64,000 bases of DNA from Amyelois transitella (Eukaryota > Arthropoda > Insecta > Lepidoptera > Pyralidae), in contig NC_083514.1 of NCBI RefSeq assembly GCF_032362555.1, positions 5,875,001 through 5,939,000 of the forward strand, written 5' to 3'. Below the pieces are notes generated by a model. The model was not told the origin of the DNA, searched no databases, and was given only the letters and a program-made list of their open reading frames with translations. Positions 1 to 64,000 of the stretch are shown piece by piece (within the stretch, counting starts at the first letter, position 1; each line of letters opens with the position of its first letter). The position numbers were made by a program, and so were the translations under genes.

Positions 1-196
1 GTTCAAATTGAAAAATCTTTTTGAGTTGAATAGACCATTTATCGAGAAGGCTTAAGGCTATATAACATCACGCTTCAACTTTTAGGAGCGAAGAAATAAT
101 GGAAAATGTGAAAAAAGACAGGGAAAATGATTCATCCTTGAGGGCTTCAATGATGCCCTAAATAAATGTTCCACGCGTACGAAGTCGCGGGCACTG
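1..196 (+). mobile_element. Helitron-like element, cut by window start
   Basis: TAGACCATTTATCGAG, TATATAACATCACGCT and ACGAAGTCGCGGGCACTG then CTAG match the family. The 5' end is outside the window. Confidence 0.7.
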
Positions 197-419
197 CTAG
201 AATAAGATACAAATACCTTTCTGAAAGAGTATTTTACCTTAGATAAGTCACATCTCTGGAATTATCTAACGACCTTATCCACCAGGTAGGTACCTACCTA
301 GATACTTAGGTTTCTTGTCATCTAGCAAAATTCCCCTACTTATTGCCAAAACATTAAAATTGGTCAACTACCTATGTAAACAGACTACCTACTATATAAA
401 AACTTTAGAATAAGATCAC

Positions 420-620
420 TTCATATCTCTCCCACGGATGTCTGAAATGTCGTGTAATAAACTTGGGATTCTTTTAGCAGGCGTTGGGCTAGCCTTTCAC
501 TATTTGAATCTAATTTCCATTATTTCCCCATACAGCTAAACGTGACTGTACACTCTTTTCAAGACGTTGGCTTTGTCTACCCCGCAAGGGGGGTATAGAC
601 GTGACATATATGTACGTATT
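420..620 (+). repeat. Family-A repeat, upstream of GPR155
   Basis: AACTTGGGATTCTTTTAG, GTCTACCCCGCAAGG and GTATAGACGTGA in family order. The tail is degraded. Confidence 0.7.
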
Positions 621-2160
621 GCAACTCATACAAGTGTTATACAACTGAACTAGTTGTTACCTTTGGCTCTGCACAAGTGGGGAACTGATTCGTCACCGTT
701 CGTTCTCTTTTTTTAAAATTAGGAGGCCTTCACATGAACACACTTAGGCATAGGCGAGAAACAGGAAAGCGAGTGACCTTTCGCTTTCATTATGTAGATC
801 TAGGGACCTACTAACGGACCTACCTAAATTCCAATTCCAATCGGCAGTTTGTGTTGAAGAAAAACAATGTAGATTATTTATGAAAATAGTTTTAATTGGT
901 GAAGAAAATCATAAAAAGGGTAGGAAGATACCTCGGTTTGAAATGTATACGAGTCGGATTGGTCTGGCAACCATTTAACAGCTGAGCAACATGTCACAAA
1001 ATGGCCGCCGCACACAATTCTTTGAAATGATAAACCCATTATGCGTAGGCACGCAGGATGGATTGATTAATTCTATAGTATGATCGGCAATGTTACTTAC
1101 ATAGGATGTTGATTGTGAAAGCCGTTGTACTGCATGGTTACGCTGTTTCAAAATTCGTTTGAAGATCTTACGTGGTGGTAAACGCTTGATTAGGTAGACA
1201 GGTAGTTATCTAGAACAAGGATAGTATTACCATACAAATCCGAATATATTATATATCTGTAAAGAAACGTGCTAGAATTTGCTAGAAATAACAAACTTAC
1301 CTCTCACGAAGAGAGAATTTGTAATAAAATTATTTTCTCATTCGCAAGCGACCTTTCACAGACCCGGCGAATGAACAACTCGAAAAAATGGCTGCCGGAT
1401 ACGGATACGCCTGTAACCAGGGTTGCCAGGAAAATAAAGTAGGTATTGATTTTTCGCCGACCTATGGAACAGGCTAGAAAAAAATCATTAAAGTAAGCGG
1501 GAAAATATAAAATTTTAAAAATAGGAAGGGATTAATTTCTCCAGCGCAAGGCACAATTTTTAGGCTACAATTCCTCATCACAAATTCACAACCTCTTATT
1601 TCAATCTCAACTTGAGTGTCTAATAATGGATTAATTTTTACTGATAGCAACCCTAATTTATTGATTTTTTTATTACAAAGCCCGCTCCACTCCACACTCA
1701 AGCAAGTACGCCTACTACGCGAGAGAGTGAGCTGCGGTGTGGATAAAGAGTAAATTAATACTGTGGTGTGGAGCACTTACTTAACGGAACGGATGACTTT
1801 TTCTTTTGTTGTCTTCTGTTTTCGGAAATTTAGCGAATTAAGACTAATTTAGCGCTTAAGTGTATGCCAATGCCATCAGACCGCAGGCCGGCCCTTCTCA
1901 TCTTTCCACCTTCCGGTCAGGGTTTCTCTGCCGAGAAGAACGTCAAAAAAAAAACTGAACGACGTTCCTGGAGGAGCTGGATGGCTACAAGGCAAAGCCT
2001 TTATTAAATCTCGGGCAGAATTTGATTATTGATGCGATTATTTCCTCAATGTTTTAGTTTTTATGAAACGAAATTAATAAAGATTAATTAATCAAAAATT
2101 ACCTTGGCATCAATGTCTAATTCTGATTCATACATTTTATTTCACGAATCAAATTTTATT
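620..2160. other. Intergenic, nothing recognised
   Basis: No convincing exon, RNA gene or named repeat. A minus-strand frame at 1474-1776 has no recognisable product. Confidence 0.5.
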
Positions 2161-3330
2161 AAGATCTAGCTGTCCCGGCAAACGTTGTTTTGCCATATTT
2201 GCCATATAAATAATATTTAAGTAATTTCTAGTTAAAAGAATAGGGGACAACCTTTATCACTAAGGGGTATGAAAAATAGATGTTGGCCAATTCTTAGACC
2301 TACTCAATATGTTCACAAAATTTCATGAGACGCGGTCAAGCTGTTTCGGAGGAGTACAGGAACGAACATTGTGACACGAGAATTTTATATATAAGAAGAT
2401 TACTCCTAAGTTATGTATGTTTACGCGCCTGTGAGGAAGTCGCAGATCGCAGAGACATGTCGCAGTCGCAAAAGTGAGTAGAGGCCTTTATATATTAAAA
2501 ACTGGCCAATTTCAAGTAGAACTCGCACACGAAGGGTTCCGTACCATCATCATGTTTGTTACTTATATATTTATTTTTATATATTCACCGACCGACCAAA
2601 AAATTATTTAAAAACATGAAGAAATGCTAAACGCCATGAAATTTTTTATTTCAAATTAGTATCATGTAATTTTTTATTTCTATGTTTATAAACATTGTAA
2701 TTTTACCTCTTGCGCCAAATAAAGATTTTTCTTTCTTTCTTTCAAATTTCTTGGGTTTCTATAACAATGTCATCTAGAATTTTATCCTATTAAGGTGGTA
2801 GTATATTATTACTTATTTATTTTAGTTCACAATTACATATACATACATAAAATCACGCCTCTTTCCCGGAGGGGTAGGCAGAGACTACCTCTTTCCACTT
2901 GCCACGATCCCTGCATACTTCCTTTGCTTCATCCACATTCATAACTCTCTTCATGCAAGCTCGGCGGTTTAGGGTACTTTTGACCTGACCCTTTACCAGG
3001 ACGTCCTTAATTTGATCAAGATATGTTCGTCTAGGTCTTCCCACCCCGACCTTTCCCTCCACACTCTCTCAGTTCACAATTAAAATGTGTTATTTACGAC
3101 TTCATATTAGAAATCTTACAATTATCAGTGGTTCTCTAAGATTCTATTATATTCTATTGAGCATCATAACATGCTCAATAAACATATATATAAACCTTCC
3201 TCCTGAATCACTATATCTATTAAAAAAACCACGTCAAAATCCGTTGTGTAGTTTTAAAGATATGAACATACATACAGACATGCATACGGATGCGGGAAGC
3301 AACTTTGCTTTATACTATGTAGTGAATTGA
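2160..3330. repeat. Old compound repeat upstream of GPR155, split by a LINE insertion
   Basis: Begins AGCTGTCCCGGCAAACG and ends GCTTTATACTATGTAGTG; the end block is the reverse complement of 39603-39625. A second repeat (2500-2780) resembling 6830-7190 and the LINE copy 2836-3070 are nested inside. No gene was seen here. Confidence 0.5.
2836..3070 (-). mobile_element. Short RTE LINE 3' fragment with 12-bp target duplication
   Basis: The sequence matches the 3' end of the LINE at 19734-20862, including coding for GVGRPRRTYLDQIKDVLVKG. It is bounded by AGTTCACAATTA at 2824-2835 and 3071-3082. It inserted into an older repeat that continues on both sides. Confidence 0.88.
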
Positions 3331-3852
3331 TCTCAGCTCAGCAATTGATTAATAAAATGATTGACATCAATCAATGTCTTTTTCTTTTTGCTAAAGTTGT
3401 CAAAAATACATTACTTCATATTGAATCAATATTGAATGCATTTTCTCTAGGGCTTGACTTTAAAAAATTGGTATCGTTAATAAGGTCAAACAGGGTAATC
3501 GTTATAAATTCAGAAGCCTAATGGTGGTAACGATATCTTTGCGTCATTTACCGTTATACTTAAATAACGTAATCAGTAAAATTAACGGTGAGAGGTATTG
3601 TCGAGACTGTTTAACGTTAATTATAAGGAACGCAAAAGGCGCGCGCGCGGCTCGGATAGGCAACAACGCTTTGGTACCGTTATTAATCGGTCTTTACCTA
3701 CCTGATAATAAAGAATTTTTGCTTAATTCCTTTTTAAATAATTTAATTTTTGAGAAATTTATCTTATAAGAATACAATAAGACTACTAATATTCACCTCC
3801 AAAGTCATCCACAATGCCAATGTTTAAATCGCTATATTAATGTCTCTCTTTT

Positions 3853-4045
3853 AAACATACGCTCAACGAGCGGCTGCGAAAGAGATATTTACTTGTTCCT
3901 TTCGTTGTCATTGTTAATGTTTCTACGTCTCCACAATCGCAAACGACTCTTGCGATGTTGTAGAAAGAGATCTTTGTCAAACACGGCTTTAACGTTTGTG
4001 TTGTCGAGTCGACACAACGTTGTGCAAACGACATAACGCCCAGAT
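3853..4045 (+). promoter_or_regulatory. Promoter-proximal element shared with ENOX upstream region (copy 1)
   Basis: About 190 bp, ending about 375 bp before the GPR155 ATG. Shared blocks with 21259-21410 include ACGCTC-ACGAG, TTCCTTTCGTTGTC and AACGTTTGT, then TCGAGT followed by ACACAACGTTGTG and AAACGA, in the same order and orientation. It may be a diverged repeat or a promoter segment. Confidence 0.5.
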
Positions 4046-4420
4046 TTAAATTTCTCTCCCTTCTCCTCGGCAAGCATTGCATCTGTATTTTACTTCGGTA
4101 TTTTCAACGATTTTGATATTTTTAGTTAATTACAGTTTATTTTATATCCAATAAAAACTATTAATATCTGTGAATAAAAACTACGTTTTACTGATTAAAA
4201 TTATATTAATTAATGAAAATTAAGAATTCCTCCCTAGGATTCTATTGTTCTACTTGTTTTCTAATTATGAGTTTAATTTAAAAAGTTCTTGCCTACATAA
4301 AAATGCATACCAACTTACCAAAATTTAAATCATCCATTACCTACCTACCAAATTTATGTGTAAATCTGAGGAGTTAATAGCCTGTACAAGTTTTGTCATT
4401 AAATTTTGGTGATATTAATC

Positions 4421-7400
4421 ATGGAATTATCAAATGTTATGGAACTTGGAGATGCAGCATCTGATAATTTATATCCTGCACTTTTCCAATGTTTTACAAT
4501 AATATTGTGTGGGTATGTATAATTCCTATTTATATGCACTATTGTTTCTGTGGAGTACAACTTGGTTCTTTTAAATCATTAATTACAAAACATATATAGA
4601 TGTAAAAGCAATTTGATATGTAGAAGGTTTTGTTTCTTTTGGTTTATTTCATATTTTTGTGCCCTATTAACACTTGTATTACAAATAGTAATCTTAGAAA
4701 TTAAATCATGACATTGTTTTTCAGATACATCGCTGGCCGTCTAAATATTGTCTCATCAACAGAGTCGAAAGGGATTGCTACTTTTGTTGGCACATTTGCT
4801 TTGCCCTCCCTAATTTTCTTATCACTGGCACGTCTTGACTTCACTACTGTTAATTGGACATTTCTTCTAGCTATCCTTTTTGCTAAAGCACTTATATTTT
4901 TTGCTGTTATCATTGTAACTATATTTGTATCAAAACCAATCAACTTGGGGCGTGCTGGAATCTTTGCAATATTTTGCACACAAAGCAATGACTTTGCTCT
5001 TGGATACCCAATAAGTGAGTTTTTATTTTTACTCATACATATGTACATCTAATTATGGACTTAAAAACTTTGCAGACCTTGGTTTGTCCGTCGACAAAAG
5101 CACATTCACATTATGAACATTTTAGCTTGATTTTCACACAAGAGTACATACATACATATGATCACGTCTATTTCTCTTGCGGGGTAAACAGAGCCAACAG
5201 TCTTGAAAAGACTGAATAGCTACATTCAGCTATTTGGCTTAATGATAGAAGTGAGATTCAAATAGTGACAGGTTGCTAGCCCATCGCCTAAAATAGCCTA
5301 CCTCTTAGTCGCTTTTTACGACATCTATGGGAAAGAGATGGAGTGGTCCTATTCTTTTTTTGGTATTGGTGCCAGGAACCACATGGAAAGAGTACTAACA
5401 CAAACACATACAAGAGTACTAACACATAAACACTTACTAGCTGTGCCGTCAACTTTGTCTGCGCGGAATAGTTATTTTCTGGCATAATTGAAGCCCTCAA
5501 CGATGTATAAGTTTCCTTGTTTTTTTTACATATGTATTCCATTATTTCTATGCTCCTTATAGTTGCAGTGTGATGTTATATAGGCTAAAGCCTTCATCAA
5601 TAAATGGTCTATTCAATGCAAAAATAATTTTTCAATTCAAACCAGTAGTTCCTGAGATTAATGCATTCAAACAAACAAACTCTTCAGCTTTATAATATTA
5701 GTATAGATGGGGTGGACAACCAAGAGTTTTTAAGAGGCCACAATCAGCTGTTTGGCTTAAGATGGAATTGAGATTCCAATGAGGTTTCAGTTTCATAATG
5801 TATCAGCCTTTCCATTAGTCACTTTTTACTAAATCTGTGGGATTCCATCCTCAGACAGGTTATGATGCAAAAAAACATTTTCTGATTGGCCTGGGCCGTG
5901 GATGTTTTCATATTTAAGTATTTATTATAAAATATAGTATTGTTGAGTTATTTTCCTATAATAAAGTGCCAAACTTAATCTGTGGGATTTGCTTGCCTAT
6001 TGTATATAAAAATTTGTAAATGTAACAATAGAGATCAAATAAATAAAAAAATATATACATACATACATATAATCACGTCTATATCCCTTGCAGGGTAGAC
6101 AGAGCCTACAGTCTCGTAAAGACTGATAGGCCACATTCAGCTATTTGGCTTTAAGATAGGATTGAGATTCAAATAGTGACAGGTTGCTAGCTCATCGCCT
6201 AAAAGAAGAATCCCAAGTTTATAAGCCTACCCCTTAGTCGCCTTTTACGACATCCGTGGGAAAGAGATGGAGTGGTCCTATTCTTTTTTGTATTGGTGCC
6301 GGAAACACAGGCGCAAAAAAAAAATATATTTCTGTAAGAGGAAACAGATTGATTGGCTGACAGATATATCTACATACAGCTAGATATATCTACATAACAG
6401 CAGGGGAATATTTAATCATGCATGGAATGTTGTTAAAGTATATTTATTGTTTCAGTCAATGCAATTTATAAGGAGTCTCATCCAGAATATGCCCAATACC
6501 TATATTTGATGGCTCCAATATCACTAGCAATACTGAACCCTATAGCTTTTGTTTTGATGGAAATAAATAAACAGAGAGAGAATACTCAGACTGTCACAGA
6601 TTCAACCAGAAAGGCAGAAGTTTGCAAGTTATTATTCAAACAAATAATTAAAGGAATTGCTTTCAATCCAGTTTTGGTCATGACTGTATTGGGAATTATA
6701 GGGGATATTGTGTTTAAGCACCAGCTTTCTATATACATTGAAGGCCTACTCCAGGTATGTTACTCCAGGTTGTTATTGGCTTAATCATTTATTATCACAA
6801 ATATTCCACAACACTCTAAAAAAAACTGGCTAAGTGAGAGGTGGACTTGCCACGCTTGACTTGACACGCACCCTTCGTGCGCAAGTCCACCTCTATGTTT
6901 GTTACTTAAATATTTATTTTTATATTGACGTTTCTAACTGTTTATTGAAATTGACCAAAAAATTGCATAACATAATATGAAGAAATGCCATGCAATTTCT
7001 TGGGTTTTTATAACAACGCCATCTAGCGCAAATCCGTATAGTGGCAACAGAAATACATATTTATTAAGTACTAATTTCAACTTCTTAGCTGTTACTGTTT
7101 ATCATACAGCCTGGGACAGTCTGATGGACAGCGGAGGCTAAGAAATAGGGCCCGATTTTACCTTTTCGGTACAAGACCCTAAAAACAAAATCTTTCTCTA
7201 TGCAGGTATTTGGACAATCTTTCTCTGCTTCTGCTCTCTTTCTACTTGGCTTACGAATGGTGGGTCAAATCCATCGTCTCAGAGGTCCAGCGTTGGTCTT
7301 GCCATGTATTTTGATTATGGTGAAATTGTAAGTATTTTGACCTTCTTAATTTAGGCCTTCCTCTTTTATTATTGTATTATGGCCTGTAAAAAAGCAAAAT

Positions 7401-10400
7401 AATTTTCTGTTTCAGGATAATTTTACCAGTAGTCATGAGGGAGTGTGTAAGTGTCATGAATGCAGGAGCCAATGAATCTGAGACAGTATCTTTGTCAACA
7501 TACGCATTTTTGTACGGAACAATACCTACAGCACCTGCTGTTTTTGTGTTTTCCAACCTCTATCAACTGGAAATGGACTTGGTACACAGTTAGCTTTTTA
7601 AGTTTTTTTTTTAATGAAAGCTAGCTTTTACCAGCAGCTTAGCCCGCACGAATTAAGCGCTACCTACACGCGCGAATTTAGCGCCATCTACAAAATAATA
7701 CAGGTTCGCAGGTCGAAAATGCTATAGGAAATTTAGTTTTCACCGGGATGAAAAGTCCCTATGTACTTCTCCAGACTCTTAATTAACGTAAAATTTCACG
7801 AAGATTGTTTCAGAAGATAAACCGCTATCAAGGATGAATAATTTCCGCCGTTTTTGTTTTCACATTTTCCATTACTTCTTCGTTCCTTATAGTTGCAGCG
7901 TGATGTTAAATAGCCAAAAGTCTTCCTCGATGAATGGTCTATTCAACAAAAAAATAATTTTTAATTCGAACCAGTAGTTTCTGAAATTTGCGCGTTCAAA
8001 CAAACAAACTCTTTTGCTTTATAATATTAGTAAAGATTGTTATTTAATAAGTTGAAATGATAATTTTATGCTATTAACATTGAATAATTTCATGTTATTT
8101 TTGTCTATATTTTGGCATACCGCAAAAAAAATTTACATAATATGCATACATACCTAAAATCACGCCTTTTTCCCGGAGGTGTAGGCAGATACTACATCTA
8201 TCCACTTGCCACGAACTCTGCATACTTCCTTCGCTTCATCCACATAATAATATAGGTACTCACAATAAATAACGCATGTTGCAAAATTTTACAGCTACCA
8301 GGCATAACTTGTTGTATTTGTTAATGTATGTGCTGAAATTAATAGGAAAACAAAATATTTTTATATTTATGAATTTTTAACCCATATTTTTTAGATGGCG
8401 TCTTCAATGGTCATCTGTACTTTCTTATCTGGACCCCTGATGTTCCTCTCTGCTCAAGTAATATCAATAAATAAGGACTATGCAGATCAGCTCAAGAGAT
8501 TCGGTTTTGATATGTCAATCGTGGTTTTGATAGCCACTTTGTGGGTTTTGACAGTCTTCACAGTTACCAAAAAGTATAAGCGTATGCCTCACAGATTGAC
8601 TCTTTGCCTCCTTGTATCTCAGGTAAGTACACCATATTAATTTAATCAAAGATATTAATATTCTTGAGCACCATTCAAATATTTACAAGCCTGTTTTAAT
8701 AAATTTGATGTATTTTTTATTCTTTCTCATTCTCATCCAGTTGTACCTTCCACATTCTTCGGAGCCTGGGCTGTAGTCTGCTTTCTACTTTCATTGTTCC
8801 TTTTTGCATTCATTTAATATTTAGAAAATAATTCAGTTCACTATTTTTTTGTGAAATTATAAAATTATGTTTTTACAGATTCTATTGGCAGTCAGTGTGA
8901 TATGGGGTGGTCCATTAACCAGCTACACACCCTCCTGGGAAACTACCATACAGGAGTCGCTCAGGATATTCAGCATGTATTCGTGCCTGCTATGGACTTC
9001 TATGCTTTCAGTTGGGTTGCTCATGTTAGAGGTGAATATGTCTAACATACATACACATAATCAAATGTTTTTTCCGGAGAGGTAGGTAGAGGATACATCT
9101 TTCGAAGTGACAATATCTGTGCATTTTTATTTATGTTGTTTACTTTTCAATTATCCTGAATTCTTCAAGACTATGGGTTACATATATATAAGGTATAAAG
9201 ACGTTATTATATGTATGAATATTTATGTCTTGCAGACTCGAGGGCCATGTTTCGTGGTGACCATATGGCCTGTCTTGGGTTTCGTGGCATGGGGCGCCCC
9301 AGGCGTAATGGTTGCGATATTATTGGCCACAAAACACAGCCCAGACCTGGACAGCAAGGCCTCTGACGCGATACGCCTGTGTCTTCTGGTGTTCTGTTTG
9401 ACAGGTTGGTATATATTTTTTTTTTAATATGACTTTTATCACTTGTGTGACTTTACCAGCCTCATAGGTTACTTCATACTTTTTTCAGTGGGTTTAGTGG
9501 GTTTGTTTTTTTTAGAGATATAGAACTTTGAAATGGAATAATTTAAGGTGATTTTTTAAAATCGACAGATAATTGACTTTATTCAAAAGATAATCTTTTG
9601 GCATTATAATTTAAATATGATTTCTGGCATATGACCGCCTCGGCTGACTTGGACGTAATCGAATCTGAAGATCAAATTTTCAATCACTTTTTCTAACATT
9701 TGTGGCTGTTTATCGGCGTAGACTAGAGACTTCACATATCCCCACAGAAAATATTCGAGCGGCTTTAAATCACACGATCTTGGAGGCCAATTTATGGGAC
9801 CAGATTTTGAAATTATGCGATTACCAAACGTTTCCTCCAGTAAATCAATTGTGGCACGAGCTGTATGACATGTTGCGCCGTCTTGTTGAAACCACAGCTC
9901 CTGCACATAATTGTTGTTTAACTGAGAAACAAAAAAGTCTGTAATCAGGGCTCTATAGCGGTCACCATTGACTGTAACGTTTTGGCCAACATCGTTTTTA
10001 AAGAAGTACAGACCAATGATTGCACCAGCCCATAAAGCACACCAAACAGTCAGTTTTTTCTATGTAACGGTGTCTCAACATACACCTGAGGATTACCTTC
10101 GCTCCAAATATCTGCCATATTTGGAGCGTGTGTTGTGTGCTTATTGACATAGCCTTTCAACCAAAAATGAGCTTCATCGGTAAACAAAATTCTCTTGTGG
10201 AAATTTGAGCACATTCACCGAATGTACGCCTTGCTAGGTGATCGCGTGCCTTAAATTCTTGCACGAGTTGATTGGGAAGCACACAAACCAAGATCTTTAC
10301 GCAAAATCTTCCATAAATTGAATGGACACAATTCCAACTCCTGTGCACGATGGCGGATATACCTATTCGGGTCTACGCTACGCTCTACAGCAGCAATGGC

Positions 10401-13400
10401 ATCTGCTGTACGTACTGTACAACGTCTCTGTGGATGCGTATTATCAATTAGAGAAAAGGTGGCGCGAAAACGGTCCATAGTTTGTCGAAATAATTGCTCT
10501 GATGGACGATTATGTTGTCCGTAAAATGGACGTAGTGCGCGATACGTATATCGATCAGAACCATTATTTTCATAATAAATTTGCACAATTTGGAAGCGTT
10601 GTTCAGGAGTCCAGTCTATTCATGTAAAAATGCCAAACCGAACAAAACACAAATCACTTGATAGCTTACAAAATTGCCGCCAGTTTAAACAGTGCTGTCA
10701 ACTTAAAGTTCTATACCTGTAAAAAACACCCGTTACAAGCTTAAGTTTGAATTATACAACATTTCCTCGGTTCATAATGGGTTAGTGTAGTCCATAAGGT
10801 CCTTATTTGGTATCAATAAACTTAAAATCTAGCTAACACACAATTGAACACATGTCTATCGCCTATGTACTTATAATTCTAATTACTTTGTGTACGAAAT
10901 ACACTTTCATGGGAATTATCACAAATAAGAGTGGCATATGTTACAACTGCAGGTCTTGTCTATGCCATTGTAAAATTTCATTAAAATAGGTTCCTTTCTT
11001 TTGAGATTATTTGTTCCAAACAAAAATCTTTTTATGTATGATATTATGTCATTGTTAGTTCTTTTCAAACAGTGAAACACAAGCTTCTAGCAAGTAAACT
11101 CTTCTTCCTCTTGGCTTTAGTCTTGGTTGCATCCCTATGGAGACGAGCCCGGGGTAAGTCCTTGTCCATGGATCCTGGCTTGAGTGAGTCAGGTTTTTAC
11201 ACGAAGCGAGGGGAACCTAGGCCTTTTCAGGGGAAGCTAGCCCATATAGGATTATGGTTACACACCCAATTGCCTGAATGTGCAGGTTTCCTCACGATGT
11301 TTGCCTTCACCGTAAGAGCATCGTTTTGTATTGAAACTTATGTACAAAACTTCGAAACTTCTAGCAAGTAAACATTGATATATTTTTCAGTTTCCGTGGG
11401 TTGTTTGATTGTGTACGTGCGATTCCGCCGGCGCAGTGCGCAGTTCGCATCTTTGTCTGCCGAGGTGTCGGGTTCGAGTCCGCCGGACGAGTCCACGAGT
11501 CTGGTGGATAACGTTGAACCTATATCACACACGCAGTCCCTTTCCAACGGTAAATATAAAAATTGTTTTGATAACAATCCGTCAAATTAAAAAAAAAAAG
11601 GGTTTCATACTTTATTATAAACGTTTTGTTTTTGTTTGTAGGTATACTTGTTTTCTTATTATTACACTTTATATGCTTATTTAAATAAAGTATTTGCTCT
11701 TACCTATACTTATATTATAAAGCTGAAGAGTTTGTTTGTTTTAACGCGCTAATCTCAGGAACTACTGGTTCGAATTGAAAAATTATTTTAGTATTGAATA
11801 GACCATTTATCGAGGAAGACTTTAGGCTATTTATGATGATAAATAGCCTAAAGTTTGATGAAACTGCAGCTATTAGGACCGAAGTAATAATGGAAAATGT
11901 GAAAAAACGGGGAAAATTATTCATCATTGAGATGCCCAACATAACTATTCCACGCGGACGAAGTCGCGGCCACAGCTAGTATCGTCATATTACTCTAAAA
12001 TATGAACAAAAATGTATTTAAAAAAATATGAACTGTATTTTATCATAATTCTGTTTGTATGAATGAATATAGGTACCTATTGATTGATTAATTCTTTTCT
12101 TATTTTCATGTACAATTTAAGGAGATCCAGGTAAATTACAACCATGTTATTATATTTGCGGGTAGGTCGTTACCAAAGGTTTCTGGCAATGTGCTTAATA
12201 TCATCAAAATAGGTCTTATAGTTGTTTTGTTTTTAATATCTTTATAACACAGAAATTTACACAGTTCGGTACAAGAGAAAGTATATAGTTATAAAAGAAA
12301 TAAATCACTTGCAATTGCATAACTTTACTTGTAGTTATTTGTTATAAACAAAAAACGATTACGAACCGGAAGTTATTTCTTTTTTAATCAGTAATATAGA
12401 ATTGTCACTGCGCACATGGACGATAATAATAACCGCGAGCGTTACACTATATTTTAGATTATTTCGCTGCTATAATAATATATATTTTTATTTTAATAAT
12501 TCAGGGTGCTATGGGACCATAACGGCCACACCATCGCCCAGTAAAAACGCGAACGCCTGTTGTTCCGACGATCCCAACTGCGAGAATGGCTTGATAGCCT
12601 CTCACGATATTGAGGATATAGCAAACAAGTAAGTTTTCTATTTTATTTATAACTCGTTAATTTTTTCTCTTTTTTAGTCCAATAAATTCACCACAATACG
12701 TCATACTCGTACAGTATAACCACTTTTTTAAGTTGCATAAATGTACTCTTCGCAAAAGTAAAAGTTTTGTTTGGCGCGAAAATATAAGAGCGGTGAACTC
12801 TTTAGAGCGCGCCGTTTAAAACAAATGAAGTAAGGGGTTTGTGCGAGTTTTACTCGATCAAACGCGTCGATAAAGTAAACGCGAATTTGTATGTGATTTA
12901 ATCAGCGCCACCTAGTAATAACGCAATGGCACTAATGCGACTCCATACAAATTCGCGTTTACTTGCTTGACGTGTTTGACCGAGTAAAACTCGCACTAAC
13001 CCCTCTGTTCGCTGTTGCGAACGTGATAGCAGAAGAAAGTTTTTGGATTTTAAGTTTAACGTATTTGTAATAAGTTCGTTATTTTATTGAGTTTAAGCCG
13101 GCGGTTGGTTGCGCTATTCTGCGGGGTCATTATTCCGTCCTAAATATCACTCATCTTTCCCGGCACCCGGAAGAGTAGGAAGAGACTTCATTTATTTTCT
13201 TAAAAATAAATAAATGTATTAAGTTACTGAATTACTTGTGTGACTTGTGTTTGTTATGTTCCTATTTAACTATTTCCAGGGATTGCGCTTGCCCCGCGTC
13301 GCAGCAACAACGCTGCAAATCTTCCAGCGAAGCTTGTGCATATCTCAACGAATTAGAACGAGCGGCCAGCCAGCTGGGGCTCCTGCCGCCCGAACAGAGT

Positions 13401-15224
13401 CGGGGCCGAGGCGGGCAACTTCTCAAGCATACCGTGCTGCTTATCGTGAACAGTCTTAGCATGTTCATCGTGAGTTTTGATCGTGCTACATATAGAGATA
13501 CTACCTATCTAAAAAATGCCCAGAACAAATTTGTTCGTCATATAGTATAGTTCTTCAGTAAAGTCATGATATGTGTATGATGTACCTATGTATTTAGGTT
13601 ATAGTAATTGGGTACACGAAATAGCGTATGTGTATCTCGAAGTTTCGAGTCCCCGTTGTTTTAAAAACGCGGAGTTGCTCACCTTACTGTTGCGAAAACC
13701 CCACTTAAAACAATTCACTGACCAATCCTTAAGTCTGTTGAAGATACTTTGTAAATAAGATAGAGAAATATCGTTAACGAATTTTGTTCAGTATTTTTTT
13801 CTTTTACAGGGAATTACATATACGACATGGCGGATGATGTTGAAAGACGAAAGCGGCGTGTTTATAGAGATTGAATTTTTGGATATCGTTGCTAACTACG
13901 GCCAAGGTCTTGTACTATTCATCCTGTTTGGGCTGGACCCAGAAGAAATTTTGATACCTACAATCAGATTCATCAAGAAAAAATGGTAAGAACCGCAAAT
14001 ACATTTTTTTTAATATATCATTTTATTTCAAAAGCAGTCATTTCTATCACTCAGGATTATTGTGCATTCTTACAATGAATATGCCGACAGTGAACTTGAC
14101 TATGGGAAAGACATTTTTTAACAGACTTCATTGTATTATTAAAGTAGCCATAATTTTTTTCTTTACATACTTAGTAGTTTGCTAGTAAATTATTTTAATA
14201 AGGGAATTATTTAGCTTGATTTTGTGCTACACAGGCATGGAGCTGATACCGTAATCCTACCTTCGGTAGATGACCTTAGTTTTGAAACTAAACATGTGTG
14301 CGATCAGTTCATAACTCATCACTTAGAACGCTGCAGGGAGGCTATTGCTAAGGATACAAGGTAAGTTATTTATCTATACTAATATTATAAAGCTGAAGAG
14401 TTTTTTTTTGTTTGAACGCGCTTATCTCAGGAACTACTGGTTCGAATTGAAAAATTATTTTTGTGTTAAATAGACCATTTATCGAGGAAAGCTTTAGGCT
14501 ATATAACATCACGCTGCAACTATTAGGAGCGAAGAAATAATGGAAATTGAAAAAAAAAACGGGGAAAATTATTCATCCTTCAATGATGCCCAATATAACT
14601 ATTCCACGCGAACAGAGTCGCGACCACAGCTAGTTTTAAATATAAGCCTTAAAGCTGTACCTAACAGTTAAACTTAATGCTGATTTAGAAAATGGCAAAT
14701 AGATATCAAATTCATTCATTCGTATAATCACGTCTATCCTTGTGGGGTAGACAGAGCCAGCAGTCTTGAAATACTTGGCCACGTTCAGCTGTTTGCCTTA
14801 ATGATAGAATTGACATTCAGATAGTGACAAGTTGCTAGCCCATCGCCTAAATGAAGAATCCCAAGTTTATAAGCCTATCCCTTAGTAGTTTTTTACGACA
14901 TCCAAGGGAAAGAGATATATAAATTTCATATTGGATCATGGTCAAGCATTTTAAATATTATTCGGTTTTTTCGGAAAGATGTGATAAGTATACCTAATAG
15001 TAAATTTATATCAACATTAAACATGTGTTAGGTGGCGTATGCGCACATACCGTGGCGTATTCCGCGGCTCGTGCCTCGTCCGTTGGCTGATCAGCTGCGG
15101 GCTGGCCAAGGACGAGGCGGAAGCCGTAACGTATGGCCGCCATTTGCTGGACGGACGTCTCATAGCGCACGTGAACAACGCCCACCACTTCACTAACTCC
15201 CCGCTGTTGTACACCTTCAACTGA
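4421..15224 (+). CDS. GPR155: GPR155/LYCHOS-like integral membrane protein with DEP domain
   Basis: Fourteen exons: 4421-4512, 4725-5014, 6456-6754, 7206-7327, 7416-7581, 8395-8622, 8879-9031, 9236-9404, 11391-11549, 12505-12628, 13280-13469, 13810-13985, 14235-14360, 15032-15224. They are phase-compatible, all GT-AG, and give about 828 aa (human protein 870). The N-terminal half resembles the auxin-efflux-carrier type transporter fold; conserved blocks include TQSNDFALGYP (exon 2) and YLMAPISLAILNPIAF (exon 3). The middle resembles the GPCR-like membrane segments of GPR155. Exons 10-11 code for a polar, Cys/Ser-rich loop. The last exon encodes a DEP domain (motifs FRGSCLVRWLI and EAVTYGRHLL) ending in TFN-stop. 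In mammals GPR155 (LYCHOS) is a lysosomal cholesterol sensor acting on GATOR1/mTORC1; that role here is inferred from family membership. The start is the first Met before the membrane block and has no close upstream in-frame rival. Introns are loaded with repeats, the largest being intron 8 (9405-11390). An AATAAA lies near 15466. Confidence 0.93.
5145..5386 (-). repeat. Family-A repeat, GPR155 intron 2
   Basis: Reverse copy: (CATA)n tail, ATCACGTCTAT, TTGCGGGGTAAACAGAG, GGTTGCTAGCCCATCGCCTA and GGAACCACATGG. Confidence 0.8.
5437..5707 (-). mobile_element. Helitron-like nonautonomous element
   Basis: On the minus strand it starts TCTATACTAATATTATAAAG and ends with CTAG, with A before and T after, as expected for Helitron insertion between A and T. 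Confidence 0.75.
6052..6312 (-). repeat. Family-A repeat, GPR155 intron 2
   Basis: Nearly complete reverse copy with ACATACATATAATCACGTC tail end and AAGAGATGGAGTGGTCC head. Confidence 0.85.
6830..7190. repeat. Interspersed repeat in GPR155 intron 3
   Basis: Shares ATGTTTGTTACTTA, ATGAAGAAATGC and TTTCTTGGGTTT with 2540-2770. It ends CGGAGGCTAAGAAATAGGG...CGGTACAAGACCCTAAA. It begins with a 14-bp inverted repeat, AGAGGTGGACTTGC / GCAAGTCCACCTCT. Confidence 0.6.
7620..8036 (-). mobile_element. Helitron-like element, GPR155 intron 5
   Basis: Minus-strand 5' end TCTTTACTAATATTATAAAG at 8036, with CGAACCAGTAGTTTCTGA and TGAATGGTC blocks shared with other copies. The far end is unclear. Confidence 0.6.
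8141..8245 (-). mobile_element. RTE LINE 3' fragment in GPR155 intron 5
   Basis: TACA-type tail followed by AAAATCACGCC and the CCGGAG / GTAGGCAGA blocks of the same LINE, reverse orientation. About 100 bp remain. Confidence 0.75.
9047..9105 (-). mobile_element. Small RTE LINE tail fragment in GPR155 intron 7
   Basis: ACATACATACACATAATCA followed by CCGGAGAGGTAGGTAGAG, a degraded copy of the LINE 3' end, starting 16 bp after the exon 7 donor. Confidence 0.6.
9497..10733 (-). mobile_element. Defective mariner-type transposon in GPR155 intron 8
   Basis: Flanked by TA on both sides. Imperfect terminal inverted repeats share the core TATAGAACTTT. On the minus strand the transposase is read in pieces: an N-terminal DUF4817-like helix-turn-helix block (10586-10251, FYGQHNRPSEQLFRQTM), a middle part in another frame, and the C-terminal catalytic block (9906-9604) with ELWFQQDGATCHTA and NWPPRSCDLKPLEYFLWG. 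Frameshifts and an internal deletion near VYADKQPQ make it a pseudogene. Confidence 0.88.
11100..11357 (-). mobile_element. tRNA-derived SINE (truncated) with 16-bp target duplication, GPR155 intron 8
   Basis: Bounded by CTTCTAGCAAGTAAAC at 11084-11099 and 11358-11373. The minus-strand copy ends in a GAAGAAGA tail. It shares CATGGATCCT, GAGTCAGGTTTTTACACGA and CACCGTAAGAGCATCG with copies at 28920 and 61230. It ends only 17 bp after the second duplication from the exon 9 acceptor. Confidence 0.85.
11703..11979 (+). mobile_element. Helitron-like element, GPR155 intron 9
   Basis: CTATACTTATATTATAAAGC start, ACGAAGTCGCGGCCACAG then CTAG at the end followed by T. The first base pair is degraded. 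Confidence 0.72.
12833..13004. mobile_element. Foldback MITE, 172 bp, in GPR155 intron 10
   Basis: Starts AGGGGTTTGTGCGAG and ends CTCGCACTAACCCCT. Inverted arms are about 58 bp (GTGCGAGTTTTACTCG..., AAACGCGAATTTGTATG), roughly 90 percent matched, around a ~55-bp centre. No coding capacity. Confidence 0.8.
14373..14633 (+). mobile_element. Helitron-like element, GPR155 intron 13
   Basis: Complete copy: A, then TCTATACTAATATTATAAAG to CACAGCTAG, then T. It starts 12 bp after the exon 13 donor. Confidence 0.78.
14705..14915 (-). repeat. Family-A repeat, GPR155 intron 13
   Basis: Reverse copy with ATAATCACGTCTATCC, TAGCCCATCGCCTAAATG and GACATCCAAGGGAAAGAG. Confidence 0.8.
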
Positions 15225-17894
15225 ACATGCTATTTTGTAAAAGTGTGAGTTAAAAGGGTAATTATATATTTCTTATCTGTGTTATCCGATTTGGGTTAGA
15301 TGTTTGGGCTAAGGTCATGAGGTCCATCCTGATCAATATCATTTCAGCAGCCCGGTACTCAACTTCTTTACTAGATATAGAGCCTCAAAAATAGGCTATT
15401 TGACAAAGTTTTTAAAACTATCTTAGGGTTTTTTTTTGTTAATAAGAACCCTAAGAAACGTAATTAATAAAAATGATTAAGACTCTTTTAAGTCACACTG
15501 TACAATCCTTTTTGATATTAATATTTTGACCAATGATACGCGCTTTCTATTAACGGACCCGTAGATTAATATTAAACTGACTAGTCTAAGTTGAATTCAC
15601 AAATATTATTGTTGATAAGTGTAAAGCTGTTAAATGTCATATTGATAAGTCATAAAAATAATTTTTGTCGCTTGTGTTGCGATACGAACTATCTTGTAAT
15701 CGTTATAGCAAACATATAAATATATAAAATTGGATCAACATATTGTATAAGAGTTTTAATAGGTTTTATCAAAACTAGGTATTTCTATATTTACCTAATA
15801 TCCCTACCACATGGTACTTAGAAAAAGTATTTAAAAAATATGATACAATTCTCGGTTTATTCAATCTTGTAGTAAATAAGCAAAGTTCATAACATTCTTT
15901 CCGTAAATTGATTAATGTGGCATGAATAGACTGATATGGAGTATGGTAATGAATTTGGTATAAGCAAGTCATAGCTATCCATGACTTTAAATTATATATC
16001 TTTATTAAATTATTCTTAAAAATGCAGGTATTAAATTGTACACCAATGTTACATTGTGATAAGTAATGAAGTCATGTTTATTTTGATACTTATCATTGTG
16101 ATTCATACAAATTCCATTAAAAATATTTTTTTAATGTATAATTTGTACTGATCTACACCTAGTTAATTTTCAGTTTTAATTTTCTGTGGTTTTTCTGTTT
16201 ATTAACATAATTATGATCATGTAAACCCTGTTTGATACGCGCGTGTTTCACCGCCGCTATGATAAATTATTCGCTGTCACTGGGCCAACGCATGGGGTTC
16301 ACTACGGGCGCTTTCGACTTATGCGTTTCGTGTCAGACCGCTACGGTGCCAAAGCGATGCGTTAGACGTACAGCGCACGGACGATCGATCCTCTTTTTTC
16401 AACAAAACGGTCAGTGCGGCTACAGTGCGGCACCGGTACCGCGAACGCTCAACAACAGGACGACATCGGTGCTGCTCTTTTACGGGGGAGTCGTTTTTTC
16501 TTATCTTTGATGATTTTCAACAAGAGCGCTAACAGTAATGTTTCTTCATCAAAGTTCATGGCTAGACTGATGTCAAATCACTAGGATAAAAACGCTAATA
16601 ATATATAACCAGCGGCACGTTAAGTGTGCGGCAGCGGTCCGACAAGAAACGAATAAATTGAAAGCGCCTACTTCACTATCCTTGGCTGAATTTTATTATA
16701 TTTGTTAGTAATAAAACCTAACATAGTCTGGATTGAGTCATCGAATTATTAGAATTTGAAATAAGTAGTTTTGTTAATTACTATTCCTATATACAGGAAG
16801 ATTAATGTTACATTATAAACATATGAATACACATATATTTATATATATGTAATTGAGTAAGGTATAATCAAAATTCTTTGGTGCTTGTTTTATTGATACA
16901 AAGCTTTTGGTGCTGAATGTCTTACATTTTCATACTGGAGTCATTTTATTATAAGTTGCATGTGATGCATTTTGTTATGTAGATATGTAAGATACTTTTT
17001 TTTTCAATGTTAGGTACTTGGTACTTAAATATCCTTACTCAGATAGTAAAACTTTGTCCAATTGTATAACATGTACCTACGCGTTAAATACATATGTATG
17101 TATATTAATAAGTAAAAACTGTAACAGAAGACGCAAGTTTTGAAATAGGTATGAAAAAGGTATTTTCTTTGTTTTCAGTTTAACATTAAAAGTGAATTCT
17201 GTGCTGATTTTACTCATGTTTCAACGATGGTCATTTAAAGCTCTATTTAAAAAGGCAATGTAGCTTAACAGTTACAGTTGACAGTACGAACACCAAATTT
17301 AACAGAGTTTGCTTTAAGTCATAAACTAATCAAGAGCTGTAGGTATATTTCTAATTAATGATCTCATACCATAGGTACCAGTAAGACCAATGTCAAAATA
17401 ATGAGAACTGCTTCAGTGGTGTTAAAATAGATAATAATAGTTTTATATATGAGACAAATTACACATATTGTGGGATTAAATTTAGTTACCATGATCTAAT
17501 TGGTTTTGTGCAATATTTCTTCATGCTTCATAAAGTTTCATTTATGTAACTTATTGTGATTTTGGCTGTTATATTTTTAGTTAGAATGTAAGTTTTGAAT
17601 TATAATGTTATAATGATCATATAGAGGTTTGCTATAAAATATATTCTGTCATTTATAATATGAATCATAAATTATTATATCCTAAATATAATGGGTGTAT
17701 ATTTTGTTTGAGCAAAAGAAAATGTAAAAAAAAATATATGTTGCACAGCAAACCATCTTTTTTTTCCTTGAAAACAATATTATTTGTTAACTATAATAAA
17801 CCTTACCACGAGAATGGCTAACGCACATTATCAAAATCATTCGCCCATAAGAAAGTCCCACAACAAAACACAGTAAAAACATTTTAAAAAATAT
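15225..17894. other. GPR155 3' flank and convergent intergenic region
   Basis: Holds the probable GPR155 3' UTR (AATAAA near 15466), then AT-rich DNA. A GC-richer block at about 16230-16660 stands out but resembles nothing I recognise. Confidence 0.5.
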
Positions 17895-19468
17895 TTATTC
17901 ATCATTTTCTCGTTCCATATCATTTTCATCTCCATCGTCTTGCTCAGGTGCTTCCCACCAGGTTAACAAGCCTAGGCCGGGTTCATTAATTCCACCAACC
18001 AGTCTATATGGGGCTACTGTTTGTACTGCTCGCTCTGTGCCAGGAGGTCCAGTTGGTAAACTTTCCTCAAATGCTTCACTTGTCACCCTAAACCTAATTG
18101 ATTCACCTGAAAGTATATTGAAAGAATAACTACCATTTCAAAACATATTCAATATAGGTAATCTTAATCCTTACATTATCTTCAAAAGAAAAATAAAAGT
18201 CAAAATAGATGTTATTCAACAACAGAATCCCTTAATTATAAATAATTAAGAATATATTAATGACAGTCTCATAAGCAATTTTCAAATGGCTTCTGTTTCT
18301 ACAATATTATGCTTTAGATATAAATATTTTTTACTAATTAACCTGAGTCCATAAACAAATCATGTTTATCTCCATCTTCCTTAGGGTACTCCCAAACCCA
18401 AGCTTGATCATTTTCATCAAATCTGGATGGATGTTGCAATGCATTTATTGGTATGAGTATATCATCGAAAAATCCTAATGTAACTGTAAATTAAAAAAAT
18501 ATGGTAAGCTAGTGAATTGTAAAAATGGTTGAAAATAAAAACAAATATTTGAACTGATAATTTGATGTAGAAAAAATAAGTTTGCAGGTTATTTGGTTGT
18601 GTTTTTGACATGGTTATAGATATTTAATTCTGTTTCATCTTAGCATGCTGCCTGTTGCACCCTCCATGGAAGTGTTTCAAGGACCAGTCTGTGTTCAGAC
18701 TTTTCCACTTGGTCTGGTTTTCAGTGTATTCAGTTGCCAGTCCATTGTCTCTCAAATCATGACATGAAGGCTGCCTCAGATATGCAGGTTCCTCAAGTCC
18801 TTCTGAGAAACTCCACAAATCCAGCTCAGCATGTTCATTTCTGTAATATGCAGTTTTTGCTTGTGCCACTGTAACACTGGCCATGCCTCACTGCTATAAA
18901 ACAGGCCAGGCCTAATGATTGATTTTTAGACTTGCCCTTTTAGCCTAACCAGCCATACAGGCATACATTCAGAAGAATAATGAGATATAAACCATTCATC
19001 AGAAAATCCTCTTTCCAACATCTGACAGAGAAATTAGGGGGACTTTATAATATGGAGTGATAATAAATTTCTTAAATACAATCATTACCATGTACCCCTT
19101 CTCTACTGCAACTTCTTATTTTGCCTATGAGAATTTCTTCAACCACAGGTCTAAAAACAATATACCTAAATTGGACTTCAGTGTGTGATGAACCATCGCC
19201 TGGGTATATGTACGAATGGCCGATATGCGTGATATCGAATAAAGCTATGCATAAGCCAACATTTAGTACTACCTGAAAACAAAGACGACTGTTAATGAAA
19301 AAAAATATTTTTGGGTAATTTAGGTACCTTTTGAAAATGTAAACAATTTTTGTTTACTTTGTTTGCTAGTTTCGTATTCAGCAATGTGGTTATTGATTCC
19401 GTCAAACTTTGGTGAAAATGGTCCGGAGTAACACGAATAACATCTTTCATCTCGGCTAGAACAAACAT
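17895..19468 (-). CDS. POLR3H: DNA-directed RNA polymerase III subunit RPC8 (Rpb7 family)
   Basis: Four exons on the minus strand: 19468-19358, 19272-19089, 18483-18343, 18106-17895, giving about 215 aa (human 204). The N-terminus reads [18 protein letters not shown], the hallmark of RPC8. Exon 2 holds the end of the Rpb7-type N-terminal domain and the start of the S1-like OB domain ([20 protein letters not shown]). Exon 3 carries [18 protein letters not shown], and exon 4 carries [18 protein letters not shown] with an acidic tail. With RPC9 this subunit forms the stalk of Pol III and helps initiation at tRNA and 5S genes in the nucleus. An AATAAA hexamer overlaps the stop codon. The gene is convergent with GPR155. 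A rearranged U2 snRNA fragment lies about 90 bp upstream of the ATG. Confidence 0.96.
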
Positions 19469-19556
19469 TATTGATTAGAACTATGTACATAAAGAGTGTA
19501 GAAAGAAAAACAGAAAATTTGCAGATAACAACGTAAACATGTTGTTAATAGTTACA

Positions 19557-19604
19557 CTACACTTTGATCTTAGCAATTTAGCATTCTTAGCCAAAAGGCC
19601 GAGA
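19557..19604 (-). pseudogene. U2 snRNA 5'-end fragment with internal duplication
   Basis: On the minus strand TCTCGGCCTTTTGGCTAAGA is followed by a 9-nt spacer and then GCTAAGATCAAAGTGTAGT. Both blocks are the conserved 5' domain of U2 snRNA, with GCTAAGA repeated. The rest of U2 (branch-recognition continuation, Sm site) is absent, so it cannot be a functional U2 gene. It lies about 90 bp upstream of the POLR3H start on the same strand. Confidence 0.65.
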
Positions 19605-19733
19605 ATATTTAATGTTTGACATATGTCACTGTCATGTCATCTCATTGTACTGGCAAAGGCAACTTTGGTTGTGGGTTGGGGTCCATATCGTCTGTTTTCA
19701 AAACGATGTAGGTAGGTATTTGACAACCAACGT

Positions 19734-20862
19734 ACATACATACATACATACATAAAATCACGCCTCTTTCCCGGAGGGGTAGGCAGAGACTACCTCTTTC
19801 CACTTGCCACGATCTCTGCATACTTCTTTCGCTTCGTCCACATTCATAACTCTCTTCATACAAGCTCGGCGGTTTCGGGTACTTTTGACCTGACCCTTTA
19901 CCAGGACGTCCTTAATTTGATCAAGATACGTTCGTCTAGGTCTTCCCACTCCGACCTTTCCCTCCACACTCTCCTTGTATATCTGCTTAGTCAACCTGCT
20001 TTCATTCATCCTCTCCACATGACCGAACCATCTTAACATACCCTTTTCTATTCCTGTAACTACATCTTCTTTCAAATCACAACATTCCCTTATCACGCTG
20101 TTCCTTATCCTGTCACTCAATTTCACACCCATCATACTCCTTAACGCTCTCATTTCCACTGCATTTATTCTGCTTTCATGCTTCTTTTGCCATACCCAAC
20201 TTTCACTCCCATACATTAATGTCGGGACCAACACGCCCCTGTGCACAGCCAGTCGAGCCTTTTTGGATAGTTTCTGACTGCTCATAAAGGCATGCAAAGC
20301 TCCATTCACCATGTTCCCCGCGTTCACTCTCCTTTCAATATCACTATCATACTTGCCATCTGATGTAAACTTTGATCCTAGATATACAAACTCTTTCACT
20401 TGCTCCACTTTTTCTCCTCCAATCCAAATATTACATGCTGTCATTTCTTTCTCCATTTCAAAAACCAGTGTTTTAGTTTTACTTACGTTCACTTTCATTC
20501 CTTTCTCTTTTAAAGCTTCATGCATACAGTTTACCATCTCCTGTAACTCCTCCGCTGATGACGCCAGTATAACCTGATCGTCGGCATAGAGCAGACATTT
20601 GACGAGTAACTCATTCATCCTTAATCCACTTTTAGACTCTTTCAAATCTGTCAAACAGCTATCCATAAATAGGTTGAACAGCCACGGTGACGCAACACAT
20701 CCTTGCCTAACGCCTTTCTCAATCTTAAACCACTCAGTGTGCGCTCCGTTTATCCTGACACAAGCACTCGAATCCTCATATAAGGATTTCAGTGCTCGTA
20801 TTAAGAGACTGCTCACCCCATGCATAGAAAGTGCTGACCACAATTCATCAACAACCAAAATC
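19734..20862 (-). mobile_element. 5'-truncated RTE-type LINE with intact 3' half of the RT ORF
   Basis: Flanked by a 13-bp direct repeat TGACAACCAACGT (19721-19733 and 20863-20875), so the ends are exact and the copy is fairly recent. The minus-strand ORF carries reverse transcriptase motifs GVRQGCVASPWLFNLF and YADD (in LLYADDQVILA), then the C-terminal region of RTE-like elements (RWFGHVERM, GVGRPRRTYLDQIKDVLVKG) and stops just before a (TACA)n tail. The apparent start Met of the open frame (20912) lies in flanking DNA outside the duplication and is not the element's own start. The endonuclease and N-terminal RT are missing, so the copy cannot move by itself. Confidence 0.92.
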
Positions 20863-21015
20863 TGACAACCAACGTCCATAATAAAATTAGGTTTTTTTTT
20901 TTGGTATTTCACAACAAATTCCTTTTCGGTTGTAACTACGTATTTAAAGTTACTCGTTGTAAGAAAATGGAGTTATATTGAATTTATTATTGAGATTATT
21001 CGATAACGAAAATAA

Positions 21016-21212
21016 AATGCCGTGTGGTTTCTGGTACTTTAAAATACCACTCTATCTCTTTCCCATAGATGTCGTAAAAGGTGACTGAGGGATAATGTAC
21101 TTCGGTTTCTTCTTTTAGACGTGACCGTTCAGTATTTTTTTAAAGACTCTTGGCTTGGCCGTCTACCCCATAAGGGATAAAGTCTTTATAATATGTATGT
21201 ATGAATATTAAA
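21016..21212 (+). repeat. Family-A repeat between LINE and ENOX
   Basis: Starts GCCGTGTGGTTTCTGG and ends GTCTACCCCATAAGGGATA with a TATGTATGTATG tail. An internal deletion removes the CATCGCC/ATTTGAATCTC part. Confidence 0.75.
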
Positions 21213-21258
21213 TGAAGTATCCTTCATACTTAACCCTAACTTAATTGCCGTATCTTTT

Positions 21259-21410
21259 CAACAAACGCTCGACGAGGCAGCGAGAGAGGTGTTTGTTCGT
21301 TCCTTTCGTTGTCGTTTAAGTTTTTTAATCTCCGCAAATGTTGACTGCATGTCAGTCGGAAATAACGTTTGTTTTCGAGTAAACACAACGTTGTGTAAAC
21401 GATCTATGAT
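21259..21410 (+). promoter_or_regulatory. Promoter-proximal element shared with GPR155 upstream region (copy 2)
   Basis: Shorter copy about 190 bp before the inferred ENOX start. It retains TTCCTTTCGTTGTC and ACACAACGTTGTG with the same spacing logic, but lacks the middle ~30 bp of copy 1. Confidence 0.5.
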
Positions 21411-21595
21411 AAATATATATAACGCTCACTCCCAAAACCTGCCAATACACTACATTGTTTTGTTTTTTATTATCTATTATTCTGTTTTATATTACGTGAA
21501 GTGAATAGATAACTATACCTAGATTATTTGTGTAAAAAGCTCCAAGACATTCGAAAATATTTAAAGAACTACATTTATAAACTATCAAGTTTATA

Positions 21596-24500
21596 ATGAT
21601 GGGTTAGTTTTGTCTTTATAACTATTTAGTTTGCACCTAACCAAAGCATTTAACTAACAGACTGTGGTTTGTTACTTTGTATTATCATTTTATTCGTTTC
21701 GATTAAATTTATGATGTGTGACAATGACAACAAATAAAAAAAATAACAGAGTAAATAGTTAAGAAGAAGATGACCTTAATCCACAAAATATGTCTAAATT
21801 TTACTAATTTCTTCCAGTTCGGCCTAATATTTCCACACAACTTACAATACTGCATTGCAATACTAATACTGATTTGGATAGGCATTCTTCAATGTAAATA
21901 TTTAGTCAATATTTTACTCCCCTACTTGTATCCCTTATTGTGAAATACCTGTTACCTTATTCATGCAATTTCTTTTTTTCCACAAAACTCTTCCTTTACA
22001 GACTAACTGACTGACTGACATACAATGCATAGCTCGAACCATTCAACCTAAGGAAGGTTCCATCCCAAATTCCCATTGGAATGGAATTGAGATTTTTAAT
22101 TTTATGTGGACAGATCTGTGGGCGCACTCTATAAGTACAACAAACGATATGACTTGCATTCTTAAAAAATTGTATAAGCTAAGTTAGTAATTAGGTACAT
22201 AATTCTTTATATTCTTGTGGCTAATAGTTTCCACATATGCTATGTACTGTCACAATTATTTTGCACATTATTGAGTACACTGATACTGTACATAAATGAG
22301 AAGTAATACATTGCTTGACTTAATACAATATTTAACCAAAGAAATTAATGAATATTCCATTTTCTTGAAAGTAGGTAATAGAAGAGATAGGTCACGCTCC
22401 CCAACAAGAGTGGACACAGTTGGGCGTCGCAGAGACAGTAAAAATCACGATGGCAACAAACAGTCTGTAGATAATAACATGGCTAACGCAAACGTCATTA
22501 ACCCCATGATGATGCAAAACATGTACCAACAAGGTAATACTTATCTATTTTTTTATTTTTTTTATTAATTATCCATATTGTGTCTTTAATGAAGCTTAAA
22601 ATTTTGATGCTTCTTTGTGCCAGCATTATTTCAGTGGAGGTTTTTTGTCGAACCTTATACTTAGCTTTTTTAAATACATTTATTTGTTGTAGGAAATATG
22701 ATGATGGGCGGAATGTATCCAAACATGATGATGGGAAATATGATGGGAGGAGGCATAATGCCAACTACTGGAATGGAAATGATGCCTAGTTCCATGGGGA
22801 CAGGTATGTCCACAGGTATGGCGCCTAGTATGGGAGCGAACATGGGGTCAGGTATGGATATGATGCAACAGACTCCAATGGAAATGGGTTCTATTGCGGC
22901 GCCTATACCAGCACCTCCTTTACCGCCTGGGCCAACTCCTATTGACATGGGTATGATGGGGGGAATGATGATGGATCCATCTATGATAAATATGTATCCT
23001 AATATGGGTGGTGATATGACACCTATGCAGGAGAAAAAGGAGATTATTTTGAAGCATTGCAAGCTCACACCCCCTGCTGTTGGGTCTGCACCGCCACCAA
23101 GGCGTGCTAGGCCTCCTGGTTGCCGCACAATATTTGTTGGCGGATTACCTGAAAAGATTAGGGAGAGTACTGTTAGAGATATATTTGAACCTTACGGAAG
23201 AATTCATACATTAAGATTGTCAAAAAAAGATTTTTGTCACATAAGATTTGATAGAGAAAGTTCAGTGGATGCTGCCATGCAATTGTCTGGGTATCGCCTC
23301 AAACTGATTAGTAAGGATGACAAGGAGGAAGAAGAGGACACTAAAGCAACCACAGGATGGCTTCATGTTGATTATGCATTGGTTTGTTATTTTTAACTTC
23401 AAAGCTTTTTAGTTTGCTTTATTGTTATTTATGTATTTTATTCTTTCTTTATAGCTAAATTAATTTGAATGGATTATACACGGCAATAGTTAAACAATGC
23501 TGTCAACTATTGTAGCCCAATAGTAAAATTATTTTCTCTGAGCTAAAGAGTCCTTACTTCCATTTATGGGCATGTCATGATGACAAATGATTCTTTTCTT
23601 ATTTTTTCTAAATATATCTGAAGAATATAAAATACATATTCAGTTAGTGATTGGGTATCAAAAACTTATATCACACCACACCTTTCTACTTTCCACCATC
23701 TCTGCATCCAATTCATCAGTCTTCCAAGCGTTGGTTTAGGGTATTTTGATACATCTATACTAATATTATAAAGCTCAAGAGTTTGTTTTGTTTGTTTGTT
23801 TGTTTGTTTGTTTGTTTGTTTAAACGCGCTAATCTCAGAAACTACTGAACCGATTTGAATAATTCTTTCACTGTTAGATAGTCTTTTTATCGAGGAAGGC
23901 TATAGGCTACATTTTATCCCGGATTTCCTACGGGAAACGTCAACAATGCAGGTGAAAGTTGAATGGGTCGGCCATCTGCGAGCTTTCCACGCGAACGCTG
24001 CGCAAACCAACAAAGATATAGTAAAACAATGTACTAAAGATGTGAAGTACTCACTTTTTGCCACAAAAAAGTCCGCGAGAGCATATATCTATCTCTTAAG
24101 GTTTACTTACAATAACCACTTTTATGTTCATTTTTTAAGATTTTTTTTTCATTATAAACATAAGTTATTTTGAAACCAATTTTCTTTAATTCAGTATTAA
24201 TCCTTATCCAAATAAATATATTTATTACTTTCGGCTTTTCATGTAGACTAAAATTGCCATTTACAGTATATAAATCAGACGAATAGGTTTTGAGATATAG
24301 TCGTTATAAGCAATTTGCAGCGAAACATTTAATACGGCGAACCAGCGTTCTTTCTAATACGCGTGACCGCGTGACCCTATAATTGATAAAGCCGAGGAGG
24401 ATGTTTGCAAAAATAAATATGATGCCCAAAATAACTATTCCACGCGGACGAAGTCGCGGGCACAGCTAGTACATACATAAAATCACGCCTCAACAGAGAA

Positions 24501-27500
24501 TGGCAGTACAACTTTCCACTTGCTACCATTCTGGCATACTTGCATAATTTATTTCATAACTCTCTTCATGCAAGCTCATTGGTATTTTTAAGAGTCGAGA
24601 TGACCAGAACGAGTACGAGCGTAAGCAGCGCCAGGTGATGCGCCAACAACAGGTTCAGATGCAGCAGTTGGCTCAACAGGAAATGGCGAGAAGCAGTTTA
24701 GGAGGAGGCCTCGGGGGGAACTATAGGCGATCCCCGTCACCTGTCCGCATTCAACCATTCTCAAATGCAGCTATAGTACAACTCAATGAGAAGATTAAAA
24801 GCGAAGAGCATTTTGCTAGCACCATTCCTGTGAGTATCTTGAAATTTACTGATTTAAAATTGTATTGGATGACCATTACATACCAACTCAGAGTTCAATG
24901 TAAGACTGTTAATATGTACATTTGATTTACATTACATGAAACAATTAAAAATGAAATTTGATAAATTATAGGCAAACCACAAAATTATAAAACGAAATTT
25001 TCACTCCATTATGTATCATTGTATTTTGCAGACTTTGATTTCCTGGCTGGAACGAGGAGAATGTTCTAAGAAAAATGCCAATCAGTTTTATTCCATGATA
25101 CAAGCAACAAATTCACACATTCGCCGGTTGTTCAATGAGAAAATGCAGGCCGAAGACGAATTACAAGAATGCAGAGAAAGGGTTAAAAATCACATTGAAA
25201 GGGTTATAGACCAACGTGAGTAATCATAAATACAATTTCTAAATCACGAATCTATTTATCTTTATAAGGTAAGGAATGGTCTTAAAACATTTTCAGTCTT
25301 GGTCAAAAGTAATAGAATTGTACAAAGAAGGCTGCAAGAACAGGTCATAATCATTCAACTGCATGGACTATGTGTCCAAGAAATGATAAATCTTATTTGA
25401 CTGCAGAATCTAACAGTTTAACATGTTTAGAACTGTTATATATCTGAAATAATCTCAATAGTGCTTGTTCAAATGACCGGAGCTAAGTATATTTGTTTGT
25501 AAGTTTTTATAATACATAAATGGCTAATTATACTTAGGAGGGATTTCTTCCAGTCGGGTGTCAGGTATATAAATATCTAATGTGCTCTACGAATTAACTC
25601 TCGTTTTGAATTCTACGAAAGTTTATAAACTTCTTAGGAAATTTATAAACTTGCGGTTTTTGGTATTTCTCGGTGACATATACATAATATTACATTATGG
25701 TGGTGTATTTTATGCAATACTTGGTCATTTGAACACTGCTATTATCTCTATTCCACTAAGCAAATGCGTTAGTGGATTGCTCAGAGATTCTACATTTAAG
25801 TGATATAAGGATTTTTCTTAAAACTTAAAATCTAAATAACGATCAAACAAATAATGATCTTTCTTTAGAATCAAACTGATATAGTTTATTTAATCGAAAT
25901 CTTTTTCAGAGTTTTTAAATTGTCATGATTTAAACAAAGAAACACTTAAATGTAGACATGTATTCAATAAGGCCTGGATTACAGAAAATTAATAAATAAA
26001 AGGTGCAAAGGTATATACATATATAGCAGGGATGTTACGGAGCTTCGACTCCGGTTCCGTTAAGTCGGAACTTTCGATAATTATTGCACCTTCGGTTCCG
26101 ACTTCGGCTCCGACACTTTTACATCGAAGGTTTTAATCGGAGGTCAATGCATAATTACATAGCGGTGGCGGCGGCCTGTGTCGACTGTTATGAACAGGTT
26201 CATACGTGTCGCGCGGGGAATCCTCCCGGCCCCCGACACCCACTACGTGCACTTTATCTATTTTACGTATTAATATTAGTGATGATCCGTTATCGTGGTA
26301 GAAAGTAAATGGAAATACAAAATTCCAGCCGCTTCAATCAATTGCCCGCCAATATTTGTCGTGTCCACCAGGCTCGGTAGCGAGCGAATAACTTTTTAGT
26401 GATGCTGGCCTAATTTACGACTCATTAAGAAATAGAATAGACTTTCTGATCCTTCCTCCGACTCCGATTCCGACTCCGATAAAGCAAATTTGAAAACTCC
26501 GACTCCGCCTTCTGTTCCGATAAAACTACCTCCGTTACATCCCTGATATATAGGTAGGTAGTATAAAGGTACTTAACATTTATTGAAAAACAAACTCAAG
26601 AATATACTCACCAAATTTCTTGTAACCCTGGCCCTGTTTGATAAATTTCAGTAAGAAGAAAGTATAGAAACTCTTGGTCACTCTCTGGTCCGCTCTAAAC
26701 TGTAATATTTCACAACCCAAGGTTTGGTGTGCTCTGGAGACAACTTCGTTTCTTAAGTATATTGTACAAATAATACAGCTTCAGAAATATTGAATTTGAT
26801 TCCATGTTTTGACGAAATGTTTTCACGATTGATTTCGATAAGAATCGATAACGGGACATTGGCAGAGAAAGTAATTCGTCAAAACAAGGGATTTGTTCTT
26901 AAAGTCATGTGTCTCGAGACACCTCTCTAAGATGAAACCTGCGTGTTCGCTACATTCCCGAGGGTGGCATCGCCTCAAGCGCTTAGGTAGAGGTAGAAAC
27001 CTCCTGCGTTCTCCGTAACTGTCGTATTGAGGGCTGAGTCGACCGGTCGCGAATGTACGATGGTATGTCTGGTCAAGCAAGCGGTCTCATGCAAACTCCT
27101 TAACATTATTGTTTGTGAACCTTAGTCGAGCAGGTGGCGAAGGTTTTCTCAGCGGCAGGCCATCAACGCGTCTGGGATCATTTCACTAAGCCACAAAGAA
27201 AGAACATCGAAACGTGGCAGAAAATGACACAGGTATTTTGTTTTCATTTTTAGTTGAAAACAAGCTCATGTTTTAATTGTAAGGATTAAAAGAAAAATCC
27301 AAAGAACGCACGTATTTTGATTTTTACAGCAAATCAGCCTAGCTTGACAAAGTTTAGAAAAGTGTTTATTTTTAAATTAAGCCGCAATAGTTTTAGCACA
27401 TTTGACAGAAGTTAGTTCTGGCTTATTTGGAGGTATGGTACCTATCGTCACAAAATGGTAAGTTTTAAGCTCAAGATGAATGTTTGTAGAAAATAAACAC

Positions 27501-29480
27501 TGAAACCTTTTTTTAATGTATAGTAAATCAATTTTTAAGGAAATAACGAAAAATCATCATGGACTATGTTTTCGTTTACTGGGAAGTATGTGTTGACCAA
27601 ATCCATCATTCATTTGTACAGGCAGGTTTTATTTCTGTCTGTGATTGTCATACTTCCTTTATTTTACAGGAGTTTAATTCTCTGAAAGAGGAATTTTTGG
27701 AAAAGTTCTTTAGCGAAGACAATGAATTCAACAATGGGTTCAATAACAAGAGCAACCAGGAAATGGGAAGCAGTGATGAAGTACAGCAGTTGATGGTAAG
27801 TTGAATTGATTTAACTGTACATAACTCTCACCATCACCATAGTTATAAAAGTGAAAATCTTAAGATTGTAAAAGTCAATAAAGAGTAACGCTTATATGCT
27901 TGAAAATTTATTTAGGGCGAAATAAGACATGGGCTGTGAACTTGTTACTATTTCTGAATCAATTCCATCATTGTGCCATCCAGCTGCAGTTTTCCTTTAA
28001 TTATTTAAAAGACTAACGGCTATTGCTATGCCGTAAGGCCTTTAACAACGTGATATTTTACTTTTATCTTACCTATACTATATAAAAGAATAAAAGAATA
28101 AAGAAAGTAAATGACTGATTGACATATCAACCCACAGCCTAATCCGCTGATTCTAGAGACTTGAATTTGGCGTGTAGGTTCTTTATGTAGTCTATGGGTG
28201 CACTAGAGAGGATTTCCCAAAATTCCCGAGGGAACGGAAATTCATTGAACACGGGCTGAGCCGCGGGCGCCCTCTAGTTATGTAAATGATTGTTTTAATT
28301 TTAGCGAGAAAAGGAGAGTCTTCAATTCCAACTGGAAGCCTACAAGAATGAAGTGGACGTTATAAAATCAGATGCCAAGAAGGAGATGGAAAAGTTCAAA
28401 GCACAGTTCATTGCGCGTCAAGCTTTGCAAGGAGTTGTGGAAAAAAATGTAATTAATACTGATTTACCTGTCAACCTGCACTTTTTTGTTGGATAAAATT
28501 TTTGTTCAAACATAGAAAAACTAAATTCATATTTTTGATCAGATTGTGGATAAAGATACAAAGATAAAGTTTTATTTACCTAAATCCGTTTAGTGTTTTT
28601 TTAACAGGCAATAACAACGGTTGTGCCATTATCTGAACGCAATAACGGTCTCTTTCCGCTTAACAAAACAACGACAAAACTTATTGTAATACATTTTCTC
28701 GTGTAGCCCCCATTGCCTTCGCCGGTGGTGAAGCCCCCGCCGCCGCCGCCGCTGCCGGACGATGTCGACTCCAAGGTGGTGCTGAAGGAAACCGTTGAGG
28801 CGGGCTGTGGAGAGGCTAAACTTATCGGGATCATGTCGGCTTTCCTACAGGTAAACATGTTTAACCTCTCACGCTAAAATAATGGGGTGTTATAAGAGGT
28901 ATTGTTGCTCTCTCCTCACCTCTCTGGAGATGAGCCCGCGGTATGCCTTTGACCATGGATCCTAGATTGAGTAAGTCATGTTTTTACACGAGGCAAGTCA
29001 GGTTTTTACAAAGGTTGCGAAGGCCAAATGGGAACCCATTTGGCCTCCGCAACCTTTGCAGGTCAAATCTAACAATCATCCGGTTCCTCACCGTAAGAGC
29101 ATCGGTTAGTATTCTACTAATGTGCATAACTTTTAAAATAATTATTGATACATGGCTGGGGTGGGATTTGAACCTATGCCTTTCTGCATCACGCCTTTTA
29201 GCCGGGCACATTACCAATTCGACAACCGACGTACTACTATGTTCTGTTAGTATTGCTACCTATACGTTCAAATATTGCACTTCAGGTTCATCCCCAGGGC
29301 GCGAGCCTAGACTACGTAGTATCCTACGTAAGAGCTCTATTCCCGCACGTGACGCAAGCCACCATACACCACGTGATGCAGAAACATCCAGACGTTTTCG
29401 AACGTTCCACAACCGGTGTTGGCGTCAATATCGAAAACCGCTGGTTCTTCTGCGCATTCAAGAAGGAAGAGAAATCCTAG
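21596..29480 (+). CDS. ENOX1/2 homologue: ENOX-type protein (Ecto-NOX disulfide-thiol exchanger homologue), RRM plus coiled coils
   Basis: Ten predicted exons: 21596-21602 (tiny first coding exon, inferred), 22375-22533, 22693-23381, 24593-24829, 25032-25215, 27126-27232, 27670-27795, 28305-28448, 28707-28850, 29286-29480; total about 663 aa (human ENOX1 643). Exon 2 is Arg/Ser-rich. Exon 3 has an unusual Met/Gly-rich low-complexity stretch followed by an RRM (CRTIFVGGLPEKIRE, KKDFCHIRFDRESS) and LHVDYA. Later exons match ENOX closely: TLISWLERGE, NQFYSMIQATNSHIRRL, RVWDHFTKPQRKNI, then coiled coils, a proline run and a C-terminal block (VHPQGASLDYV, GVGVNIENRWFFCAF). The vertebrate proteins are reported as cell-surface NADH oxidase/disulfide exchangers; the RRM also suggests RNA binding, so the molecular role is uncertain. 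The start is the weakest part: ATGATGG followed by GTTAGT fits the phase of exon 2, but the true 5' exon needs RNA data. AATAAA at 29607. Confidence 0.9.
23680..23753 (-). mobile_element. RTE LINE fragment upstream of Helitron-like insertion
   Basis: CCACCATCTCTGCATCC and GTTTAGGGTATTTTGAT align to the LINE 3' coding region. Together with 24471-24590 this shows ENOX intron 3 collected LINE pieces on both sides of a Helitron-like element. Confidence 0.55.
23754..24469 (+). mobile_element. Long Helitron-like element, ENOX intron 3
   Basis: 716 bp with the same termini (TCTATACTAATATTATAAAG, CACAGCTAG) between A and T, with a (GTTT)n run near the 5' end. It directly precedes the LINE fragment that abuts exon 4. 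Confidence 0.78.
24471..24590 (-). mobile_element. RTE LINE fragment abutting ENOX exon 4
   Basis: ACATACATAAAATCACGCC, TTTCCACTTGC and TTCATAACTCTCTTCATGCA match the LINE at 19734. The match runs through CAAGCTC into GGTATTTTTA, which aligns to GGGTACTTTTGACC of the LINE, so the intron's last bases, including the pyrimidine-rich tract, are LINE-derived. Confidence 0.75.
26027..26545. mobile_element. hAT-type MITE in ENOX intron 5, 8-bp target duplication
   Basis: Terminal inverted repeats CAGGGATGTTACGGAG and CTCCGTTACATCCCTG, flanked on each side by ATATATAG (26019-26026, 26546-26553). An 8-bp duplication with CAGGG ends is the hAT pattern. The 519-bp body has subterminal repeats of TCCGACTCCGAT and no transposase frame. 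Confidence 0.9.
28071..28277 (+). mobile_element. Second Helitron-like family, ENOX intron 7
   Basis: TATACTATATAAAAG near the start, TTCCCAAAATTCCCGAGGG in the middle, and CCGCGGGCGCCCTCTAG then T at the end. Related fragments are at about 52195-52280 and 55265-55350. Confidence 0.5.
28920..29240 (-). mobile_element. tRNA-derived SINE in ENOX intron 9
   Basis: On the minus strand a B-box-like GGTTCAAATCCCA lies in the 5' part, then CTTACGGTGAGGAACC and the shared CATGGTCAAAGGC block. It contains a 46-bp foldback (29011-29056). Confidence 0.8.
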
Positions 29481-29859
29481 CATAGACGAAAGAAGTACAG
29501 AATCAAACCGCTCAGCATATCGATGACTTTCATGAAATAGTGCGTTACAGTGTAGTTATCCTATCGTGTTTTTAATATCATTGTGATAATCATCCTTTAG
29601 TATCATAATAAATTAAATGTCAGTACTATATGCTTTAATATGTACCATATGCGCAAGCCTTTATTGTGGGATGTTTTTTAAATGAAAATAAGTTCAAAAT
29701 CCCTTTGTGCCTTTTTATTATTAAGTAGGTTCTAGTTTTTACATGATATTTTGTCAGAGTTCCTAATAATAAAAGTAGCTATGTAATTGTTTGACGGAAA
29801 GACAATAAAACCATGAAAGCCATCGCATTTATAATATGAAGAATTCACAAGTTAAGAGT

Positions 29860-32800
29860 TTACGTCGCCGGCTGTTGCGCCTGAAACTCGTTGACAGCTT
29901 GCATGTACTCTGCCGTGGCTTCTTCCAGGTCCCGATCGCTCACGATGTGGTCCGAATCGGGCGCCGGTTGACCTGTATCCCCTCCTTGGCGCATCTTCAA
30001 ACGTAATTCTCGCATTCTAGCCTCGAGAATACGTTCGCGTTTGTTCTCTCTTTCCAACATCTGAAAATTGGGACAGTGATGATAATTTCTTTATATCTGA
30101 ATCGTAGGGATGTGACTTGAGTAAATAGAACAATACTTACATTGGTTAACAGAGCCTTATCATTTTTATCTGCAGTGCCCAAGTTCTGAGACAATTCTGC
30201 CAAATAAATCGTTCCTTTACTGCTACCACAAGCTACTAGCTGCCCCTAAAGTAAAAAAAATATTTATTAAAGAGAAATCTTCAGAACTGCGTTTTAAAAT
30301 CAGGCTTAAGTTGATTTAGGGTACTTACACCTTCATGTGGACGCAGACGTACCAATGGCTCATCGCAAATTTGGGCGGTGACTATCGGTGCATTCCGCCG
30401 TCGCAATAAATCCCAACATGACAAGCAGCCGTCCCATTGGGTCACCAACATTACGGAGAATCTGTGTAACCATAAAATTGTAGATATTAATATAGAAAAA
30501 TCCAAGGCTTTTATACGTTTGTCGGTTTCGTTCATCCGTCGGTAGCAATTTGTATCATTTCCATTTGCATACATAATAACATACCTATGTATATCCTGTG
30601 TACCAAACAAATTTTAATTATGTTTGAAGATAAAAAAAAATACCTGATGGGATTCCAAACACCATCAGTAAGTTTGGTGCGGTGTGAACAGGTCCACAAA
30701 ATGGCCGACTCGCGACAGTCTTCACTCCAAACCCGTGCTGTCCAATCACCGACTGTCAGGAAATTCTTTACGAATGTTGGGTTTCGTTGTAGAGCATACA
30801 CTGGACCCAGATGAGCCTCATACTAGAAAACATTCACTAGTTAAAACAACAACAAAATCATAGATTTGTGTTTTGTCTTTGTTTCAGCAAATTATCAAAA
30901 TCAGCCTGCCAATTCTTGAATAATTCTAACCTTTGTTGGAAGTTTCTCCATGTCATTCTTGCCTTTTCTATTTCCTCCAATGACTAATCCTGTTTCGGTG
31001 CCTACCATGAACCTGTTAAAGAGTAAGTATAGATCAGTTTGTAAATTGATTTACTTTAACATAAAGAATTTTAATTTATTAGAAATCCGTTGAGAGCTTT
31101 TAACACAATGGTCTTGTAATTTATTTTTTAATTTTCATACCTATTGTTTTGACTGATCTATCTATACCCGTATAAACGTTTGCATAGCCCTACGCTACGC
31201 ATGATAAAGAAAGGCTATGAAAATTTACCTCGTTGGTATAGTAGGCTCGTATTCCAGCGCAGATATTCCGATAGCGTGTTCGATGTTATGTGTATCAGTC
31301 GGGTTTTTCACGAGGTCTATAATCATGGAATCGGTTGGTGTATCCATGTTTCTTGTGTCCCACCTGTTACAGTAATGGTACTGAGAACTGATTGGTTATA
31401 TCAATTATTTGTGTTTTAGTAGCTCCAAAATTAGTCAATTCAAAAAAGGTTTTCTTGCGCCGTGTCGCTAGTAATTTTTTTTTTATTGTTTATTTTTCCT
31501 CCATCAACTTACCATTTTACCACTCCATCTGGGGAAGCAGAAAAGAACTCTGCGCCAGTTTTAGAGTTGATGAACAAGACATTACGCACGAGGTCTCTGT
31601 GAGCCACGTGTGGAGGACATACAGCGACCGGATCACCGCCTTTGCGCATATCCCACCAGCCAACCTGATCGTAACATATGTTTTTCTTTATAATTTGACT
31701 CACTTTCACGATGTTTTATGTTTTTCTACTTATGAAGAGATTTTTTGCTATATCAGTCCAGTAAAACAAAACAGGTAGAGATATATGTATTAATGGGTTT
31801 ACCTGACCATTCATCATTCCACCAATGAGAGTATGTTGATCTCGCGGATTATATATCAAGTCAAGTAATGGTTGAGGAGGTTTAATAGCCAACTCGGGAG
31901 CATTTGCATTCTCTGAAATAACATAATTTTCATTAAAAATAATGTTTTTACAAGGTTTTTAGTCTTTATAATGTTGTATGGCATTTTTTATCCCGTTTAC
32001 CTATATCCCAGATGTAAGAGAATTGCGAAGCTCTGTTGTTTTTTAAAAGTTCAACATCAGCATGAGCGCTTGCAAAGCGGGCTCCTCCATCTGCTTGCCA
32101 TGAAATTGAGCGTACTGGCCTTCTTGCGTTTGGCTCGCGGTACACATTCACAGTATGACAACTGCTACGCTCAACCGGTGGAATCGTTGGCAGCTCCGAG
32201 TAATAGATTTGGTACATGTCCACTGCGTTGTTTTGTAAGATGTTATGCTCCATACTCTGTGTTGTAAAAATGTTTATAGGGAATTTTGATATACTAATTA
32301 GATCATAAATATTAGGGATTTTAAACCTAGTCTCTCACATGGAATCTTTATTCCATTTACTATGTACATGTCATTTTAATAGTTATTTTAAACTTACATG
32401 TCCTAAATGCATAATAGCATGTATATAGGCATCATCCTTTTCAATTTTTCGCCTATATCTTTGCATAGCTTCTGGATCGGACATGTTAATGTCTTTCGGC
32501 CAACCACCTTCAACATGATTAATGCCTGAACATGTATATTCTGCTCTAAAATAAAGCAAAACACACAGATATTGTTGATTATCCTTATAAAAATTGGTAT
32601 TTTAAAGGGTTTTTATCTATTAATATAAGTATTTTACGTTAATTACCTATTAGATACTAGTAATAGTAGGTATACATAAATAGTTCTTTTGGTTTGTAAA
32701 ATTCTAGATACCTAAAAGCAATTTTGATTTAGTGATCCTTTTTTTTATTAGTGAAATTATTACTAGGCTAGACTAAGACGACAGCATTACTAGTCAATAC

Positions 32801-33081
32801 CAATACCTACTTTAACATTTCTGTGATTACATTCCTTCAGGCCTTAAGTATTACCTTTTTACCTACCGTTCAGAATTCACCCAGTGTTCCGACATAGTAC
32901 CGGTGTTTTGTATACCCACATGCACTGGATTCCGAAGTATATAATCTTTGTACAACGCGGGATTGCATGGTATGGTAGCGAGTATCTCCGGACCATGGTC
33001 TTCGAGAAGGAGTTGTTTCCCGAACTCTTTCCTTCTCTTTTTATACTCGTACACAAGTTCTGGCTTCTCTTGTTTTTCCAT
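29860..33081 (-). CDS. DNAI2: Axonemal dynein intermediate chain 2 (WD-repeat)
   Basis: Eleven exons on the minus strand: 33081-32867, 32545-32398, 32256-32001, 31912-31803, 31664-31513, 31363-31229, 31012-30931, 30822-30644, 30461-30329, 30245-30141, 30060-29860; all GT-AG, about 571 aa (human 605). Diagnostic blocks are [79 protein letters not shown] and [15 protein letters not shown]. These are outer-arm dynein IC2 signatures in a WD40 propeller, followed by a C-terminal charged helix ([19 protein letters not shown]). It anchors the outer dynein arm in motile axonemes; in a moth this means sperm flagella. The gene is tail-to-tail with ENOX (380 bp apart) and sits 341 bp downstream of the MEIOB-like gene on the same strand. 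Both are expected to be male-germline genes; co-expression is inferred, not seen. Confidence 0.96.
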
Positions 33082-33421
33082 GTTTTTGGTGTTAGTTACG
33101 TGAACGTTAAAAACATTACCTACTTCTAAGCTTGGTTAGATTGTTTGATCAATAGGTGCGCAATGGCGACCCACCATATATTTTAGTAAGCTCTTTAAAA
33201 ATTTAGTTAAGTTGGTTAATCTAATTTTTTTTGCACAGCTCATATAGTAAGTAGATATTGAATCAAAGTCATTGTAATATAGTATTTGTATTGTAAAATT
33301 TCTTTAGTGAAAAATTTAAAGTACGAAACTTGAATGAAATCATCATATTTCACAAGACAAATTTATTAACTACAACTAATAACTTATTATAACAGCCAAT
33401 AACTTAAATGGAAAAACTACA

Positions 33422-36400
33422 TTAGTATAAAGGTATAGGATCAGCTGGCGAAGCTCTACGGAGACTTAGTATCATGAGGCGAGGTGGTGAAGCAGCCAGC
33501 TTGGCGAAGCACTGCTCCAAAAGTAGTCGCCAACGGATCGCAGATCTCTCCTCTTCCGTCATTGCTTTTAGTTGCTCATCCTGAGAAAAAAAAGTAATTT
33601 TATTTTTACTTATTCTATTTTAAACATAAACACCATTTATTGATATTCAAAAGTATTAATGGATATTAACTTACGGAATAACCTAAGGCGTCTTCTAATA
33701 CAGTTACTTGGAGTCGAGCAGACAGTTCCCCAGTATGGTCGGCAAAACGCACTTTGAGTTCTTCGTCGCCACTGTAATAAATTACAAAAATGTATGTAGC
33801 TCATCATTGATTTTTTTAGCGGAGGTATCGGTTCTGTCTGTATCATAATTAATTGTACCTTGAATTAAGCAGCTCTTCTAAATCTAAGTGTATCAACAAG
33901 GCATGCAGCGAGGCACAGAACGGCGCCGCAGTGTCGAGCCTGTCGCGGATCTGCGCCACGGAAGCGCTGCTCACGCGCTCGCCGCTCCATGCCGCCCAAG
34001 CTGCTAACTCACCGCCACCTATGTTAATTAAGTACCTCTTTAACCTTTACGAGGTAGACAGATTAAACAGTCCCGAAGATACAAAGTTCGGATGAATAAA
34101 TAAATGATGGAATTAAGATGTGAGATAGCTACCGTATAATGAGTCTTTTGTTAGGAATAGTAGTTCGCAAGAAATGTATAATTTCCATCGTCGCCGTCTG
34201 TTATGCCGTTTGAAGTTTATGTCTCTGAGCTAGGGCCATTTTGTAGCTGTTATGTTAATTTTTAATTAATCAGTTTTTTATCGAGACACGGTGTTATTAA
34301 AAAAATACATTATGTTGACAGTGGTGGAATTATATTTTTTTCTACTTTTATATGTAAGATGGAGATGTCATCTATACATATAATAAAACAGTAAAAATAT
34401 TTTGTCTGTACATTTAGTATTTTTGACTGAAATGGATAGAGGGACACTTAGAATGAATAATAGAAAGAAAAATATATTTTTTTTAATTTCTTGTCTGTCT
34501 GTCTGTATGTATGATCACGATTATCTCCGAAAGTACTGAACCGAGTTACTTTAAACTTTCACCAATTGCTTTGTTTTAACTCAGAAAAACATTTAAAGTT
34601 TGTTTCATCAAAATCGGTTCACTAAAAAAAAAGTTATCGTCATTTGAATGAACTCAAGGCAAGGTTTGCCTGCAAATAAGTTTACGTGGACCAAGTCGCG
34701 GGCAACAGCTAGTTTTAAAATAAAACAGTTGATGTCTAGTTTAGACCCAAAATAACTTACGAGGTCTATTGTTCTTGTAATTTAGTGATGAACTTACGGG
34801 TATTTCCCTGGTTACGTATATAGAGCCGTAAGGATTCGGCGTCAGCCGTGTATGGCTGATGTGTGATGACGGTTTTTGAGCACACTTGCACTTTTACCCC
34901 GCGATTGCGCCATGAAACTCGGGCGTCTGCTATGAACAATACACTTTCTAGGCACCGCCACTCCTCTGCTCTATAATCGAATTAAAATAATGATAATAAA
35001 ATAATGGATGAATCATGTAATAAATAAATACATAGGTGGATAAATCACATAGTTCTCTTTTTATAAGTGCTTTATTCAGTGTGATTATGGATTTTGTCGT
35101 AATAGTGCCTACACTATTACGCTGTACTGTAAAAAAGTGGTTTTTACGCTTTTCGTTATTATTTCCTATATAACGATAGAATCCATAATAACACTGAATA
35201 AAGCACTTATAAAAAGAAAACTGCTTTCAATCGATATCCTCCTTTTTTTAAGTCGGTTTAAATTTCTAATACCTTCTCTTAAGTGTATTTTTTTTTATTT
35301 CCCGGAAACCGCATCAAAATTGTCAACTAGTATTTACAGGTTTTTACATTGTTGCTACAGGTCAAATTGAGAACCATATTTATTTTGAAGGCCGTTAAAA
35401 AAGTATGTTAGTTTTAAGATTAAAGATTTTTCAGGTTTAAAGGTTAAGAAGCTAATGTGGGTATAAGTATTTGTGGACATTAGTAAGTTTTTATTTAAAA
35501 CCTTTGAATAGTATCAATATCAAACGTATCCAAAGAAAGCGACGCTGGTGTTGTGTTATCTACAATTTCCAAGCTGCGCACTGTCATGTCTATTCCTAAA
35601 ACCAAAAGCAAAATTTACAAACATGTGCGGAGAAATCGTTAAAATTAACAATTTTTTGGCGAATATTCAAAATGAAATCCAAGGAGAAGATAAGATACCA
35701 TAAACTTTATGGTATAAATTGTACTTTGTTCATTCGGGTGATATCACCTTGGAATATGCACATAGTACACGGAATTGAGTATATGTATTTACCAGTTTTA
35801 GTCCTTATAGTTTTAACTGGACTTACAGACTTGACTACTACCAGTAAATCGACGTAGACGTTACTACTCTGCTCTGAAATATAAATTAATGGCATCAGTT
35901 AATTACCTACAATGCTTCTAGGAAATTATTAATAAAGGATGTTGCAGTCCAATTAAATTATAGAATACATATCACGTCTTTTTCCCATAAGAGGGAGTCA
36001 GAGCAGCTAAAACGACTGAATCACGTTCAACCGGATGGTGGAAGAGGCCTTATGTTTTTGATAGGTTATGAGGTAGATACCTATATCATTATCATGTGAG
36101 TATTATTATTCACTTATTTATTCAAATTTCTTAAATCACAATAATATATAAAATATTATATATATTACATGACGTGCTTTTATTGCATTATGTTGAATAA
36201 AGCAATAACTAGAAATAGGCTGGGTTCATAGCAACAAGTGTAAAATGTAGTCTCTTTTACCCATCTGGGAACAAGGCGGAGACTTAGGTATTTAGACAAG
36301 ACGATATTAAGACATTATTTTACAGTGACATTCAATATTACGAACTCATCGATGTGGAGATTATATGAGTACAGTAGATAACGCGACTTGTTGATGTATA

Positions 36401-37695
36401 GCTGTTGATATCTTGATTATAGATATATCGAAGTTTGTTATCAAGTATGTAACCCGTTTGTATTGGACTACCACACAAATTATGACAGACTATTACTATG
36501 AACATTTAGAGCTAAATAAATAGAAAGAACGAGGTTTGGGTTTTTCTATCTACCTTGTAGTTTCAAGACTTCGGCGACCCCGCAGTACCCAGCTGCAGGT
36601 TTAGTGGGAACATGGAGGAGAGGTAAAAAAGAGTTGTACGTATCTCCACTGTAAAGGGAGACTTCCGACATGCCTTCACTAAGAGACAAATAGAATGGCG
36701 AGGAGACCTAAAAAGATGAATTCGGTAATTGTTTTAAATGTGTATTGCACAGCTTATTATTATAGATTATACCTAATTAATTCTGATTCATTTATGTACC
36801 ACAGCCATAAGTAATACCTACTAACTTGATACTATTTTTAGTTGAAAGTTAAGTTTACCAAAGGAATCCTACCGATCGAAATAGTAGTTAGTCACTGTAC
36901 ACGAGAAGATAAAAATTCATAGCTGCTATACCTGCGGCCTGTACATTTCATGATCTCCACCTTTGACGCATATTTTGGGCGAAGATATCTCGACTGAAAA
37001 GTTAATAGCATTAAATAAATTAGTAAGTATTATTCTAGGTACGTATACAAAATGAATTGAACAATGGGCAAAAACCTGTCACTATGTAAATATCAATTCT
37101 ATCATTAAGCCAAACATCTGAACGTGACCTATATCTTTCAAGACTGTTGGCTCTGTCTACCCCGCAAGGGATATAGACGCGATTATATTTATATGTAGGT
37201 ATGGACAAAAAAGCAAGTCTCCGAAAGCTATATGTACATAGCTATTGTCAGCACTATAGAACTTAAAGACTATTATGTTCTATTGTCAGCACGTTTCCTT
37301 CATTTCGACTTATACCTAGGTCAAGGTTAAGTAGACGGCACAAATGCAATTCGTGTCATGTGCCGGCTGCGGTATCTAGGTAGGTACAGATTCAATACTT
37401 ACTTTGGTGCAACTTTTTTACTTTTGTAAGTAAAATATTATTACTTACCAACATCACCAACAAGAAACCTTTCATAAATAGTAATAACAAAATATTCAGA
37501 ACCCCACACATCGATGTTAATCGTGTCGACATTTGAATCCCTCAATGTAAAACTTGTAATGCCCCTAGATTCTCCATTTTTCTTTTTTGAACCTATAATT
37601 CGTGGGTTATTTTTGGCAACAATGATGCCAATAATTAAGGCGTTTCTTACATTAACATTTAAATTATTTAATCGTAATTTTTGTATTCCCGCCAT
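33422..37695 (-). CDS. MEIOB: MEIOB-like meiosis-specific OB-fold protein (hold'em orthologue group)
   Basis: Nine exons on the minus strand: 37695-37449, 36993-36932, 36707-36554, 35873-35793, 35595-35502, 34970-34798, 34018-33859, 33771-33675, 33580-33422; total about 408 aa (human MEIOB 442), phases consistent throughout. Exon 1 has the first OB-fold block (IIGIIVAKNNPRI, ITSFTLRDS, NIDVWGSEYF), parallel to human MEIOB. Exons 4-5 give DLLVVVKSVSPVKT, followed by the region that is a Cys-containing strand in vertebrates. Exon 6 has LESVLFIADARVSW and TVITHQPY. Exons 7-8 give the C-terminal OB block (VRFADHTGELSARL). MEIOB binds single-stranded DNA with SPATA22 and RPA and stabilises meiotic recombination intermediates; the Drosophila relative is hdm. 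The Cys4 zinc-binding loop of vertebrate MEIOB is not visible here. The C-terminal third is diverged, so orthology rests mainly on the N-terminal half and exon 6. AATAAA (minus strand) at about 33362-33367. Confidence 0.82.
34370..34712 (+). mobile_element. Helitron-like element, MEIOB intron 6
   Basis: Ends GGACCAAGTCGCGGGCAAC then AGCTAG and T. It includes TCTGTCTGTCTGTATG and AGTACTGAACCGAG. The 5' end is uncertain. Confidence 0.55.
35052..35221. mobile_element. Foldback MITE, 170 bp, in MEIOB intron 5
   Basis: 49-bp arms begin GTTCTCTTTTTATAAGTGC and end GCACTTATAAAAAGAAAAC, about 90 percent complementary. A smaller AATAGTG / CACTATT foldback lies inside. Confidence 0.8.
35960..36040 (-). 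repeat. Degenerate family-A fragment, MEIOB intron 3
   Basis: ATATCACGTCTTTTTCCC and CACGTTCAACCGG in reverse orientation. Confidence 0.4.
37075..37197 (+). repeat. Family-A 3' half, MEIOB intron 1
   Basis: CCTGTCACTATGTAAAT, TTGGCTCTGTCTACCCCGCA and GATATAGACGCGATTATAT. Confidence 0.75.
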
Positions 37696-38411
37696 AATTG
37701 ATAATCATAAAGCAGAAGCAGGCAGAATGGGAGGGATTTTCATGTGTATTTCCGGTATTCCCGTTTCTTTTCTTATATCTATAGGAAACGGAAACTTTAC
37801 CATTACAGATAAATAATCGGAAATAAGGGGCGTATTCACGAGCGATGATAGGACAGATGTGTTATCTTCCTTCCCTTTCTAAGGTAATCCGTAGTATTAA
37901 AAAGAAAAAATGTTGGGACATTATCTATAAATTAAATATATGGCTTGTATAAAAGCTGGTTTATTTACTTGACAAGAACCGTGGAAATGTTCTGAACCAC
38001 ATTGACAAGACAGAGAATATGAGTCATTTGCTTTTTCAACGTTCGTGAATAATTAAGTAGATATAAGATACCTACTAGTCTATGCTAGGCATATATACAG
38101 ATCAATATTAATACCCCAATGGGGAGAAAAGGCGTTGAAGTATGTATGTATGTTATATATGGTAACTTGCCATAAATAAAGTCAGTGATGTTGTAATTGA
38201 TAGGTTATCAGTTGTCAGTGTCAAAAATGTCAACATATAAATTTCGTATTTATTTTGTTTCGAATTAAGTGTGAATATGAATATATGAATGAAGTTTTTA
38301 TTTACGCGCGCTTACATTATAATTTTATATCACCTGTAAATTTGGAAAGGAACACATCTTTTTATTATTTGTGAACGGTATACTATACGAAAAAAAATAC
38401 AAATTTTAAAA
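37696..38411. promoter_or_regulatory. Divergent MEIOB/POLD2 intergenic interval
   Basis: 716 bp between two start codons on opposite strands, the likely site of both promoters. No TATA box or clear operator was seen; a TATGTATGTATG tract sits at about 38142. Confidence 0.5.
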
Positions 38412-41400
38412 ATGCTTTTTAAAATTGAAAGACAGTCTAGTGAGAAACATGAAGATGATTTTTCTCCCAACGAATTAGAAAGATATTCTACGGATTATAG
38501 TGATTGCTCAGAGCGATTCTACAAAGTTTCCCGTGATTTTTCAAAGCAATATGCTCATATTTATTCAGCTAGACTGAATACTTTTCGTAATATTCTTGAT
38601 CCAGTTATTAAAAACAAGTGGCATGGGGGTTACAAAATTTTAAAATTGTGTGAGTTGCGTGAGAAGAATACGGCTTGTGTTATTATTGGAACGTTATTTA
38701 AGTTTCAAGAATTAAAACCCAGCATACTGAAAGAATTATCTGATGAATTGGAAATAATACCTCAACCCACAAGGTTTGTGAGGACAACTTATCTGAATAA
38801 TGTTTGAGACGGTGTACAAGTCATTAAAATATTTGTGACCGATTCATATTTTGCAGGACCCACTTTGTACATGACTCTGATAGTTTGGTCTTAGAAGATG
38901 AACTACAGAGAATCAAGCTTATTGGTGGCTTAATTGATGTGCATCAGGTGGTTACTGGAGTTGTTTGTGCTGTTTTAGGTATGTAGAACACAATAATTAT
39001 AGCTATATATAGCTATATATATATATAATATAGCTGTGTTCATTTGAATGTTTTCATTTTTACATCTGTCTTACATATAATGACTGTATTAAAAAACAAT
39101 TGTGACAAAAAGTAATAGAAACATGAAAAGGGAAAGTTATAAACTTTAACTTTTTGCCATGTGGTGCCCAGCACCAATAGAAAAAAGAATAGGACCACTC
39201 CATTTCTCTCCCATGGATGTCGTAAAAGGCGACTAAGGGGTTGGCTTATAAACTTGGGATTCTCCTTTTAGGCGATGGGCTAGCAACCTGTCATTATTTG
39301 AATCACAATTCTATCTTAAAGCCAAATAGCTGAATGTGGCCTATCAGTCTTTTCAAGACTGTTTGTTCTGTCTACCCAGCAAGGGATATAGACGTGATTA
39401 TATGTATGTATGTATAAACTTTAAAATATATCTACATTTTGTTTATCAGGTTCTGAGGAAGAAGATGGTGTTTTCACAGTAAAAGATGTCTGTTGGGCAG
39501 GTTGTGGCATACAAAAGCCATTGCCCACTCTTTCCAATGACAGGTAAAGTAACAGGCACTACTAACTCTTGCCTACTAATTCTATTTTTTTATTATCAGT
39601 ATTATAGTATAAAACAAAGTTGCTTTCTCTGTCCCTATGTCCCTTTGTATGCTTGAATCTTTAAAACTATGCACCGGATTTTGATGTTTTTTTTTCAATA
39701 GATAGAGTGATTCAAGACAATGGTTTATAAATGTATAATAACATCCATTAAATAGTGGAGGAATACTGTTATTTTTGAGGTTTCTCGTGTGTCGATGTCT
39801 AATCGATGTTGTTGATTATCATATTTTTTTTCTGCTTACATTGCAAACGCAGGCTGAACCTTACAAGATTTATCAAAATAATGTACTTATTATTTGTACA
39901 CATTGAAAAGGTCTACAGGAAACTCCGCAATGGTATATGTCAATCTCTCATGGATATCCCACAAAAACATTTTTGTTATTTACTTTTTTGGACAGATAAT
40001 GGCAATTTTTGAAGCAAATTTAACCAATACAGCATTAATCCTTATCCAATTAAATACATTGTTGCTAGCTAGCTAGTAGCTTAAATACATTGTTGATTTA
40101 ATATAGATCTATATGATCCTTTACAGCACAAGATTTAAATGAATATTTTCAAAGATATTATAGATTTAAAATTGCGGGAAGTAGCGCTTGCGGCGGTACT
40201 GGCCGACCGGGGCGGCGGCAGCGTGTCTATAAAAAGCTGTGATTGTTGTATATAAAGACATTATGTAATGTAATAATTGTTGTAAAAATAAAATAAATAG
40301 TCACAGATTTTCTGTAGTGTATTTAGTATCATCAGCATTGCACTTTCATCAAAAGTTGATCCAGCCATGTAGCTGTGAAAGTGCAATAGACCGATTTTTC
40401 TATTTAAAAGTATTATGATTATGGTGAAAATCTTTGAGAAAGGCCTCTTACTACCAGTGGTCTATTTCCTATTTCAGGTATATCATCCTTGTTTCTGGCT
40501 TAAACATGGCATCAAAGAAGGCAGATCACATGTTCTCCTTACATTTGCTACTTGAATGGCTTTCAGGCATGACTGGGACTGCCACATATCAAGGAGAGCT
40601 GTCTAAAATAGTTCGAGTTATTGTTGCAGGTATTAATATCTATTTCAATTTATTTTTCACTTATATACTGTACAATATGATAAGCTTAATTGAAAAGAAT
40701 CTTAATTTATAAAGCAAAGAGAGTATGCAGAGATTTTGGCAAGTAAAATCTCTGCCCACCAAAGAGGATAAGGGCATGACGCATGATTATTATTTTTATC
40801 ATAATTTAACCATATATTTTACAAGTAAGTTTTAAATTTAGGTGTATATTTTATTTTAAGTTAATATGTTTATAAAAAAAGAAAAAAATTATAAGGAATG
40901 GTAGGTACATCATTACATATGCAATTTTATGTGTATAACTTATAATTTAATTGTACTGATAATTACTATTGAATTTTTTTGTTAGGTGGAGTATTTGCAA
41001 ACTACTCAAATGAAAGCTCACTGAATGAGTCTGATGTGATCGCATCAGCTGGTACAGTGGACACATTCTGTGCTGCTATCAGCGCGGTGGCACCCTTAGA
41101 TCTGATGCCCGGCAGCAAGGATCCTGCGGGCATCATGTTACCACAGAAACCGTTTCATTATTGTAAGTTACATACAGAGCCTAACATTCTTGAAAAGACT
41201 GAAAAGTTGATAGATTGTGCTAGTCTAAAGTAAGAATCCCAAGTTAAAAGAAGAACCCAATTTTAATAACCACAATCCCTTAATAGGCAGTTAAATCCTG
41301 CACAGGATGAGATGCAGCTGGCACAAACTTTAACAGACAAGCATAATAAAGTCAAAAATTTTCTTTACCTGCCGTGTGGTTCCCGGCACCAATACAAAAA

Positions 41401-42738
41401 AGAAAAGGACCACTCCATCTCTTGCCCATGGATGTAGTAAAAGGCGACTAAGGGGTAGGCTAATAAACTTGGGATACTTATTTTAGGCGATGGGCTAGCA
41501 ACCTGTCACTATTTGAATCTCAATTCTATCTTAAAGCCAAATAGCTGAATGTGGCCTTATCAGTCTTAACAAGACTGTTGGCTCTGTCTACCCCGCAAAG
41601 GATATAGACATGATTATATGTATGTATGTATTTTCTTTAGTTTATGTTAGGTCTGTCTGTACTGTCTGTCCTGTCTGCCCTATCTGTCCTGTCTGTCCTG
41701 TCTATCCTATCTGTCCTGTCTGTCCTCTCTGTCAGTCCGTTCTCAGTCTCCTTATAACTAGCATGGAATGGAAGCTTGCATTTGTTGGATGTGCAACTAT
41801 TCCCTTAGTTGCGTTTTAGGTCTTCCATAGAAAGAGATGGGAGTGAAAGAGGTCTTATTTTAAAATGCCGTGAACCACACTCTATGTGTCTTTGATTTGT
41901 TATGCAATAAGAATCTCCTAAATTATTTGAAATTATTATGTTTACTTTGTTACAGGTTTGTTCCCAAAAGCAATTGAATACAAATCATTCAATAGAGTTT
42001 CTAATCCCTATGAATGTGATATCGGAGGTAAGGACACATTAAATGGCACTGCCATAGTCTAGGAATCAGTTGTAATTATATAATTAACATCTATTTTAAA
42101 TTTACAGGGTTCATTTGTTTAGGATCTTCTGGAGAAGCCGTCAAAGATATAATGCGATATAGTAAGATAGATAACACATTAGATATTATGCGAAATACAT
42201 TAGAGTGGCGTCACATGGCGCCCACATGTCCTGACACGGTGCCATGCACGCCATGTGTTGATACCGATCCATTCGTCATAGAGAGCTGCCCAGCTATATA
42301 TTTTAGTGGCAACAGTGATGAGTTTGCGACTGATATTTATGAAGGTATGTAAATGAAAAATATATGTTTTTATCTGCTTAATAAGTATCTGGATGTTAAT
42401 GGTCAAATGGTTAATGTTCTCAAACAAAATAGCGTGACGCGAGGGAAGCATGGTAGCAGGCAGGTTCAAATCCTACCGCATTTATATCAATAACTCTTTT
42501 CTGAGTTATGTACATTAGTTTGAATCATTAGGTTATTATTTCGATATTTGGTACATCATTATGACATGTTAAAAAGTTGGTTCATTATCAGGATATAAAA
42601 TTTTTATTTACTGTTCTACTTTCAGGCAATAGTGGCCAACGAGTGAGACTGGTGTCTGTGCCAGACTTTTGCTCAACTAAAACTGCAGCTATTGTAAACT
42701 TAGCTAACCTGGAGTGCTATAGTATGAAATTCGCATAA
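38412..42738 (+). CDS. POLD2: DNA polymerase delta subunit 2 (p50)
   Basis: Eight exons: 38412-38773, 38857-38978, 39450-39543, 40478-40629, 40986-41162, 41956-42027, 42108-42344, 42626-42738; all GT-AG, total about 442 aa (human 469). The N-terminus has [17 protein letters not shown], a typical p50 OB-fold entry. The inactive phosphoesterase domain follows with [58 protein letters not shown] and CPAIYFSGN. The protein is the B subunit that links the catalytic subunit of Pol delta to its accessory subunits at the replication fork. It is head to head with MEIOB, 716 bp apart, which may be a shared promoter interval. Introns 3 and 5 carry family-A repeats and Helitron-like material. AATAAA at 42755, only 16 bp after the stop. 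Confidence 0.97.
39155..39415 (+). repeat. Family-A repeat, POLD2 intron 2
   Basis: Full-length copy from GCCATGTGGTGCCC to GATTATATGTATGTATG. Confidence 0.88.
39590..40090. repeat. Interspersed repeat in POLD2 intron 3 (TATAGTATAAAACAAAG family)
   Basis: Contains AGTATAAAACAAAGTTGC, GCACCGGATTTTGATG and GCATTAATCCTTATCCAA. The inverse orientation of the first block appears at 3217-3328, and the last block also occurs in the Helitron-like element at 23754-24469. Confidence 0.6.
41370..41630 (+). repeat. Family-A repeat, POLD2 intron 5
   Basis: Full-length copy from GCCGTGTGGTTCCCGG to GATTATATGTATGTATG. A CTGTC minisatellite follows its tail. Confidence 0.88.
41651..41739 (+). repeat. CTGTC-rich minisatellite
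   Basis: Repeats of CTGTCTGTCCTGTCTGTC with C/T variants, about 89 bp, starting about 20 bp after the family-A (TATG)n tail. Confidence 0.8.
42425..42540 (+). mobile_element. tRNA-derived SINE 5' fragment in POLD2 intron 7
   Basis: CAGGTTCAAATCCTACCG resembles a B box, and TTTCTGAGTTATGTACATTA matches the SINE at 61230. Only the first ~115 bp remain. Confidence 0.55.
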
Positions 42739-43124
42739 TGATGTTAATACTTATAATAAATACATAACTGATTTATTTGAATCGCGATTCGTTTAATTTT
42801 TTTGTCCATAATCCTACTGGCGTTAGTTTCGGTTCCCGATTCCTCCGTCCGCGGTGTGACGGTGACCGTATGCAATTTGGGTAAGTCGTATTATGCAGCG
42901 TCCAACAACATAGCAACTGGCTTCTGCTCACCAAACTTTTACAGAGTTACTTATGCAACCCATATGAGTTATAGTTCTTTATCTTGAGTAACAGTTATCT
43001 TTTTTCGAATAATATTTTTAAACTTTCGTTTTCGCTGCATTATTAATTTATGCAAACGGGAATTGACGCGTAAGCATCCTATTTTTCCTGAAATATTTCC
43101 AAGACACATATTTATATTAAGATC

Positions 43125-43350
43125 GGTATCGATGCCGTGTAGTTCACGGCACTTTTGGACTCCACCTCTTTCCCAGGGATGTATAAGGTAACTGAGGGAT
43201 ACCCTAAAAAGCTTGGGATTCATCTTTAGTCAACATTGAATCTAAATTCCATTATTTTTGCCATACCGCTGAACGTAGCCTTTCAGTTTTTTTAACAGTC
43301 TTAATTCTGTCTACTCCTTTTGGGAGATATAGATAGACGTGATATTATTA
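43125..43350 (+). repeat. Family-A repeat between POLD2 and crc (copy 1)
   Basis: GCCGTGTAGTTCACGGCAC start, then AAGCTTGGGATTCATC and ATAGACGTGATATTATTA end. Confidence 0.75.
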
Positions 43351-43429
43351 ATTCGGCTTGAAAATAGTACCTCGTAGTAGAAACGGCAGTAGGTACCTCG
43401 GTACTTATACAAGTTCAAAAGAGGAAGAA

Positions 43430-43630
43430 TGTCGTGTGGTTTTTGGTACTTTAGGACTACTCCATCTCTTTCCCAGGGATGTTGTATAAGGTGACTAAGG
43501 GTTATCCCTTATCACCTTAACTCAACCTGTCACTTTGTGATTCTAAATTCCATTTGAAATGCAGTCTTCAAGACTGTTGGCCTTTTCTACATAGCAAGGG
43601 ATATAGATCGGATTATATGTATGTATGTAT
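43430..43630 (+). repeat. Family-A repeat between POLD2 and crc (copy 2)
   Basis: GTCGTGTGGTTTTTGGTAC start, GATTATATGTATGTATG end. It lies in direct orientation 80 bp after copy 1. Confidence 0.75.
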
Positions 43631-43905
43631 GACTATAGTTAATCTGGAAGAGCGAAGCTAGTTAAATCTAATATCAGTAATATTGCATTTAACAATATCT
43701 ATGATTAGAACTTAGAATTAAACTTTTAGACAGTATTAAAGTAGATATCTTTGCTTGCCTCGTGCGTGTGCTTTCGTAATTTTTGACAGCTGTCAGTTAT
43801 TTTAGGTTATTTCCCCCCCGTTCATACCCTCCCCTTCCATTACTCATCAATGGTTCCAAGTTAATAGACGCGTATTTGTTTTCTTGTGCTATTATTGAGT
43901 TTACG

Positions 43906-43917
43906 ATGGGTTTCTAG
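43906..43917 (+). promoter_or_regulatory. uORF1 of crc-like gene (Met-Gly-Phe-stop)
   Basis: ATG GGT TTC TAG lies in the inferred first leader exon, 47 nt before the uORF2 start. ATF4 uORF1 is likewise only about three codons long; such an element permits scanning and re-initiation downstream. A further short ATG GTT CCA AGT TAA at 43850-43864 would also be in the leader if transcription starts upstream of it. Confidence 0.55.
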
Positions 43918-43999
43918 TTAAGAACATTTGCACACCCGCGTGTGCCTTCACGCCCGTACTCAAAATGCTGTAAGTATCATTTTAATTTTAAATTGCAAA

Positions 44000-46130
44000 A
44001 CGAAGTTATACCTATACTGCGTTCAGTCATGTTTAGCGTCGCATTATTTCCATAGGTACCTAGCTTTCACTGCACAAATCTCGAATCAAGGCTCGAGCAG
44101 AGTGACTGGCTACTTGTGACGAAACACATCGTATTTTCCATCATTATGTGTATGTGTGATCAACTGATCATACCTTTCACACTAGGTACTAAATAAGTTA
44201 GTGGGTCGTAGGGAGAACAGACTGCCGTTGTATGATGTTATATATAAAGTCATGGTTTTTTACGCATTCTTATAATTATTGCAACATGGTTGTTGATAAG
44301 TTACGCTATATTAAATGCACCTCAGAAATTTACAAAAAAGTGAGTTAATAGTGTATACTATGGGTGTATGCATCTCTGTACTCTTTTAAAGGTAGTGAAA
44401 TAAGCTGTGATTTAAATTAAATAGAGAAACTAAGAACAAGAAATACTGGTAAATACTTAGGATTTTAAATGTACATATTTAAAACAAAGAAAAAAGAATT
44501 TCTTTATTTGGGTGCAAAAGCAATATATAATAATAAAAAATTACATGATGCGACCAAAAGGTTTCCACTCAGCATATGGTTGCGTATGTAGTTTGCAAAA
44601 AATTTGTTAATTATTTTAGAAACAATGAACAAAACTTTACTAATACCACAAGTCTCTGCAAGAATATAATTACTAGGTAAAACAGATAGCCCATATCTAA
44701 AATTGTTCTGTTTAAAAAAATTAAAAAATCTTTTTTATTTGACAACAATAGGTAGCTGGGTAACTTACTTTGTGAGAAGGCTTATCAAAGGACTGATGAC
44801 TACCTGAATCATAAAAATATCTGGCTGTAAAAATATTTATTACTTTAATTAAAATTAAATCAGTTTATCATAACAATGTATTAATTAGCTAGTGGTTTCT
44901 AATTATATGTTCGGATTATTGTGAAGTTGACATTGCTTAAGAAAATGCTGCATTGCAGTTTGTTACCACTTCTTATGTACTAATGCTTTAGAAGCAGCAC
45001 TAAATTTAGCTTTAAGTAATTTTTTCCGTATCAACCAATGTTGTGAAACCAAAAGATGTGTTCCTTATTAATTAATAAAAATTTTGATTGGATTTGAACT
45101 ACAATGTTAGATTGATATAAAGGGAAGAAATTAAATTTTGCATATTTTATAAAAAAAAACAGTAAATAATCAACCACTACAGATATTAAATAATTGTAAT
45201 ATGTATTAATAAATTCCTACAATAAACAAAAATAAAATAAAACTTTTACAATGAAGTCTCAGAAATTCAATCAATGGACCATCCATAATTTACCTGTACC
45301 TAGCTTATCTGAAGGGTCTTCAAACATTCAATCAATAGCTTATCTGTCAGATAACTTTTATATTAGTTTCCTATCTTACTAAAGACTGATGTTTATTTCA
45401 GTGTAATGTGTATTTACAGATATTTTCCAGAGAAAAATTAGGAGTGATCTTATTTTTGGTTGAATTAATATGTCAATGTGTTTTTGACACTTATTCCTAT
45501 TTTTGTGTGGCTAGTCATTTTTTTTTTATTTATTTAAACTTTATGCATGTTAAATGTACAACTGGTGGACTTAATGCTACAAGGCATTCTCTGCCAGTTG
45601 AACCTTTGGACGAAACTGAGATGGATGTATTCTTTAAAATATTAACATCAAGCCCAATGTATTCTTTAAAATGTTAAAATCAACACCAAACCCCTAGCGC
45701 TGGTCCCTTAGCTCCTCCTCCTCCTAAGACCTCAGTAGTGGAGGCTACATTGTAAAATCTAATCATCATTTTGTTCATATTGTGACAAAATATTTGCCTA
45801 CCTAGGATTTTTTGTTTGGTTGTGTTGATTAAAAAGATTATATGATTTAGGCTAGTAGAGGGAAAGGCATGACGAAATAGGGTTTTGTAACTTCTTGCTT
45901 GGCTTATTCTATTATATCGACAACCTTATCTAAATGTGGCATACTGTAATTGTTATTTCTTAATTTGAAAACATGCTTTTACAACATAAGTTATTTCACC
46001 ACAAAAAAAAAATAAACTGAAATCATCACGTTCATAAACTTCCGTGATAAAAACAGTTAAACATAGCTGTAGGTACCACGCCAAGAAACGAAACCAGTTT
46101 TAGTTGAAACCTTTTCTACCAACTCGAAAG
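44000..46130. other. crc intron 1, AT-rich
   Basis: Mostly unrecognised. A short stretch at 45520-45640 (AAATGTACAACTGGTGGAC, AAGGCATTCTCTGCCAG) looks like an old interspersed repeat, and 46290-46345 likewise. Confidence 0.45.
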
Positions 46131-46137
46131 CTATGAT

Positions 46138-46196
46138 TTTGCAATGCTGACGGGTACGGTAGCCGCTACGGCTACCGTACCCGTCAGCATTGCAAA
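46138..46196. repeat. Perfect 27-bp inverted repeat, 5-nt loop
   Basis: Arm begins TTTGCAATGCTGACGGGTAC, the loop is GCTAC, and the second arm is an exact complement. It is in crc intron 1 and GC-rich relative to its surroundings. Confidence 0.9.
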
Positions 46197-46739
46197 TGCT
46201 GAGTTATTACACATCAACAGAAATATGATACGGTTGTAAGGTTGTAGAATGGGTTTTTTGATATATTTTAAACAATTTATATTTTAATGTATTAGAATAG
46301 AATAGATTTATTTTCAAAATTGGATACAAGGTATCACTTATTGACGACACATCACTTAAATCTAGGTAATTATAACTACTACCGCTTCCAAAGCGCATGT
46401 GTAGAAGAAGCGGCGGAACAAAAGATATTCCCAGAAGAATAAAATTTAAATAAGTCTAGATCGTGAGAATGACAATTTACATGAAACACTAAATGTGAGA
46501 TATAAGAAGATTACTCTTACGAGATATAATAGACTAATATGTTCTAGGAATCGCATATTGCACAGAGGACCGAACAATTTAATTTCATATGCGTTCATCA
46601 ATTTGCGTTCGTTATCGTTAAACATCTGTATTATGTTTAAAAGGAAAATGTTACTGACTTATAAAATTTAATCAATACACAGCTACTGATATCTCTGTGG
46701 CAAAGTTTACGCCATAGGCATTCCCTCAGGAAATATTTC

Positions 46740-46865
46740 AGCGAAATCTTTTACAGGAGCTAAGCCAAACGGCTGAACGTGGCCTAACAGTCTTTTCAAG
46801 ACTTTCGGCTCTGTCTATCCCGCAAGGGGTATAGACGTGATTATATGTACATATATATGTATGTA
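46740..46865 (+). repeat. Family-A 3' half, crc intron 1
   Basis: AAACGGCTGAACGTGGCC to ATAGACGTGATTATATG. Confidence 0.75.
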
Positions 46866-47768
46866 AAACCACATGAGAGAGTCTGCTATGCTCCATTTCT
46901 TTTTAAAACATACAATAAATTTAAGTTTTTATGGAAACCTGGTCTCTGGTATAAAATCATATAACGTCCTAATAGAAAAATACCGAACGGATTTACTTAA
47001 AATTATTTTGTAAGTTTCAGTTATCTTCTTCGGAAGTAAGCTGACACGGGCTTCATGCATGATTTTAATTGATATTGATTAGCTCTAGTAACGTATACAT
47101 AGTTAATTTGTAATGTGGACTGACACAATTGCGCAGTTTAGTTAGGTAGTTCACATTTTAGTGTTTTATAGTAGTTTACACTGAATAGGTATAAAGGCAC
47201 GTAGAAAAGTAGCAATTGCAAGGACGAAACTATATATTAGGTAGGTACTTAGATAAAGATCCATGTAGATAGGATTTGAGGCGCGTGGAGTCCTAGCAGA
47301 AAACCTACTAAAGAGTGCCATTTTTTTTAAATAATAGGGTAGGATAGGCCGTAGCAGTCACCCGTTTTCCTCGTGGACCAACTGATATGCGCAACTAGAT
47401 GTGTTGTGTCATAAGGATATATTTTTTAAATTATTCCCATAGACACAACCACATTCATACGATATGATAAACTGAGAATTATTTAAACGTTCAACGTTTT
47501 TGTGATATTAAAACATGCTGACTAATGACCTCGTATAGACTAAAGAAGTATTTGTAGTACCTAACGTTAATGGAAAAACTACACAGTATTTCTCGATTTT
47601 TAAGTAGAGGATGATTTTCTCAGAGAAACATGTTTTCATATTTGTGTTTTATTATTTCGCTGTCGTCCTTTTCAATCCATGTTCATGCCAAATTGTAGTT
47701 TTCTAGAATCAAGAATCTCTTGACTTAATTATAAGGGAGATAGGTAAAAGGCGAAAAATATTGTATGT

Positions 47769-48028
47769 ATGCCGTGTGGTTCCCGCACCGATAAAAAAAG
47801 AAGATGACCACTCCATCTCTTTCCCATGGGTGTCGTAAAAGGCGACTAAGGGATAGGCTTACAAACTTGCGATTCTTTTTTAGGTGATGGGCTAGCAACC
47901 TGTCACAATTCGAATCTCAATTCTATCATTAAGCCAAATAGCTGAACGTGGCCATTCAGTCTTATCAAGACTATTGGCTCTGTCTACCCCGCAAGGGATA
48001 TAGACGTAACCATATGTATGTATGTAAT
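47769..48028 (+). repeat. Family-A repeat, crc intron 1
   Basis: Full-length copy from GCCGTGTGGTTCCCGCACC to the ATGTATGTATG tail. Confidence 0.88.
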
Positions 48029-48721
48029 CTAAGCTATCTTGGCGCGAACTCGCCGGTAGACCTTGAGTATTAACAACTATATTTATCGCGTTCATTGTTG
48101 TATGCCGAATTCTTCAATTAGAGGTATTTTATAACTCATTGAACTTGGAACGAAGTAAGATCATTTCACATACTTACTATACTTCTTATTATAAGGTGTT
48201 TTAAGACTGGGTGGACTTTGGCCTGGTAAAGTAAATTGGAAGCGTCCTTGTTTTACAAATTTTACAATATTTGGTTCATCAAACATTTTGTGGTTGTGTC
48301 TAACTCGCAAACATTCCATCGAGTAGGGCCTTTATTAAATTGATATCTTTTATTTTCAGAGCCAAAATGGCGCCCTCACCGGATATCACCATCCCTCGAC
48401 CACTATCATCATCACCTTTGGACACTGATCTCTACCGGCTTGTACTTTTATCTGTGGTATGTATCTTATTATGAAACTTATTATTTAATTGTTTCATTGT
48501 TTACTAATTTAAAAATACATTTTCTATATTAAGAATTAAATTTTAGTACTGCTGTAATTCGGTAAAAGTGCTGCGTAAAAATTGTTATGATTTTTAATTT
48601 TTTACATTCATAACTATTTTTTGTAATAATACGGACATTCCAAACGAATGTCTTATCTTATATATACGTGAAAGACATTATCGGGGCATTGCACCCGTCA
48701 CGAACTATTTTTGTTTTACAA

Positions 48722-48905
48722 TCATATACATATAGTCACTTTTCTTTCTTGGAGGGGTAGACAGATACTGCTAAATCCCTTCACCTTTCACTTCATTCTC
48801 ATAAAATTTTTAAGAAAATTTGACGGTTTAGGGTACTCTTGACTTTTTTTTACCAGAACGTCCCCTTTTTGGTAAGGTACGTCCGTTTTACGATGTTTCC
48901 ATTTT
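48722..48905 (-). mobile_element. RTE LINE fragment just upstream of the crc coding exon
   Basis: Degenerate match: ATAGTCAC, GGAGGGGTAGACAGA, GACGGTTTAGGGTACTC and TACCAGAACGTCC correspond in order to the LINE 3' end. It ends about 40 bp before the exon at 48944. Confidence 0.65.
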
Positions 48906-48962
48906 AACATGTTTGTTTCATAAGAGATTTTATAAAATTTCAGAACATCAACAACACCAACA

Positions 48963-51900
48963 ATGAGTGCAAGCCTATGGGACCAGTCGTTGGCTTCGGC
49001 CAGTGGCCTGCTAACTAATGAAGAATGTGCCAAGCTGCTCGATTGCGATATCTTCAACGATGACGGTTTGTTTATTTTACTCTTTGAAATCGGCTTTCGT
49101 GAGGTGTAGTTTGTGATAGATTATTATGTAGTTTCTGATACTTGGATGATGGTGATGCTCAAAAAGAGGTAAACAAATATTGGTAAAACAACAATCTGAT
49201 CCGCTCAACCAAGATTTTTTCTAAAGGAAACTCTGATAAAGACCCAGGAATCGGAATAAAATGTATGGTATACCAAATGACAAAAAAGTCCGCTGAGCTA
49301 TCGATATCATATCGGTACCCTATTAGAACATTTAGTTTATCAAACTTGAGCGCCATTAATATACATTGACGATGCGGGATATAGATAAAGCAACATTGGG
49401 TGGGCAAATGTGTAGTCAAAGCAGCAGCCAGATGTTATCGCGTGTTGAAACGGATCGTGGGTCCCTTCAGGGAGAGGACGCTATCGGGAATAACGCCAAA
49501 AGGATTTAAATCTATTTTCTTCCATGTATTTCTATCGATTTCTTATATTCAATACACCGTTTGTAGAAATATGTAGATTCCACAAAAGGTCAGGGAAAGG
49601 GATATTCCTAGTAAAAAGCAATTTATGAAATCAAGAAAACCTCATAAAAATGAATAGGAAGATCCTAGAAAGTGCATTTCTTGTCTGTTGCTTGTTGAGG
49701 TTAGGCCTTAGTTGGAGGTATACCTACCTCTAAATAATATGGCGGAGATTGTTCAGTTCATCGTGGTGTCTGTCAAAAAACAATGACGTCTTTTCCCTGT
49801 CAATGTTTTTTATTCCGTCTCCTAATGACTCATTTCCATACTCTTAGTCTAGTCTATTAAAACCAGTTCAGTTCCTACAAGCGTCGTTTCGTTTATAACA
49901 AAAGTCTGTTGACTAGCCCTGTGCCGTACCGACCCTTCTATTACCTTGGTATTTTAATATCTACAAGCCTATAAAACATCTATTTGGCTCGTCAGCCCAC
50001 CTTCAGATTCGTTTACCACGTTACAGATTAAGAGATCTATATTTCGGCAATATAGATAGAATTATAAATAATATTGACATTATAATACATACAGGATTTG
50101 CTTCCTATAGAAACCAGATTTTACCCTATATCCATGAGTCATAGGCGCACCTGGGCTCCTCACCAGGGAGGTGAGGATGTAACCGGCACTAATGTTAAAA
50201 CAATCAGACCTAAGTGACACGTAGGTCTGATTGTTTTCTCTGCAGATTTGACCCTTTAGCTTCTTTCAGGTTACATTTGCTATTTGTCTTATCATCTTCT
50301 ATTGTGTACTGACACTTTTTTGACACTGGGTTTAAAATATATAGTTTACAGCCACTGTAAAGTATATTTTTTAACCCTGAATGGAAATGAACAGTCTTTG
50401 AATTGAAGATGCGGAGATAAGAAAAGTGGAAAGCGAACGATGGAAAAGTAGACCCCTGGCCCCAAAGTATAGTGGCGGGCTGGGAACATGCCAAGATGAG
50501 AAAGAGGACATAAACGGCTGAGACAGAAGCCGCAACTAAATCACCTTTTTCTAAAAACGTCTTATTATAATATACTGTTGGTTTATTCACGTAAATAATC
50601 TGATTCGAAACTGATCTTTTTTTTTAACATTTACAATGTAAATGGTCGCCAGCTACCTGCTAAATGAGACTAACTACTTCACCAGTTAAATCGTGGTTCC
50701 TTGAATAGTTACTACAGTTGGATATTGGATACGAGGCTCAAGATATCAAGGGATCAAACACACAGTCTTTCACTATGAAAAATGCCGTGTTGTTTCCGGC
50801 ACATTCGAATCGAACCCCTCTACATGTTTCTCATGGATATCGTAAAAGGTGACGAAAGGGTAGCTTTTTATAGCGATCTGTCACTTTTTGAATGTCAATT
50901 CCATCATAAAGCCGTACTGCTGAACGTGGTCTTCCAGTATATTCCAGACTGTTGGTTCTGTTTACCCCGTAAGGGATATAGACGTGACTATATGTATGTA
51001 TATAAAAATATAATAAACTTTCACTTGGTATAATGTATATAATATCACTTAAAACAAATGTAGTGTCTAGTCATTGCTTTCCCGTAATGAAAGAGAAACT
51101 ATCTACATTTGGAATATTTTATAAATTTATTCGTAAGTACTTTATTGTTTATATTTTGTACAATCAAAATATTAATAAAATCAAAATACTTAGATTACAT
51201 CGTGGCGCTAGTGTGTCGGTATTCTTATTCAACTGATTGGATGATGGTGTTGAAGTCATTGTACCTAATGGAAAACATGATGAATGCTTTAGTTATCGAA
51301 GATGAATGTATAGTGTGTGTTTGTTACTTTTTCACGTAAAAAGTCCTCAACGGATATTCATGAAACTTTGTTAATCGTAATAAAGTTAAGATATTGGAAT
51401 ATTCAATGAGTTAAAATTTGTAGAGATTCAACGCGAACGAAGTCGCGGGCACAAGCTAATAGTTTTTTTATAAAAATCAAAATAATTAATGAAAACTTTT
51501 CGATTTTTTTTGGTTAAATTGATGACACTTGTTCAATGGTAAAATGGTTACCATCCCTTCCAGAAGTTTACAGGTAGATACCTGAATTTGTTAGGCCGAA
51601 ATAGCCTCAATTTCTTTAATGGCTATTATTTCATTCATTTGCATGCAGAAATCATCAATGTATATTTAGTACAATGATGTATGTTGTACATACATGAAAA
51701 CATCCTTCGGTCGCGCAGGGGTTGGCAGAGACTACATTTTTCCACTTATTACTTCATTGGTTTCATTCACTTTCATAACTCTCTTATTTATCTTTTAGGC
51801 GGACTTAATGCAATATGCATTACCTAACATTCTCGTTCAGTACGATCATGTGCCTTCCCCTTCCAACGTTCTCATTCACGTATAGTTAAATTATTTTTTA

Positions 51901-54900
51901 TTTTTGATTATCTTCGTAATTGCCTATGATGTTTCCACTATTTACATATGTAACATATATTCTACAAAAGTTAAAAGTTTGTACATACATATAATCACGT
52001 CTATATCCTTAGTTTGTACATGCGCGGTTATTTTTATGGGCGAGATTAAAGGTAATTTACATTTACAATGATTTGATGCTAGTTCGAATAGACTTTTGGC
52101 AAAAAAAATGATAAATATGTATGTGACTAAATGACTTAACATCAGGCCAAACCGCTGAGTCGTAAAAATTAAAATTTGGCATTACGGTTTATTGCATGCT
52201 TCAGGGGTGCACCAAGAGAGGATTTCCTGAAATTCCCGCAGTAATTAGGAAGTATTTTCATTTCACGCGAGCTTAATCTAGTAAATTCAATATAACCACT
52301 GCTATGAAATGGCGAGAATTTTATGACACCTGAAGTATGAGTGCAAATAAGAGCTGGGCTAGTAGAAAATATTTTTTTTACATCTAAAGAGATGCGTCCC
52401 GTAGTTTATATTTTAACTCGATATCTTCCTTTTGTATTTAGCGTTTACTCGTTGTTATTTATTTATTTAAACTTTATTGTACAAAATACAAATGTATAGC
52501 ACAATTATTATGTTTCTTTTTAATCTAAAACATTTTTTTATTATTAATATTTATGGTATTATTTTTATAAAAGTGATATAATTTTTCCGAGGAAAGCATG
52601 AAAATTAACATTTGAAACTCGTCACCGATAATATTTTTTTTAAAGGATAAATCATAAAATATATAAAAACTGAACTAGTAAATATCATGATTTTAATCAT
52701 AGCCCACTATTTATAGTGTCATATAAATGCCACAGGTCCTTAAAAATTATACTAAGCTACTCAACTTTGTAATTTTAGACAAAAACGTAGAAATGTATAT
52801 AGAGCAAAACCGTTAGTTTTGGAATTAATGGTTAGTGGATTTCCAGCACAGACCATTTTTCCAGGAATTTGTGTTTAGAGTCATTCTGCTATTAATGTTT
52901 ATTATAGTCACATTTTTTATGAGAATTTTTATTACTTGATGAACATGATGCTAAATTGCTCGATATGCAAATTATTAATTAATTTTTTTCTGACATATAA
53001 TTATATAAATTAAATGCGTCTTTTATTAACCTTTTGACCGATGATAATTTACGGACAATATTCCGAATGATAACTGTATTCTCTATAAAAGGGGGTATGA
53101 AAATATCTGCAGTTATCAATGAAGTTCTCGTGTCAGTAAAAGACAATTTATTAAAATTAATCTTAATTAGACACGTTCGTCTCAAGACTGTCGCCCCCCA
53201 CGAACTCACCTCATGCGACAGATAAAACGGTAGGTCAATATTGAAATAGATATGTTATCCTTCACATAATGTATATTTCCATCCAATTTAAGATAATGAT
53301 CGTTACATAAAACATTTTTTTATACTGTGGGCGCGACACTTACAGAAAATTTTCTTCAGGATATTTAATTCACATAAAAAACTGAACAAAAAGAAAAATA
53401 AACATTGATATGATTTTGGGGATGATAAAATAAGGAATGAAAATTTGTCACCAAAGCTTTTTAATATTTTAAGTAAACTAAACAAATGAACATAAAAGTT
53501 GGTATTAATGGGCCTCATTTTTTGATATTTGGCATTTAATAGTAATAATATAAAAGGCAGATTTATGTTACAGGAAGGTACTAAATTTTCAAAAATGTAA
53601 GATCTTGTAATTGGTCCAGGATTTGTAAAAAATACTGTTCTGATTATGAAGTAAAAAATAGTCATTATCTTGGTATTAGATTGCCCTATATACGAACTAA
53701 CGTACACCATACATACATTAAAAGAAAGACAATCTAAGATGAGCTTGTATGGTAGGGTCAACTGGGGATGATTATAGATAAGACATTTGTTGCCTATGTC
53801 AAGGGCGGCTGGAGTCAAAAGGATAGAAAAGGATAAAGGGTACCTTTCATCCCGGCTAAAAGTGTTGTTCACGTGGTATTCGCAATATACGAATGACGAA
53901 GTGCACAAGCGTTTCTGCCGGCAAAAGCTTGTATCGAAATTCATGCGCAAACTAATTTTCCCTTGTCCCAGGACAGGCAAAAATACCTAAAGCTGTATTT
54001 TGTGTAGTAAAAACTCTTATTTATTCACTAGTTGCCACGCCGGAACGAGGGTGTGTCATAATAATCACTCCTTTATCACGTGACAGTATGGAATAATAAT
54101 ATAATAGCGGAGATAAAACATGACGTCGGGAGCATTGCTCAAAACATATTTGTTTTCAGTTGCTAGTCTTGGATGGGCATGTTTTCTACAGTCCATTGGA
54201 TGTTTTCCTTAATTTATCTTGTATCCAATGAAAATATGTTTTGATATTTAATTTTATTATATCATATTATCGCTCATGATTTATTCCATTATTGAGGAAC
54301 ATAGGTGGTCATGAGACTTGTTTTGCACTGATTAACGCATCAGGGTTGTGCAATGTGCATCTTGATAGATGAACTAGAAACTAATTAGTACCGATCGATT
54401 TCAATCTGTTACGATGGGGTAGGTCATGTTTTATAAATGCAGATATTTTATAATAGTTTATTGCGTAAAAACATTCTACGCTGATTTACATTTAATTTCT
54501 AAAAACAAAAACGCCATGAGGTCAGCGCTAACCAACATCTCTATGTATTACCGAATCTATTCGATTAAGCTGACAAGAAACTATCAAGTAGGTAATAATA
54601 ATTAGTTTCATCTAAATCTGAAAATTTATAACACCTGTGTTTTACAGTAAATATTTTGTTTTTGGAACACCATCTATCCAGGATGATTCTGCCACTATAT
54701 GCCACTTTTTGAATGAAATTGTATCGACGTTGCGCCTTTAATCTGTTATAAAAATTGCCTATGGACATCCCTAATAACTCACGCATCTGTCCGCATGCTA
54801 AGTAGTCGCTTTGTTTATTAAAAAAAGTTGTTTAGTATCTATCCGAACATCGGTTCGGATAGATACTAAACAACTTTTTTCACAACACACAACGATCGCG

Positions 54901-57900
54901 TTATCTTAGTATTACTTAATTTTGCCGATATTGTATGTTTTATTCGTTATATTGCGGTGTCTATAATTTTCAGTATGTTTACTTATGACTTCGTTTTGCT
55001 GCCTTGCAAACATCGAGTAATCTCTTCTTAGCTGACACAGAGGAAAATTTCAAGCTCGACAAAACAATAATATTTGTGACTTGCAACTGCACATGGCGCC
55101 ATTGCGCTTAGTTACGATGATTTAAAGGCATCATGTTTTAAAATATATTAGTCGATTTAATAATTTTAATAAATAATCAAATACATATTTGCAATGGCAC
55201 TGTGGAAGAGTTTCTCGGAGAGCCTAATCTTTCTTCTATCTATCTATCTATTGAAATAAAATGAGAATCAGATCGATTTTTTGACTAAATGACGTATCGA
55301 CGCACTGCCCAAACCTGTTGGGTCCAGAGATTTGAAATTTGGTTTGTTCCAACTTGAAGGAAATTTAAAGGGATTTTTTGCATATGGCTTAATCATGCAA
55401 TTGAGATTCAAATAGTAACAATTTGCTCTAGGCCATTGACTAAAAGAAGAATCTCAAGTTTAAAAGCCTATCCCTTAGTCGCATTTTACTACATTCATGG
55501 AAAAAAGAGGGTAACAGCGTTCTCTTGTGTCCATAAAATGTATATTTAAGCAATCTTGGAACTCTAAACCTCTGCAGTAAGGTGACATATAGGTTGACTT
55601 TGGGTCTATGCTCGATAACACATGTCAGAATGTCCAAGTTATATTAGAAGTTAAAAAAACTAACTTAAATATGGTCATTGTTTTCCCCTTTGAAGTGATT
55701 TATTCCTATGATATCATGTTAAATTTACCTGGATTGTATTAATTTTACTTATTTTTTGCGTAGTATAAAGAGAGAGTGTGAGTAATCAAAGTGAATAATA
55801 TAGTTATGTAAACCTTTAAAGTTTGTCGAACACAACAATTGCCCTATTCCAATAGAAAAAAGAATAGAACTACTCCATTTCTTTCCCATGGATGTCGTAA
55901 AAGCGACTAAGGGATAGGCTTACAAACTTGGGATTCTGCTTTTGGGCGATGGGCATTCAAATAATGACAAGTTGCTACCTGTCATTATTTGAAATTCAAT
56001 TCTATTATTAAGCCAAATAGCTGAACGTGGCCTTTAGTCTTTGTTGGAACTATGTACATTGTACCCTGTAAGGAATTACAGACGTATAATATTTATGTAT
56101 GTATGTATGCGAACTCAACAAACAAACCAACTTTAAATCACTCAAAATGGCCAAATAAAAGTGCGGTAACTAATTCGAATATTATATGTGTTCTATTCTC
56201 TATAACTTGTTCAAAATTTTAAGGGTTTATTATTTATTTAATTTTACTTGCTTACTCATGTGAAATTTTATTGCCTTCCCGTCATTATTATATTTTTTTT
56301 GGTAAATAGGTACTTTAAAGTATTTTTTTTCTAAGAAAAGAAGAAGGAATTTAAGAAAAGGAAATCTTTAGATGGATGTCGTAAAAGGCGACTAAGGTAC
56401 AAGGCGATGGCCTAGCAACCTGTCGCTATTTGAATCTCAATTCTATCATTGAGCCAGGCAGCTTAATGTGGCTTATCGGTCTTTTCAGAACTGTTGGCTC
56501 TGTCTACCCCGCGGGGGATATAGACGTGATTATATGTATGTATGTAATCCTTAGATGGTTTGGTCATGTCTGGAGGATGAATGAAAGCAGGTTAACTAAG
56601 CAAATATACTAAGAAAGTGTAAATTGGACTGTTGGAGTGGGAAGGCCTAGACGAGCGTACCTTGAACGCCCTACAAATTGGAGACGTTCTAGTAAAAGGT
56701 CAGGTCAAGAGTACCCGAAACCGACGAGCTTGCATGAATAATTATGAATGTAGATGAAGCGAAAGTAGTATGCAGGAATCAGTAGTGGTCTCTGCCTACC
56801 CTCCCAGGAAAAGGGCCTTTTTGTATGTATGTAGTAAGGAATTTGTATGTATGTAAAAAGGACTACTACAAAATCCTTATAACATCAAAATCGCCTTAGC
56901 TGGAATAAGTCAACCACTTAAAAACTTGAGATTACGGCTCGCAAGCGCAATCGCTTAATGGTAAATTATAATTCGATTAAATTTTATCAAAGTAGGGATC
57001 AAATATCCAGTCTGCATAATAATAAATAAATAATTTAAAAAAGATATAAATAAAATCTAAGACTAATTATGTAATCTATGGATGAGTTGGCCCATTTTAA
57101 TAAAAACTTTACTAGTATAACTTTCAGAGAATCCATCACGCTTTCATCTTGGAAGCTGTTGTAGAGAAGAAATGTTTAGCCACTAATGATGAATGTATGA
57201 ACAGCTTGATTATGAATGAGCTTACTATCATCTTTTAATTCGAGTGAGTTTAGGGCCTGATCTGCATCGCAAATTCGTACCACCACGTAAACAAAACGAT
57301 CCAGTATAAATCGCACTAAAACTGAGTCGTACAAAACCGAACCATGACGTGAAACCGAGAACTCTTATAGCCAGGGCTGTATCTTGTTAGGCGATTAGGC
57401 GCAAGGAGCCTAGGTCCTGATAGCAAACGAGGCCTATATGTAGCAGATGGACTTATACTCGTATGTACTTGTTTTTTATTAGAGATCATGCGGTACTATT
57501 GCACCCATTTGTTGAATATTTATCGGTTCGTTTTAATACGTAATGGAATTATAATTAATATCTGGTATTAACTAGTTCCTCATTGGCTATCAAAAATAGC
57601 TTGAATTTATTGCCATGTAAAAAAAAGATTATCAAAAGTCACTTAAGTCAGAGATACCGATTTAATATTACGATTTCAATAAGATTTGGTCGTTTTTAAA
57701 AATTCGTTGTAAAGGGTGGCACTTCATTACTGTGTCAAATTACAACAAAATCCATTAAGTTGCATCGGTTGTGGGTTGATAGATAAGATTTGAATTGATT
57801 AACCTTTCCCTTTATATACTGATTATTACCAGTGTATAGTTTATTTTTTCTTCGACAGAGCTCATTATTCGATCTGTTTGGATACAAGGTAGTGGGTGAA

Positions 57901-60717
57901 ATTTCTTTGGATTGTATCTGGGGAATCACTGGGAATAGAGTGAAGTAAGAATTTTCATTAAAGTGACTTTAAGAATTAAATTTAAAAATAAAAGTATTTA
58001 CTTTAAGAGGTCTTAATCAAGCTAAGTAAATGCTTTTTTATATGTTTCATGACTGGTAAGCAAAGTAGCAAAAAAAAAAAATTGTTTAGTAAAAGATGTT
58101 GTCAAGCTCATTATACCCATAGGTCGTGTTAAGTTTTGTGTAAGTTATTTCTAGCAATATGAATATTCAGAAATTGATATTTAAATGTCTGCTTTCCAAG
58201 CATTTCCACCTTTCCGTAGCACAGATAGTGATTCAGTGACAGATAAGTTAATTTCGGCTGATGTAACCAAATTTGGTTATTGCGTCGGTGACCAGAACTT
58301 TTTAACAATCATATATCCGTTTAGTTCTTATGAAATTATTTTATTTGTTGCTCCAAAAGCGGAAGTTTTAGACTATAGTATATATTTACGCATCTGTGCC
58401 GTGAATTTAATAAAAAATAGAATATTGTGAAAAGTTAATGGTATAGAAGTGAAGAATTTGTGGTATAGAAGGTAACTAATGAACTAATTTATGTTGCATT
58501 ACCACAGGTAATTTTCTTTTATAATTGTGTATTTATTTTGAGTAAAGAAAAATATGAAATTGTTTTGTTTCTTTTTAATGTAATTCTTATAAAAACGAAT
58601 TCAGCAGCAACAAATAGCAATTTCACAATTTTAATACTTAACAATGTGAAATTGCTAATCTAAATGGGGAAGTTTTTTTTTTCATTTGCACACTGGCATC
58701 TTCAGAACACAAATAAATATACAGAACGAAATCAAAGAATAATATAGTTAAAACGTTTTTAAGGAATATAGGTACTAAAGAAAAAGAAAAATTATTTTAA
58801 AAAAGTTGATAAATAAACATTTGCAAATAATTTTATTTTTGTGTCACCTGAAAATAAGGTCTTGTAAATAAATTTCACTTTGCTCTCGTTTGGATATTGT
58901 GGTTTCCCGACTGAGTAAAAAGGACAACGGCAAATAGAGGCAATTAAAGAGTAAACTTAATTTACTATGAGGTTATCATGAAATGTTCTGTCACGCAGTT
59001 AGCTAACCTACAAAATTTTGTCAAATATCAATCACTTCTTAAACTTTCAATAATTTAAGGGCACTGACTTCTGTAACATATAAATGTTTCAGATTATATT
59101 CAGATATTTTATGTTTGAGTAGTTGAGATTAAAGACATAAAATTTGTTTCGTTTGAAAGGGAAATTACGATTTATTGAAGTTAATTGAAAAAGGCTTACA
59201 ATGTAAAGTTGAATAAGAATACAAATTTAGAATTCTGCATTTCTAAAGTATATACTTAATTTTTTTTTATAAACCTAGAAGACACTCTACACGCGGCTCC
59301 ACCCGCGCCAAACGATAATCCTGATATTTCCGTTCCCGGGGGACTTAAAGCGCTCTTAAACCACGTCAGGAAGCGAACCTACTTGCCCAAAAGTTACTTT
59401 TCTTGACCTAGCGATTCAGGCCGTACGTTGATATGTCAGACATCGGTAAAATTTTCTAAGGCAGTTTCATCTATGAATCTAATAAAACGTTAAAAAAATA
59501 TTCTTTGAAGAAAAAAAAGAAGCGATAAATGAGAAATATTTTTCATTTATCGCTTCAATTTTTTTTTCAAAGATTATTTTTTTAACCTTAATCTTTAGTT
59601 CATAATTATGAGCCTGTCAATTTTCATCCGAATTTTTGTTTTACAAGAACGAAGTTATTTAGAGCATTTCACTGGTATTTAAAAATGTATGGCTTTGCAT
59701 ACCAAAGAAGCTAGAAACATTTTATAAGAACATTTTCATATACGCCATATCCGTGAAAATCCTTAATCGCCAAGTGGCCAAATCTTTAATCTTTGAAGAG
59801 TGCATTTATTTTTTATAACCAAATTGTTCTTATTGTTTCAGCCCTAAATAGATCGATAAGTGACCTCTAATTAAATTGCTATTGGTCGAGGATGTTTTTA
59901 TATATGAAGTTATTGTTGTGTCATTATCAAATAAGATTTAAAGCATCACGACATCTGGGCGTTGTTTTGACGTAACATCGTGCGACGGTTATCGTTCCTA
60001 TATATATTGACGTCTTCAGTCACTTCGTTGTATTTTGTCCATTACTTATCTAAGCTTATTACCTTGAAGCCTCTCCGAGATATTCCAGTATACTCCGCTA
60101 ATTATTTCTAAATAATTAAAATTATATCGTTAATCAGTGAAGGCTTAAACTTTGTGCAAAAATGTGTTGTTACAAAAGTAGCGGAATGTGTGATCTGTGT
60201 AGAGAGTTCCAGATGTCCCTTTTTCAAAGTAAGGATTTTTATAAGTTAAAGTGGACTGTTAAAAATATGTTAGTGATTAAATTTGCATGACAAACTTATA
60301 AGTGGTCTTCCATGAATTGTTTGGTCAAGTTTAAGGGCCGAGAAAAAATACGTGGAATGATTTTTATATCAAAACATATTAATTTAATTTACTTTAAACT
60401 TACTTATTATGCGCAATCGCCTCCGCGACATTTTATACATAAAAACGTAAGATTTTATTTAGGAAGTTACCTCTTAATTTACTATACCTAGAGCGAACTT
60501 AATAAATGTAATTTTGTCATAAATATATAAATGTTTGATTTATTCCCAGATCTGCTCAAGTCTCTCCAGGCTGCGCCGAAGCTGGAGGCGAGCCACTTCG
60601 CGCTGCAGGATGACCACTCCAACACCTTGTACCCGCCATCGCCGCCCGAGACCAAGCCCAGCCCCGCTGAGCTGGCCAACGACATCCTGCAGCAGCTGGA
60701 CAACCAATGCAAACAAG
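48963..60717 (+). CDS. crc: Probable ATF4/ATF5-type bZIP factor (crc), 5' coding exons only; partial
   Basis: Main ORF starts at 48963 (context AACAATGA). Coding exons seen are 48963-49065 (phase 1) and 60550-60717 (phase 1); the rest lies past the window. The peptide begins MSASLWDQSLASASG, with acidic/hydrophobic stretches (ECAKLLDCDIFNDD, DLLKSLQAAP) and PPSPPETKPSPAEL, resembling a transactivation domain. No DNA-binding domain is in the window. Identity is inferred mainly from the leader: a 12-nt uORF1 at 43906, then a spliced 58-codon uORF2 overlapping the main start by 56 nt in another frame, the arrangement known for ATF4 and ATF5 genes. The translated peptide is not one I recognise by itself, and another uORF-controlled factor is possible. 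The 11.5-kb intron holds repeats, hairpins and a second candidate first exon (60018-60228). Two LINE/family-A fragments lie close upstream of the coding exon. Confidence 0.6.
50197..50237. repeat. Perfect 16-bp inverted repeat, 9-nt loop
   Basis: AAAACAATCAGACCTA, then AGTGACACG, then TAGGTCTGATTGTTTT. Confidence 0.85.
50783..51003 (+). repeat. Family-A repeat, large crc intron
   Basis: GCCGTGTTGTTTCCGGCAC start, GGATATAGACGTGACTATA end. Confidence 0.8.
51320..51456 (+). mobile_element. Helitron-like 3' fragment
   Basis: CCTCAACGGATATTCATGAAAC to GCGAACGAAGTCGCGGGCAC then AAGCTAAT, a degraded CTAG end. Confidence 0.5.
51690..51800 (-). mobile_element. Degenerate RTE LINE fragment
   Basis: ACATACATGAAAACATC followed by GGGTTGGCAGAGACTACAT, TTTCCACTT and TTTCATAACTCTCTT, in LINE order. 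Confidence 0.6.
52280..54560. other. Large crc intron, unrecognised AT-rich DNA
   Basis: No supported gene. A long minus-strand open frame (53303-53980, 225 codons) has hydrophobic, low-similarity translation and is treated as chance. Confidence 0.45.
54821..54880. repeat. Perfect 28-bp inverted repeat, 4-nt loop
   Basis: Arm begins AAAAAAGTTGTTTAGTATC and reaches CCGAAC; the loop is ATCG; the second arm is an exact complement. Confidence 0.9.
55385..55510 (-). repeat. Family-A fragment, large crc intron
   Basis: Reverse copy of the middle: AATTGAGATTCAAATAGT, GAATCTCAAGTTTAAAAGCC. Confidence 0.65.
55845..56110 (+). repeat. Family-A repeat, large crc intron
   Basis: CCAATAGAAAAAAGAATAG start and TTATGTATGTATGTATG tail, with a diverged 3' end. 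Confidence 0.8.
56370..56546 (+). repeat. Family-A 3' part, fused to LINE fragment
   Basis: GGATGTCGTAAAAGGCGAC to GATTATATGTATGTATG, immediately followed by LINE sequence. Confidence 0.82.
56547..56835 (+). mobile_element. RTE LINE 3' fragment fused to a family-A repeat
   Basis: Plus-strand copy coding for WFGHV and MNESRLTKQIY, with frame-disrupting changes afterwards. It ends in CTCTGCCTACC...TTTGTATGTATG. It begins exactly at the (TATG)n tail of the family-A copy 56370-56546. Confidence 0.8.
56836..59480. other. Large crc intron, unrecognised AT-rich DNA
   Basis: No recognised coding exon, RNA gene or repeat was found by reading. Confidence 0.4.
59489..59586. repeat. Near-perfect 44-bp inverted repeat, 10-nt loop
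   Basis: Arms share GTTAAAAAAATA, CTTTGAA and GAAGCGATAAATGA, with about four mismatches. It lies about 480 bp upstream of the candidate alternative crc promoter. Confidence 0.8.
59968..60228 (+). promoter_or_regulatory. Candidate alternative promoter and first exon of the crc-like gene
   Basis: TGACGTAA (59968-59975) and TGACGTCT (60008-60015) are CRE/ATF-like sites around a TATATATAT run (59999-60007) and a TCAGT initiator-like motif (60016-60020). The exon that would follow has no ATG until 60162, where ATG TGT TGT TAC opens a 22-codon Cys-rich ORF (MCCYKSSGMCDLCREF) to a consensus donor GTAAGG at 60229. Its phase (1) joins exactly to the coding exon at 60550. The TATA-to-initiator spacing (about 19 bp) is shorter than usual, so the exact start is uncertain. 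Confidence 0.45.
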
Positions 60718-61229
60718 GTAACTTTTTATATTTCTTGATGATATCCTGATGTCTAATAAACTAATGCTAACGGCGAAAACCGGACAAGGAGGGAGAAATG
60801 ACGGAAAACGGACCTCAGGACCCGCAGCATTGCTGTTGCTTGCTACCGCACAGATTCAAAGATGACAGTGATTTTTATTAAGGTCTAATAGTTAAATAAG
60901 ACGTACACACCCACCATACTACAGAGGCTTGACATCCAATTCAAACAAGGTTAATTTTCATATGTTGATAATCTTGATGTCTAGGAATTAAACAGGACGG
61001 ACGCTCCAACAACTATTCAGGGGGTAAACAACCAATTCATAAAGGTAACCAACCATTCATATTTTCTGCGCTAAATTAAATTTATCCAGACCAAAATGGG
61101 GATCATAACAAGAGGATATTATTTGCAACTGTTTCCTCCTCCAGAAAAAGTCGTCCTTCTCCACATCAAATTATAAAGCAATAAGCAGTCTATTAACTTA
61201 AAAAAAAAACTATTAACTTTAAAAAACCG

Positions 61230-61535
61230 GCTAAAATGGGCGCAGGTTCAAATTCGGCTCGGCCGTATACCAAGACTTGCTTTTCAGAGTTATGTACATT
61301 ATTCTGAGGGTTAACCGATACTCTTACGGTGAGAGAAAACATCGCGAGGAAACCTACATATTCAAGCAACTGAATGTATAACCATGATTTAATGAGTAAG
61401 GTTCCTCTGCAAAGTTTGCGAAAGTCAGATAGGAGTCGCCTGTAGAAAACCTGACTCACCCGATCTAGGATCATGGTCATCAGAAAGGTAATTACTTAAA
61501 CGGGACTAACGACAGAAGGAAGAAGAAGAAGCAGT
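61230..61535 (+). mobile_element. tRNA-derived SINE copy with (GAA)n tail
   Basis: Plus-strand copy: B-box-like GGTTCAAATTCGG near 61245, CTCTTACGGTGAGAG, AACCTGACTCACC, GGATCATGGTCATC and a terminal GAAGAAGAAGAAG. No clear target duplication was found. Confidence 0.75.
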
Positions 61536-63989
61536 CTTTCAAGTTGTTTCATTTTAATAAATAGTTCAAAGTAATCTTCGCACTTGAAATTATTTTTGAT
61601 ATAGTTTATATACTAAGCACTAGTGTACAGGAGCTAAGCAATTTTACATAAACCTTAGTTTCCTTTACACACATAAACGTTGACTTCCAGCGACTGGCCG
61701 GCTCGAATGAATGAATAACTTATTCCACACTTAATCCTGCATTAGTAAGGAATTTAAAAATATAATGACAGACGCGGGTCTTACCACACGTTAAAATATA
61801 ATAAATTTGGTTCATAGTAATTAGTCAAGCTAAAATTTGTAAGCTCGTTTATAAAAAAGAACGCATCTGATTATTCGCTGCAAATTTTATTAACTTATAT
61901 AAGTAGCCTTAATAGAAGTATCTTTTTGATAAATGCAAAATGTCATGAACTAAAAAATTCGCAACTCCACAGGACACACCCTTCTTTTACTGAGACAATT
62001 TTATTGCCTTATATAGGCATTTTGATATACATGGCCAGATAAATGTTATCGTCAATGCCTAATTTCCATGTCATATCGCTTAGGTATGTTTGCAATGAAA
62101 TTAGCAAAACGTAACACACCTGTTTTAGAGATGGTGACATTGTTTAAATAAGTGATGTTTTAGTTGATATCACCAATTATTCTTAAACAAATACATTAAT
62201 TGCTGTGTGTTGCGTGAGATGAAAATAACGAAGATGGTTTCCTTATTTGTGTAGCAAAGGAAATATAATTCGTTCTTTGGCAGAGAAGTCGACTCAAATG
62301 AAATACTAAATATCGACTACTACTACTAAACATCTACTGGTCAAAAATCTTATGCTAAATAATTTTTTGATAAATCAGTATGAGTTGTTTATTTTCCGTG
62401 CTCTCAGGTTGATGTAGTTGTAGGCATTTTAAATAATTCTTTAGCTACTAACTTTTAAGTGAAAGGCAATAATAACACCACACATGTTTACCATGATACT
62501 GATAGCTATAATACAGAGTAAGTAATTTTCCATCAAGTGACACCAGTAAATAATATTTATTGAAATAAATCATTAGATAACAATGTTATGATTTGTAACA
62601 TAATTTTCAGAAAGTCCTGTCTTGTAAGTTCACCTTTTAAGTTTAATCAATTGCATGGTGCAATATTTAGAAATACCCGTTTGAGTGGTAAACATCATTG
62701 TTTTGAATGACTTTCACAGTGTTTGTCCTAGAAGTATTTTTTGTTAATATTGACTGTTCCTATTAAATAAAGACTAAACAGTCTTGTTTTAACAGTCAAC
62801 AGTTATATGTAATAATTTGCCAAGTGTTATCTTTAGACAAAATCCATAATACACATCCTGAAAAGAACGTAAAGTTTCCATTTATAGAGATACAGTACCG
62901 TTTCTACGCTATTTACATGAGTTCTGATTTCGACGTGACGAGTTTCGTAACGGCCTGAGGGCACAATAAGTTTGTTTGGAATGTTTTCCCTTCCGATGTT
63001 ATCTTTTTGGTGTGTAGTTTTCCAAGGGTCAAGCGGCGTTGTGACAATAACATATCGGAAGTAATTACTTTGATATGGAAGTAGAGTTAGTAACTGCAAT
63101 TACGAGAACAGGCTTAGCACCACTAAGTTTCATTAGAAATTAAAGCCACTTAAGTATAAATTTTTTTTTGGCAGAAGAAAGACAAAGATTTTATGTATTT
63201 CGCCTAAATCTCCTAATGTTAACTGCTTGCATTAAAAATGGTGTGAAAATGATTAATTAAGGTGTACCTTTTTTAAATCAAAGCGAGTAGTCCTGTCTAT
63301 TTTTTTTTCCCTCTCCATACTCTTATCCAAAATAATATAAGTTTTCTAAAAGCAGAATATGTCTAAGTCGGTCAGTGTTATTGGGTCAGGTCAAATAAAT
63401 GACTCACTCACTGTTCTAGTATTATTACTAGTTTTTAGAAATATTTATTTAAATTCAAAACATCCCTGGTGAGTAACGAATGATTTGATAAAATAACAAA
63501 ATCATGAATTGACAAACCAGAACGTTAACTGAACGTTTCGTTTAGAAAGTTTATCTTCGTTTCCATCTGATACATGTTAGAGCTTTCAGAGTAACGCATT
63601 CCTAACTCCTACATTTTGTTTTTAAATAGTTCCTGTTACGTGCGAGTAGCTTAAGCCTCTACTGTTTAATTTTTTATTAGCAACAGGATAATATTGATAT
63701 TTAGTTACAAGAAATATGTATCTATCCTTGGAGGTCTATTTATTATGATTACTATATATAAATAAAATTTTAGAATTACATTCTGATAAAAAGAATTGCT
63801 TGGACTCTGCAAACCTGTTTCAACACCTACCGTGTGGTTTATTAATAAAGCGCTATTAAGCATTAGGTTCTCTAAGTTAGGAGGTTTGGTCGGATTGCGA
63901 GGGGCATGGAGTGCGGCACGCGGGGTCCCCCGCATGGTGCGCACGCGCACTCTGCTCAGTAGTATCGCGAACCGCGCCGCGTTTACAGG
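61536..63989. other. Downstream crc intron, unrecognised
   Basis: AT-rich, no supported feature. The last ~100 bp become markedly GC-rich. Confidence 0.4.
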
Positions 63990-64000
63990 TGGATGTTTGT
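63990..64000 (+). other. Possible acceptor and start of next crc exon (very weak)
   Basis: CGTTTACAG at about 63981-63989 could be a 3' splice site, and the remaining 11 bases would be read in phase as Gly-Gly-Cys-Leu after exon 60550-60717. There is too little sequence to judge. Confidence 0.12.

Follow-up and report, generated by a model that had tools for sequence, protein, structure and literature searches.

A predicted spliced leader in the stretch of Amyelois transitella DNA analysed here (64,000 nucleotides, below called the window) quite probably marks the beginning of an insect ATF4 (cryptocephal) gene that is controlled by delayed re-initiation, the best-supported reading of this leader. 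Paired uORFs in insect ATF4 are already published: according to the section of PMC4176352 on insect leaders, every insect ATF4 homolog for which 5' UTR information exists carries such a pair, and uORF2 of all insect ATF4 mRNAs contains a second AUG in the same frame, with a strong context. The same section terms a uORF1 of 2 or 3 amino acids permissive and describes a weak-context uORF upstream of uORF1, which it does not call universal. Four AUGs are present between 43850 and the main ATG of our leader, and each of them has a place in this plan.

Anatomy and proposed mechanism of the leader

All elements that an earlier note had claimed for this leader are present in the sequence (Table 1). 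The tiny uORF1 was found as a three-codon frame, short as in insect ATF4/crc. Joining the predicted exons (43969/48360 and 48456/48944) reproduces the claimed uORF2 of 58 codons across three exons, which is in a different frame from the main ORF and ends 56 nt beyond the first base of the main ATG. In the joined sequence a splice-junction TGA, composed of TG from exon 2 and A from exon 3, stops the main frame upstream of its ATG, as had been stated. The stop of uORF1 and the first AUG of uORF2 are separated by 47 nt.

Table 1. Features of the leader and of the main ORF in window coordinates. AUG contexts and phases are read directly from the DNA; transcription and splicing as drawn are predicted.
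Feature	Position	Strand	Details
Upstream uORF	43850..43864	+	ATG GTT CCA AGT TAA (MVPS-stop), four codons; T at -3 (weak), G at +4
uORF1	43906..43917	+	ATG GGT TTC TAG (MGF-stop); context TTTACGATGG; read from sequence
uORF2, first 5 nt	43965..43969	+	AUG context CTCAAAATGC; closes exon 1
Exon 1 end (predicted)	43969	+	donor gtaagt at 43970
Intron 1 (predicted)	43970..48359	+	4.39 kb; interrupts uORF2 codon 2
Exon 2 (predicted)	48360..48456	+	97 nt (1 mod 3); uORF2 frame open across whole exon
Intron 2 (predicted)	48457..48943	+	487 nt; interrupts uORF2
Exon 3 start (predicted)	48944	+	carries main ATG 48963; donor gtttgt after 49065
uORF2, last part	48944..49018	+	stop TAA 49016-49018; out-of-frame overlap with main ORF
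Main ORF, first coding part	48963..49065	+	34 codons plus 1 nt within exon 3, up to donor gtttgt
Main ORF, exon 4 (predicted)	60550..60717	+	phase match; GC 0.62, third-position GC 0.85

The first AUG of uORF2 has A at -3 and C at +4. In addition, exon 2 contains a second in-frame AUG (48367), whose context GCCAAAATGG is strong and which opens 54 codons to the same stop; this is an addition to the earlier note, which had not used it. Together with the short uORF1 and, on the predicted splicing, the long overlapping out-of-frame uORF2, this second strong AUG is common to our leader and the insect ATF4/crc leaders in the relevant section of PMC4176352. A weak-context uORF upstream of uORF1 may also be shared with these leaders. 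The uORF at 43850, whose context is fairly weak, may be the candidate for this further arthropod mark; it lies within the mRNA only if transcription begins upstream of 43850, so that the mark fits only under this condition and if the MVPS context counts as weak. The section on insect leaders gives no intron positions; in our leader uORF2 is split by two predicted introns.

In Drosophila, the part of PMC4433282 consulted describes two uORFs in crc-RA as well, the second of which likewise runs out of frame into the main ORF, overlapping it by 125 nt in comparison to 56 nt in our leader. In the same part, a reporter is described in which mutation of uORF1 lowers and mutation of uORF2 raises the output.

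We infer re-initiation and a stress response in the moth leader from its anatomy. Ribosomes would translate the three-codon, permissive uORF1 and stay on the mRNA. As long as eIF2 is plentiful, they would re-initiate at either of the two in-frame AUGs of uORF2, the first of which would be reached 47 nt on, and the overlapping uORF2 would serve as a decoy that can capture a ribosome at two points. As its translation ends past the main AUG, the main ORF would be shut off. When eIF2-alpha is phosphorylated and ternary complex is scarce, late rearming would allow ribosomes to pass both uORF2 AUGs and to use the main AUG. The distance from the end of uORF2 is 47 nt to the exon 3/4 junction and 215 nt to the end of exon 4, so that translation of uORF2 could also open the mRNA to nonsense-mediated decay.

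Identity of the gene

Based on the leader, identity as crc/ATF4 is likely, and the reading of the earlier note, a moth crc gene under integrated-stress-response control, is probably right: its leader part agrees with the published insect ATF4/crc plan. Against this identity, no bZIP was seen in the window. Under the ATF4 reading this domain would lie beyond 64 kb. A crude bZIP motif was not found in the six frames of the whole window, and Pfam reported no bZIP in the three forward frames of 49066-64000. A Pfam scan of the same kind across 38808-48709 recovered exon-split domains of a DNA polymerase delta subunit, which indicates that such a scan can see split domains, although a short, intron-split bZIP could still be missed.

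Downstream of exon 3, the predicted exon 4, which is absent from the earlier note, extends the main ORF to 90 codons and is still open at 60717. It ranked first among the candidate exons between 49.1 and 64 kb in a list preselected for a GC of 0.47 or more and scored on GC and length, and it was joined to exon 3 on phase alone. Read in another frame it obtained an equal score; the third-position GC favours the main frame. That a GC-rich exon follows in the fitting phase suggests a main ORF that genuinely encodes protein. A possible alternative last exon was observed at 59279-59406 (+), with an acceptor, a phase that fits exon 3, and 42 codons followed by a stop; an AATAAA is located at 59481, and the product of 76 residues would end without a bZIP. 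The third-position GC of this segment is only 0.51, and it may be due to chance; it was set aside.

Searches for relatives gave no confirmed members in collections that, by their description, make this a weak test: 24 stretches matched a pattern in viral_contigs, a viral collection, and 239 in genome_contigs, a prokaryotic one, with no confirmed relative in either. The PDB gave three matches (E 0.5, 0.52 and 1.7), which we take as chance. Peptide words from the main ORF (five) and from uORF2 (one) were absent from the papers searched. Among the papers listed, none dealt with a moth ATF4, judged on titles and the starts of abstracts, and none of those on ATFC and chaperones in Bombyx concerned this leader.

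It is unlikely that the leader belongs to a different stress-gated gene with a similar 5' end, for instance an Xrp1-like gene or another regulator. The first 90 residues of the main ORF match no Pfam family, which would suit such a gene, and the part of PMC8514241 consulted describes an overlapping uORF2 in the leader of the long Drosophila Xrp1 isoforms, just as in our leader, together with a response of Xrp1 to eIF2-alpha phosphorylation. However, an Xrp1-like gene fits poorly, as the predicted uORFs of Xrp1 in D. melanogaster are very long (124 and 288 residues in the same source) in comparison to 3 and 58 residues here, and as our leader has the second AUG in strong context that belongs to the ATF4 plan of insects. 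According to that source, Xrp1 also has short splice isoforms without uORFs, and its uORF2 in D. melanogaster is similar to what forms the N-terminal part of the main ORF in other species of the genus, which sets a precedent for a decoy and a coding frame trading places between species.

Splice sites, chance and the surroundings of the leader

We consider it quite improbable that the true leader differs from exons 1 and 2 as joined by eye and that the uORF pattern is a product of chance. The leader (236 nt, from a start at 43850 that was chosen by us and is not a mapped transcription start) was subjected to 20,000 dinucleotide shuffles. An out-of-frame uORF that overlaps the main ORF and has 40 codons or more appeared in 19.6% of them, and in 4.3% it was accompanied by an earlier uORF of at most 4 codons, so that the two-uORF pattern alone is weak evidence. 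Adding the second in-frame strong AUG lowers this to 0.2% (0.225%), with the reservation that the features were picked after inspection of the sequence and that this last one was drawn from PMC4176352. With the second strong AUG, the pattern is better than chance.

The choice of splice sites has an influence as well. The basic pattern is found in 18 of 77 combinations of plausible exons 1 and 2, and a looser acceptor threshold gives 41 of 168, which again leaves room for a chance leader. The full pattern, for which a strong context at the short uORF was also required, occurs in 2/77 and 2/168 combinations, and the observed pair is one of the two; the other combines the same exon 1 with an alternative exon 2 at 44056-44339. 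At a stricter splice threshold the observed exon pair falls outside the candidate set, and two of the seven remaining combinations show a slightly looser pattern; their exon 1 donors, 42027 and 42344, fall where the upstream gene ends.

The splice sites themselves speak on both sides. By a rough score with generic weights, the donor of exon 1 (115th of 3624 GT sites on the + strand) and the donor (67th of 3624) and acceptor (87th of 3341 AG sites on the + strand) of exon 2 rank within the best 2 to 3 percent. By the same rough score, the acceptor (813th of 3341) and the donor gtttgt (438th of 3624) of exon 3 are unremarkable, as a chance leader would allow. The earlier description of these sites as consensus splice sites is therefore upheld for exon 1 and exon 2 and does not extend to exon 3, whose sites are ordinary. 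A further argument against a chance leader is the GC content of 0.43 in exon 1, whose start for this figure was put at 43741 by us, and of 0.49 in exon 2, both above the 0.33-0.36 of the surrounding 4-kb blocks. An alternative acceptor of exon 2 lies 2 nt downstream (AGAG) and was set aside; it would shorten the frame of the first uORF2 AUG to 23 codons and keep the 54-codon frame.

Just upstream, a gene resembling DNA polymerase delta subunit 2 spans 38412 to about 42330 (+), with the Pfam domains DNA_pol_D_N and DNA_pol_E_B. As its last Pfam match, DNA_pol_E_B, is at about 42.3 kb on the same strand as the leader, there is room for a first exon here. Within intron 1, 46138-46196 (+) is an inverted repeat whose 28-bp arms match perfectly around a 3-nt loop (RNA fold of 46130-46205: -59.7 kcal/mol, z -13.9). 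It may be a fold-back element or give rise to a hairpin RNA; Rfam reported no family at gathering score anywhere in the window. The motif GCAAGGGATATAGACG occurs four times, at 6076 (-), 37164 (+), 39379 (+) and 47991 (+), as part of a dispersed repeat, and was found 0 times in 100 shuffles; the repeat has no match in viral_contigs. Other ORFs include one at 22698-23396 (+), rich in methionine and glycine at its start and with an RRM_1 match in Pfam, which we presume to be similar to ENOX proteins, a retroelement reverse transcriptase (RVT_1) at 19758-20912 (-), and an ORF with a DUF4817 helix-turn-helix match at 10251-10586 (-), perhaps derived from a transposon.

Predicted splicing across uORF2

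On the predicted exon map, either skipping of exon 2 or retention of intron 2 would remove the overlap of uORF2 with the main ORF. Without the 97 nt of exon 2, translation from the uORF2 AUG would continue in the main frame and give the protein eight additional residues (MLTSTTPT); the overlapping decoy would be gone, with both short uORFs still in place. Such an in-frame outcome arises by accident for about one in three skipped exons and is for this reason a prediction and not evidence. With intron 2 retained, uORF2 would end 488 nt before the main ATG and six further AUGs would be added. A transcript that lacks exon 1 is predicted to lose uORF1 and to keep the strong-context decoy.

These outcomes allow the speculative and very improbable scenario that exon 2 acts as a splicing switch over the translational switch: its inclusion would provide the inhibitory decoy, its skipping would yield ATF4 without stress, and transcripts that start in intron 1 and are spliced into exon 2 would be without uORF1, retain the second, strong AUG and remain shut. 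Among the titles and starts of abstracts in the literature searched, none concerned splicing inside an ATF4 uORF, from which we do not claim that it is unpublished. The parts of PMC12816580 and PMC7495428 consulted do not name introns in the crc leader, and both agree with the known model.

If the gene is ATF4, the moth adds one more insect with the published leader plan. Beyond this, the exact predicted exon map implies that uORF2 exists only after splicing, which opens up a possibility that can be tested by RNA-seq: tissue-specific skipping of exon 2 or retention of intron 2 may alter the stress switch.
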